Source: Acidobacteriota bacterium | GTDB lineage: Bacteria > Acidobacteriota > Vicinamibacteria > Vicinamibacterales > CAVVIG01 | Direction: 5' to 3' | DNA length: 39,267 nucleotides | Assembly (NCBI GenBank): GCA_023265105.1 | Contig: JAHFUJ010000009.1 | Location: forward strand, 1-39,267 | Shown here: positions 1 through 39,267 of the stretch, piece after piece | Layout of the letters: each line of letters begins with the position of its first letter | Numbering within the stretch: position 1 is the stretch's first letter | Position numbers and translations under genes: made by a program | Notes under the pieces: generated by a model | Told to the model about the DNA's origin: nothing | Seen by the model: only the letters and a program-made list of their open reading frames with translations | Database searches by the model: none

Positions 1-2587
1 CGTAGGTGACGCCCGTCAGCGGAAACGTGCTCGCCATATAGGGACGCTCGAAGAGCATCGCCGGACGACCCGCCGAAAACGCCGGGGCCGTCGTGACCGG
101 CACCGCCATCATCCGGTCGGCGCTCCGGTAGAACAGCTCGCGGCCGTTCGGGTTCCACGCGGGCTCGATGCCGCCGTCGGTCGAGATCTGCCACTTGCCC
201 CCCGGGCCTGGATACGGCTGCACGTAGATCTCCGGACGTCCCGACTCGTTCGACACGTAGGCGATCCATTTCCCGTCTGGCGAAAAGCGTGGTGCTCCTT
301 CAGTGGTTGGCGTGCTCAGGAACAGCTTCCGCGTACCGTCTTTGAGCGACAGAATCCAGATGTCTCGCTGCGTCTTCGGGTCGGCCCGGATGAACGCGAT
401 CAACTGCCCGTCGGGAGAAGCCGAGAGCGGCAAGTCGGCCACCTGATCGGCCGTGCTGAGACGCTTGCTGCCACCGCTACCGTCGGCCATCTCCCAGAAG
501 AGACTCGAAGGGGTGCCCTCGCGGTTCGAACGGTTCACGATGTGAACGCCATCGGACGTCCACAACGGCCCGTCGTTCTGGTTGCCCGTGAACGTCAGGC
601 GGGTCAACGTGTCGCGGGCGATGTCGTAGACCCACGTCTGGCCCTCCACCTCGACGGCCACCCGCCTTCCGTCGGGCGACAGACGCGGCCAGTCGTATTC
701 GCGAGGTGCGGCCGGAAGCGCCTGTTCGGTGCCGTCGCGCGCCACCCACACGAGCGTGCGCTGAATCGTCGAGGCGCCCGACACGTAGACCAGCGTGCCG
801 GTGTCCGAGAAGCTGTACTGCGGGAAGCCGGCGACTGTCTGAAGCACACCCTGCACGAGAGGAACGGGGTTGCCCGTGACGGTCTGCGTATTGAGATCGA
901 ACGGCACGGCAAAGATCGTCCCCGTCTGCGCGTACACCAGATGCCCGGTCGGCGCATAGCGCGGTGCCGTGCCGGCCGGGACGAGCTCACGCTGCTGGCC
1001 GCTCAGTGACGAGTACATCACGTGGACCTGGGTCGCGTTCGGACCGGTGGGAATCGCAAACAGCACCCCCCGACCCCCCGGCAGCACATCCGGCAACCGA
1101 TGCGTGCCTTCGCCCTGTCCAATATGGGTCAGCGGGCGCAACGTCCCTCCCGTCTCCGGCACCTGTTGCAGGCCCGTCGGGGTTGCCGTCGTGATTACGC
1201 CGTCGCCGCCCCAGGATGCACCGTTACCGCCGAATTGACCCAGAGGCAGCACGGCGCCACCACCCACCGAAACCTTGGACATACCGTTTGCGGTGTTGAA
1301 GCCAACCCACTGACCGTCTGGGGAGAAGAACGGACCGAGGGCATTGACAGTGCCCGGCAGCGCTCTGACCTGGCCGGTTTCGACGCTGCGAAGGTAGATC
1401 TGCGACGCACCACCACTTGTCGCGGCGTACGCGATGGAGCGCCCGTCGCGCGAAATTGTGACCGACGACATGACATTCACCGCGCCGTTGATCGTCACCC
1501 GTTCGTCAGCGCCCAACGGGATCGCAAACCGCATCGTCTGCTGCGGTGCGCCAGAGGACGGCGACTCGATCCTCCATGTCGCGGCGGCACCAACTGCTAC
1601 TCCTGCGAAGAGTACCCCCGCCGCAGACGCCCAGCGGCTGCGCCACCATCGGGCGCCGCCGCGCGCGACGGGGACGGCCACGTCTGCCGCGACCGAGCGG
1701 CTCGACTCGGTGTCGCGCTTCAGCCGCGCCAGATCGGCGCGCATCTCGGCGGCGCTCTGGTAGCGCAGCTTTCGATCCTTCTCGAGCGCCTTGCTGATGA
1801 CGCGTTCGAGCTCGACGGGCAGATCGGGATTAATACGCCCTGGCGCCGTTGGTGCCTTGTTGATGATCGAGTTGAAGATCGCCGCCGACGTGTTGCCCTG
1901 AAACGGCAGCCGCCCCGTCGCCATCTCATACAGCACGACACCGAGTGAGAAGAGGTCGGTGCGCGCGTCCATTTCGTCCTGTCCCAGCGCCTGCTCCGGC
2001 GACATGTACGCCACCGTGCCGAGGGCCGTGCCGGGGCTCGTCAGGTTCTCGCGACTCACGCCCGCGGTGTCCAGTTGCGAGACGCCGATTCCAACCGCGC
2101 CGCCGGCCCCGCGCTGCTCGAGCTTCGCCAGGCCGAAGTCGAGAACCTTGGCGTGGCCGCGCGTGGTCACGAAGATGTTGGCGGGCTTGATGTCGCGGTG
2201 CACGATGCCCTTCGTGTGCGCGGCGTCGAGGGCGTCGGCAATCTGCGTAGCGATGTCGAGCAGCGAATCGACCGGCACCGGCCTGCCACCGGTCCGATCC
2301 TTCAGCGTGCTGCCCTCCAGAAACTCCATCGCGAGAAACGGATGGCCGTCGGATTCGTCTACTTCGTAGATCGTGCAGATGTTCGGGTGATTGAGCGCGG
2401 AGGCCGCACGCGCTTCGCGCTTGAAGCGCTCGAGCGCCTGGCGATCCTGCGCCAGCTCGTCGGGGAGGAACTTGAGCGCCGCCAGACGCCCCAGGCGGAC
2501 ATCCTCCGCCTTGTAGACCACGCCCATCCCGCCGCCGCCGATCCGTTCGATCACGCGGTAGTGGGAAACGGTCTCGCCAACCTGCAT
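1..2587 (-). CDS. Serine/threonine protein kinase with C-terminal TolB-like beta-propeller (partial, runs off left edge)
   Basis: This is a membrane-anchored sensor-type Ser/Thr kinase with about 862 codons visible. The start is the ATG at 2587, because the kinase domain begins at once after it. Visible landmarks: glycine loop GGGGMG at residues 17-22, ATP lysine K39 in AALKF, catalytic HRDIKPAN from H130, DFG at 150-152, and [11 protein letters not shown] in the activation segment. One hydrophobic segment follows at about 312-330 ([15 protein letters not shown]). The rest is WD40/TolB-like repeats with SPDG signatures and the closing motif [20 protein letters not shown]. By family knowledge, the kinase is cytoplasmic and the propeller lies across the membrane; ligand and substrates are unknown. 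The frame is open to base 1, so the C-terminus is missing from the window. A second member of the family is at the other end of the window. Confidence 0.95.
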
Positions 2588-2739
2588 GCGCCAGCCTCCC
2601 GACTGTTGGACCTGGATTGTGGGGAATGTGCCGAGGGAATACTAGCGCCATTCCGTCCCGGCTGCGCGTGCGCCTCCGCCTTCGCGCTGGTCGCGACGGA
2701 CAACCTTCGCCGAGAAGTGATGGGGCTAATGTAGACGGA

Positions 2740-3042
2740 TTAGACAGCCATCTCGCCAGGAATAATCCTCCTGAACGACGGCCCGAGCACCACGCCGCCG
2801 ACGACTTCCCCGATGACCGGCGGCTGGCCGATCGCCGCAAACAGACGGCCGAGCAGCTGGCCGACGACGACCACGGCGGTGAGCGCGACCAGCAGGTGCA
2901 GGAGGACGCTCTGCGCGGCGGAGGTGGAGGCGGCGGTCGTGAGACGCGCCACGTCCGGCGCCGGCGCGGAGAGGGTATCGCCGATGCGGCGGACGAGCAG
3001 GAGGATCGCCACGGCACCGAGCACCATGGCGACGTAAGCCAC
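2740..3042 (-). pseudogene. Truncated Kef-type cation/proton antiporter N-terminus
   Basis: This short minus-strand frame encodes two hydrophobic helices (AYVAMVLGAVAILLLV and HLLVALTAVVVVGQLLGRLF) followed by QPPVIGEVVGGVVLGPS, the hallmark first-helix motif of CPA2/Kef-type Na+/H+ or K+/H+ antiporters. A complete antiporter has about 10-13 membrane helices and 400 or more residues; this frame stops after about 95-100, at RRIIPGEMAV. I see no continuation of the transporter in any frame of the 150 bp downstream, which looks like disturbed non-coding DNA. The start is uncertain: ATG at 3027 or GTG at 3042. The frame follows the halogenase-like gene closely, so it is probably co-transcribed. 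I infer a gene remnant left by a deletion; a functional mini-protein cannot be excluded. Confidence 0.7.
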
Positions 3043-3059
3043 GGCGGCCCGTGTCGTCT

Positions 3060-4382
3060 TCAGGGGCGGCGTCCCTCGGGAAGCACGAGCTCGTTGGCCT
3101 TGTCGGGCACCTGGTCGGCGGGCGTCCCGGCGTCCCAGCGGGGCACCGGCGTCTTTCCCGGCGGATAGAGCGACTCCAGCGGCCCCCACACTTGATCCAC
3201 GCGATCGGTGAAGAGATCCCCGATCAGGATATCGGTCAGCGTGCCCTGCAGGTGCGGGTACGTGCGGACCATGCCGCCAAAGCTGAAGCCGTCGTAGTAC
3301 TCGCACACGAGGCGCCGCATGCGATCGACCCCCTCGTTGAAGCCCGCGCCCCACTTCCCGAGCTGCGCACCGGATGTGTCTCCCGTCCTCAGCCCTTCGA
3401 CGACCGCGTCGGCGGCCATCTCTCCCGACTTGAGCGCCAGGAGCACGCCGGACGAGTACAACGGATCGAGGAAGCCGAACGCATCGCCGACGAGCACCCA
3501 GCCGTCGCCGGCCACCTGCTTCGATCGATAGGAGTAGTCCTTCGTCGCAAAATACCCCGTGACCCGCTTTGCGTTCGCCACGCGTTCCTTGACGCCCGGG
3601 CACCCTTCGACTTCCTCCTCGTAGGTCTGCGCGTAGTTGTTGCGCCCCTTGAACAGATAGTCGAACGGCGCCACGACGCCGACGCTGAGGATGTCGCTGT
3701 GGAGGGGGATATACCAGAACCAGCCGTTCTTGTTGCCGGTCTGGATGACGAGCGTGGCGCCTTCGTCGCGTCCGGTGTCGCGATACGCTCCTTCCCAGTA
3801 CGTCCAGATCGCGCCCTTGTTCAACATCGGATCCCAGACGCGCAGCCGCAGGCGGTTCATGATGAGCCCGTTCTGCCCGCTGGCGTCGACGACGACCTGC
3901 GCGCGCACCTCGCGGAACGAACCGTCCTCGTCCTTGATCTTCACGCCAACGGCGCGATCGCCCTCGAACACGACGTCGTGCACGCGCACGCCCTCGTGCA
4001 CGGCTACGCCGTGCTCGCGCGCGTTGTCCAGCATCATCTGGTCGAACTGGCTGCGGACTACTTGCCACGTCTGGGAGCACTCGTGCGGTTTGTTATCCCA
4101 GAAGTAGAAGGGAGCGGAGTTCCGGCCGTGCGCGTTCACGAACTGCACGCTGTACTTCTTGACGAAGTGGCTCTGCTGCATCTTCGGCAGCATGTTGAGC
4201 CGCTTCAGCACCCAGTACGTCTCGGGGATCAGCGATTCGCCGATGTGAAAACGCGGGAAGCGTTCGCGCTCGAAGAGCTGCACGGCAACGCCCTGCTGGG
4301 CCATGAGCGTGGAGACCGTCGAGCCGGCGGGGCCGCCTCCGATCACCACGACATCGGGACTTGTTCGACCGTCCACGGACAT
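3060..4382 (-). CDS. FAD-dependent oxidoreductase, flavin-dependent halogenase family
   Basis: The 440-aa protein has the N-terminal dinucleotide fold (VVVIGGGPAG, residues 11-20), the HIGESLIP motif at 46-53 typical of halogenases acting on phenolic or carrier-bound substrates, a KK pair at 75-76 where the catalytic lysine is expected, and WFWYIP at 221-226, matching the WxWxIP signature that separates flavin halogenases from monooxygenases. GDAFGFLDPLYSSG (299-312) is the second FAD-binding motif. Family members oxidise FADH2 with O2 and make HOCl or HOBr, or catalyse related oxidations; the substrate here is unknown. A GGAGGAG ribosome site lies in the end of the upstream thioesterase gene, 6 bp before this ATG, so the genes form an operon. 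Whether it truly halogenates is inference; many homologues are only described as oxidoreductases. Confidence 0.85.
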   Translation of the reverse strand: MSVDGRTSPDVVVIGGGPAGSTVSTLMAQQGVAVQLFERERFPRFHIGESLIPETYWVLKRLNMLPKMQQSHFVKKYSVQFVNAHGRNSAPFYFWDNKPHECSQTWQVVRSQFDQMMLDNAREHGVAVHEGVRVHDVVFEGDRAVGVKIKDEDGSFREVRAQVVVDASGQNGLIMNRLRLRVWDPMLNKGAIWTYWEGAYRDTGRDEGATLVIQTGNKNGWFWYIPLHSDILSVGVVAPFDYLFKGRNNYAQTYEEEVEGCPGVKERVANAKRVTGYFATKDYSYRSKQVAGDGWVLVGDAFGFLDPLYSSGVLLALKSGEMAADAVVEGLRTGDTSGAQLGKWGAGFNEGVDRMRRLVCEYYDGFSFGGMVRTYPHLQGTLTDILIGDLFTDRVDQVWGPLESLYPPGKTPVPRWDAGTPADQVPDKANELVLPEGRRP

Positions 4383-4388
4383 CCGTCG

Positions 4389-4808
4389 TTACTCCTCCAC
4401 TGCGAACCGGCGCGCGATCTCGGCCGGAATCGAGACGGCCTTCATCGGCTCGCCCGGCCGCGTGCTGCTGACGCAGACGACCGTCAGCGTGCCGGTGGCA
4501 ATCTTCACGTCGTCGCGCGTGAGCTCGCAGGTGTAGCGGATCGTCTTGTCACTCATCGCGGCTATGCGAATCGACACGTCGAACTCGTCTTCGAACCGGA
4601 GCGGATGATGGTAGTCGAAGGCCGCGGACATGCGCGGGAAGCCGACAGCCTTGTCAGCCGGTGCGATACTCAGCCCGGCCTCCCGCCACAGTGCGTGCTC
4701 GGCCTCTTCCATGTAGCGGAAGTACCAGCTGAAATGGACGATGCCGGCCGAATCGACCTCGTAGAACTGGACGCGACGTCGGATCCGGTACCCGGAACGG
4801 GCGGTCAT
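4389..4808 (-). CDS. Acyl-CoA/4-hydroxybenzoyl-CoA-type hotdog thioesterase
   Basis: This 139-aa protein is a full-length single hotdog domain of the YbgC/FadM/4-hydroxybenzoyl-CoA thioesterase type. The signature near the N-terminus, YEVDSAGIVHFSWYFRYMEE, places the catalytic Asp in the usual position (D-x-x-G-x-V). The middle of the protein (FDYHHPLRFEDEFDV) matches the second conserved block. Members hydrolyse acyl- or aryl-CoA, or acyl-carrier-protein, thioesters in the cytoplasm. The gene starts 6 bp after the radical SAM gene and ends 6 bp before the halogenase-like gene, so the three are almost certainly one transcript. The context suggests release of a modified acyl or aryl product rather than a housekeeping role; that is inference. 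Confidence 0.88.
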   Translation of the reverse strand: MTARSGYRIRRRVQFYEVDSAGIVHFSWYFRYMEEAEHALWREAGLSIAPADKAVGFPRMSAAFDYHHPLRFEDEFDVSIRIAAMSDKTIRYTCELTRDDVKIATGTLTVVCVSSTRPGEPMKAVSIPAEIARRFAVEE

Positions 4809-4814
4809 CGGCGA

Positions 4815-6149
4815 TCAGGTGTAGCGGATTCCCGCATGCTCGCGTTTGAAGAAGCGCACGAGCAGCGTGTCGACCCGCAACAGGGCGTCGCGAGTAAATC
4901 GGACCATCTCCGCATTGGCGACGTCCAGATGGCCGTCGGCCGCGAGCGACTCGAGCGCCGGCTTGAATCGTTCGAGAATGTTCACGCCGTACTTCTCGCT
5001 GAAGTAGGCCGGTCGAACCCACCCTCGCTTGAGCTGCAGCACCAGCTCACGAATCATCCGCTCTTCATCGGTCGGCTTGTACGCGCGGCTGAGCGGCAAC
5101 TCGTCGCGGCGGATGGCTGCGCTGTAGGTCTCCCACGTGTCGAGATTCTGCATGTGGACCCCGTTCACGTGGCCGAACGACGCGACGCCAAGCCCCGCGA
5201 GGTCTGCCCCCTGCCACACCCGATCCGTGTAGAGAAACCGCGAGCGTGCCGGGTCCTTGACCGCGGTGTACGCACTGGCGACGTGATAGCCGTCTGCCTC
5301 GAGGGTCGCAAACGCCTCCTGTACCCAGCGCCGCTTCGTGGGCCAGGTCGCGACCGTCTGCGCGAACTGGCCCGTCCCTTTCAGCAGGTCGCGGCTGATC
5401 GTCGTGTTGAACGGCAGCTCCATCTGGTAGATGGTCACGCTGTCCGGCTGCAACGCGAGCGTCTTCTCGACGCAGTCGCGCCAGTTCTCCTCGGTTTCAC
5501 CGAGCATGCCGGCAATCAGATCGATGTTGATTTGAGGAAAGTCGATCGACCGGGCGTAGTCGTAGGAGCGATAGACCTCGGGCGAGCGATGCGCGCGGCC
5601 GTTCAGCGTCAGGATCTCGTCGTTGAAGTTCTCGACGCCGAGGCTCAGCCGCGTCACGCCCATGCTTCGGATCCCGGCGAGCTTGGCCTCGGTCAGCGTC
5701 CCGGGCTCGCACTCGAACGTGATCTCCTGGGCATCGTCCCAGGGCGTGACCGCCGTGAGCCGCTTGACGAGACCATCGAGCTGCCTGGTCGAGAGAAACG
5801 AGGGCGTTCCGCCGCCGAAGTAAACGAAGTCGATCGGCCGGCCGGAGAGCGCCGGCATTCGCGCAGTGAGCTCCCACTCGCGGCCCAGCACGTCGAGATA
5901 GTCGACGACTTCCTCGGCGTTCTTGTCGGTGTAGACGCGGAAATAGCAGAAATGGCAGCGTTTCCGGCAGAAAGGAATGTGCAGATACATCCCGAGTGGA
6001 ACAGCCGTCGCTGGGGCACTGCGGAGCGCGGGCAGTGCATCACACTGCACGGCGTCGGCGTTCCACACGGAGAACGGGGGATAGTTGGCGACGAAATAGC
6101 TCCCCACTTCTGTCTGTTCGACGACCGCCAGCGATCTTCCTTCCACCAC
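4815..6149 (-). CDS. HemN/HemW-like radical SAM protein
   Basis: A radical SAM enzyme of about 444 aa from the coproporphyrinogen-oxidase-like family. The [4Fe-4S] motif is CRKRCHFCYF (C61, C65, C68; CX3CX2C), preceded by MYLHIPF as in HemN and HemW. FVYFGGGTPSFL follows, then the SAM-binding strands and a HemN C-terminal domain (EERMIRELVLQLKRGW). I chose GTG at 6149 (or 6146), because TEVGSYFVANYPPFSVW just downstream is a conserved N-terminal block, and sequence upstream is not conserved-looking. A -10-like TATAGT at 6165-6160 would put transcription start near the start codon, so the mRNA may be leaderless. CYF after the third Cys differs from the CxC common in true HemN, so haem synthesis is doubtful. 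It heads the operon with a thioesterase and a halogenase-like enzyme. Confidence 0.85.
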   Translation of the reverse strand: MVEGRSLAVVEQTEVGSYFVANYPPFSVWNADAVQCDALPALRSAPATAVPLGMYLHIPFCRKRCHFCYFRVYTDKNAEEVVDYLDVLGREWELTARMPALSGRPIDFVYFGGGTPSFLSTRQLDGLVKRLTAVTPWDDAQEITFECEPGTLTEAKLAGIRSMGVTRLSLGVENFNDEILTLNGRAHRSPEVYRSYDYARSIDFPQINIDLIAGMLGETEENWRDCVEKTLALQPDSVTIYQMELPFNTTISRDLLKGTGQFAQTVATWPTKRRWVQEAFATLEADGYHVASAYTAVKDPARSRFLYTDRVWQGADLAGLGVASFGHVNGVHMQNLDTWETYSAAIRRDELPLSRAYKPTDEERMIRELVLQLKRGWVRPAYFSEKYGVNILERFKPALESLAADGHLDVANAEMVRFTRDALLRVDTLLVRFFKREHAGIRYT

Positions 6150-6305
6150 AATGCGGTCAACTATACCGCAGCGAACCTGATTGACACGTTGCGGCCGCGC
6201 CTGCAATAGTCCCGGCAGTCGGCAGTCGGCAGCCCTCTGCGTAACTGCCCACTGCGCACTGTCGTATATTGATGGTTCGGCGCACGGCGCCCTCATCACC
6301 AGACC
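6150..6305. promoter_or_regulatory. Divergent promoter region with 7-bp-periodic inverted repeat
   Basis: This 156-bp spacer separates the minus-strand radical SAM operon from the plus-strand membrane-protein gene. On the minus strand there is TATAGT (6165-6160) with GTGTCA 16 bp upstream. On the plus strand there is TATATT (6265-6270). Between them is an imperfect dyad: left arm 6213-6232 (CGGCAGT repeated in 7-bp steps), loop 6233-6243, right arm 6244-6264 (ACTGCCC ACTGCGC ACTGTCG). The right arm directly abuts the plus-strand -10-like box. The dyad could be an operator, a hairpin or only expanded tandem repeats; base positions are seen, function is inferred. Confidence 0.45.
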
Positions 6306-6788
6306 ATGACCATGACTCCACACGCGAGGACAAGACGTATGGGTTGGATGCTCTTCGTCGCCGGTGCCGTGCTTTCGTGGGGCGCATACGGCGCCTTCCT
6401 CTATCTGGGACAGACACAGCTCGGCAATCCACTGAAGGCGTTGCTCTGCGTCGGCGTCGCCTACTTCCTGATCGGCGTGCTCGTCCCCGTCGCCAGTCTG
6501 AGCGCCCAGGGGAGCCTCTCGAACTTCAACTCGGCGGGGCTCATCACCGCGACGATCGCCGGCGCGCTCGGCGCCGCCGGCGCCGCCTGCATCATCTACG
6601 CATTCCGCTACGGTGGGCTGCCAATCTACGTGATGCCGCTCGTCTTCGGCGGCGCACCGATCGTCAACGTGCTGGTGTCGATGGCGATCCATCCACCCAG
6701 GGCCGCGATCAACCCGCTGCTGTTCGTCGGCTTCGCGCTGGCGTCGGTCGGTGCAGGAATGGTGCTGTACTACAGGCCGACGGCGTAA
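6306..6788 (+). CDS. Small multi-pass membrane protein, DMT/EamA-like
   Basis: A 160-aa very hydrophobic protein with about five predicted membrane helices: roughly residues 12-33, 43-62, 76-98, 103-122 and 135-155. Glycine- and alanine-rich helices such as ITATIAGALGAAGAACIIYAF and a short polar N-terminus resemble half of a drug/metabolite transporter (EamA) fold, which usually has ten helices in two repeats. Half-size members act as dimers. No substrate can be read from the sequence. The start may be ATG at 6306 or the later ATG at 6339. The gene stands alone on the plus strand behind a TATATT box and ends in a GGATCGG tandem repeat before the cyclase gene. The DMT relation is by helix pattern, not by a clear motif. 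Confidence 0.7.
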   Translation: MTMTPHARTRRMGWMLFVAGAVLSWGAYGAFLYLGQTQLGNPLKALLCVGVAYFLIGVLVPVASLSAQGSLSNFNSAGLITATIAGALGAAGAACIIYAFRYGGLPIYVMPLVFGGAPIVNVLVSMAIHPPRAAINPLLFVGFALASVGAGMVLYYRPTA

Positions 6789-6816
6789 GGATCGGGGATC
6801 GGGGATCGGGGATCCC
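6789..6816. repeat. Intergenic 7-bp tandem repeat (GGATCGG)
   Basis: Three exact GGATCGG units (6789-6795, 6796-6802, 6803-6809) and a fourth variant, GGATCCC, start immediately after the stop codon of the membrane-protein gene. A similar array with another 7-bp unit lies at 32635-32662. Confidence 0.85.
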
Positions 6817-6859
6817 GGCAGCATGTCGGCCCGTGGCGTTCAATGAGGCGGAGGCACGT

Positions 6860-7858
6860 ATGAAAGCGTCGTCGGTTGGAGTGGCGGTGGCCCTCGGCGC
6901 GGCGGGACTGGCGGGCGCCTGGTGGTTGTCCACCGTGCATGCGCAGCAGGTGCCGAGGCACGAGCCGGTGAAGAAGGCGCAGATCGAGCAGTGGAAGAAG
7001 GAGTTGTCCAACTGGGGCCGCTGGGGCGCGAACGACGAGCGCGGCGCGCTGAACCTCATCACCCCGGCCAAGCGGAAGCAAGCCGCCGGTCTGGTAAGAG
7101 AAGGCTTCTCGGTCTCGATGGCGAGCGACGCCGACACGGAGAAGTCGATCGATAATCCGAATCCGTACGAGCATCGGATGCTGGCCCTCGGTTCCGACTA
7201 CATGGGCGTCGCCATGCACGGGTGGGCGCATACGCACCTCGACTCGCTGGCGCACGTCAACTACGACGGTGTGTTCTACAACGGCTACAAGCCGGACCCG
7301 CAAGTGGTCGAGCGGCAGAACGGCCACGCGAAAAATTCGATCATCAACTTCAAGGACGGGATCCTGACCCGCGGGATCCTGATCGACATACCGCGGCTGA
7401 AGGGCGTGCCGTATCTCGAGCCGGGTACGCCGATCTACATCGAGGACATTGAAGCGTGGGAGAAGAAAGCCGGCGTCAGGGTCTCGGCCGGCGATGCGCT
7501 CTTCGTCCGCACCGGCGTGTGGCCGTATCGCCGGAAGTTTGGTCCCTACGTGCGCGGCCGCGCCGGGAAAGACGCCGGTCTCGACGCCACGGTGATCCCC
7601 TGGCTGAGACAGCGCGACATCGCGGTCCTCGGCAGCGATCATCCCCAGGGGGTGAACCCCTCTGCGACCGAAATGCCCAACGCCGTGCACGATTTCGCGC
7701 TCGTCAGCCTCGGCGTCCCGTTGCTCGACAACTGCGACCTCGAGGCGCTCGCGGACGCGGCGGCCGCGAGGAATCGCTGGGAATTCATGTTCCAGACCGC
7801 GCCACTTCCGGTGCGCGGAGCCACCGGGTCGCCGGTCAATCCGATCGCCACGTTCTGA
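6860..7858 (+). CDS. Cyclase family protein (metal-dependent hydrolase), exported
   Basis: A 332-aa protein of the cyclase/kynurenine-formamidase-like superfamily, which uses a divalent metal to open amide or lactone bonds. The ATG at 6860 is supported by a GGCGGAGG ribosome site just upstream and by the hydrophobic export signal that follows (residues 5-28, ending VHAQQ). The metal-binding block is HGWAHTHLDSLAH (residues 120-132), with H126, D128 and H132 in the HxDxxxH arrangement. WGANDERGALNLIT (55-68) is a conserved N-terminal block of the long form. The gene lies 12 bp before an exported aldolase gene with its own ribosome site, so the two are probably one operon. The substrate is unknown; a periplasmic location is unusual for formamidases and is inferred from the signal. 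Confidence 0.87.
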   Translation: MKASSVGVAVALGAAGLAGAWWLSTVHAQQVPRHEPVKKAQIEQWKKELSNWGRWGANDERGALNLITPAKRKQAAGLVREGFSVSMASDADTEKSIDNPNPYEHRMLALGSDYMGVAMHGWAHTHLDSLAHVNYDGVFYNGYKPDPQVVERQNGHAKNSIINFKDGILTRGILIDIPRLKGVPYLEPGTPIYIEDIEAWEKKAGVRVSAGDALFVRTGVWPYRRKFGPYVRGRAGKDAGLDATVIPWLRQRDIAVLGSDHPQGVNPSATEMPNAVHDFALVSLGVPLLDNCDLEALADAAAARNRWEFMFQTAPLPVRGATGSPVNPIATF

Positions 7859-7870
7859 CAGGAGCAACGC

Positions 7871-8866
7871 ATGTTGACTGATTCGCGAAACGCCCGTCAC
7901 CCTCGTGGGACCCGGACGCCAGCGCTCGCCGGCGGACTCGCGGCCGCCCTCGCCCTGTTCGTGCTGTGGTCGGGTGTCCCGTCCGCGCAGCAGCAGCGCC
8001 TCCATCTCAACCCGGTGATCGCGAAGCTCATCGAGGGGAAGACCATCTACGGCCTGAACACCGGCGACCTGTCGCTCGCTTACGCGAAGGAAGTCGCGCG
8101 CGCGCCGGTCGATTTCGTCTATGCCGATCTCGAGCACAACCCGCTCGACTTTCCCGCGCTGCAGATCTTCCTGATGGGCATGACCGACAAGGCCGCGGTG
8201 ATCCAGAAGGGCAATCTCCAGCCGAATGTCGCGTTGTTCGCGCGGTTTCCACCCGAGGCGGACGAGTCGCAGTGGGTGGTGAAGCAGGCGCTCGACATCG
8301 GGCTGCACGGGGTGATCTTCAACGGCGTAGACACCCCGGAGCAGGCGTTGTTCGCAGTGCGGACGATGCGGTATCCGCAGATGAGGGAGTCGAAGTTCCG
8401 CGAGCCGGCCGGCTTGCGGGGTGCCGCCGCGGGCAACGCCACCTGGATGTGGGGCGTGAGCACCGACGAGTACGAACGGCACGCCGACGTCTGGCCGCTC
8501 AATCCCGATGGCGATCTGCTGGCGACGATGATGGTCGAGTCGGTCGAGGGGCTGAAGAATGTGGACAGGATTGCGGCGGTGCCAGGGGTCGGCGCGCTCT
8601 TTCCTGGCGCCGGCAATGACTTGAGTCATTCGCTCGGCGTCCGGCAGGACTCCCTGGAGCTCGAGGCCGCGTTCCAGCAGATCCTGAGGGCGTGCAAGGC
8701 GCACAAGGTCGGCTGCGCGATTACCGCGACGAGCCCTAACGACGTCGCGAAACGCGTCAGGGAGGGCTGGAACATCATTCGTTCCACCGTGCCCGCCATT
8801 ACGGCGGGACGGGCACTGCTCGGGGAGCCGCCCGCCGCACCGCCGTCACGGACCCCGGCCCTCTAA
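7871..8866 (+). CDS. HpcH/HpaI-type aldolase/citrate lyase family protein, exported
   Basis: A 331-aa protein with a basic N-terminus and a hydrophobic signal (ALAGGLAAALALFVLWS, ending SAQQ), followed by a class II HpaI-like aldolase barrel. Visible active-site blocks: YADLEHNPLDF, with the conserved E-H pair; ALFARFP at the expected arginine; MMVESVEGLKN, with the metal-binding glutamate; and FPGAGNDLS, with the second acid ligand. The family cleaves or forms C-C bonds of 2-keto-3-hydroxy acids with a divalent metal. An AGGAG site lies 7 bp before the ATG. HpaI aldolases are normally cytosolic, so the export signal is odd. Together with the upstream cyclase it could process an extracellular lactone or keto-acid, which is inference. 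Confidence 0.88.
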   Translation: MLTDSRNARHPRGTRTPALAGGLAAALALFVLWSGVPSAQQQRLHLNPVIAKLIEGKTIYGLNTGDLSLAYAKEVARAPVDFVYADLEHNPLDFPALQIFLMGMTDKAAVIQKGNLQPNVALFARFPPEADESQWVVKQALDIGLHGVIFNGVDTPEQALFAVRTMRYPQMRESKFREPAGLRGAAAGNATWMWGVSTDEYERHADVWPLNPDGDLLATMMVESVEGLKNVDRIAAVPGVGALFPGAGNDLSHSLGVRQDSLELEAAFQQILRACKAHKVGCAITATSPNDVAKRVREGWNIIRSTVPAITAGRALLGEPPAAPPSRTPAL

Positions 8867-8884
8867 TAATGCGGTTCTCGGGTT

Positions 8885-8900
8885 GCTCAGGTGCTCAGGT
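8885..8900. repeat. 8-bp tandem repeat (GCTCAGGT x2)
   Basis: Two exact GCTCAGGT units lie between the converging ends of the aldolase gene and the DUF5916 gene. This is one of several intergenic short tandem repeats in the window. Confidence 0.6.
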
Positions 8901-8905
8901 TCTGT

Positions 8906-11155
8906 TTAAAAAGCCACCATGTAGGTCATCTTTGCCACGAGCGCGCGGTCGAGCAGGCCGGCGGTGTTCGAATCGCGCCGCTCGTTGAATACAAGAAAGA
9001 AGTCGCTCAGCCGGTGGTGAATCAGGTTGAACCGCAGGTTCGAGGTCCACTCCCGCGCATCCGTGTTGTATTGCAGCAGCGCATTGGCGAACGCGATGGT
9101 CGAGAATCCATATTCGACGCGCGCTGTAATGAGATCGGTTGTGTACTGACCGGCTCGAAGCCGAATCTGGTTGCGCGACTCGTTGATTGAGGCGTTGAGC
9201 CGGCCGCGCAATCGCACTGCCGCTCCGATGCTGTATGACTGCTTGTAGCCGTCGTAGAACTCGCCTGCCGTCGCGCGGCCGTTCAACGATACGGGCGCCG
9301 AGGCGTTCGTGCGCCAGGTGGTGTGCCACTCGTTAAATTGGTAGCGGCCTACCGGAATTGAGATCCCACGCCGCCGGTTGATCGCGAACGGTGCGATGAG
9401 GTTCTCGGTCGTCGGATCCACGCCGAGCTCGCCGCCGCTGCCGTCCTGGAGATTGATACTCGTGTGCGCGCCGATCAGGCGGGATTGCAGGTCGCCGTTC
9501 AGCCACGACACGTTCGTGACCCCGAGATGCGGAAACAGCTCGCGCAGCCATTTTGAGAGGTGCCTGGGCCGAAACCGCACGCCGTACGTACTGTCGAATT
9601 TGGCGATGCCGGTGCGAGGCACGAACCCCATCTCGTCGTTGAACCGCCCGCCGATTCTGGCGTACGTACCCTGAAGCTCCCAGCGCCTGTCGCGGTAATG
9701 CACGCCGCCGTTGCCCATCGATTCGCTGCCGTTACTGGAGGTGACCGCCGCCGGCGAGAACGTCCTGGCGACCGCGACGTTGAGGTCCAGATTCCCAAAA
9801 AACCGGAAATTCGCGTCGGTGCCAACCACTCGGTTGTAGCGGGGTCCGTCTGCCTCCTTGTTCAGCACGATGAGGCCAACGTCTGAGTTGGCCAGAACGT
9901 TCCGGCGAAGCCTGAGCGCGGTGACGTTGCTCGCGAGCGAGGTGTTCTTGCTTCGCTGCTGAATACTGAGGACACCCACGCTATAGGCGCCGAACCGGCC
10001 CGTCAGGCGCGTGCCACCGGCAATCGGAATCGATTCCGCGTTCTCCGAAAGCCCGATTCGGCGGCTGAAGAACAGGATCGCGTCCGTTTGTCTTCCACTG
10101 GTGAATCCCCCACCGCCGCCCCCAAACACGACGCCGCGACCCTGCCCGAACTGGAAGATCCCGGAATTCTCCAAAAAGAAATCGCGCTTTTCAGGAAAGA
10201 AAAGACTGAACCGCGTGAGGTTCACTTGCTGTTCATCGGCTTCCACCTGCGAGAAGTCGGTGTTGACCGTGAAGTCCCACGTCAGGCCACTGGTGACGCC
10301 GTACTTCACGTCGAGACCCGCAGTCGCATCGCGACCGACGGCCACGCGCGTCGACGTGCCGGCGCTCCCGAGCACGTACGGTTTCACGCGGATGTCGTTG
10401 CCGGGCCGCACCCCTTGCAGACCCTCGAGCGTCCCCGCCAGAGAGACCCGTTGCAAATCGTAAATGCGCGGCAGCGGCGCCCAGAAGCTGTCTTCGTTCC
10501 GGCGCCGGATCCGTCGTTGGAAGTTGACGCCCCAGGTCTGCTCATCGCCGCTGCTGAACCGCAGCGTCCGGAACGGAATCGCGATCTCCGCGTACCACCC
10601 CGTCTCCACGATGCGCGCCTTCACGTCCCACAGCGCATCCCAGTTCTCGTTGACCTCCCGCCCCTCGTTGATCATCTGCGCGTCCCACTTCGCGCCGTGC
10701 GCGTTGATCGCGAACATGTAGCCGTTCCGCTCGTCGTGGAACGTGTCCAGGATGATCTCGAAGTCGTCGCCGGACTCACGGTTGAAGTCCTTCGCCAGCT
10801 CGCTGGTCAGGATGCCGTGCGGTTCGCGATCGTGTGCGAACACTCCGAAGTAAATGTTGGTGGCATCGTACAGCACGCGCACCTCGGTATCTTCCGTGGC
10901 GGGCTCTCCTTCCTGGGGATCGCTCTGGATGAAGGCGCGTGCCATCGGCGCGCGGGCCCAATCCGGTTCATCGAGTGAGCCGTCGATCCTGATGGGGCCG
11001 GCGGCGCGAACGGCGGGCAGGTTGCGCTCGAGGCGAGCCAGCTTGTAGTCGATTTGACCGGCGTCGCCGCTGAGCGGCCACATCACACCGGAAGCGAAGA
11101 AAAGCGCAGCGGCTGAAAGAATGCGAACGCCGGGCAGGGCCTCCACCGGGCGCAT
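8906..11155 (-). CDS. DUF5916 outer-membrane protein with CBM9/DOMON-like domain
   Basis: A 749-aa exported protein. The ATG at 11155 gives a signal peptide directly (VRILSAAALFFASGVMW). Residues about 50-250 form a carbohydrate-binding-module-9-like domain (IRIDGSLDEPDWARAP at 55-70, then VRVLYDATNIYFGVF and AIPFRTLRFS). The block FSQVEADEQQVNLTRFSLFF followed by PEKRDFFLENSGIF is the hallmark of DUF5916. The remaining 400 or so residues alternate in short amphipathic strands, as expected for an outer-membrane beta-barrel, and end in a hydrophobic residue (MTYMVAF). The family is often near TonB receptors or peptidases, but its molecular role is not established. Here it is a single gene converging on the aldolase operon. 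Confidence 0.9.
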   Translation of the reverse strand: MRPVEALPGVRILSAAALFFASGVMWPLSGDAGQIDYKLARLERNLPAVRAAGPIRIDGSLDEPDWARAPMARAFIQSDPQEGEPATEDTEVRVLYDATNIYFGVFAHDREPHGILTSELAKDFNRESGDDFEIILDTFHDERNGYMFAINAHGAKWDAQMINEGREVNENWDALWDVKARIVETGWYAEIAIPFRTLRFSSGDEQTWGVNFQRRIRRRNEDSFWAPLPRIYDLQRVSLAGTLEGLQGVRPGNDIRVKPYVLGSAGTSTRVAVGRDATAGLDVKYGVTSGLTWDFTVNTDFSQVEADEQQVNLTRFSLFFPEKRDFFLENSGIFQFGQGRGVVFGGGGGGFTSGRQTDAILFFSRRIGLSENAESIPIAGGTRLTGRFGAYSVGVLSIQQRSKNTSLASNVTALRLRRNVLANSDVGLIVLNKEADGPRYNRVVGTDANFRFFGNLDLNVAVARTFSPAAVTSSNGSESMGNGGVHYRDRRWELQGTYARIGGRFNDEMGFVPRTGIAKFDSTYGVRFRPRHLSKWLRELFPHLGVTNVSWLNGDLQSRLIGAHTSINLQDGSGGELGVDPTTENLIAPFAINRRRGISIPVGRYQFNEWHTTWRTNASAPVSLNGRATAGEFYDGYKQSYSIGAAVRLRGRLNASINESRNQIRLRAGQYTTDLITARVEYGFSTIAFANALLQYNTDAREWTSNLRFNLIHHRLSDFFLVFNERRDSNTAGLLDRALVAKMTYMVAF

Positions 11156-11218
11156 GATATCGCAGGCGTTCAGGGCCCGGCGGTGCTGCGGCTGGATAAA
11201 TTTCTTAGTCTTCTGTTT

Positions 11219-11238
11219 CCTTCGTGGCCTTCGTGGCC
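11219..11238. repeat. 9-bp tandem repeat (CCTTCGTGG x2)
   Basis: Two exact CCTTCGTGG units plus CC lie upstream of the DUF5916 gene. It is a short intergenic microsatellite; no function is evident. Confidence 0.6.
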
Positions 11239-11250
11239 GAACGTCACAGA

Positions 11251-11273
11251 GCGGCAGGACTGGCACCTGCCGC
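11251..11273 (-). terminator. GC-rich hairpin downstream of the alpha/beta hydrolase gene
   Basis: Perfect 8-bp arms GCGGCAGG (11251-11258) and CCTGCCGC (11266-11273) with a 7-base loop lie about 20 bp past the hydrolase stop on the minus strand. No T-run follows, so termination is only a guess. Confidence 0.3.
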
Positions 11274-11294
11274 CCTGTCGTAGGACACCGCCGT

Positions 11295-12149
11295 CTAAGC
11301 AGAAGCAGGCCGATGCGCCCGAAGGAAGGAACGTATCTGGCGCACCGCCAGCGGAATCCGCTCCTTGGGCTCCTTCCACGGGAACATGCTCACTTCGGCC
11401 TTCGGCGCGAGCATCGCGGCCTCCATGGCGACGGCGTACGGATGCGCCGGGATATCATCCGGCAGGATCAGGACGGGCGTCTGGCAACTGCGCACGAAAT
11501 CGCGTGTCACGGTGTACACGAAGTCGGGGTTGGTGCGGTACATCTTTGTTAGAAATTTGTCGACCATCGCCATCGTGATCTCGGGCCGGCGCTTGACGAA
11601 TGCCGGACCCCAGCCGGTCATGTTGGTGTCGTAGGAGAGGGTGGGCATCTCCGGCCGGAACCCGCTCGGCTGCGCCAGCACGGCTGCGACAACACGATCG
11701 GGTGCCCGCCGCAAGAGGTTCCAGATGAAGGGGCCGCCAATGCAGAAGCCCATCACCATGAACTTGTCGATGCGCAGGTGATCCATCACACCGAGCTGGT
11801 CATCGGTATGTGCATCCCACGGCCGGTCGATCTCGAGCGGGCCGGAGGACTGGCCGCTATTGGCGTTGCGCAGGTCCGACGCGATGCAGCGGTACTCTCC
11901 CTTGAACTCCTCGATCGCGGGAAAGGGACCGCTTAAGCCGGAGATCGTCGAGTTCAATCCCCCGCCGGCGATGAGCAACAACGGGAAGCCGGAACCGACC
12001 TCCTGGTAGTGGATGCGAACGGGGCCTTTTTCGTAGAAGGACATGGCAGCTCCTCCTCGTCCAGTCTGCTGAGCAAACACGCGCGGCGCTGCGGCCATCG
12101 CCGTCGCCGCGGCGCCCGCTTTCAGTATCTTGCGTCTGATCGGATCCAT
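11295..12149 (-). CDS. Alpha/beta hydrolase with cysteine nucleophile, exported
   Basis: A 284-aa alpha/beta-hydrolase. The N-terminus has RRKILKAGAAATAMAA and then VFAQQ; it looks like a Tat-type or Tat-like export signal, although only two arginines precede the helix. The fold is clear: oxyanion region LLLIAGGG (58-65), DLRNANSGQS, nucleophile elbow GFCIGG (134-139) with C136 in place of the usual Ser, and acid region LPDDIPAHP (D231/D232, H236). The usual late His after the last strand is not seen: the segment reads FPWKEPKERIP. Cysteine nucleophiles are known in dienelactone hydrolases, so lactone or thioester-like substrates are possible. A GAGGAGG ribosome site precedes the ATG. The gene stands alone; its substrate is unknown. 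Confidence 0.85.
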   Translation of the reverse strand: MDPIRRKILKAGAAATAMAAAPRVFAQQTGRGGAAMSFYEKGPVRIHYQEVGSGFPLLLIAGGGLNSTISGLSGPFPAIEEFKGEYRCIASDLRNANSGQSSGPLEIDRPWDAHTDDQLGVMDHLRIDKFMVMGFCIGGPFIWNLLRRAPDRVVAAVLAQPSGFRPEMPTLSYDTNMTGWGPAFVKRRPEITMAMVDKFLTKMYRTNPDFVYTVTRDFVRSCQTPVLILPDDIPAHPYAVAMEAAMLAPKAEVSMFPWKEPKERIPLAVRQIRSFLRAHRPASA

Positions 12150-12384
12150 AAGCGTCCTCCTCGATCATTGTTGTGGCCGGTGCGTGCGGCTCGAAGCGCC
12201 AGAGTACCGCGCTCGCCCTCTGCGACGGCGCCTGTGAGCGCCCGACGGCGCCGTTCGGCCAAAGCTAGCACACGGACTATAGCGCAACACATAGACGTCA
12301 AGGCGGGTGCCGGCGCGGGCCTTGTCGTCTTCCCGCCGGCAGTATCCGTGTGCGGGCCCGCGTGGGCCACCGGGAACACAGGAG
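12150..12384. other. Intergenic spacer upstream of the hydrolase gene
   Basis: I find no gene in these 235 bp. On the minus strand there is TATAGT (12280-12275) with TTGACG only 14 bp upstream, so a standard sigma70 promoter is not convincing. The strong GAGGAGG ribosome site for the hydrolase gene lies at its edge. Confidence 0.5.
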
Positions 12385-12798
12385 TCAGGAGACGATCTGT
12401 ATCGATTGATGGCGATGCCCGCGACGCACTCGATACGTCTCGAAGTCGTTCCGATCGATCGTGAACACCCGCCGGGTGCGAAGCGCCTCGGCGGCAGTCA
12501 CGAGCGACGCGTCCGCCAGATCCATTGGACGATCCGCGTACAACTCCATGAGCTCGAACGCTCGCGTCAGTGCAGGTCGGTCAAAGAACCACACCAACAG
12601 TCCGCCGCTTTCGATGAACTCCCTCAGTCGGTCTGACCCGATGCTCGCCGGGCCCAGGATGTGAAACGCTTCGGTGAGCACAGGCGTCGTGGTCATGATC
12701 GGCTCCCGAAGCCCCTTCAGGGCATTCACACACCTGGCGTGCTGCCTGTCCTGGGGATCGAACAGGGCGACGAGTGGCCCCGTGTCCACGAGGGTCAT
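12385..12798 (-). CDS. PIN-domain ribonuclease toxin, VapC-like
   Basis: A 137-aa PIN-domain protein. The acidic active site is visible: D5 in MTLVDTGPLV, E43 in LTEAFHIL, D93/D96 in PMDLADASLV and D115 in FTIDRNDF. VapC toxins are Mg2+-dependent RNases that cut tRNA or rRNA and are held inactive by a VapB partner. The gene overlaps the stop of the upstream antitoxin gene by 4 bp (ATGA), which fits translational coupling. It sits between unrelated genes and so looks like an inserted cassette. Confidence 0.9.
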   Translation of the reverse strand: MTLVDTGPLVALFDPQDRQHARCVNALKGLREPIMTTTPVLTEAFHILGPASIGSDRLREFIESGGLLVWFFDRPALTRAFELMELYADRPMDLADASLVTAAEALRTRRVFTIDRNDFETYRVRRGHRHQSIQIVS

Positions 12799-13058
12799 CG
12801 CCGAAGCTTCTTGCGAAGTGCCGTGGCCACGCCGCGGCGCGTATCCGTCGACGGCGCGACGGCGTAGCCGCCGGGGCCGAGATCGAGCTGCTGATAGAGG
12901 TCGTAGGGCCTTCGCCCCGATTCTTCCGCGACGCGTTGCTTCAAGGATTGCAGTCCCTGCTTCAGCGCCTCCGAAATCGGCAACCCTGTGGCATCGCGAA
13001 TCTGCTGGAGCACGGCCTCCGCCTCGTCGTCAAGTCTCACCGTGCGAGTCGCCACCAT
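12795..13058 (-). CDS. Ribbon-helix-helix antitoxin, VapB-like
   Basis: An 87-aa protein that starts with a ribbon-helix-helix DNA-binding segment (RTVRLDDEAEAVLQQI, then GLPISEALKQGL) and ends in a basic, probably flexible tail that would wrap the toxin. It is the antitoxin of the overlapping PIN-domain gene and very likely represses the shared promoter just upstream. The start ATG at 13058 is directly preceded by AGAGGTGG. Confidence 0.85.
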   Translation of the reverse strand: MVATRTVRLDDEAEAVLQQIRDATGLPISEALKQGLQSLKQRVAEESGRRPYDLYQQLDLGPGGYAVAPSTDTRRGVATALRKKLRR

Positions 13059-13105
13059 CCACCTCTTGTATTACTCAGTGTATTACGTACGTCGTCTGTG
13101 GTCAA
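13059..13105 (-). promoter_or_regulatory. sigma70-like promoter with GTAATAC direct repeat for vapBC
   Basis: On the minus strand TTGACC (13105-13100) and TACACT (13082-13077) are separated by exactly 17 bp. The -10 box is embedded in two GTAATAC half-sites (GTAATACACTGAGTAATAC), a likely ribbon-helix-helix operator. The palindrome ACGTACGT lies in the spacer. Autoregulation is inferred from family knowledge. Confidence 0.6.
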
Positions 13106-13917
13106 CGTGCGCGCGGCTCGTAGCCGGCTTCTTTCCAGATCGCTTCGGCTTCGGGTGACGCGAGGTACTGGAGAAGCGCCTTCGCGGCTACCGGGTCGCT
13201 CGCGTGGGTGGAGACGAATCCCACAACCGGAACGGGCGCACAGATCGTCCGCGGCAGAACCCCGACGATGTCGTATTTGTCCTTCTCGGGAAGCATGTCG
13301 CTGAGCATGAGCAGGCCGATGTCGATGTCTCCGTTTTCCAGCCGCTTGGAAGTCTTGGTGGCGTTGTTGGTGGCCGCCGGGGAAATGCCCTGAGCGCCAG
13401 GGCCAAGTTCGACCTGACTCTTCGTGGCAACCTGGTCGGCGATCCCAAGCTTGTTCAGCGCTTCCCAGGGTCCCTGCCCTGCGACGGTAAAGTCGGGATC
13501 CTCATAGCCGATGCTCTTCGCCGCCAGGAGCGCTTTCTTGAACGCGGCGGGCGTGGAGATGTCGGGCTTCGGCCGGCCCTTTGGCACGCCCACCGCCGTG
13601 AGAATGCTCGCAACCAGTGTGGCGCTGCCGGGAACGATGGTTCCTGAGGCGATCGCTCCCGGGAACGGCGCGATGATCAGCGACACGTCGAGGCCCTGGC
13701 CCTTGGCAACCATCCGTCTGGTCTCCGCACCATTGCCGTACGTCACTTTCACTTTGTGACCCGTTTTCGCCTCGAAGCTCGCGACAATCTTCGCGGTGGG
13801 CGCACGCATGGGACCGACAGCCAGCAGAGTGATCTCACCCTGCGCGCGCGCGCTCGTCCAACCGCCAAGCACGAGCACGATCGCGAAAATCACTGAAGCA
13901 GTCTTCGTGTGTTTCAT
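13102..13917 (-). CDS. ModA-like periplasmic substrate-binding protein
   Basis: A 271-aa exported protein; the ATG at 13917 gives a clean signal peptide (KHTKTASVIFAIVLVLGG, ending SARAQ). The mature part is a type-2 periplasmic binding fold like the molybdate-binding ModA family: ITLLAVGPMRAPTAKIVASF at the N-terminus, AKGQGLDVSLIIAP, and the C-terminal AKALLQYLASPEAEAIWKEAGYEP. No ABC transporter permease or ATPase gene is nearby, so it may act as a binding or scavenging protein, or the transporter is elsewhere. It starts 18 bp after the upstream gene and is the last gene of a five-gene run of exported proteins. Ligand unknown. Confidence 0.82.
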   Translation of the reverse strand: MKHTKTASVIFAIVLVLGGWTSARAQGEITLLAVGPMRAPTAKIVASFEAKTGHKVKVTYGNGAETRRMVAKGQGLDVSLIIAPFPGAIASGTIVPGSATLVASILTAVGVPKGRPKPDISTPAAFKKALLAAKSIGYEDPDFTVAGQGPWEALNKLGIADQVATKSQVELGPGAQGISPAATNNATKTSKRLENGDIDIGLLMLSDMLPEKDKYDIVGVLPRTICAPVPVVGFVSTHASDPVAAKALLQYLASPEAEAIWKEAGYEPRAR

Positions 13918-13935
13918 GGCTGGCTCCGACCGCAA

Positions 13936-14802
13936 TCACTGAGCGCGCCTGTAGTGCTCCGTCGTGGTGCGAGGCGCGACCTTCATTGTTTTCATCGTCT
14001 TGATGTACTCGGGGTACGTGGTTTCCGCGCCACCCAACGCGGACTCGGGAGGTATTCCGTATTCGGTCGCGAAGTCGTGGAGGATGTCATTCTTGCCAGG
14101 CAAGAAACTTGGTACTTTGCCCGCCGGAATGATGGTTCCGTCTGGAGTGATCTCACAAGGGAAGGGAGGTATCACCTGGTTGGGATCGAAGACCCAACTG
14201 GATTCGCGAATGTACGGTTCCGTCAAATAAGCGGGATCGTTGATGATAAAGATGAACGTCAGAATATTTCCGTATCGATGGACTCGCGTCGTCACCGTGG
14301 CCCTGTCACTCTTGGGAACTCCCGTGCGGGTCAGAATCGCTTCCTTGAGATGGTCGGTCGTGTAGACCAATGTGTTGCGTTCCCAGCGCCCGGTCGAAAA
14401 TCCCGACCATTTGTGAGGCGCGTTCGCCGACGGGTGTGGCCGGCCATCCATGTAAATCACCTGTTCAGGCTCCTGCCAGGCCACGTGCAGGCGTAAACCA
14501 ACAGGCCGCCGTGTTTCGTTGTCCAGCTCGGTGGTAATGCGCAGCTGCGACACGGAGACACGCAGCCCCATGTCGATGGGGTGCGGTCTGCACAAATTCT
14601 CAGGAAGATCGAGTTGTTCCGGATGCCAGCTCTCGGCCCTCAGGCGCCCCGCTTCATTGAGTGGGATTCCAGTGTAGTCGCCAATATCCATGGCCTCGTT
14701 ATAAACCCTGGGCGACCACTCGCCGGTCAGATCGACCTGGGCGCTGGCCAGCCGGCACGGCAGCAGCACCAGCACGAGGAGGAGAAACAGAGTGAGTCTC
14801 AT
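13936..14802 (-). CDS. Exported protein of unknown function (paralogue of next upstream gene)
   Basis: A 288-aa secreted protein. I chose the ATG at 14802, because it overlaps the stop of the upstream gene as ATGA and gives a signal peptide at once (MRLTLFLLLVLVLLPCRLASAQ). The mature part opens with DLTGEWSPRVYNEAMDIGDY, followed by TGIPLNEAGRLRAESW. It contains IYMDGRPHPSANAP, then GFSTGRWERNTLVYTTDHLK and DPAYLTEPYIRESSWVF. I recognise this as a conserved secreted family of Acidobacteria and Proteobacteria, but no function is known to me. The upstream gene shares the plan (DLTGYWVSVV, YTKIPLNPEGR, W.GYSA, DPQYLVEP), so the two are distant paralogues. I see no catalytic motif. Confidence 0.8.
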   Translation of the reverse strand: MRLTLFLLLVLVLLPCRLASAQVDLTGEWSPRVYNEAMDIGDYTGIPLNEAGRLRAESWHPEQLDLPENLCRPHPIDMGLRVSVSQLRITTELDNETRRPVGLRLHVAWQEPEQVIYMDGRPHPSANAPHKWSGFSTGRWERNTLVYTTDHLKEAILTRTGVPKSDRATVTTRVHRYGNILTFIFIINDPAYLTEPYIRESSWVFDPNQVIPPFPCEITPDGTIIPAGKVPSFLPGKNDILHDFATEYGIPPESALGGAETTYPEYIKTMKTMKVAPRTTTEHYRRAQ

Positions 14803-15650
14803 CGTGGTTCGTCGACGCGACATGGCGTGGGATCCCACCCGGAACTGTCCGGAAGTTTCTTGAAATGCGCGTGGGTGACAAGCGGTTCTACGAGGTATTG
14901 CGGATCGGTGACAACCGCGGTCACTGCAAGCCAGGTGTTGTGAGTATAGGGATCCGAAAAAGTATCCACGTATTCTTCAAGGACCGCGTTGCCACTGTAA
15001 GGCACGCCGTTCTTCTGCAGATATCCCGGGCGCATACGGGTGGTAACCACCTTCAGATAGTCGGCTTGCTTCCGCTGTGGCGTTGCGATGACCAGTCTGC
15101 CCGCCGAATCCTGCACAGGCCCGCCCTGGCCGTCACGCCGGTCCCTGGGTTCGTCTCCGCCCCATACGGCAGCCGAGTATCCCTGCCACGCCGGCGCGTC
15201 ATTCGCGCGCGGCGACCCATCGAAATGGAACAGGCGAGTCTGGGTTCCGGAATCCGTATCTACACGCAGGGTGTTGTCGTCCTGCCAATAAATGTGCAGC
15301 CGCCCTGGCACTTGCAGGAGAGCGGCAGCGCCGTATGACTTGCACTCGTTGCCGCTTGCTCGATCCTTGGCTGGATCCCACGCGCCTGCGACTGTACGAC
15401 CCTCGGGGTTGAGCGGAATCTTCGTGTAATCGCCTTTGTCCGGCACAAGCATTCGGTAACGCCACAGTTCGGTTACCACCGATACCCAATACCCCGTTAA
15501 ATCGTCCGGGGCGGCGGCACGCGCCGTCCTTGGGCCTGCACCTTGGGCATCACCTGGCCGTTGCGCAGCGAGATCAGCCGAAAAGAGGAGCGACAACGCT
15601 GCGGCGAACCGCAATACTCGATGTGTTCGTGTTCGCATCGGCGTCGTCAT
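14799..15650 (-). CDS. Exported protein of unknown function (paralogue of next downstream gene)
   Basis: A 283-aa secreted protein. The ATG at 15650 overlaps the stop of the DUF6152 gene (ATGA) and yields a signal peptide (RFAAALSLLFSADLAAQ). The mature part has DLTGYWVSVVTELWRYRM, GDYTKIPLNPEGRTVAGAW, RLHIYWQDDNTLRVDTDSG, FHFDGSPRANDAPAWQGYSA, and DPQYLVEPLVTHAHF near the end. The same blocks occur in the next gene, though this one has a longer insert rich in Asp, Arg and Gly around WGGDEPRDRRDG. Function unknown; the paired arrangement suggests a heteromeric or sequential role, which is inference. Confidence 0.8.
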   Translation of the reverse strand: MTTPMRTRTHRVLRFAAALSLLFSADLAAQRPGDAQGAGPRTARAAAPDDLTGYWVSVVTELWRYRMLVPDKGDYTKIPLNPEGRTVAGAWDPAKDRASGNECKSYGAAALLQVPGRLHIYWQDDNTLRVDTDSGTQTRLFHFDGSPRANDAPAWQGYSAAVWGGDEPRDRRDGQGGPVQDSAGRLVIATPQRKQADYLKVVTTRMRPGYLQKNGVPYSGNAVLEEYVDTFSDPYTHNTWLAVTAVVTDPQYLVEPLVTHAHFKKLPDSSGWDPTPCRVDEPR

Positions 15651-16051
15651 CTCTCGGCTGCGGGGCCCTGCCACTTGAAGCCGTCCGATGGACGTTCCAC
15701 GGTCTCGAGCAGGAGTCTATGGTCCTCCGCAATGCGCCCCGGCTGCCCCGACACGATGACGTGATCCCCGGGCCGGAGCCTGTTTGCCGTGAGACCTTGT
15801 TCGGCGAGTTGCCCAGGTGTGGCACCTTCGATCACCCAGATCTGCATCTCCCCTTTTTCGTCCGGGGCCTCCACCTTTATAAAGGAGTGCGGGTTGCGCC
15901 AGATGAGCTCCTTTAACGTCCCTTCGATCTTTACGGACTTGCCGTGGATGTACGTTGCCGTAGCCGAATGATGCGCGAGGGCCATGCCACCGCCCAACGC
16001 CAGAACAGCCAGAGTGTTCAATGAAATAAAGACCAGCCTTCTATATTTCAT
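15647..16051 (-). CDS. DUF6152 family exported protein
   Basis: A 134-aa protein with a signal peptide (LVFISLNTLAVLALGGGMALA) followed at once by HHSATATY, the hallmark start of mature DUF6152 proteins. VKIEGTLKELIWRNPHSFIK and the later LRPGDHVIVSGQPGR fit the small OB-like fold expected for this family. The ATG at 16051 has an AGGAG ribosome site 5 bp upstream. Its stop overlaps the start of the next gene. DUF6152 proteins recur near the same secreted partners in other bacteria, but their job is unknown. Confidence 0.85.
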   Translation of the reverse strand: MKYRRLVFISLNTLAVLALGGGMALAHHSATATYIHGKSVKIEGTLKELIWRNPHSFIKVEAPDEKGEMQIWVIEGATPGQLAEQGLTANRLRPGDHVIVSGQPGRIAEDHRLLLETVERPSDGFKWQGPAAER

Positions 16052-16058
16052 AAAACTC

Positions 16059-17045
16059 CTACTCACTTCCGCGGGATCCGCGAGTGTCGGGTTTCATGCT
16101 GAGACTGTTGTACGCTGCCTCGATAAACATATCCGTCGTCCAATTGCCGGTACCGCTGCCATAGATCGGATCGTAGTCCAGCGTTGGTTTCGCCGCCTTC
16201 ACCTGATCGAGAGTCATGCCCCTGTTGATCATGTCCTGGAGGCGATCCCGGACGACGGTGACCATCTGCTGATAAATATCCAAATCCGCCACGTCACAAA
16301 GCCTTCCATGACCGGGGACGAGCATTGTGCCCGCTTCCACGTGGTCGGCCGGAACGGCCATTTGTCTCAGGCGGTTCAATCCCTCGAGCACTCCCTGAAG
16401 ACTTCCTCCGCTCTTCACATCGATGATCGGGTATTCGGTCGGATCGAAAATATCGCCCGTGCTGATGACGTCGGACCGCCGAAACAATACGATGCTGTTG
16501 CCGTCCGTGGTCGCCGGTTGATGAAATATCTGGACCGCTTCACCATTGAAGTACAGGTTCTTCTGGGGCACCGAGTACGTGTCGTTTGGCCAGGCTCTTT
16601 CCGGTATCGAAGGCTTGCGGTTGCTGTCGGTCATCCTGTCCAGAATCGTGTTGAAAGCAATGATAAAAACGCTGGCCTGCGCGGCTCGGTTGATGTCCAG
16701 GGGCCGGCCGATCTTCGCGAAGTTCTCGTTGCCGCCTATGTGATCGCTTCTCTCGCCCGTATTAATAATGTAGGTGATTTGACGATTCGATAAGGTCCGG
16801 ATCGCCGCCAGGACTTTATCGGTCATTGTTGCCACACCCGTGTCGACCAGAAGGACACCGTCCTTACCGACTTGGACGGTAATGTTGCCGCCCGCTCCTG
16901 CCAGCATGCTGATGTTCCCTTGCACGGGCAACAGCTCCAGCTCGGGACTCCTGGATTTCTGCTCCTGCGGATAGACGACATGCGCCGAGGCGAATAGCCC
17001 AATGACAATGAGGGCCGAGGCGATGCACAACGGCGAAATTCTCAT
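16059..17045 (-). CDS. MBL-fold protein with degenerate zinc site, exported
   Basis: A 328-aa exported protein (signal around SPLCIASALIVIGLFASAH) with the metallo-beta-lactamase fold: GGNITVQVGKDGVLLVDTG, then INTGERSDHIGGNENF, DVISTGDIF and TMLVPGHGRLCD. Numbered from the ATG at 17045, the normal HxHxDH motif reads G97-x-R99-x-D101-H102, and the later His of the first zinc site is a Thr (PATTDG, T179). The second-site ligands D101, H102 and H246, and the bridging D198, are kept. So zinc site 1 appears lost and site 2 intact. It may be a mono-zinc enzyme, a binding protein or a dead paralogue. It is the first gene of the five-gene operon, behind a strong promoter. Confidence 0.85.
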   Translation of the reverse strand: MRISPLCIASALIVIGLFASAHVVYPQEQKSRSPELELLPVQGNISMLAGAGGNITVQVGKDGVLLVDTGVATMTDKVLAAIRTLSNRQITYIINTGERSDHIGGNENFAKIGRPLDINRAAQASVFIIAFNTILDRMTDSNRKPSIPERAWPNDTYSVPQKNLYFNGEAVQIFHQPATTDGNSIVLFRRSDVISTGDIFDPTEYPIIDVKSGGSLQGVLEGLNRLRQMAVPADHVEAGTMLVPGHGRLCDVADLDIYQQMVTVVRDRLQDMINRGMTLDQVKAAKPTLDYDPIYGSGTGNWTTDMFIEAAYNSLSMKPDTRGSRGSE

Positions 17046-17056
17046 TACCACTCCTT

Positions 17057-17092
17057 GTGGCGGATGCTACGGAAGCGCCTCACGGATGTCAA
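17057..17092 (-). promoter_or_regulatory. Near-consensus sigma70 promoter of the five-gene exported-protein operon
   Basis: On the minus strand TTGACA (17092-17087), a 17-bp spacer and TAGCAT (17069-17064) precede the MBL-fold gene, whose ATG at 17045 has an AAGGAG ribosome site. The -35 box is a perfect match to consensus. Transcription would begin near 17057. Confidence 0.65.
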
Positions 17093-17125
17093 CGAGGTAC
17101 GTCCCACTCGGTGACTCCATCGCCG

Positions 17126-17146
17126 GCCCCCAACGCCAAGGGGGGC
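17126..17146 (-). terminator. GC hairpin after the VPS62-like gene
   Basis: GCCCCC (17126-17131) pairs with GGGGGC (17141-17146) around a 9-base loop, about 75 bp past the 680-aa gene stop. No T-run follows. It could be a terminator; weak support. Confidence 0.3.
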
Positions 17147-17218
17147 TGAGAGACGTCGAAGACGCTTCGCCTAGCCCATCGTCGCCTCGCTTCCCCCGCT
17201 GCCGTCCATCTGGCTCCT

Positions 17219-19261
17219 CTAGTGGCTAAACGGATTTGAAGCGCGCCGCACGATGCCGAAGCGGCGATGCGGCGTGCCGAGCGCAAAACCGGTCGTCACA
17301 CGAACATCCCAACGAACTCCGTAAACATTGCTGTACGCCGCTCCGAACCGCACCGATCCGAGTATGCGGCTGTAGATCGGTCGCTCAAATGCCAGTCCAC
17401 CCGTGAACCACCACGCGGGATTCGCCTCGTCTTTGGTCACTGCCGCATCCAGCTCATCGATCTGCCACGTGGCTCCGCCGTAGGCGCTCAGGAGATTCGA
17501 CAACGTCATCTCGTATCGCCCCGCAATCCCGTCAAACCACCCCGCCCGGAACAAGTCGTTGCTGTCGAGCAACGCATCGATCCCGATACGACCGGCCAAG
17601 GGGAGTCGCTGGCCGCGCCCGAACGGGATCGAGGAGATCTCCATCGCGCCGCCGAGCGAATAGCGTAGAGACTGCTCCGTGGCCAGGTGCTGCACCGCCG
17701 AACAGGACATTTTTCGGCAATCGTATTTCTTCGTCGGCGTGAACGCGGCCCCGGCCCGCAGCGCAAACGCTGGGTAGTACCCCTGCTTGAGTACCAGGTA
17801 GGGCTTCATGAAATCATCATGTCCCACGATCTGGCTCGCGGCGCAGTTGGCCGTTGGCTCACTGCACTTCGCGATCGTCTCGGTCGGTGCCTGCCTCAAG
17901 ACGTAGCAGTCTGGTCGACCCTCGACGACCTTGCAGTACCCGGCGTCTCGGGCATCCTCGTCATCTGTGCCATTCAGCTTCGTCACTCGGTCAGCCCGCC
18001 ACCAGGGCCGGACGATGCCCTCTGCGTCGGCTCGGCCACTCGCCATCGCCGCCTCGAATGCGCGAAATGCGCTATCGGTCCCGCCGGTCGCGTCTCGAAT
18101 GCCCCACGCCTTGCCAACATCTCGGTAAAGGTTCGTATCGATTCCAGGCACAAACCGCCCATCGTGGTCGATGTCGGGCGCGGTGGCATGTTTCCCCTGT
18201 TCCACCAGCGCCCACAACGGAAGCGTGACTGGCGGCACCGACGGGACGAACGTGCCGAACTCGTTGTTCGGCGCCCACAAACCGTGACCCGCGCCAACAA
18301 CACGACGGACGATCCCCCCGAGTTTGTCCACCTCGACGAACATGTGCTCGCTGTCGTGCAGGTGTTCGTCGAGTCCACCCTCGTCGATGGGGTAGTAGAA
18401 CCAGTACTCGAACACCCACGATCCGGGCACGCTGAGTTCCCTGAAATAGACGGACGCCGGTGCTGATGGAAACAGCTCGCGATACCGAACATAGGTTTGC
18501 TTGAGTGCCCGGCTCCGGTCGGTGCCCCTCTTCCTGTCGGCCGAAAGGCGATCGCGAAAATCCTTCGCCGCGCCGGCGTTGAGACGATCCCAAATCTGGA
18601 AATCCTCGGGCACGATGGCTTCTTGACGCGAGAGCTGGAGCACGGGTGCGTAGAGCCGTGCGTCGGCCTCGACGGCGTAAAACGTCCACTGCAACCCCTG
18701 GACGTTGCCTGGAGCCCCAGCGGCCCGGGTTTTCATCACATCAAGAAACTGCTGATCGAAGTTGTCGAGCCGTTGGGAATTCATCGCGCATGGGACGGGC
18801 GCGTCGCCTTCAATCACGACGGGAGGCTCCAGGCGTTGGTCTGAGGCAAGCTCCAGAATGTCCCGGGTCAGGTCGATACGCTGGGCTGGACGTTCTCGAA
18901 AGACCACCGTGGCGCTTGTCCCGAACCTGTTGATCTTGAACGTTTGGACCTCCGCTTTCTCTGACGCCACGGGCACAATCCGAAACCGCCACTGCTGACC
19001 ACGTGGACCAAACAGATACGGCACTGCCTTGTCCCTTGCGATGGTGCGTGCAGCGGTGGCGAGCGCCACCATGTCCTTCGCAACGGCGACGCCGACAAAA
19101 TCGGTCCCCACGCAGTGCGCCAGCGGCGTCACCTGGGCAACGGCGACACCTGGCATGAGCAACCCGGCCAGGCCGAGCACGCCACACACGACAAATACAC
19201 GCGCGATGCAATCTCGAGCGCTCCGCTCCTGGCGTTGTTGACACATAGCATCACTTCTCAT
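17219..19261 (-). CDS. Exported 680-aa protein with VPS62-like motif and C-terminal barrel
   Basis: A 680-aa protein of unknown function. The ATG at 19261 has GAAGGTGG just upstream; a signal peptide follows (VFVVCGVLGLAGLLMPGVAVAQ). Around residues 285-311 EYWFYYPIDEGGLDEHLHDS leads into EHMFVEVD, resembling the VPS62-like fold, in which HxxDxEH surrounds a probable metal site. The middle holds several Cys pairs (CSEPTANC, CRKMSC). The last 170 or so residues (LRYSLGGAMEISSIPFG to VRVTTGFALG) are strand-rich and resemble an outer-membrane barrel. It follows the frameshifted lipase-like gene by 31 bp, so they are probably one transcript. I cannot assign a function; an outer-membrane role is inference. 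Confidence 0.72.
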   Translation of the reverse strand: MRSDAMCQQRQERSARDCIARVFVVCGVLGLAGLLMPGVAVAQVTPLAHCVGTDFVGVAVAKDMVALATAARTIARDKAVPYLFGPRGQQWRFRIVPVASEKAEVQTFKINRFGTSATVVFRERPAQRIDLTRDILELASDQRLEPPVVIEGDAPVPCAMNSQRLDNFDQQFLDVMKTRAAGAPGNVQGLQWTFYAVEADARLYAPVLQLSRQEAIVPEDFQIWDRLNAGAAKDFRDRLSADRKRGTDRSRALKQTYVRYRELFPSAPASVYFRELSVPGSWVFEYWFYYPIDEGGLDEHLHDSEHMFVEVDKLGGIVRRVVGAGHGLWAPNNEFGTFVPSVPPVTLPLWALVEQGKHATAPDIDHDGRFVPGIDTNLYRDVGKAWGIRDATGGTDSAFRAFEAAMASGRADAEGIVRPWWRADRVTKLNGTDDEDARDAGYCKVVEGRPDCYVLRQAPTETIAKCSEPTANCAASQIVGHDDFMKPYLVLKQGYYPAFALRAGAAFTPTKKYDCRKMSCSAVQHLATEQSLRYSLGGAMEISSIPFGRGQRLPLAGRIGIDALLDSNDLFRAGWFDGIAGRYEMTLSNLLSAYGGATWQIDELDAAVTKDEANPAWWFTGGLAFERPIYSRILGSVRFGAAYSNVYGVRWDVRVTTGFALGTPHRRFGIVRRASNPFSH

Positions 19262-19292
19262 GATCCACCTTCGTCGTTCGTGCGGCATACCG

Positions 19293-20380
19293 TCAGGGAA
19301 GGTCTGCGAGCACGTAGCGCGCGATGGCCTCGAACAGCGCCACGCGCGGATAGTGGTTCTTGTCGATCCAGTCCCTCGCGAACCTGGCGTTCGCGTCCAG
19401 CTGCTTCGGGGTCAGATTCGAATCGGGCTTCGGAACGGCAGCGCCACGGCCCAGTGATCCGCTCGAGCCATACCCAAATACGTACCACCGGGCACGAGTG
19501 CGTCCTCGTGAATCACCTGACTATCCTGTTCACGCGAAAACACAGAGAGCTGACTCCAGAAGCCACTCAGCACTCTCGAGGTCGTCTCTGGATCGCTCAC
19601 CGCGGCGATCGAGTAGGCGTGGAAGTGGTCCGGCCGCTGAAAACGCGCCATCGCGTCTACCCGATCCGGCCGCCGAAGACTGTCGAGCCCGCCACCGTCC
19701 GCGACATCGCACGGACCGAGACGAGTGTCCCTGGCGAAATCGAGCAAGTGACGCGGCACGGCCTCGGGCAGTCGGGAACCGAGCACCGTGCCTGCGACCG
19801 TCACAACCGCCGCGATCGCTTGACGCGCGGTTGCGTCAGAGGCGATTGCCTCGAGCAGATCCGATGCGCCCTTGCTATAGCCGACGGCAATGTACTGCGG
19901 CTGGCCAGCGCCCCAGTGCTTCGCCAGGTAGTCAGCGATCTGACCGGCTTTGTACTTGACGCTTCCAAGGCCGCTGACCGCAATGTACTCGACGTCGACG
20001 TGGTGCTCGGACCGCAGATGACGTATGGCATCTTCGAACGGCATCGCTTGTGCCTCGACACACTGGCCGAAGATGCCCGGAACCACGGCGATTCGGTATT
20101 TGCCCAGATTGGACCATTCGGGCAGCGCACCTGCCGGGCCGGTCGGTCGGAAGTATCGGTCGCAGTATCCCCATTCGCCGTGTTGCGAAGTGTGAGCGAG
20201 CACCGTACAGAACAGCTGACCGAACCGCTGGCTGGATTGAACGTCGCCCCCCTGGACCGGCAGCGAACGCAGCAGGCCGACCGGCTGCGTGACGGACGTC
20301 ACATGCGCGCATGCCCCTGTCACGACATAGGCGAGCGCGAGTACCGTGTCGCGGATCCGACCGAACGGGCCCCCGATCAT
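19293..20380 (-). pseudogene. Lipase-like alpha/beta hydrolase with apparent 1-bp frameshift
   Basis: The main frame (20380 down to 19412, 322 aa) is an alpha/beta hydrolase: IAVVPGIFGQC (97-107), nucleophile elbow GYSKG with S169, acid region IHEDALVPGG (D293), and histidine in ARADHWAV (H309). It then stops abruptly at FRSPIRI. In another frame the protein continues plausibly as KPDSNLTPKQLDANARFARD, then IARYVLADLP, to a stop at 19293. Total length is 1088 bp, one base short of whole codons, which fits a single missing base near 19430. The gene overlaps the upstream gene by 4 bp (ATGA). A leader or lipoprotein signal (LALAYVVTGACA) is present. The break could be a real mutation, a programmed shift or an assembly error; the catalytic residues precede it. 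Confidence 0.7.
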
Positions 20381-21921
20381 CGGAACCTCGCCAGCAGCGA
20401 GTCCAAATCGTAGCTCACACCGACGTTCGCGCGAACGATCTTCTCGTTAACAAGGTCGGAACGATTCGCCACGGTGAGCGATAACGGAATCTTCATCCCC
20501 GTACCGTTCGTCGGAATCGTCAGCCTGAACTGTCCCAGTTTGATGTCGCCCCTGGTGTTGACCAGCAGCATACCGGTCTCGAGATCGATCGGGTCTTTCA
20601 GCATGTGGACGAACTTGAATGTCACCGTAAATGTGAAACGTCCAATGCCTGTCGCCGTGCCGAACGGAATGTCGAGCTGCCCCGCCAACTCCGTCGACTG
20701 CGGATCACCGAGGGTCACGCGGTCGGTGATCGATTTCTGCGGATAGCTCACACCCGCGTTCATGGTCATCGTCGCTTTGGGCGTATTCACCGCGAACACC
20801 AACCGCCCCGTCGTCAACGACACGCCGGCAGGGCCTCGATCACTGAGAAGTTCAACGGCCACGATGGTCCCCGACACTGCCTTCGCGAGCTCGCTGGGAT
20901 GCGTGGCCATCCAACCCGTAAAGTCGTCCGCCAATCGCTGCACAGCGTAGAACGGATCGCCGACGTCTGGAGCCGCCTGAGCGTTCGGCTCGTCTGGCGA
21001 TGGTTCAGGCAAAGCTCCGGTCGGTTTGTCGGGGAGAGGGATGTCTCGAAGCTGGTCATTCAACACATCACACAGCGGATTCCTCTGGCAGTAGTCTGCG
21101 ACGTCGTGAGTGCGCAGACTGGCGTACCTTGCCGACAGGAGGGCATTCGTCTCGGCCACCCAACGCGTCAGTTGGTCATTGAACGGCGCAGGGAGGGTGC
21201 GGAAACGCATCTGGACCGCAGGCGTGATTCGGTTGACGGCACTCTGCCCGCTCGCCGTGGTCCAAAAGGCGCTCAAGTGATCGGCATGGTCGTTGTACAG
21301 CTCTCCGCGAGCCGTCCATGCCGACAGCTGTTGAACGTCTCCGCTGAGACGCGGGTCCTTACCCTCGGGTATACCCCGACTTGTATCGAACGAGGCGCTC
21401 AGGGTGAAGTTCGAGAGTCGCTCGTAGAAACGATCGGGCTTGCCGGTCGCCGTCGCGAGCAAACCGTGCTTGTCCACGACCTTCAGGATGCCCGCGACGT
21501 TGGCTCTGAAGGTCATTGTGTTGCCGGAGCGATGCTTCGTCACCGCCCCGTTTTCGAGCGCCAGGCTCAAGAACGCAGGCACCGCGGCGCTCGATACGGC
21601 ACTGGTCGTTCCCGCCGTCCCCGATGCACTCCCTTTCTGTTCGTCGACGCGGGAGTCTTCATAGAGATTGGACGTCGCTTGTTTCAGGGCCATCGCCAAC
21701 ACCACGAGCCGCACATCGGCCAGCCCCATCTCTTTGGGCTCGGCGAGTGTTGGCGCCGTCGAACCGCCACCTTTCTGCATCGCGCGACACTCCACGAGCT
21801 GATACAACGAGGTCTTGGATGCGCACGGATCGGCCGGTGTGGACTGCGCACTCGCCACGCGAGCCGCTCCGCCGACGAGCACGGCATACACGGCAACGAT
21901 CCGCACACGATGATGTGCCAT
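20377..21921 (-). CDS. Exported 514-aa protein of unknown function
   Basis: A 514-aa protein starting at ATG 21921 with a signal peptide (VRIVAVYAVLVGGAARVASAQ). The first 80 residues hold a Cys pair (PCASKTSLYQLVEC). A coiled or helical middle part follows, and from about residue 370 the sequence alternates in strands (VSLTTGRLVFAVNT, TMTMNAGVSYPQ, LDIPFGTATGIGRFTFTVTF), ending in ANVGVSYDLDSLLARFR. This resembles a small outer-membrane barrel or a beta-sandwich. I do not recognise the family. It is the first gene of the three-gene cluster and overlaps the hydrolase start by 4 bp, so its product and the hydrolase are probably made in fixed ratio. Confidence 0.7.
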   Translation of the reverse strand: MAHHRVRIVAVYAVLVGGAARVASAQSTPADPCASKTSLYQLVECRAMQKGGGSTAPTLAEPKEMGLADVRLVVLAMALKQATSNLYEDSRVDEQKGSASGTAGTTSAVSSAAVPAFLSLALENGAVTKHRSGNTMTFRANVAGILKVVDKHGLLATATGKPDRFYERLSNFTLSASFDTSRGIPEGKDPRLSGDVQQLSAWTARGELYNDHADHLSAFWTTASGQSAVNRITPAVQMRFRTLPAPFNDQLTRWVAETNALLSARYASLRTHDVADYCQRNPLCDVLNDQLRDIPLPDKPTGALPEPSPDEPNAQAAPDVGDPFYAVQRLADDFTGWMATHPSELAKAVSGTIVAVELLSDRGPAGVSLTTGRLVFAVNTPKATMTMNAGVSYPQKSITDRVTLGDPQSTELAGQLDIPFGTATGIGRFTFTVTFKFVHMLKDPIDLETGMLLVNTRGDIKLGQFRLTIPTNGTGMKIPLSLTVANRSDLVNEKIVRANVGVSYDLDSLLARFR

Positions 21922-22388
21922 CAGAGGGCTCCATCGAATCAGCCTTGCGTTTGGTGCTGGCCAACGGGTGGTTCCGCGGCAGCGCGGAATCTTACAAAGG
22001 AAACAGACCACGCGAAAGAGGAATGTTTCGCGCTCGACCAGCCAAACCTGATCAAGAGCCCAGCCAACGCTGCCCACACCTGCCAGTCGACGACGATGCT
22101 GATGGTGCCACCGTCGTTGGCTCCACAGTCGTGTTGACCAGGAGCCGCTGGCCGTCGGCGGTCACGTCGAAGTCAGGGGCCGTGTGTTGCGGATGACGGC
22201 TCTCCAGGCGTATTGTCACGGCCAGCCAGCGCCCCACGGGAGCCGACAGGACCAATAGTTACGTCCCAGAATTACCTTGTTTACGCGCCCATGTGCCGGG
22301 TGTAGGATGTGCGGCTGAGGCTAGTGGATCTCTCTACTTTTGCTGCTGATGCGACCGCGTGCGGGTTTCAAGACGAGGTGAACGCTTC
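21922..22388. other. Divergent spacer between the three-gene cluster and the Mo-hydroxylase operon
   Basis: These 467 bp carry no complete gene. The middle contains a decayed C-terminal TolB/kinase fragment (listed separately). A GAGG ribosome site for the Mo-hydroxylase small subunit lies at 22375-22378. I could not identify a convincing promoter for either operon; TTGTTT at about 22278 has no well-spaced -10 box. Confidence 0.5.
22040..22255 (-). pseudogene. Remnant of a kinase/TolB-propeller C-terminus
   Basis: On the minus strand, APDFDVTADGQRLLVNTTVE resembles the final propeller blade of TolB-like kinase fusions (consensus-like YDVSPDGQRFLVN). After TVE the match jumps one frame and continues as NDGGTISIVVDWQ, resembling the usual ITVVLNW ending. 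No kinase domain or upstream blades are present. So this is a short, frameshifted relic of a gene like those at both window ends. Confidence 0.55.
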
Positions 22389-23021
22389 ATGACTGTCCAA
22401 GAGCAAACGCCACAAGAACCCAGCCACGTTTCACGCCGGACCTTCATTAAAGTGGTGATTGCGAGCGGCGCGGCCGTCTCCGCATCCGCCTACCTGTTCC
22501 GTGGACCCACGTTACTGGGCCAGGGCTCGCTACCCGGCGCGGTGGAGCGTCTGATGACGTTGAACGTCAACGGCCAGATGCGGCGCGTGGACGTGATGAA
22601 ACAGGAAACGCTCGCCATGACGCTGCGCTACAAGCTCGGCCTCACCGGCACGAAGCTGGGCTGCGATCGATCCGAATGCGGCGCCTGCACCGTCCTGATC
22701 GACGATGTCCCGCATTACTCGTGCTCGATTCTCACGCACACGGTTCGCGCCAAGAAGATCCTGACCATCGAAGGACTCGAGACCGCAAACGGCACGCTGC
22801 ATCCGGTGCAGCAGGCGGTGGTCGACGAGCAGGGGTTCCAGTGCGCGTTCTGCATGTCCGGATTCATCATGGCGACGGTAGGTTTCCTCAAGACCAACCC
22901 GGACCCGACGCGCGCCGAACTGGCGCACGGCATTTCCGGCAACCTGTGCCGCTGCATGGATTACGACAAGATCCTGCGCTCGATGATGCGCGCCGCCCAG
23001 TACATGCAGAGGACCACCTAA
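22389..23021 (+). CDS. Mo-hydroxylase [2Fe-2S] subunit, PaoA-like, Tat-exported
   Basis: A 210-aa iron-sulfur subunit of a xanthine-oxidase-family enzyme. It begins with a Tat signal (SRRTFIKVVIASGAAVSASA); the ATG at 22389 is set by a GAGGTGA site. After residue 50 comes a plant-type ferredoxin domain with GCDRSECGACTVLID, then the second [2Fe-2S] domain with CAFCMSGFIM and NLCRCMDY. It carries electrons from the molybdenum site to the FAD subunit. A Tat signal only on the small subunit matches the periplasmic E. coli aldehyde oxidoreductase PaoABC, in which the folded complex is exported together. It opens an operon with FAD, cytochrome and molybdenum subunits. Confidence 0.92.
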   Translation: MTVQEQTPQEPSHVSRRTFIKVVIASGAAVSASAYLFRGPTLLGQGSLPGAVERLMTLNVNGQMRRVDVMKQETLAMTLRYKLGLTGTKLGCDRSECGACTVLIDDVPHYSCSILTHTVRAKKILTIEGLETANGTLHPVQQAVVDEQGFQCAFCMSGFIMATVGFLKTNPDPTRAELAHGISGNLCRCMDYDKILRSMMRAAQYMQRTT

Positions 23022-23086
23022 GGCCTCAATCGACGCAGGCGTAACGACGCCGGCGACGTGACACACGTGTAGGAGGAGATGGGGAC

Positions 23087-24100
23087 ATGGCAATCATTCA
23101 CGACGTAATGCCCGTCTTCGAGCTGTTTCAGCCGACGACCGTCGACGACACGCTCGCGCTCCTCGAGACGTACAAGAAGGATGCGTGGGTCCTCGCCGGG
23201 GGTCTGGACACATTCGATTGGTTGAAGGACCGCAACAAGCGCCGCAAGGTGGTCGTCGATCTCAGCGGCGTTCAGGAACTGAGGGGCGTGAAGACGACCG
23301 CCGATGGCGGAATCGAGATCGGCGCGGCGACCACGCTCACCGACGTGGTGAAGCATCCACTCGTCAAGGAGAAGTATCCGATTCTGATGCAGGCAGCCGA
23401 GCTGGTGGCCTCGCCGCAGATTCGCAATCAGGGCACCGTTGGCGGCAACGTCTCGCAGGATACGCGTTGCTGGTACTACCGTTCGGGGTGGTCCTGCTAT
23501 CGGGCCGGCGGCAACATCTGCTACGCAGACACACCAAGCGCCATCAATCGCGAGCATGCGATCTTCGACGCGAACCGCTGCGTGGCGGTGAATCCGTCGG
23601 ATACGGCGCCGGCGCTCATCGCACTCGACGCCAGGATGGTGATTCGCTCCTCGGACGGTGAGCGCGTGGTTGACGCGGAGACCTACTTCATCGGACCGTC
23701 GATCGACATCACGCGGATGACGGTGCTGCGGCCAGGCGAGCTGCTGACGGCGATTCGTGTCCCGGCCACGTGGGCGGGCGCGGAGTTCTACTTCGAAAAA
23801 GTCCGCGAGCGCCAGGTGTGGGACTTCCCGCTCGTGAACGTCGCGGCGGTGCTGAAGGTGTCCAACGGCACCATTGCCGGCTCGCGTATCGTCATCAATG
23901 CCGTGGCCGCGCATCCGGTGCGGCTGAAGGCGGTGGAAGACGCCGTCGCGGGCAAGCGGCGGAACGAAGAGACGGCCAGGATGGCGGGTGAGCTGGCGGT
24001 GCAGGGCGCCCGGCCGCTCGCGCATAACGGATACAAGATCCCTCTCGTGAGGAACCTGGTAAAACGTGCCATCAGGGGAGAGGCACAGGCACGAGCATGA
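23087..24100 (+). CDS. Mo-hydroxylase FAD subunit with extra 4-Cys cluster, PaoB-like
   Basis: A 337-aa FAD-binding subunit of the CO dehydrogenase/xanthine dehydrogenase medium-chain family. FAD-binding blocks are VLAGGLDTFDWLK (35-47) and IRNQGTVGGNVSQDTRC (112-128). Directly after the second block is an insertion with four cysteines, C128, C137, C145 and C165 (RCWYY, WSCY, NICYA, NRCVAV), followed by VNPSDTAPALIALDA. This pattern matches the additional [4Fe-4S] cluster known in PaoB and in the beta subunit of 4-hydroxybenzoyl-CoA reductase, and most medium chains lack it. The stop overlaps the next start as ATGA. It lies 65 bp after the small-subunit gene. Confidence 0.9.
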   Translation: MAIIHDVMPVFELFQPTTVDDTLALLETYKKDAWVLAGGLDTFDWLKDRNKRRKVVVDLSGVQELRGVKTTADGGIEIGAATTLTDVVKHPLVKEKYPILMQAAELVASPQIRNQGTVGGNVSQDTRCWYYRSGWSCYRAGGNICYADTPSAINREHAIFDANRCVAVNPSDTAPALIALDARMVIRSSDGERVVDAETYFIGPSIDITRMTVLRPGELLTAIRVPATWAGAEFYFEKVRERQVWDFPLVNVAAVLKVSNGTIAGSRIVINAVAAHPVRLKAVEDAVAGKRRNEETARMAGELAVQGARPLAHNGYKIPLVRNLVKRAIRGEAQARA

Positions 24101-24951
24101 ATTTCCTGGTGCAGTGGGGCGTAAACCCCTGGGGCGAGGACACGATCATCCACGCGCAGTGGAGTCTGGTCTACGTGGCATTGGCGTTTGGCGTCTGCTT
24201 CATGCTGGGGCATACGCTCTTCGTGAAGTTCTGGCCAAAGCCGGCGGGACCGAGCAGCGCGCCGCTGAACGAAGCGGCAGCGGCCAACGTGCCTGCGCGC
24301 GTGCCGCGGCACTCGCTTGCGGCACGGATGTTCCACTGGATCATGGCGGCGTCGATGCTGACGCTGCTCGGCACGGCCATGGTGCCGATCCTCGGGCTCG
24401 AGTTCAACTGGGTGGAGATCCACTGGATCGCCGGCCTCGTCCTCACGGTTTCGATCATTTACCACATCATCCACGCGAGCTTCTGGCTGGACTTCTGGTC
24501 GATCTGGCTGAACAAGGAAGATGCGAGCGAGGCGATCACGCGGTTGAAGCGGGCCATGGGCCGGAGCGCGCCGGCGCCGCGCAAGGCCGCGAAATATCCC
24601 TGGGACAACAAGATGTATCACACGGCCATCGTGCTGTCGGCGCTCGCCGTTGTGCCGACAGGGCTGTTCATGATGAAGCGCGTGGAGACGGTCCTCTTCG
24701 CACGTAATCCGTATCTGTTCAGCGACGGCACGTGGGGCGTGATGTACGTCCTCCACGGGCTGGCGGGCATCGGGCTGGTGGGCTTGATCATCGCGCACAT
24801 CTATTTCGCGATCCGGCCGGAGAAGCTCTGGATTACCAAGGGCATGGTGTTCGGCGACATCAGCCGCCAGGAGTTTCTCGAGCACCACGATCCGGAGCGC
24901 TGGATCATCGGTACCAACGCCCACGGCGCTCCTGAACAACAGCGCCTGTGA
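24097..24951 (+). CDS. Membrane cytochrome b561-type subunit (formate dehydrogenase gamma-like)
   Basis: A 284-aa membrane protein with about five helices: LVYVALAFGVCFMLGHTLF near the N-terminus, then FHWIMAASMLTLLGTAM, VEIHWIAGLVLTVSIIYHIIH, YHTAIVLSALAVVPTGLFM, and YVLHGLAGIGLVGLIIAHIYF. Histidines at FHW, IHWI, YHIIH, LHG and AHIYF are placed as haem-b ligands, as in FdhI/HupC-type cytochromes. Such subunits pass electrons between a periplasmic enzyme and the quinone pool. The ATGA overlap with the FAD-subunit gene ties it firmly to this hydroxylase. PaoABC itself has no such subunit, so this complex would be quinone-linked instead of soluble; that is inference. Confidence 0.88.
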   Translation: MNFLVQWGVNPWGEDTIIHAQWSLVYVALAFGVCFMLGHTLFVKFWPKPAGPSSAPLNEAAAANVPARVPRHSLAARMFHWIMAASMLTLLGTAMVPILGLEFNWVEIHWIAGLVLTVSIIYHIIHASFWLDFWSIWLNKEDASEAITRLKRAMGRSAPAPRKAAKYPWDNKMYHTAIVLSALAVVPTGLFMMKRVETVLFARNPYLFSDGTWGVMYVLHGLAGIGLVGLIIAHIYFAIRPEKLWITKGMVFGDISRQEFLEHHDPERWIIGTNAHGAPEQQRL

Positions 24952-24957
24952 CCCATC

Positions 24958-25377
24958 ATGCGCGACCGACTCAAAGATCGCTGCGAGAAGATTGAGGAGT
25001 GCTACGAGTTCATGCTCGCCTATGCCGCGCAGGGTCTTCGGACCGAGCCGGGCGGCGGCAGCGGCTCGCAGCTTCGGACGCTGTTGACGAAGTGCGATGA
25101 GGCGCTCACCGGTCTCGGGGACGTGTTCACGGAGATCGTGCGGAGCGAACAGCTCCGGCCCACGGAGAAGTACGATGCGTTCATCGCCATGCTGAACCGG
25201 GACGCCAGCGACGCCCGCGCCGCGGTCGGCCTGGTGCTGGCGCAGCCCTCAATCAGCTCGCAGCTGATCGACAATCTCAACGCGTCGATTCACCTCCGGG
25301 CGCTACTCACCGATCTGTTTCTCATCGACGAGATCGTCCGGCCGGAAACCGTTGGCAGCACGGCGGCGTTACCCTGA
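24958..25377 (+). CDS. Unknown 139-aa protein inside the Mo-hydroxylase operon
   Basis: A 139-aa, mostly helical, soluble protein, 6 bp after the cytochrome gene and 24 bp before the molybdenum-subunit gene. It begins MRDRLKDRCEKIEECYEF, has no signal or membrane helix, and holds three cysteines (C9, C15, C42). I do not recognise the family. Its position between the cytochrome and catalytic subunit genes suggests a dedicated assembly or chaperone factor, comparable in role to PaoD/XdhC but unrelated in sequence. That is inference from context only. Confidence 0.72.
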   Translation: MRDRLKDRCEKIEECYEFMLAYAAQGLRTEPGGGSGSQLRTLLTKCDEALTGLGDVFTEIVRSEQLRPTEKYDAFIAMLNRDASDARAAVGLVLAQPSISSQLIDNLNASIHLRALLTDLFLIDEIVRPETVGSTAALP

Positions 25378-25401
25378 GAACTTCCTGTACGAGGTGTGAG
25401 C

Positions 25402-27888
25402 ATGGCTGACAAGAAACTCGTCGGACAAAACTACACGACCCCCGATCTCAGGGCGAAAGTGACTGGCCGCTCGAAATATGCGGAGGACTTCCGCGCCGAG
25501 GGGATGCTGTTTGCGAGGCTGCTCCTCAGCCCGTTCCCGCACGCGCGCATCCAGAGCATCGATACGAGAGCGGCGCTCGCCATGCCGGGCGTGAGAGCGA
25601 TTCTGACGGCCGACGATGTGCCCGGACCCAAGGATCAGGTCAGCGACGCGGGCGTTGTCATCAGAGCCAACCCCAGGAGCGAGAAGGCGCTGACCAACGA
25701 GCCGCTCTATCAGGGCGAACCCGTTCTTGCCGTGGCGGCCGTCGACGAGCTGACGGCGGTTGAAGCGATCGAAAAGATCAAGATTCGTTGGGAGCGGCTG
25801 CCGTTCAGTGTGGATCCGGTCGCCTCGCTCCTGCCGGGTGCGATGAATGCCCGTGTGGAGGGGAACGTCTGGGTGCGGCCCACGCCCGTGCAAGGGCAGC
25901 CAGCTCCCCTGCCCGAAGTGATCGACTTGAAATGGACTGAGGCGGAAGTCGAGGAGTACAAGGCGGGTCGTCTGCCCATGGGCAAGGACACCGATCCGAG
26001 CTGGTCGTACGGCGACATCGAGGCCGGCTTCAAGAAAGCGTCGCTCATCCTCGACGAGACCTTCGTCACGCCGAACACCAGCCATCAGTGCCTCGAGAGC
26101 CGCACGTCGATGGCGTACTGGCAGAACGGCAAGCTGTTCATCCACTTGTCGACGCAGAGCACCGTGCAGACCGTCATGTCGGTCGTGCGCTGGCTGAGCA
26201 TCGAGCCGGAGAACGTCGTACTCATCAGCGAGTACTGCGGCGGCGGTTATGGGAGCAAGGGGACGGGGACGGTCTCGGATGTCATCCCGGCGCTCCTGGC
26301 CAAGAAGACGGGCACGCCGGTGCAGATGCGCATCAGCCGCGAGGAAGAGCACTCCATTGGCGGCGGGCGTCCCGCCGTGCACGGCCGGATGAAGGTCGGG
26401 TTTACCAAGGAAGGCCGCATCACTGCGGTCGACATGTTCACCGTGGTCGAAGGCGGGCCATACGGCCCGGGGAACGACGGGAACACGGCCAGCCGCTTCG
26501 CGTCGCTGCTGTTTCAACCCGAGGCCATGCGCTGGCGCGGTGTGACGGCGATTACCAACACGCCGCCTCGACGAGCGCAGAGCCAGCCTGGCGGTATGCA
26601 AGGCATCGTGCTGATGGAACCGGTGGTCGCCAAGGCGGCACGCCGGCTCGGGATCGACCAGGTCGAAATCCGGAAGATCAATGCGCCTGCCGGCAAAGCC
26701 AGGTTCGGCGCCGCGGACGCGCGGGGCAACCGGACCTATACGACCAGTTGCTTCGTCAAGGAGGCGCTTGATAAGGGAGCGCAGATCTTCAAGTGGGATG
26801 AACGCAAAGCCCGGAACGGACAGCGCGAGGGCTCGAAGGTGCGTGGCAGCGGCGTGGCGATTAGCGCCTATAACGCCGGCTCAGTCGGCTTCGACGGCCT
26901 CTTCGTCATCAAGCCGGACGGCCGGATGTACATCCAGACCGGCATCGGCAACCTTGGCACCGAATCGTTTTCTGATTGTCAGCGGGTTGCCGCCGAGATG
27001 ATGGGGATGCCCTGGGAGAAATGTGAGCTCACCTGGGGCGACACATCCAGGAACCTGCCGTGGAGCTGCGTGTCGGGTGGCAGCCAGACGACACACGCGA
27101 TGACGCGCGCCGCGCACGCCACGGCGACCGATGCCATCAAGAAGCTGCAGCAGATCGCCGCCAAGGATCTCGGCGGCCGGCCCGAGGACTATGTCGTGGC
27201 CAACGAGCGGGTCGCGCGCCGAGGTGGAGGTGCCGGCATGACGCTCGCCCATGCTGCGCAGCGGGCGATCGAGCTCGGAGGGATGTACGACGGTCACGAA
27301 GTGCCCAAAGAGATCAACGCCTTCACCAAGCGATCTGCCGCGGCGCTTGCCGGGCAGGGCCTGATGGGCGTGGCAAAGGACGCGTACCCGCGCGACGGCG
27401 CTTCAGTGTCCTTCGTTGCCGCGTTTGCTGAGGTCGAGGCGGACGTCGAGACAGGCGTGTACCGCATTCTCGACTATCTCTGCGTCGCCGACGTCGGGAC
27501 CGTCATCCATCCAGCGTCGCTGGGTGGCCAGGTGCTCGGCCGCTCGATCCTGGGCATTGGACACGCCATCGGCCAGCGGTGGGTGTACGACCAGCAATAT
27601 GGCGTGGCGCTTGCGCGGAGGTTCTATCAGAACAAACCGCCCTCGATTCTCGACGTGCCGGCGCACATGGATTGGGCGGCTGTCGAGCTTCCGGATCCGG
27701 AGACGCCGGTTGGCGCACGCGGCATCGGCGAGCCTCCGGTTGCAGCCGGCTGCTGCGCCGTCCTGAACGCGATTTCCGCCGCGGTGGGTGACGAGGTGTT
27801 CGTGCGCGCGCCCGTGACGCTCGACCACATCGTGACCGCGCTCGAAATGGGCAGACCCACGCAGGCCCGATTGACGGCGAACGTCTGA
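25402..27888 (+). CDS. Mo-hydroxylase molybdopterin-binding catalytic subunit
   Basis: An 828-aa catalytic subunit of the xanthine dehydrogenase/aldehyde oxidase family, with a GAGGTG site before the ATG at 25402. It has the N-terminal hammerhead domain (GRSKYAEDF, LLLSPFPHARI), molybdopterin contacts in YCGGGYGSKG, and the conserved catalytic Glu in VGARGIGEPPVAAG near the C-terminus. Family members hydroxylate aldehydes, purines, aromatic CoA thioesters or CO. It lacks the CO-dehydrogenase active-site loop (AYRCSFR), so CO is unlikely. It has no signal of its own; export would depend on the small subunit. Substrate unknown; aldehyde or aromatic substrates are the simplest guess from the PaoB-like FAD subunit. 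Confidence 0.92.
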   Translation: MADKKLVGQNYTTPDLRAKVTGRSKYAEDFRAEGMLFARLLLSPFPHARIQSIDTRAALAMPGVRAILTADDVPGPKDQVSDAGVVIRANPRSEKALTNEPLYQGEPVLAVAAVDELTAVEAIEKIKIRWERLPFSVDPVASLLPGAMNARVEGNVWVRPTPVQGQPAPLPEVIDLKWTEAEVEEYKAGRLPMGKDTDPSWSYGDIEAGFKKASLILDETFVTPNTSHQCLESRTSMAYWQNGKLFIHLSTQSTVQTVMSVVRWLSIEPENVVLISEYCGGGYGSKGTGTVSDVIPALLAKKTGTPVQMRISREEEHSIGGGRPAVHGRMKVGFTKEGRITAVDMFTVVEGGPYGPGNDGNTASRFASLLFQPEAMRWRGVTAITNTPPRRAQSQPGGMQGIVLMEPVVAKAARRLGIDQVEIRKINAPAGKARFGAADARGNRTYTTSCFVKEALDKGAQIFKWDERKARNGQREGSKVRGSGVAISAYNAGSVGFDGLFVIKPDGRMYIQTGIGNLGTESFSDCQRVAAEMMGMPWEKCELTWGDTSRNLPWSCVSGGSQTTHAMTRAAHATATDAIKKLQQIAAKDLGGRPEDYVVANERVARRGGGAGMTLAHAAQRAIELGGMYDGHEVPKEINAFTKRSAAALAGQGLMGVAKDAYPRDGASVSFVAAFAEVEADVETGVYRILDYLCVADVGTVIHPASLGGQVLGRSILGIGHAIGQRWVYDQQYGVALARRFYQNKPPSILDVPAHMDWAAVELPDPETPVGARGIGEPPVAAGCCAVLNAISAAVGDEVFVRAPVTLDHIVTALEMGRPTQARLTANV
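27765..27812 (+). repeat. 48-bp repeat, copy A (in the Mo-subunit 3' end)
   Basis: This stretch encodes NAISAAVGDEVFVRAP near the end of the catalytic subunit. A copy with 2 mismatches lies in the same orientation at 29654-29701. Confidence 0.85.
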
Positions 27889-27923
27889 GCGCTGACCAAC
27901 TGCGTTGCCTTGCTGGCCACATC

Positions 27924-27981
27924 CCGCATGTGCGGAAGTTGGCGCCTCAGGCCCTGGGGCGCCGTCGCTTCAGCGAAGGCG
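27924..27981 (+). repeat. Dispersed intergenic repeat, copy 1 (short form)
   Basis: It contains CCGCATGTGCGG (palindrome-like) at 27924-27935, AAGTTGG, then CAGGCCCTGGGGCGCCGTCG, CTTCAGCGAAGGCG. Compared with copy 3 (34671-34830) it lacks about 38 internal bases and the right half. It covers the last four codons of the PIN-domain gene. Confidence 0.75.
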
Positions 27982-28440
27982 TTGGGATGGGTACGGCATG
28001 ACGAAGTCGAACGCGAAGACCTTCGCGATCCTGGACAAGTCAGTTGCATTGCGTGAGACGAGGGTCGCGCCAATGTCTCGGCACGACCGCGCAATGAGAA
28101 TATCGAACACGAAGCTGCGACGTACGTCGCGGAGCACGAGGCCCTCATCGTCCACGAGCGTGGCGAGCGTCGTTCCCAACGCCTCCCAGGCGGCAGGCGA
28201 CGGATTCACCAGTCGCCCACGACGCACGTAGGGCGACAGGATCTCTCGCTCTAAGGTGCGACGGTTCTTTGCGCTTCCGGCTCCTGCTCGGAGTTCGGCC
28301 GCGACGACCGTGCTGAGATACAGCCTCGGCGCCGTCCTTGCACAGAACTCCGCAAATGCAGCCGCCTCGTCATCCCTGCGGGACGCGTCGACGAAACAGT
28401 TCGTATCCAGTACGAACTTGCCGGATCCGGCGGCGGGCAT
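27970..28440 (-). CDS. PIN-domain ribonuclease toxin, VapC-like
   Basis: A 156-aa PIN-domain protein. Landmarks: D12 in FVLDTNCFVDAS, E49 in STVVAAEL, and FVFDILIARSCRD followed by LVSRNATDLSRI at the C-terminal acidic site. Its start is 3 bp after the antitoxin stop. The very end (QRLR and the stop codon) is encoded by dispersed repeat copy 1, so the original C-terminus was probably altered by the repeat. It forms a toxin-antitoxin pair with the gene before it. Confidence 0.87.
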   Translation of the reverse strand: MPAAGSGKFVLDTNCFVDASRRDDEAAAFAEFCARTAPRLYLSTVVAAELRAGAGSAKNRRTLEREILSPYVRRGRLVNPSPAAWEALGTTLATLVDDEGLVLRDVRRSFVFDILIARSCRDIGATLVSRNATDLSRIAKVFAFDFVMPYPSQRLR

Positions 28441-28443
28441 TCG

Positions 28444-28656
28444 TCAGTCGATGCGCGACAGGGTGAGACCGTGCAATGCGCGCGCGCCCCGCGCAAGCTC
28501 TTTCCTGAAGCCGACCAGATCCAGGGCCATTTCCACAGCCTCTCGCTCGCTCGATGCCCCGAGTGCTGCTTTTGCCTCGTCGAGGAGCTGCGGATCGAGC
28601 CAAAACGCCTTGCGGACCTTTCCGGCCCGTGTCGCCCGCGCACCCGAGATCGCCAC
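28444..28656 (-). CDS. VapB-like antitoxin
   Basis: A 70-aa protein whose middle, KVRKAFWLDPQLLDEAKAAL, followed by ASSEREAVEMALDLVGFRKEL, fits a VapB-type ribbon-helix-helix antitoxin. The start is uncertain: GTG at 28656 gives VAISGARATRAGK; an in-frame ATG at 28749 gives a longer, Ser/Arg-rich N-terminus that looks non-genuine. It is coupled to the PIN-domain toxin gene 3 bp downstream. Confidence 0.7.
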   Translation of the reverse strand: MAISGARATRAGKVRKAFWLDPQLLDEAKAALGASSEREAVEMALDLVGFRKELARGARALHGLTLSRID

Positions 28657-28997
28657 GCGCGGTCGAGATGATCGGGTCCGGCTCGACGAGCGACGGCGGC
28701 GGGTCGATGCTGGCACAGATCCTCCAGTTCGTACGCCAGAGCATACCATGTCGTACGCACGAATGTGCGGAGCTACGGGCCAGACCTTTTCGAGATGCCC
28801 GTTGATCGGATCGAGCAATCCCGATGGGAAGTACCAAGAATCAGGCTGCGTAATCCTTAGAAGGTGGCTCCTCGGGCTTGGGGCACCGTAGCTTCAGCGA
28901 AGGCGCCTGGATTCGCGCCAAGCGCGGCGAGAGCCGCGCGACGCCTGAGGATAGCGTGGTGAGGCAAGACCAGTCGCTGTCGCAGCCGATCGCAACG
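28657..28997. other. Spacer between antitoxin and cyclophilin genes
   Basis: This 341-bp region holds the presumed antitoxin promoter, which I could not pinpoint, and dispersed repeat copy 2 (28860-28971). I see no further gene. Confidence 0.5.
28860..28971 (+). repeat. Dispersed intergenic repeat, copy 2
   Basis: About 112 bp: GAAGGTGGCTCCTC, TGGGGCACCGTAGCTTCAGC, AAGGCGCCTGGATTCG, CAAGCGCGGCGAGAGCCG, GACGCCTGA and AAGACC. It matches copy 3 closely in the same order, with scattered substitutions that break the perfect hairpin of copy 3. Confidence 0.8.
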
Positions 28998-29636
28998 TCA
29001 ATTGGAAATCACTGCCGCCGTTTTGACGTAGTCCAGATTGGGAAACTCGCGCGTCAGATACGCGTTGCCTTGCTCGTCGATGAGCCCCTGCTCGGGACGC
29101 TCCTCATAGCCTGAATACAAGGTATCAACGACGTCCATACCGGTGACGACTTCCGCAAACGGAGCGAATCCCAACCGGTCGTAGGCGGTATTGTCCCTCA
29201 GGTTGATGAACAATTGCGTCGTTCGCGTGTTCGGGCCCCGGCTCGCAAAGGAAACAGACCCGCGTGTGTTTCCATGCTTCACCGGATCGTCTTCAATCTC
29301 GGTATTCCTCCACGCGTCCTGAACGGCCGGATCGCCGTGCATCCCGAATTGCGCCAGCTGGCGGGCGATCACGCGGAAGAACCTGACATCATCGAAGAAT
29401 CCGCTTTTCACCAGGTTGTAAAAGCGATCCGCGCCGATCGGCGCCCACTCGCGGTGCACGTCAACCACGAAGCGCCCCTTGCTCGTGTCGAACGCCGCTT
29501 CGAACCTCGGTGGCGCGTGCTCTGTGAGCGCCGCCGGGTTGTGCAGGCCGTCAGAGTTCTGGGCGCCAATGGGACGGCAGGCTGCGGCGACGACGAACAA
29601 TACGCCAGCAGTCGCATGGATGACGATACGTTTCAA
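28998..29636 (-). CDS. Exported cyclophilin-type peptidyl-prolyl isomerase
   Basis: A 212-aa exported cyclophilin that speeds cis-trans isomerisation of proline bonds during protein folding, here in the periplasm. TTG at 29636 is preferred, because GGAAGG lies 9 bp upstream and a signal follows (RIVIHATAGVLFVVAAAC); the VAAAC could be a weak lipobox. The cyclophilin core is clear: GADRFYNLVKSGFFDDVRFF, then QFGMHGDP, GSVSFASRGPNTRTTQLFIN and FAPFAEVVTGMDVVD. A GTG at 29645 is an alternative start. The gene stands alone between repeat copy 2 and the 48-bp repeat copy B. Confidence 0.88.
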   Translation of the reverse strand: MKRIVIHATAGVLFVVAAACRPIGAQNSDGLHNPAALTEHAPPRFEAAFDTSKGRFVVDVHREWAPIGADRFYNLVKSGFFDDVRFFRVIARQLAQFGMHGDPAVQDAWRNTEIEDDPVKHGNTRGSVSFASRGPNTRTTQLFINLRDNTAYDRLGFAPFAEVVTGMDVVDTLYSGYEERPEQGLIDEQGNAYLTREFPNLDYVKTAAVISN

Positions 29637-29653
29637 TTGGTACACCCTTCCTC

Positions 29654-29701
29654 GAACGCGATTTCGGCCGCGGCGGGTGACGAGGTGTTCGTGCGCGCGC
29701 C
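29654..29701 (+). repeat. 48-bp repeat, copy B (Mo-subunit 3'-end remnant)
   Basis: It would encode NAISAAAGDEVFVRAP on the plus strand, the same reading as the end of the Mo-hydroxylase catalytic subunit, with 2 mismatches in 48 bp to 27765-27812. It lies in the 77-bp gap between the cyclophilin and ThDP-enzyme genes, with no other part of a hydroxylase gene around it. Confidence 0.85.
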
Positions 29702-29713
29702 TGACATCGGCAG

Positions 29714-31366
29714 TCACGACAATCTGCGATCCGGCGTGATCTGATCGCGATCCACGCTCAGCTCCAGCAGCGCGGGCCGTCCGGCGTGCAGCGCCCGATC
29801 GAACGCGCCGGCGAACGCGTCGGTCGATTCGACCCGCTCGGCACAGGCGCCCAGCGAGTGCGCCAGCGCGACAAAGTCCGGCGACGCGAGATCGGTCGCC
29901 GACACGCGGCCGGGGAATCGCCGCTCCTGGTGCATCCGGATCGTCCCGTACATCCCGTTGTTGACGACGAGCACGATGATGGCGGCGCCATTCTGCGAGG
30001 CGGTCGCGAGCTCCTGGGGATACATCAGGAAATCACCGTCGCCGGCAAAACAGACCACGGTTCGATCGGGATGGCGCAGCTTTGCTGCGACCGACGCCGG
30101 CAGGCCGTATCCCATCGACCCGCTGGTCGGCGCCAGCTCCGTGTGAGGCTGCTTGTACGTGAAGAATCGATGGACCCAGATGGTGAAGTTGCCCGCGCCG
30201 TTGGCGATCATCGCGTCCGGCGGTAAGAGCCCGGACAGGTACGAGACGACGGCGGCGAGATCCACGCCCTCGGACGGGGCTTTCGCGGGGCGAGCCGCGA
30301 ACTGTTCGTACTCACGCCGCGCCTCTTCTGTCGTCGAGCGCCACGGCGGATCGCTGACGGGCTTCAACTTCGCGAGCTCGATGGCACACAGCGACGGAGA
30401 GGCATTGATTGCGAGGTCAGGCTGATACACGCGGCCAAGCTCATGTGGATCCGGATGGATGTGTACGAGGCGCTGCGGGATGCGCGGCGGTTTCAGCACC
30501 GTATACCCGAACGTGGTCACGTCGCCAAGACGCGAACCGAGCGCGATCACCAGATCAGCGCCGCGGACGCGATTCTGGAGAAACGGCGGCAGGCCGAGGC
30601 TGAGATGCCCCGCGTAGCATGGATGCCGATTGTCGATGAGATCCTGGCGCCTGAAGGACGCGAGCACGGGCACAGCGTTCGCCTGCGCGAATGCCGCCAG
30701 TGCGGCGCATCCTTCGTCGGACCATCTCGAGCCTCCAAGAATGAGCAGCGGTCGCTTCGCGCGTTCGAGCTCGGTGCCGACCGCCTCGACATCGCGCGGC
30801 TTCGGTGAGGCCTGCACCGGGCAGTAGCGCAGCGTATCGGCGGCCGGCGTCGTCTCCACAAGGACGTCCTCAGGCAACGCAAGGACGACAGGACCAGGAC
30901 GCCCGGAGGTGGCGATCTGAAAGGCGCGCAGCACGAACTCCGGGATCCGATCAGCCGTGTCGATTTCGGCCGTCCACTTGGCGAGCGGCGCGAACATCTG
31001 GCTGAACTCGACCTCCTGGAAGGCTTCCCGTCCGCGTGCCTCGCGCGCGACCTGGCCGACGAACAGGATCATCGGCGTCGAGTCCTGGAATGCCGTGTGG
31101 ACGCCGACGCTTGCATGCGTGGCCCCTGGCCCACGCGTTACGAAACAGATGCCGGGCCGGCCGGTGAGCTTGCCGTCGGCTTCCGCCATGTTGGCCGCGG
31201 CGCCCTCGTGCTTGGCGACCACGACGGCAATCTCCGGGTAGTCGTACAGCGCATCGAGCACGTCGAGATAGCTTTCGCCGGGGACGCAGAACAGTCGATC
31301 GACGCCGTGGACGCGCAGGGCGTCGACCAGAATGCGCCCGCCACTGCGGGCCGCGGTGTCAGGCAT
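29714..31366 (-). CDS. Thiamine-diphosphate-dependent enzyme (acetolactate synthase/benzoylformate decarboxylase-like)
   Basis: A 550-aa cytoplasmic ThDP enzyme with the three usual domains. The catalytic Glu is E54 in AKHEGAAANMAEADG. The ThDP/Mg2+ motif near the C-terminus runs from GDGDFLMYPQELATAS to VVNN. The middle domain reads LLILGGSRWSDEGC. Family members decarboxylate 2-oxo acids or condense pyruvate. No clear FAD-binding residues or small regulatory subunit gene are seen, so branched-chain synthesis is less likely than decarboxylation. The start overlaps the end of the symporter gene by 8 bp. With the aldehyde dehydrogenase and symporter genes it forms a plausible route: uptake of an acid, decarboxylation and aldehyde oxidation (inference). 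Confidence 0.85.
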   Translation of the reverse strand: MPDTAARSGGRILVDALRVHGVDRLFCVPGESYLDVLDALYDYPEIAVVVAKHEGAAANMAEADGKLTGRPGICFVTRGPGATHASVGVHTAFQDSTPMILFVGQVAREARGREAFQEVEFSQMFAPLAKWTAEIDTADRIPEFVLRAFQIATSGRPGPVVLALPEDVLVETTPAADTLRYCPVQASPKPRDVEAVGTELERAKRPLLILGGSRWSDEGCAALAAFAQANAVPVLASFRRQDLIDNRHPCYAGHLSLGLPPFLQNRVRGADLVIALGSRLGDVTTFGYTVLKPPRIPQRLVHIHPDPHELGRVYQPDLAINASPSLCAIELAKLKPVSDPPWRSTTEEARREYEQFAARPAKAPSEGVDLAAVVSYLSGLLPPDAMIANGAGNFTIWVHRFFTYKQPHTELAPTSGSMGYGLPASVAAKLRHPDRTVVCFAGDGDFLMYPQELATASQNGAAIIVLVVNNGMYGTIRMHQERRFPGRVSATDLASPDFVALAHSLGACAERVESTDAFAGAFDRALHAGRPALLELSVDRDQITPDRRLS

Positions 31367-32615
31367 TGGCGGCGAGTTCCTGTCCGAGCTCCTGTGGCAG
31401 CTCCTGTCCGCGCGTCTCGGGCAGCATGGCCGCGGCGGCGAGCACGATGGCGTACGAGGACATCGCGCAGAGCCCGATCGCGCGCGCGAGTCCCATGTCC
31501 GCGGCCATCACGCCGACCAGCGCCGGCACGAACGAGCCCACCGCACGACCGGAGTTGTACGAAAAGCCTTGTCCTGTCGCGCGTACCCGCGTTGGGAACA
31601 GCTCCGCGAACGTCGCTCCCATGCCCGCGATGATGCCGGACTGGAAGAACCCAAGCGGGAATCCGAGCACCAGCAGCGCGTTGCCGCCCAGCGGGACGAG
31701 CGTGTAGACGGCGACGACGACCGCGGCACAGAGCGCGGTGATCACGAACGTCTTGCGGCGTCCCAGCCAGTCGCAGAGATGGGCGCTGCAGACGTAGCCG
31801 AGAAACGAGCCGGTGATGTTGACCGCCAGATAGCTCCCCGTGCCCAGGACCGACAGGTTCCGCACCGTCCTGAGGAAGGTCGGGAGCCACGTGAGGATCG
31901 TGTAGTTGCCGCCGAGCGCGCCGGCTGCAAGTAGTGACGCCGCGATCGTCCGCTGACGCAACGGCGATTGAAAGATCTCCAGCGACGTGACGCGCCGGGC
32001 GGGTGTCGCCTTGGCGCGTTGGTACACGTCCGGCTCTTCGACGTTGCGGCACATCCACAGGACGACAATTGCCGGAGCAGGGCCCAGCAGAAACAGCAGC
32101 CGCCAGGCCAGTTCGGGACTCGTCACGCTGAACAGGACGGCGTAGAGCAGGACCGCTGCGCCGTAGCCGACCGACCAGCCGCTCTGCACCGTCCCCACGA
32201 CGCGGCCGCGAATCCGCTTGTCGATCACCTCGCCGATCAGGACGGCGCCCGCGGCCCACTCGCCGCCGAACCCGAGCCCCTGCAGGCTTCGCGTGACGAG
32301 CAGCTGTTCGAACGACTGGGTCAGGCCGGACAGCACCGTGAACGTCGTGAACCAGAGAATCGTCAGCCTGAGCACGCGCACACGCCCGATCCGATCGGCC
32401 AGGATGCCGGCGATCCACCCGCCGGCCGACGAGAACAGCAGGGCCGACGTTCCCAGGATGCCCGCCTCGCTCTGCGACAGCGCCCACAGTCCGACGAGTG
32501 TCGGCAGCGCCACCGCGTAGAACTGCACGTCCATCGCATCGAGAACCCATCCCGAGAAGCAGGCCCAGAAGGTACGACGCTCGCGGACAGTGAGGTTGGT
32601 GAGCCAGATAGACAC
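31359..32615 (-). CDS. Major facilitator superfamily acid/H+ symporter (AAHS-like)
   Basis: A 418-aa twelve-helix transporter. GWVLDAMDVQFYAVALPTL (22-40) carries the first-helix Asp pair typical of aromatic acid/H+ symporters, and ADRIGRVRVL is the loop 2-3 signature. The second half has CDWLGRRKTFVI, and the C-terminus ends in the repetitive GQELPQELGQEL. Such carriers import aromatic or other organic acids across the inner membrane with protons. The gene lies between the aldehyde dehydrogenase and ThDP-enzyme genes in one minus-strand run. Substrate unknown. Confidence 0.88.
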   Translation of the reverse strand: MSIWLTNLTVRERRTFWACFSGWVLDAMDVQFYAVALPTLVGLWALSQSEAGILGTSALLFSSAGGWIAGILADRIGRVRVLRLTILWFTTFTVLSGLTQSFEQLLVTRSLQGLGFGGEWAAGAVLIGEVIDKRIRGRVVGTVQSGWSVGYGAAVLLYAVLFSVTSPELAWRLLFLLGPAPAIVVLWMCRNVEEPDVYQRAKATPARRVTSLEIFQSPLRQRTIAASLLAAGALGGNYTILTWLPTFLRTVRNLSVLGTGSYLAVNITGSFLGYVCSAHLCDWLGRRKTFVITALCAAVVVAVYTLVPLGGNALLVLGFPLGFFQSGIIAGMGATFAELFPTRVRATGQGFSYNSGRAVGSFVPALVGVMAADMGLARAIGLCAMSSYAIVLAAAAMLPETRGQELPQELGQELAANA

Positions 32616-32634
32616 GGTGGCCTCCGATCTTTGC

Positions 32635-32662
32635 GGGATTCGGGGTTCGGGATTCGGGATTC
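32635..32662. repeat. Intergenic 7-bp tandem repeat (GGGATTC)
   Basis: Four units: GGGATTC, GGGGTTC, GGGATTC, GGGATTC (from 32635, 32642, 32649 and 32656), between the symporter start and the dehydrogenase end. The period matches the arrays at 6214-6232 and 6789-6816, with a different unit. Confidence 0.85.
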
Positions 32663-32675
32663 CAGTCCCGGTCCG

Positions 32676-34133
32676 CTACATCGCGTGCTTCAAGTAGACG
32701 GTGCGAGTCTCCGTGTAGAAGTCGAGCGCCAGATGACCCTGTTCGCGCATCCCGACGCTCGATGCCTTCGTCCCGCCGAACGGAAGCTGATATTCGACGC
32801 CGGCCGTCGGCAGGTTCACCGTAATCAGTCCCGCCTCGATCCGATCGATGAACGCGTGAACGCGCGACAGGTCGTTGGACACGATCGACGCGGACAAGCC
32901 GAACTTCACGCCGTTGGCCAGGCACATCGCGTGGTCGAAGTCGTCGGCCGCCATCAGCGCCAGCACGGGGCCGAACACCTCTTCCTGCGCGATGCGCATG
33001 CCGGGCGTGACGCCGCCAAAAATAGTCGGTTCGACGAAGTATCCCTTGTCGTATGCGCCGCCGGTCAGCCGGCGGCCGCCGCACAACAACGCCGCGCCCT
33101 CCTTCCCGGCAATCTCGATGTACTCGAGATCCGTCTCGAGCTGCGCACGGTCGACGGCCGGCCCGATCTCAATCCCAGGCTCGAGGCCGTTGCCGACTTT
33201 GAGCGCCCGCGTCTTTTCGACGAGCTTTTCGGCGAGCGGCTCGTACACGGCCTTCTCGATGATCGCGCGGCTGCACGCCGTGCATTTCTGCCCGGTCGAG
33301 AAGAACGCGCCGTTGACGATCGTGCCGGCGGCGTAATCGAGGTTGGCGTCCTTGAGGACAACCGTCGGATTCTTGCCGCCCATCTCGAGCTGAACGCGCA
33401 CTCTGCGTCGCGTGGCCTTGTCGTACAGCGCATTGCCGACGTCGCACGAACCCGTAAACGAGATTGCATCCAGCTCGGGGTGCTCCACCATGGCGTTGCC
33501 CACGGTCGCGCCGCTGCCGGTGACGTAATTGAGCACGCCGGCGGGAACTCCCGCGGCGTGGAGGGCTTCGACGATCCGCAGCGCGCTCAACGGGGCGAGC
33601 GATGCCGGCTTGATCACGACCGCATTGCCCGCGACGAGCGCGGGCGCCAGTTTCCACGCGGGAATCGCGCTCGGGAAGTTCCACGGCGTCACGAGGCCGA
33701 CAACGCCCAGTGGTTTGCGTGCGGTGTAGCAGAGGACGTGTTCGCGCTCGGACGGGATCTGGTAGCTGAATTGCCGCGCGCCCTCGCCGCCGAAATAGCG
33801 CAGGATGTTGATCGTCCGCTTGACCTCGGCCTTCGCTTCGGGAAGCGTCTTGCCCTCTTCGCGCGTCATCTCCTCGCCGAGCGTCTCAAGTCGGCCGTCC
33901 AGTATCTCGGCCGCCTTGAACAGATACTCGCCGCGGCGGGGAGCCGGCAGCGCCGCCCACGCGGGCTGAGCAGCTCGCGCTGCCGCGAACGCGGTTGCGA
34001 CGTCGGCAGCGCCTGACGACTGAAAGAGTCCGACGACGTCGTCGACGTTCGCAGGGTTGATGTCGGGAAACGTCTGTCTGGACTCGCATGCGGCCCAGTG
34101 ACCGCCGACGTAGTTCAGGAACAGTTCGGGCAT
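32676..34133 (-). CDS. NAD(P)-dependent aldehyde dehydrogenase
   Basis: A 485-aa full-length aldehyde dehydrogenase. The ATG at 34133 (MPELFLNYVGGHW) was chosen over an upstream start, because it fits the family N-terminus. Landmarks: GLVTPWNFPSAIPAWKLAPA, the cofactor-loop FTGSCDVG, catalytic Glu in QLEMGGKNP, catalytic Cys in FFSTGQKCTACS, and EEVFGPVLALM. It oxidises an aldehyde to the acid; sequence features resemble the semialdehyde dehydrogenase branch. It lies 8 bp after the cupin gene and before the symporter and ThDP-enzyme genes. Confidence 0.92.
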   Translation of the reverse strand: MPELFLNYVGGHWAACESRQTFPDINPANVDDVVGLFQSSGAADVATAFAAARAAQPAWAALPAPRRGEYLFKAAEILDGRLETLGEEMTREEGKTLPEAKAEVKRTINILRYFGGEGARQFSYQIPSEREHVLCYTARKPLGVVGLVTPWNFPSAIPAWKLAPALVAGNAVVIKPASLAPLSALRIVEALHAAGVPAGVLNYVTGSGATVGNAMVEHPELDAISFTGSCDVGNALYDKATRRRVRVQLEMGGKNPTVVLKDANLDYAAGTIVNGAFFSTGQKCTACSRAIIEKAVYEPLAEKLVEKTRALKVGNGLEPGIEIGPAVDRAQLETDLEYIEIAGKEGAALLCGGRRLTGGAYDKGYFVEPTIFGGVTPGMRIAQEEVFGPVLALMAADDFDHAMCLANGVKFGLSASIVSNDLSRVHAFIDRIEAGLITVNLPTAGVEYQLPFGGTKASSVGMREQGHLALDFYTETRTVYLKHAM

Positions 34134-34141
34134 CCCGATGG

Positions 34142-34579
34142 CTACTGTTCGATGTTCACGGCGTAGTAGCCGATCGAGCCGCTCTTGGACGTGTCCTTCC
34201 ACCAATGTGGAGTATTGGCAGGAATCGTAACGACGTCGCCTTTGCTCAGATAGTGCACCTCTCCGCCCTCAATCCCGTCTCCCCGCACCTGATTCGGCTC
34301 CGTCGTCTTGGCATTGATCAGTTTTCCACCGGTCACGAAGGTCGCCTCGCCTTCGACGATGATGAAGATGTGGTTGGTTTTGCCGTGCATTTCAGCCCCG
34401 CGCTGCATCGCACGGTTCGCCAGAACGACCAGGCCGTTGTCGTTGACGATCTCTCCGCCCTTGACCATCGTCGCGGAGACCTTCTCATGGTTGACGTAGT
34501 GGACGGCCATGGGAACGCCGGCCGCTGTGACCAGGCTGCCTGCTGCAAATGCCACCGTGATCGCAAGGATGTATCGCAT
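34142..34579 (-). CDS. Exported cupin-domain protein
   Basis: A 145-aa protein with an N-terminal signal (AITVAFAAGSLVTAAG) and a single cupin barrel. The first motif has H65, H70 and E76 (EMHGKTNHIFIIVEGEA), and the second has H125 (IPANTPHWW), so the metal site looks complete. Cupins may be oxygenases, isomerases or binding proteins; here the extracytoplasmic site argues against a role in sugar metabolism. A GAGGAG site precedes the ATG. It is the first gene of the catabolic run and could bind or modify the substrate before uptake (inference). Confidence 0.85.
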   Translation of the reverse strand: MRYILAITVAFAAGSLVTAAGVPMAVHYVNHEKVSATMVKGGEIVNDNGLVVLANRAMQRGAEMHGKTNHIFIIVEGEATFVTGGKLINAKTTEPNQVRGDGIEGGEVHYLSKGDVVTIPANTPHWWKDTSKSGSIGYYAVNIEQ

Positions 34580-34670
34580 GGCGTGTTCTCCTCAGCTCGC
34601 GTCAAAATCGCTTCACCGTTCGCGAGACAGCGCCGACCAACGGCGCAGACGGGTGCAACCATATCACGGC

Positions 34671-34830
34671 CCGCATATGCGGAAGTTGGCCTTGACCACC
34701 GAAGCGCCGCCAGGCGCGAAGGTGGCTCCTCAGGCCCTGGGGCGCCGTCGCTTCAGCGACGGCGCCTGGATTCGTGGCAAGCGCGGCGAGAGCCGTGCGA
34801 CGCCTGACTACAGCGTGAGGAGACGAGACC
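34671..34830 (+). repeat. Dispersed intergenic repeat, copy 3 (longest)
   Basis: It starts with the perfect palindrome CCGCATATGCGG (34671-34682) and AAGTTGG, continues with GAAGGTGGCTCCTCAGGCCC, and includes the hairpin GGCGCCGTCGCT-TC-AGCGACGGCGCC (34741-34766, 12-bp perfect arms, 2-base loop), then CAAGCGCGGCGAGAGCCG, GACGCCTGA and GAGACC. It is related to copies at 27924-27981 and 28860-28971. Confidence 0.82.
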
Positions 34831-34977
34831 GCTGAAGGCGGGATCGGCTCCCGTTTTAGCTGCGGCGACAACGCGGGCTGCATTCGTGAGTTTCCAGACA
34901 CATTGAATCCGGCCAACCGTGGGGCCACACTGCGGCCCCTGCTCGGTCTTCGCAATCAACACGATGTCGCTGTCAAT

Positions 34978-35088
34978 CCCGGAGCCCACTTGGGTTGACA
35001 ATCCGCAACGGGACTGCAGCTTCGATCCGAGCGTCTGCGTGGCCGGGTCGGGCCCCGTTGCGCCTTGTCAGCCCAAGTGGGCTCCGGG
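34978..35088. repeat. 35-bp inverted repeat around a 41-bp core
   Basis: The left arm (34978-35012) and right arm (35054-35088) match in inverted orientation at 32 of 35 positions. The outer half is CCCGGAGCCCACTTGGG and the inner end CGCAACGGG on both. The core is 41 bp without a gene. It could form a long hairpin in RNA or DNA, or be a small mobile element with terminal inverted repeats. Confidence 0.8.
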
Positions 35089-35275
35089 CGTAGATGCCGC
35101 ACAAACCCCGCTAAAAGTGAATGGGGACTCTGTAGCAGGTGTGTCTGAACGTTTCGCGGTCTGAACGACGCCACGCTCCAAGCAGCCTGTCGCCGTTTGG
35201 TAGTATTTGGCCGCGCGGTGAGCGTCGCTCCGACTCTATCCCTGTCAACGGCGATCGTCGTCTGCAAGGAGACAC

Positions 35276-36226
35276 ATGACGTATTGGCAGCGATGGATTT
35301 GGCAACCGCAGACCGCGTGGCTGCGCAGGGCGACCTTCCAGCTTCACTTGTGGAGCGGGATCGGCATCGGCCTGTATGTGCTGCTGGTCAGCGTGACCGG
35401 CAGCGTGCTTGTCTACCGCAACGAGCTCTTCAGGGCAGCCACACGCGACCCGATCATCGTGACCGGGCCGGGCCCGCGGTTGACGGACGAGCAATTGACG
35501 AGGGCGGCCACACGCGCGTATCCCGGATACGCGGTCATCGACCTCAGTCGGGGCCGGAATCCCGATCAAGCCGTCAGCGTTTCCCTCAAGAGCAGCACCG
35601 ACGTCAAAGTGCGGCTTTTTAATCCGTACACCGGACAAGATCTGGGCGATGCGGTGCCGCTCGGCATCTGGCTCGTGTCCAAGCTCATGGAGTTACACGA
35701 CGACCTGCTCGCCGGCAGAACGGGTCGCACGGTCAACGGCGTCGGTGCGCTCCTGGTGATCGTCCTCGGATGCACAGGAATCGTCGTGTGGTGGCCGGGG
35801 ATCAAGACGTGGCGACGAAGCCTGACCGTTCACAGGAACGTCGGGTGGCAACGCGTCACCTGGGACTTGCACAGCATGATCGGCTTCTGGAGCCTTGGAT
35901 TCATCTTGTTGTTTGCGGCAAGCGGCGCCTATCTCGGCAACCCCGAGCCGTTTCAGGACCTCGCCGACCGACTCGAACCTCCCACTGACGCCAATGCCGG
36001 GACGCGCATCGTTGACCAAGTCATTTATTGGCTCGCCTACCTGCATTTCGGTCGCATCAACGGCATAGGGATTCCTTGCAGCGGCCCCGGGCTCTGCGAC
36101 TGGACAATCAAGTTGATCTGGGCCGTCTTCGGACTCGCGCCTGCGGGCATGTTCGTGACCGGCGCGGTGATGTGGTGGAACCGGGTGGTCCGAAAAAAGC
36201 TGAAGCGGATGTCAACGCGGAGCTGA
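35276..36226 (+). CDS. PepSY-associated transmembrane protein
   Basis: A 316-aa inner-membrane protein. AAGGAG lies 4 bp before the ATG at 35276. It begins with a helix, SGIGIGLYVLLVSVTGSVLVY, typical of PepSY-TM (PiuB-like) proteins; a PepSY-like domain follows (LTDEQLTRAATRAYPGYAVI). Then three more helices (GVGALLVIVLGCTGIVVWW, WSLGFILLFAASGAYLG, WAVFGLAPAGMFVTGAVMWW) with histidines at LHLW, ELHDDL, DLHSM and LHFGR placed as possible haem or metal ligands. Such proteins are linked to siderophore iron reduction or electron transfer. No TonB receptor lies beside it, so the role is open. Confidence 0.87.
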   Translation: MTYWQRWIWQPQTAWLRRATFQLHLWSGIGIGLYVLLVSVTGSVLVYRNELFRAATRDPIIVTGPGPRLTDEQLTRAATRAYPGYAVIDLSRGRNPDQAVSVSLKSSTDVKVRLFNPYTGQDLGDAVPLGIWLVSKLMELHDDLLAGRTGRTVNGVGALLVIVLGCTGIVVWWPGIKTWRRSLTVHRNVGWQRVTWDLHSMIGFWSLGFILLFAASGAYLGNPEPFQDLADRLEPPTDANAGTRIVDQVIYWLAYLHFGRINGIGIPCSGPGLCDWTIKLIWAVFGLAPAGMFVTGAVMWWNRVVRKKLKRMSTRS

Positions 36227-36275
36227 CGCTCGACAGCGCGGTCAAGTGAAGCAACTGGAGGTTGGGAGTTTTTAT

Positions 36276-37556
36276 CTACCGCCCGATGGCGATCAGATTT
36301 CGGGCGGTTCGAAGATACCAGCGGCCGTCCACGAGCGCCGGCGAGGCGAGCGTGGATTCGCCGATCGCGTTCACGTGCAGCAGCTCGAACGCCGGTCCGG
36401 CGCGTAACACGAACGTCTCTCCCTCGTCGTTCGTGAAGAAGACCTTGCCGTCCACGGCCACAGGCGAGGCGGAAAATCCCTCGTAGCGCGCCGCGCCGAG
36501 CCGCCCTTGCCAGAGCACGCGTCCGGTCATCGCATCGAGGCTCGTGACGATGCTGGCCATGTCGTTGATGGCGTAGAGCTGCGGGCCAAACAGGATCGGA
36601 GACGGCACGAACGGCGATCCGCGCGGACTCTCCCACGCGAGGTGCGTGCGCGTCACGTCCCCCTTGCCGCCCGGGCGGATGGCCAGCGTCGGGCCGGCGC
36701 GGCCCGAAGCGCAGAACACCATGCCGTAACCGACCACCGGCGTTGGAATCACTTCGTACGTGCTGCCGCTGCAGCGCCAGAGCTCGCGCCCGGTATCGGG
36801 GTCGTACGCGAGCACGCGCTGCTGACCGTTGACGATGATTTCGTCGTGATCGACTACGCGGATCGCGATCGGCGTGCCCCACCCGACCGACGCGTCGCGT
36901 CCCGTCCGCCAAAGCTGCTGCCCGGTGCGCGTGTCGAAGGCGGCGATGAACGATCCAGACGACTGGTCCTGGTAGAGGATGATGCGGTTCTTGTAGAGGA
37001 GCGGTGAGCCGGCCGCTCCGTGGTACGCGTCCATCGGGCCAAGGTCGCGCCGCCAGACAACCTTCCCGTCCATGTCGAACGCGAACAGGCCGCGCGTGCC
37101 GAAGGAGACGTATACGCGCTCGCCGTCGGTGGCGGGCGTGGCTGAGGCGTAGCCGTTCTTGTGGTGCGCGCCGAAGTCGGTGCGTCCGTCCGGGGCAGCG
37201 GTTTCCCAGAGCCGCACGCCGTCCGCGCGCCGGTACGCGAGGAGCGACAGCCGCTTCCCGTTCTCCGTGGCGGTCGTCAGGAAGATGCGATCGCGCCAGA
37301 CGATCGGCGAGGAGTTCCCGTTGCCGGGCACAGGGGTCTTCCACAGGACGTTCTGGGTGGCCGACCAGGTGTCCGGGTAGCCGCTGCCAGTTGCCAGCCC
37401 CTGCCCGGACGGCCCGCGCCACCGCGGCCAGTACTTCGCCCCTTCGCCTTCGTCGGCCACCATGCTGACCGCCGGCTCCTGGCCAATCAGGCCCGCCGAC
37501 GGCCACGCAATCAGGGCAAACGCGGCGGCGACCGCACACGTGCGCATTCTCGTCAT
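36276..37556 (-). CDS. PQQ-like beta-propeller protein, exported
   Basis: A 426-aa protein with a signal peptide (ACAVAAAFALIAWPSAGLIGQ-like region) and a propeller built from WD-like/PQQ-like blades: YWPRWRGPSGQGLA near the start, VLWKTPVPGNGNSSPIVW, then WRRDLGPMDAYHGAAGSPLL, LWRTGRDASVGWGTPI, and VLWQGRLGAARYEGFSASPV. The WPRWRGPSGQG opening is common in secreted Planctomycete and Acidobacterial proteins. It does not have the full PQQ-dehydrogenase active site, so it is probably a scaffold or binding propeller. GGAGG lies upstream of ATG 37556, and the start overlaps by one base the stop of a 17-codon mini-ORF. Confidence 0.85.
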   Translation of the reverse strand: MTRMRTCAVAAAFALIAWPSAGLIGQEPAVSMVADEGEGAKYWPRWRGPSGQGLATGSGYPDTWSATQNVLWKTPVPGNGNSSPIVWRDRIFLTTATENGKRLSLLAYRRADGVRLWETAAPDGRTDFGAHHKNGYASATPATDGERVYVSFGTRGLFAFDMDGKVVWRRDLGPMDAYHGAAGSPLLYKNRIILYQDQSSGSFIAAFDTRTGQQLWRTGRDASVGWGTPIAIRVVDHDEIIVNGQQRVLAYDPDTGRELWRCSGSTYEVIPTPVVGYGMVFCASGRAGPTLAIRPGGKGDVTRTHLAWESPRGSPFVPSPILFGPQLYAINDMASIVTSLDAMTGRVLWQGRLGAARYEGFSASPVAVDGKVFFTNDEGETFVLRAGPAFELLHVNAIGESTLASPALVDGRWYLRTARNLIAIGR

Positions 37557-37609
37557 CACGGCCTCCACCGCGCGACCGCGTAAGGGAACGATTCGGCGTG
37601 GATGAACAT
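37556..37609 (-). CDS. 17-codon mini-ORF coupled to the propeller gene
   Basis: ATG at 37609 opens MFIHAESFPYAVARWRP and stops at TGA 37558-37556, which shares its A with the propeller start (TGATG). Its last codons contain the GGAGG used by the propeller gene. I see no good ribosome site of its own. A similar sequence (reading IFIRTDSFLYAIGQRRP) lies at 38437-38497. It may be a leader peptide or simply a fossil of an upstream gene end. Confidence 0.35.
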   Translation of the reverse strand: MFIHAESFPYAVARWRP

Positions 37610-37749
37610 CGTGATAAGGACGCGTCGACACGACTGCCCCGGCGCAGACCGACCGGGCTCATTATGGTGGGATTCCGGCCAGTGTCACAAGGCACGGACA
37701 CGGTCCGCTGCCCGCTCGCACCGGGCGCAGGACCGCTCTTCCAGATCAC

Positions 37750-37778
37750 TTGTCCGTTATAACGTTCGTGGATACACT
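37750..37778 (+). promoter_or_regulatory. sigma70-like promoter with palindrome for the AbrB-Doc pair
   Basis: TTGTCC (37750-37755), 17-bp spacer, TACACT (37773-37778). The palindrome CGTTATAACG (37755-37764) lies at the -35/spacer edge and is a likely antitoxin operator. The antitoxin ATG is at 37785, only 7 bp after the -10 box, so the transcript is probably leaderless. Confidence 0.6.
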
Positions 37779-37784
37779 GGGTTC

Positions 37785-38015
37785 ATGGTTCGAGAGCTGA
37801 AGCTCCGCAAGATCGGCAATTCCGTCGGCGTGGTTCTTCCGAAGGAGGCGCTCCAGCACCTCAAGGTTCGGGAAGGGGATGCGCTGTCTCTGACCGAGGC
37901 ACCTGATGGCAGCGTCCGCCTGGCCTCGACGACACCCGAGGTGCTGCACCAACTGGAGGCGGCTCAGGACATCATTCGTCGCTACCGTCGCGCACTGCGC
38001 GAGCTTGCAAAATGA
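37785..38015 (+). CDS. AbrB/MazE-type antitoxin
   Basis: A 76-aa swapped-hairpin DNA-binding protein: LKLRKIGNSVGVVLPKEALQ is the classic AbrB/MazE motif, followed by VREGDALSLTEAPDGSVRL and a helical toxin-binding tail (QDIIRRYRRALREL). It would bind the promoter palindrome just upstream and neutralise the Doc-like toxin. Its stop overlaps the toxin start (ATGA). Pairing with a Doc-fold toxin rather than MazF is less common but known. Confidence 0.9.
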   Translation: MVRELKLRKIGNSVGVVLPKEALQHLKVREGDALSLTEAPDGSVRLASTTPEVLHQLEAAQDIIRRYRRALRELAK

Positions 38016-38413
38016 AGGCGCCGCTGTGGGTGCGGCGGGAGACCGTCCTCACGCTTCACGATCAGCTGCTGGCTGAGTTCGGCGGGGCCTCGGGGGTGCG
38101 CGACGCCGGGCTGCTGGACTCTGCCTTGGCGCGGCCTCAGAACCTTCTGGCCCATGGCAAGTCCAGCGTCTTCGACTTGGCGGCCAGTTACGCCGCAGGC
38201 CTTGTCAAGAACCACCCGTTCGTGGACGGCAATAAGAGAATCGGGTTCACGGTGGCAGTTCTCTTCCTCGAGCTGAACCGGCAGCGCTTCGCCGCGCCTG
38301 AAGCCGAGGCCGTCGTGAAGACGCTGGCGCTCGCTGCTGGAGCGATCGGGGAAAGCGCCTATGCGAAGCGGCTCGAAACACACTGCCGCCGATCGAGCCC
38401 GAGAAGACCCTGA
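38012..38413 (+). CDS. doc: Doc/Fic-fold toxin
   Basis: A 133-aa death-on-curing toxin. The Fic-like motif HPFVDGNKR is at residues 68-76, with H68 the catalytic His, and GLLDSALARPQ near residue 33 is a conserved block. By analogy with phage P1 Doc it would phosphorylate EF-Tu and stop translation; Fic homologues with a full HxFx(D/E)GNGR add AMP, but here the Asn-Lys-Arg form favours kinase activity. It is coupled to an AbrB-type antitoxin by a 4-bp overlap. Confidence 0.92.
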   Translation: MKAPLWVRRETVLTLHDQLLAEFGGASGVRDAGLLDSALARPQNLLAHGKSSVFDLAASYAAGLVKNHPFVDGNKRIGFTVAVLFLELNRQRFAAPEAEAVVKTLALAAGAIGESAYAKRLETHCRRSSPRRP

Positions 38414-38621
38414 TTTCAGCAGCCTCCCGTGGGCAGCCCCGTCATCAGGCCTCCGCTGCCCGATCGCGTAGAGGAACGAGTCCGTGCGGATGAAGATCTC
38501 GTACGGGCGGAGGCGAGTACCTGCACCGAAGTCATCTGAGATGAGCCGGCCGGATTCTGCCCGATCATGACCACGTCGCCCGCTGAACGTTTGCCTGATT
38601 ACGCGTTGACCAAAGGCCGTG
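38414..38621. other. Spacer with copy of the propeller-gene leader
   Basis: No gene is seen in these 208 bp. On the minus strand 38437-38497 resembles the 5' end of the propeller gene at about 70 percent over some 60 bp, including GGAGGCC-TGATG. It is probably a relic of a related gene start. Confidence 0.45.
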
Positions 38622-39267
38622 TTATCGCGCCTCGTTCTCCGGCCTGAAGCGCCAGAGACTTCCTTGGGCGCGCAATGCTACCGTGACCAGTCGGCCATCG
38701 TTCGCCCAGCCGGACGATGGCATATCGGCTTGGTCGCCGCCGGGGATCCGTTCAACACGACCGGTGGCGGGATCGAAGAGCGCGGCGGGCCAGAACCACG
38801 AATCCGCCGGCACCAACCTCACGGCAATGGTGACCGCCACTTGCGTGAGTCCGTCTACCATGGCCTGGAACGCCAGCGTCTGACCGTCGGGCGAGACACG
38901 CGGTCCGATGGCGACCGTCGATCCGCCGAGGCGCTCGCCGCGCCATTGCGTCGGCGGGTTGTCGGGCAGCGCATTCCACCAGGTGCCCGCAAAAAACATC
39001 GCAGAGGCAAGTACCAATACACCGATACCCGTCCACGCGAGCCGTGCGCGGCTTCGCTTCAACCTCACTGGCGCAGACGAGGATGGCTGCACGCTATTCC
39101 CGGCGATCCATGTCAGCTCGCGCATCAGGTCGCTCGCGGTCTGCCATCGCTCCTCTGGATCTTTCGCCAGACATCGCTGCACGAGGTGGTCGAGCAGCGG
39201 TGGTGCGAGCGGTTGGCTTGCGGAGAGGGGACGTGGATCCGCTGACATGATCGCCGAGATGAGGCTC
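38622..39267 (-). CDS. Serine/threonine kinase C-terminal part with shortened TolB propeller (partial, runs off right edge)
   Basis: The frame is open to the right window edge. It begins with the end of a kinase domain (LISAIM, then DHLVQRCLAKDPEERWQTAS), then a membrane helix (WTGIGVLVLASAMFFAGTWW). Only about 100 residues of propeller follow: VSPDGQTLAFQAMVDGLTQV is a first blade, after which the sequence jumps to FWPAALFDPATGRVERIP and ends at SLWRFRPE. Related proteins have about 500 residues here. I infer an internal in-frame deletion that removed most blades. A homologue occupies the left edge of the window. Confidence 0.85.
   Translation of the reverse strand, partial: SLISAIMSADPRPLSASQPLAPPLLDHLVQRCLAKDPEERWQTASDLMRELTWIAGNSVQPSSSAPVRLKRSRARLAWTGIGVLVLASAMFFAGTWWNALPDNPPTQWRGERLGGSTVAIGPRVSPDGQTLAFQAMVDGLTQVAVTIAVRLVPADSWFWPAALFDPATGRVERIPGGDQADMPSSGWANDGRLVTVALRAQGSLWRFRPENEAR

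Follow-up and report, generated by a model that had tools for sequence, protein, structure and literature searches.

The window analysed here is a 39,267 nucleotide stretch of the genome of a soil Acidobacteriota bacterium (GenBank assembly GCA_023265105.1, contig JAHFUJ010000009.1). Five genes on its minus strand form one operon. The first encodes an exported MBL-fold protein (16059..17051; PF00753, E 2.4e-12) and is followed by genes for a DUF6152 protein (15647..16066; PF19649, E 3e-23), for the exported paralogues unkA (14799..15674) and unkB (13936..14838), and for a ModA-like solute-binding protein (13102..13935; PF13531, SBP_bac_11, E 4.5e-34). The Pfam matches agree with the families named in the initial annotation; unkA and unkB match nothing in Pfam or NCBIfam. 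That annotation had also described a five-gene exported operon coupled by ATGA overlaps or short gaps, and this is what is found. ATGA overlaps join DUF6152 to unkA (15650-15647) and unkA to unkB (14802-14799), the other two junctions are short gaps, and all five proteins have a signal-peptide-like N-terminus, as assessed by eye. The near-consensus promoter placed before the operon is present as a promoter-like site, TTGACA-17-TAGCAT (17064..17092, minus strand), matching at 10 of 12 positions, but two sites of this grade occur in the stretch against a mean of 1.3 in shuffles. The match is therefore not beyond chance and was rejected as a sign of a special operon.

Conservation of gene order in other genomes had been proposed as a check on the operon. 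The order is seen again in nearby Acidobacteriota and the core of MBL, unkA and unkB is present in about 30 loci. With unkA as the marker of the module, an MBL gene lies within 3.5 kb of 29 of the 33 unkA matches and unkB of 27, on the same strand every time. The ModA-like gene is near only 7 of the 33 and is an accessory of the module. Of the earlier overall reading, the single exported operon and its conserved order stand; placing ModA in the common core is not supported. The ModA-like protein scores 47.3 bits with TIGR01256, under the curated cut-off of 62.5, and neither ModB nor ModC was recognised by eye in the ORFs of the window or found in ten Pfam-scanned neighbours. A sensor role for ModA in the system was rejected because the gene is near so few unkA matches and its product fails the molybdate-family cut-off.

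The lower codon-end GC reported for the operon is real, with a mean GC3 of 0.705 across its five genes (range 0.633-0.768) and 0.809 in 21 further genes of the same window (Mann-Whitney p 0.0004), although the border is blurred by the ModA-like gene (0.768) and by the upstream genes G689, G322 and G566 (0.72-0.74). unkA was found in 6 of 297 Acidobacteriota genomes, a patchy spread, and the GC3 of the module in relatives mostly tracks that of those genomes' own genes. These sequence features suggest that the operon may have been acquired by transfer. As a test of transfer, a neighbour gene of locus L021 was looked for in the source genome of the window; it gave no match there, an outcome that says nothing either way.

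The two paralogues belong to a very large family that has no name. Ten unkA sequences are 30-34% identical to the unkB of the window, itself a divergent member of what is here called the WEGDT family, which has no match in Pfam, NCBIfam or the PDB and on which nothing was found in the literature searched. This 5 Mb genome carries no fewer than 150 members of the family, a lower bound from scoring 150 of 252 candidates. The structural model of unkB is calycin-like, with a mean pLDDT of only 52, and its fold matches are fatty acid-binding proteins (FABP), retinol-binding proteins and NanoLuc at Z 8-9; Foldseek gave no match below 0.001. With low confidence, the family is predicted to consist of ligand-binding barrels. 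No paper on acidobacterial lipocalins with TonB-dependent proteins was found in the literature searched.

The MBL-fold protein has a damaged zinc site. From the superfamily motifs, which we take to mark the zinc ligands, a motif table over relatives indicates that the Zn1 histidines are lost in the window protein (NTGERSDH, PATTDG) and that the Zn2 ligands D, H, D and H are kept. The HxHxDH motif is missing from this protein and from its six readable close orthologues; a wider MBL set has it in 4 of 27 readable copies, and the Zn2 ligands there are nearly constant (DH in 26/27, GD in 29/30, the PGH-type His in 29/30). The top NCBIfam match is to the quinoprotein relay zinc metallohydrolases (TIGR04558/TIGR04559, E 4.7e-16), from which the window protein differs in reaching 59 bits against a cut-off of 280 and in lacking the Zn1 histidines.

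In DUF6152 the conserved feature is the start of the mature protein. The expected mature start in the window is the His codon at 15973 (HHSATATY...), and His29 lies within an NPH motif. In the source genome HH directly follows a predicted AxA-type cleavage site in all 73 copies, with Ala at residue -1 in 72 and Gly in one, and Ala, Val or Leu at residue -3 in 70. Only four columns are invariant across the 73 copies, H1, H2, P28 and H29, and there is no conserved Met column. Elsewhere HH is present in 12/12 aligned sequences (the window included), in 30/30 (3 from the source genome), and in 23/24 of a further set where the sole miss is a fragment and which includes sphingomonad plasmid copies, 7/7 of them with HH. 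The Sphingobium TomTYG65 plasmid was rejected as a link to tomatine breakdown; PMC10653915, in the part of its text available, names the strain and none of these genes. The mature protein apparently always starts with two histidines, which makes binding of a metal ion probable, and we consider it likely that DUF6152 binds metal through its N-terminus. The conserved His directly after the predicted cleavage site and the second conserved candidate ligand, internal rather than at position 2 (His29, 73/73), form the signature that an N-terminal-histidine metalloprotein should have. The best reading is of a putative copper or nickel protein. The model is a confident OB fold (pLDDT 87, pTM 0.80) that matches PriB/SSB at Z 8-9 and Cu(I)-CusF at Z 7.5 (2.7 A over 70 residues); LPMO-type and CopC-type folds are absent from its fold-match lists, an absence that does not exclude either fold. 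Neither DUF6152, PF19649 nor DUF6644 is mentioned in the literature searched. What the initial annotation had not noticed was the very large family without a name, the invariant His1-His2 pair of DUF6152 and the impaired zinc site of the MBL protein.

DUF6152 is the constant partner of the WEGDT family. Both occur in the same 14 of 149 genomes, in searches that scored 16 to 31 candidates per genome, and 57 of the 73 DUF6152 genes of the source genome have a WEGDT gene no more than 1 kb away. One fusion of the two is found, at L004. DUF6644 membrane proteins, in which a His is near-invariant (24 of 25 copies), are encoded within 1 kb of a DUF6152 or WEGDT gene in 11 of 15 cases, where chance would give about 0.13. 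The initial annotation had also looked to a co-occurring TonB receptor. A TonB-type barrel does stand beside the module in several relatives (L059, L060, L064, L069 and L075, with a two-ORF split version in L021), accounts for 7 of 85 neighbours and lies inside the canonical clusters L155, L156, L157, L159 and L160, but none is adjacent in the window. PF25183 barrels are not enriched near DUF6152 or WEGDT genes across the source genome, with 9 of 49 within 1 kb (chance 0.13) and 18 of 49 within 5 kb (0.40), the 49 being kept from 79 rows, several of them pieces of one protein, after 65 of 144 candidates were scored. The barrel was thus rejected as a fixed part of the module; it is frequent and not obligatory. 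Other neighbours include a cytochrome c' in the L063 operon and, at L156 and L160, a cytochrome c of the reaction-centre type close to DUF6152. Gentisate 1,2-dioxygenase is above its cut-off in L067 and L075, only these two among the loci examined. Other catabolic genes occur around some copies.

The reading preferred here, held tentatively and at a little under an even chance, is that the operon represents a single instance of a cell-envelope module that recurs in the genome and whose proteins are all exported. Such a module would capture and process small compounds, perhaps aromatic ones, and DUF6152 would be its copper or nickel protein. An outer-membrane barrel would import the compound, which calycin-like unkA and unkB would bind in the periplasm. 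DUF6152, with copper or nickel on its N-terminal His, may then act on the compound or pass on electrons or metal, and the MBL protein, reduced to its Zn2 site, may bind or hydrolyse the product. DUF6644 membrane proteins lie beside the module, joined at some loci by a TonB-type barrel and c-type cytochromes. The content of the window names no substrate; aromatic compounds are suggested as one class of substrate by the gentisate dioxygenase genes that flank two copies. Counting against the reading are the lack of genome-wide barrel enrichment, the low pLDDT of the calycin-like model, the small number of loci with gentisate genes and the occurrence of unkA in only 6 of 297 genomes.

The same parts could instead serve metal acquisition or trafficking, the barrel importing a metal chelate, calycin-like proteins holding the chelator, DUF6152 taking the ion and a DUF6644 pair moving it across the inner membrane in the manner of CopC/CopD. 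The near-invariant His of DUF6644 and its place beside DUF6152 fit this account, as do the tight, carrier-like nickel binding of the N-terminal-His families DUF4198 and DUF6702, with TonB receptors adjoining DUF4198 (PMC12537917), and the OB-fold metal chaperones CusF and SilF (PMC10656224). It is nevertheless unlikely, as it is hard to explain why a 5 Mb genome would hold 73 copies of one metal carrier, and some copies have gentisate dioxygenase or other catabolic genes around them. Less probable again is an ordinary exported uptake and hydrolysis operon, gained by transfer, in which an MBL hydrolase works with a solute-binding protein while DUF6152 carries no metal and its HH serves structure or processing. 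The SBP_bac_11 and MBL families and the low GC3 would suit it, but most copies have no ModA-like gene, the Zn1 histidines are lost, and H1, H2 and H29 are absolutely conserved in DUF6152 copies that otherwise share little. Periplasmic electron transfer with haem in place of copper, the DUF6152 histidines binding haem or delivering it to the nearby cytochromes, is very improbable. The cytochromes listed above would speak for it, but they were seen at few loci only, and a His at a free N-terminus is a sign of a metal chelate rather than haem.

A capture and processing module of this kind would resemble several known systems in part. In loci of the SusC/SusD type, outer-membrane barrels exist as many paralogues accompanied by exported proteins, and each set probably serves its own substrate. 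The module would share this arrangement; it differs in that no SusD was seen, the exported partners here are unnamed proteins with calycin-like and OB-fold models, and barrel adjacency is not enriched genome-wide. CopC and CopD are a copper pair in which a periplasmic N-terminal-His protein stands beside a small polytopic membrane protein. DUF6152 and DUF6644 would form such a pair, but the DUF6644 proteins have no CopD match in Pfam and only weak similarity to DUF2214. In the copper histidine brace of LPMOs, carried on an immunoglobulin-like beta-sandwich, the amine and side chain of His1 and a second His surround one copper. The DUF6152 model matches OB folds (Z 8-9), which does not exclude a fold of the LPMO type. 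CusF is a metal chaperone that binds through internal His, Met and Trp. The DUF6152 model shares with the Cu(I)/Ag(I) chaperones CusF and SilF a small OB fold, presumably periplasmic from its signal-peptide-like start, but it has no conserved Met and so does not show the internal ligand set described for SilF (PMC10656224).

A likeness is also seen to the N-terminal-histidine metalloproteins DUF4198, DUF6702, Ang-1 and Ang-2, which were found by signal strapping and bind nickel or copper (PMC12537917). As in these, the DUF6152 His would be exposed by signal-peptide cleavage and accompanied by an internal His; the internal residues there are His18 in DUF4198 and His28 and His32 in DUF6702. The structures and models in that source are beta-sandwiches, whereas the DUF6152 model is an OB fold and its expected mature form has His2 as well as His1; the procedure discarded candidates with a second ligand at position 2, and DUF6152 is unmentioned in the main text. 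Neither Pfam nor NCBIfam has a name for a family to which one 5 Mb genome devotes 150 genes or more, and the constant partner of that family bears a very clear sequence sign of a metal site at the mature N-terminus. If that site is real, an OB-fold class would be added to the N-terminal-histidine metalloproteins, DUF6152, DUF6644 and the unnamed family would gain a first testable function, and there would be a route to learning what uncultured soil Acidobacteriota eat. More speculatively, and rather unlikely, DUF6152 could be an N-terminal-histidine metalloenzyme of a new fold class: a copper oxidant built on an OB fold, present in over 70 copies in a single genome and partnered each time by a separate calycin-like protein for substrate binding. 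This would make it a periplasmic small-molecule oxidation system of soil Acidobacteriota and sphingomonads, playing a part comparable to that of the many-copy LPMOs of fungi on polymers.

The main results, which weigh more than the confirmation of the operon itself, are that the family of unkA and unkB, two paralogous exported proteins of the operon, is large and unnamed, and that DUF6152 has an N-terminal histidine signature. A search with unkB identified 111 matches in the window's own genome. A profile (A3) built on 13 of these paralogues identified at least 150 matches with E <= 0.001, which is a lower bound because the best 150 of 252 candidates were scored. The family is labelled WEGDT here, from its common motif W-x-G-x-S-x-G-x-W-E-G-D-T-L. 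Neither Pfam nor NCBIfam has a family of its own for any of the 13 paralogues, one of which has a single weak match to DUF3471 (E 0.0017), and the PDB contains no sequence match to them. The distribution is patchy, with WEGDT present in 14 of 149 Acidobacteriota genomes; a nearly complete genome from another family has 35 matches, and nine plasmid records carry it, eight of them from sphingomonads. The unkB structure model has a mean pLDDT of 52. Its core resembles NanoLuc and proteins that bind fatty acids or retinol (Z 8-9), and based on these matches is likely to be a calycin-like barrel.

The operon, on the minus strand between about 17.05 and 13.10 kb, contains five ORFs, encoding an MBL-fold protein (MBL), DUF6152, unkA, unkB and a ModA-like solute-binding protein (ModA), in this order. 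As the initial annotation had described, the genes are closely coupled, with two ATGA overlaps and two short gaps, and by eye all five N-termini are signal-peptide-like. The lower GC3 that it had noted was borne out by calculation, at 0.705 for the five genes versus 0.809 for the 21 other genes of the window. The genes upstream (17219-22077), encoding 689, 322 and 566 aa, are also low in GC3 (0.72-0.74), and the 689-aa gene has no Pfam match. A promoter-like site is indeed present before the operon, yet its frequency is within chance expectation. Immediately downstream, at 12385-13058, is a VapBC-like toxin-antitoxin pair (a PIN-domain protein and a small RHH-like protein), occupying the place held by a TonB-type outer-membrane barrel in the related locus L021.

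The gene order recurs in other genomes, a point that the initial annotation had suggested checking. One scan of 84,980 species genomes with unkB, which detects close relatives only, found nine, all in Acidobacteria MAGs. The order MBL-DUF6152-unkA-unkB is present in L021-L025 and L028, with the MBL gene cut by the contig end in L021 and L028. ModA follows unkB in L021, L023, L024 and L025, is a fragment in L022 and is on the opposite strand in L028. L026 and L027 have MBL-unkA-unkB with no DUF6152 match between, and L029 begins inside unkA. Further ModA-like paralogues are found near the module in L025 (4917-5666; 26% identity) and L028 (5317-6183; 49% identity). Among 297 Acidobacteriota genomes, six have unkA, in up to 8 copies each. 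For the 33 unkA hits in the loci that were read, a same-strand MBL lies within 3.5 kb in 29 cases and a same-strand unkB in 27; DUF6152 is this close to 19 (16 on the same strand) and ModA to 7 (6 on the same strand). From these counts, MBL, unkA and unkB make up the core of the module; DUF6152 often accompanies it, and in the close relatives ModA is an accessory.

Other genes are associated with the module. DUF6644 is a family of small membrane proteins weakly similar to DUF2214. It has 15 matches in the window's genome, 9 of them over the cut-off; 11 of the 15 are within 1 kb of DUF6152 or WEGDT, where the chance is about 0.13. One histidine is kept in 24 of the 25 DUF6644-like proteins read. 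In L155 and L156 the cluster type is WEGDT (1-2)-barrel-WEGDT (2-3)-DUF6152-DUF6644-DUF6644. In L063, an unkB-MBL-DUF6152-unkA operon closes with a pair of DUF6644 genes followed by a cytochrome c' gene (6577-8036), and reaction-centre-type cytochrome c genes are near DUF6152 in L156 and L160. The expected co-occurring TonB receptor was found in part: barrels adjoin the module at several loci, but genome-wide, among the matches listed for the window's genome, they are no closer to DUF6152 or WEGDT genes than chance. The L021 barrel gene (3420-6746), directly after ModA, is split by a frameshift or sequencing error into two ORFs, each of which corresponds to one half of PF25183.

The exported operon described initially is confirmed, and the proposal that it forms a periplasmic system for one compound is partly supported. 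In L067 (7680-13972) and L075 (4351-9473), from two genera of one family, unkB-MBL-unkA is flanked on one side by genes for FAA hydrolase and gentisate 1,2-dioxygenase, the latter over its NCBIfam cut-off, and on the opposite side by one for GTP cyclohydrolase I. Such a context suggests aromatic substrates for these copies and gives nothing certain for the window copy.

HxHxDH is replaced by xxRxDH in the window MBL and in the six close orthologues whose motif could be read. Thr stands in place of the third Zn1 histidine in 9/9, and all four Zn2 residues (Asp, His, Asp, His) are retained in this group; the ligand positions are those of the superfamily, read against an ordinary MBL placed in the alignment. 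In a wider set, HxHxDH persists in 4 of the 27 copies that could be read. The MBL of the window could be an enzyme with a single metal, or it could be a binding protein.

DUF6152 is held by the identical 14 of 149 genomes as WEGDT, although seven of these are from one family, so that the number of independent events is below 14. Of the 73 DUF6152 genes in the window's genome, 57 are within 1 kb of a WEGDT gene, and one protein (L004, 868-1887) is a fusion of the two, with DUF6152 N-terminal and its HH kept. All 73 copies, each of which was read, have His-His directly after a signal-peptidase-like site, with Ala (72) or Gly (1) at -1 and Ala, Val or Leu at -3 in 70. When the mature parts are aligned, only His1, His2, Pro28 and His29 are invariant. 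His-His is also present in 12/12 copies of L021-L029 and the window, and in 30/30 of a further set (3 from the window's genome). Another set has it in 23 of its 24 rows, the one miss being a fragment; these 24 include the sphingomonad plasmid copies (7/7), and one copy has HH without PH.

The mature window DUF6152, modelled from 12 sequences (pLDDT 87, pTM 0.80), has strands at 14-25, 30-37, 43-49, 71-79 and 86-94 and a helix at 53-58. It matches OB-fold proteins, namely PriB and SSB (Z 8-9) and Cu(I)-CusF (Z 7.5), values that indicate a common fold and carry no function. According to a 2023 paper, SilF and CusF are the only OB-fold proteins with metal binding as their sole function (PMC10656224). 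Another paper describes DUF4198, DUF6702, Ang-1 and Ang-2, which bind Ni or Cu and were found via a His that follows the signal peptide; its main text has no mention of DUF6152 (PMC12537917). N-terminal-histidine metalloproteins are marked by a mature N-terminal His together with an invariant internal His, and DUF6152 has both in its predicted mature form. We therefore infer that DUF6152 binds a metal, most likely copper or nickel.

Follow-up and report, generated by a model that had tools for sequence, protein, structure and literature searches.

A probable quinone-linked, Tat-exported xanthine-oxidase-family dehydrogenase encoded with an FdnI-type cytochrome b in Acidobacteriota

We questioned whether an operon encoding an apparently exported enzyme of the xanthine oxidase family, whose members are mostly cytoplasmic and typically heterotrimeric (PMC7759655), could deliver electrons to the quinone pool through a membrane cytochrome b. 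The operon lies in what we call the window, a stretch of 39,267 nucleotides (contig JAHFUJ010000009.1) from the genome of an Acidobacteriota bacterium. From the sequences of the locus and its relatives, we consider it probable that the operon encodes a periplasmic, membrane-anchored dehydrogenase of this family that reduces quinone via a diheme cytochrome b. The FdnI-type cytochrome b gene next to that of the FAD subunit offers a concrete, testable acceptor for a PaoABC-related enzyme, namely the quinone pool. If true, dedicated quinone-linked membrane cytochromes, a feature of the DMSO reductase and sulfite oxidase families (PMC7759655), would extend to the xanthine oxidase family, and mostly uncultured Acidobacteriota could obtain respiratory electrons from substrates that stay outside the cell. 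Full-text searches of the open-access literature found no cytochrome b-linked member of the family, and this wiring appears to be undescribed.

The operon and its hydroxylase subunits

The operon (window positions 22389-27888) comprises five co-directional genes in the order S-F-C-U-L, and re-reading of the open reading frames together with Pfam searches confirmed the coordinates and gene order given by a first-pass annotation. On the plus strand, S (22389..23021, 210 aa) encodes the iron-sulfur subunit, with a Tat signal and two [2Fe-2S] domains; F (23087..24100, 337 aa) encodes the FAD subunit, with an extra four-cysteine motif; C (24097..24951, 284 aa) encodes a PF01292/FdnI-type cytochrome b with five predicted membrane helices; U (24958..25377, 139 aa) encodes a conserved helical protein without known family; and L (25402..27888, 828 aa) encodes the molybdopterin catalytic subunit, in which the GIGE glutamate is kept. 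The intergenic gaps S/F, F/C, C/U and U/L measure 65, -4, 6 and 24 bp, with the C start overlapping the F stop by 4 bp in a shared ATGA, and scans of the operon found no terminator-like sites on the plus strand between its genes and no promoter match. Pfam identified S, F and L as the three subunits of a xanthine-oxidase-family enzyme, with the family domains Ald_Xan_dh_C, MoCoBD_1, MoCoBD_2, FAD_binding_5 and Fer2/Fer2_2 all scoring above their cut-offs.

The small subunit S scored 90.3 bits against Fer2_2 and 26.1 bits against Fer2, and its N-terminus carries the twin-arginine motif SRRTFIK ahead of a hydrophobic stretch. The Pfam TAT_signal match to S fell below cut-off (E 0.009); the (S/T)RRxFI motif is kept in nearly all S homologues read, and the Tat signal claimed for the small subunit is borne out by the motif and its conservation. 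A TatC gene is present in the same genome, and no signal peptide was seen on L. The FAD subunit contains FAD_binding_5 and CO_deh_flav_C domains, and the cluster insertion attributed to it was found exactly as described, with cysteines at positions 128, 137, 145 and 165 (C128/C137/C145/C165) that match four cysteines of E. coli PaoB and those of 5y6q in alignments and are conserved among F relatives. This motif is a probable [4Fe-4S] site.

Three of the four F cysteines also align with 4-hydroxybenzoyl-CoA reductase (HbcrABC), whose FAD subunit likewise carries a four-cysteine insertion. The nearest NCBIfam models of all three subunits are those of this reductase, all matched far below cut-off (155.9, 183.9 and, for HbcrA against L, 313.4 bits versus 257.8, 404.55 and 994.55), and the best PDB hit of L is 1rm6. 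The nearest NCBIfam models would suit a complex that runs as a reductase, in which quinol electrons passing through C reduce a substrate at the molybdenum as in HbcrABC. We regard this as highly improbable given that the F motif follows PaoB at C137 and not the reductase, that the periplasm is not expected to contain CoA esters, and that HbcrABC, to our knowledge, is a cytoplasmic enzyme without Tat signal or cytochrome that acts on a CoA ester and needs low-potential ferredoxin. A dehydrogenase thus remains the reading we prefer.

The catalytic subunit L contains all three molybdopterin-subunit domains (Ald_Xan_dh_C, MoCoBD_1 and MoCoBD_2), and its RGIGEPP segment aligns with KGVGE of PaoC and KSLGE of XdhA, placing the catalytic GxGE glutamate, which is conserved in relatives. 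L shares 25.5% identity with PaoC and 26% with XdhA, and its equivalog scores of 262.5 bits for PaoC (cut-off 1180) and 306.6 bits for XdhA (cut-off 780) are, like the HbcrA score, below cut-off. In a phylogenetic tree, 29 L proteins formed a separate clade with 100/100 support that excludes PaoC, XdhA and other family members; it sits on a long branch, and the long branches leave its exact attachment point unsure. Together, the low identities and scores and the separate clade indicate that the enzyme, although it would work like PaoABC plus a cytochrome, is not a PaoABC member, so the label PaoABC-like in the first-pass annotation holds for anatomy (Tat signal, four-cysteine motif and subunits) but not for descent. 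A conserved pocket arginine (PaoC AMRAPGE, position 350 by alignment) is serine in the window L and arginine in many relatives, and PaoC Arg440 has no arginine counterpart in L by alignment; this variation hints that substrates may differ within the family. A search of a plasmid collection returned no relative of C, and its L matches were ~30% identical.

The cytochrome and its linkage to the FAD subunit

C scored 68.6 bits against PF01292 (cut-off 30.1) and 36.7 bits against the formate dehydrogenase gamma model TIGR01583, below the curated equivalog cut-off of 115.85. Searching the PDB with the C sequence was uninformative, and fold comparison and hhalign were needed. An AF2 model built from a 25-sequence alignment (mean pLDDT 79.9, medium confidence) contains five long helices, and its sole PDB match at E<=0.001 was FdnI, the gamma subunit of formate dehydrogenase N (Foldseek 1kqf_C, E 3e-6; TM 0.65 by target length), with which an hhalign profile comparison agrees. 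His18, His155 and His169 of FdnI align with His80, His220 and His234 of C, while the pairing of FdnI His57 with C His109 is our own reading from the HxxxG motif only, MAFFT having put His57 elsewhere. All four candidate heme ligands of C (H80, H109, H220 and H234) are invariant in the 25-sequence family alignment.

Relatives came from scanning genome contigs and from searching 396 Acidobacteriota genomes with profiles; 42 of these genomes hold the C family (E<=1e-20; the two lowest-scoring are distant relatives) and 26 hold U (E<=0.001). F directly precedes C in the same orientation in 35 loci (tblastn; not all independent species), which argues that their pairing is not due to chance. Together with the PF01292 match, the FdnI fold and the 4 bp overlap, this linkage upholds the claim of an FdhI-like cytochrome overlapping the FAD gene. 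The usual order is S-L-F-C(-U), and S-F-C-U-L in the window is a rearrangement found elsewhere only in L001, there without U; the order small-FAD-cytochrome b-unknown-large, for which a search had been proposed, is therefore rare, whereas the F-C linkage within it is conserved. Three loci read from family f51 (L130-L132) have S-L-F-C without U, and in the phylum of genome G396, U occurs in 2 of 247 genomes, with F-C-U in G396 and S-L-F-U in G448. In L001, the nearest relative (L001:6795-9902), C also lacks its first membrane helix and L is split over two frames, reflecting either genuine decay or MAG assembly error.

Some close relatives have no C (S-L-F in L093 and L094, and S-L-F-U in G448, whose genome gave no C match), which means that some members do without it. 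C-type cytochrome b paralogues also stand alone, with no S, F or L nearby (L133:6877-7779 and L134:7014-7841; genomes G077 and G206). Both observations would accord with C being merely a genomic neighbour and the hydroxylase a soluble periplasmic enzyme like PaoABC, but we judge this very unlikely: F-C adjacency is kept across the 35 loci while the position of L changes, S-F-C-U in two genomes (L053 and L054) keeps C without L beside it, and a PF01292 cytochrome accompanies a fused Tat-S-L protein and F in the distant genome G009. The G009 locus (L136:6289-12649), which encodes the cytochrome b, an MFS protein, a fused Tat-2Fe2S-molybdopterin protein of 1014 aa and a FAD subunit with the cysteine motif, is a second architecture of cytochrome b-linked hydroxylase, and its cytochrome carries all four C-equivalent histidines. 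We accordingly retain C as a probable subunit of the complex.

Flanking genes of the relatives are shared among close kin only and name no substrate. Next to the operon, the window contains three minus-strand genes (29714-34202). One encodes a TPP enzyme (NF006052, 832 bits); the other two, both scoring below cut-off, encode an MFS transporter closest to the aromatic-acid/H+ symport family and an aldehyde dehydrogenase closest to alpha-ketoglutaric semialdehyde dehydrogenase. This block looks like acid catabolism. Two minus-strand regions (12385-13058 and 27970-28818) each hold a likely toxin-antitoxin pair, in which a small antitoxin-like ORF comes before a PIN-domain gene, with the PIN call made by Pfam PIN at 27970-28440 and by appearance only at 12385-12798.

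Maturation, the U protein and sharing of the S-F-C genes

The first-pass annotation had stated that the operon lacks a XdhC/PaoD maturation gene. Within the operon this is true, but the same genome carries an XdhC-family gene on contig C283 and a MocA-like gene on contig C286 (146.3 bits, below the curated cut-off of 186.45). Among relatives, an XdhC-family gene lies ~1 kb from U in L013 and its homologue is carried by L007, and XdhC and a DVU_1551-type NTP transferase are encoded downstream of S-L-F-U in G448. The occurrence of an XdhC-type gene elsewhere in the genome and of others in the loci of relatives suggests that ordinary XdhC-type maturation likely acts in trans. Separately, a minus-strand gene 9 kb from the operon (13102-13935) encodes a ModA-like substrate-binding protein (SBP_bac_11, 118.7 bits; TIGR01256 modA, 47.4 bits, below the cut-off of 62.5) that could serve molybdate uptake or bind another oxyanion.

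U had no match in Pfam or NCBIfam, and its AF2 model (mean pLDDT 88) is helical, with no PDB fold match at E<=0.001. Searches of Pfam and of PDB sequences and folds gave no real match, and weak ones to apolipophorin, a viral fusion protein and designed bundles were dismissed as generic helices. A role as a substitute for XdhC was rejected, since L013, L007 (by clustering) and G448 each have U close to an XdhC-family gene and the window's own genome holds both, and a role as cytochrome partner was rejected because either gene occurs without the other: U but no C in G448, C but no U in family f51. In relatives U is linked to F/C, and it is missing from f51 and L001. Its presence in G448 without C and its absence from these loci that have C tie U to S-L-F and not to the cytochrome. 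U is thus a clade-specific accessory, not a core component, and our best guess, at low confidence, is that it helps S-L-F folding or export. Directly downstream of U, a NifU_N-type Fe-S scaffold gene is found in L013 (1343-1705), L007 (9351) and, by clustering, L048, which suggests dedicated cluster assembly.

The window's own genome encodes four close L genes: that of the operon, a tandem pair on contig C149 and a lone copy on contig C102 (L089). Contig C149 (L090) reads S-L-L followed by a cut F, and contig C263 (L047) reads a cut F followed by C and U; because the two pieces of F share overlapping sequence where the contigs end, C149 and C263 probably form one second cluster, S-L-L-F-C-U. 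Two S-F-C(-U) sets therefore stand against four L genes, counts that are lower bounds because the genome is 79.7% complete. Genomes G253 and G277 have an S-F-C-U set with no neighbouring L, a lone L at another place and, separately, an S-L-F set that lacks C. S-F-C(-U) may accordingly be an electron-transfer platform that more than one L can use, which would fit both the surplus of L here and the lone L genes of G253 and G277. We tentatively propose, as a possibility we rate below even, that a Tat-exported S-F-cytochrome b platform docks interchangeable L subunits, one quinone-reducing module serving several extracytoplasmic substrates as a respiratory branch of the xanthine oxidase family.

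Proposed electron route and comparison with known systems

In the mechanism we favour, S, F and L would gain their cofactors in the cytoplasm with XdhC and MocA acting in trans, be exported together on the Tat signal of S and dock on C, with U, in the part of the family that has it, perhaps assisting at the folding or export step. A substrate, either an aldehyde or an aromatic N-heterocycle, would be hydroxylated at the molybdenum, and the electrons released would travel along the [2Fe-2S] clusters, the FAD and/or the [4Fe-4S] cluster, cross two b hemes and end on quinone. Tat export, the four-cysteine motif and the conserved linkage of an FdhI-like cytochrome make a quinone-linked periplasmic enzyme the best reading of the locus, and on these features the quinone wiring proposed in the first-pass annotation stands, with the final electron flow to quinone being what we infer from them.

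In the aldehyde dehydrogenase of acetic acid bacteria, a member of the xanthine oxidase family, a dedicated cytochrome c subunit provides the link to the membrane chain, and the large subunit of this enzyme weakly matches L (8gy3_C, 64.5 bits). By analogy, C could be a membrane dock from which electrons pass on to a soluble carrier such as a periplasmic cytochrome c. This seems unlikely to us, as no cytochrome c gene was seen in the operon or conserved beside it, and FdnI-type cytochromes normally reduce menaquinone, as is established for formate dehydrogenase N. Quinone reduction through C is thus preferred, and the operon differs from the acetic acid bacterial enzyme in encoding an FdnI-type cytochrome b in place of a cytochrome c subunit, the similarity being confined to L and weak.

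In formate dehydrogenase N, a diheme cytochrome b connects a periplasmic molybdoenzyme with quinone, and the operon would follow this layout: C has the FdnI fold, with three of the FdnI heme-ligand histidines matched by alignment and the fourth by motif only. C has an extra N-terminal helix relative to FdnI, and the catalytic unit of formate dehydrogenase N belongs to the DMSO reductase family whereas the one described here belongs to the xanthine oxidase family. With PaoABC (YagTSR) of E. coli the operon shares a Tat-signalled small subunit, two [2Fe-2S] clusters, a four-cysteine FAD subunit, the catalytic glutamate and separate S, F and L genes. PaoABC, however, is a soluble heterotrimer whose electron acceptor has been stated as unidentified (PMC3958847), and paoABCD has PaoD beside its genes and no cytochrome gene, whereas the window operon has C and no PaoD.
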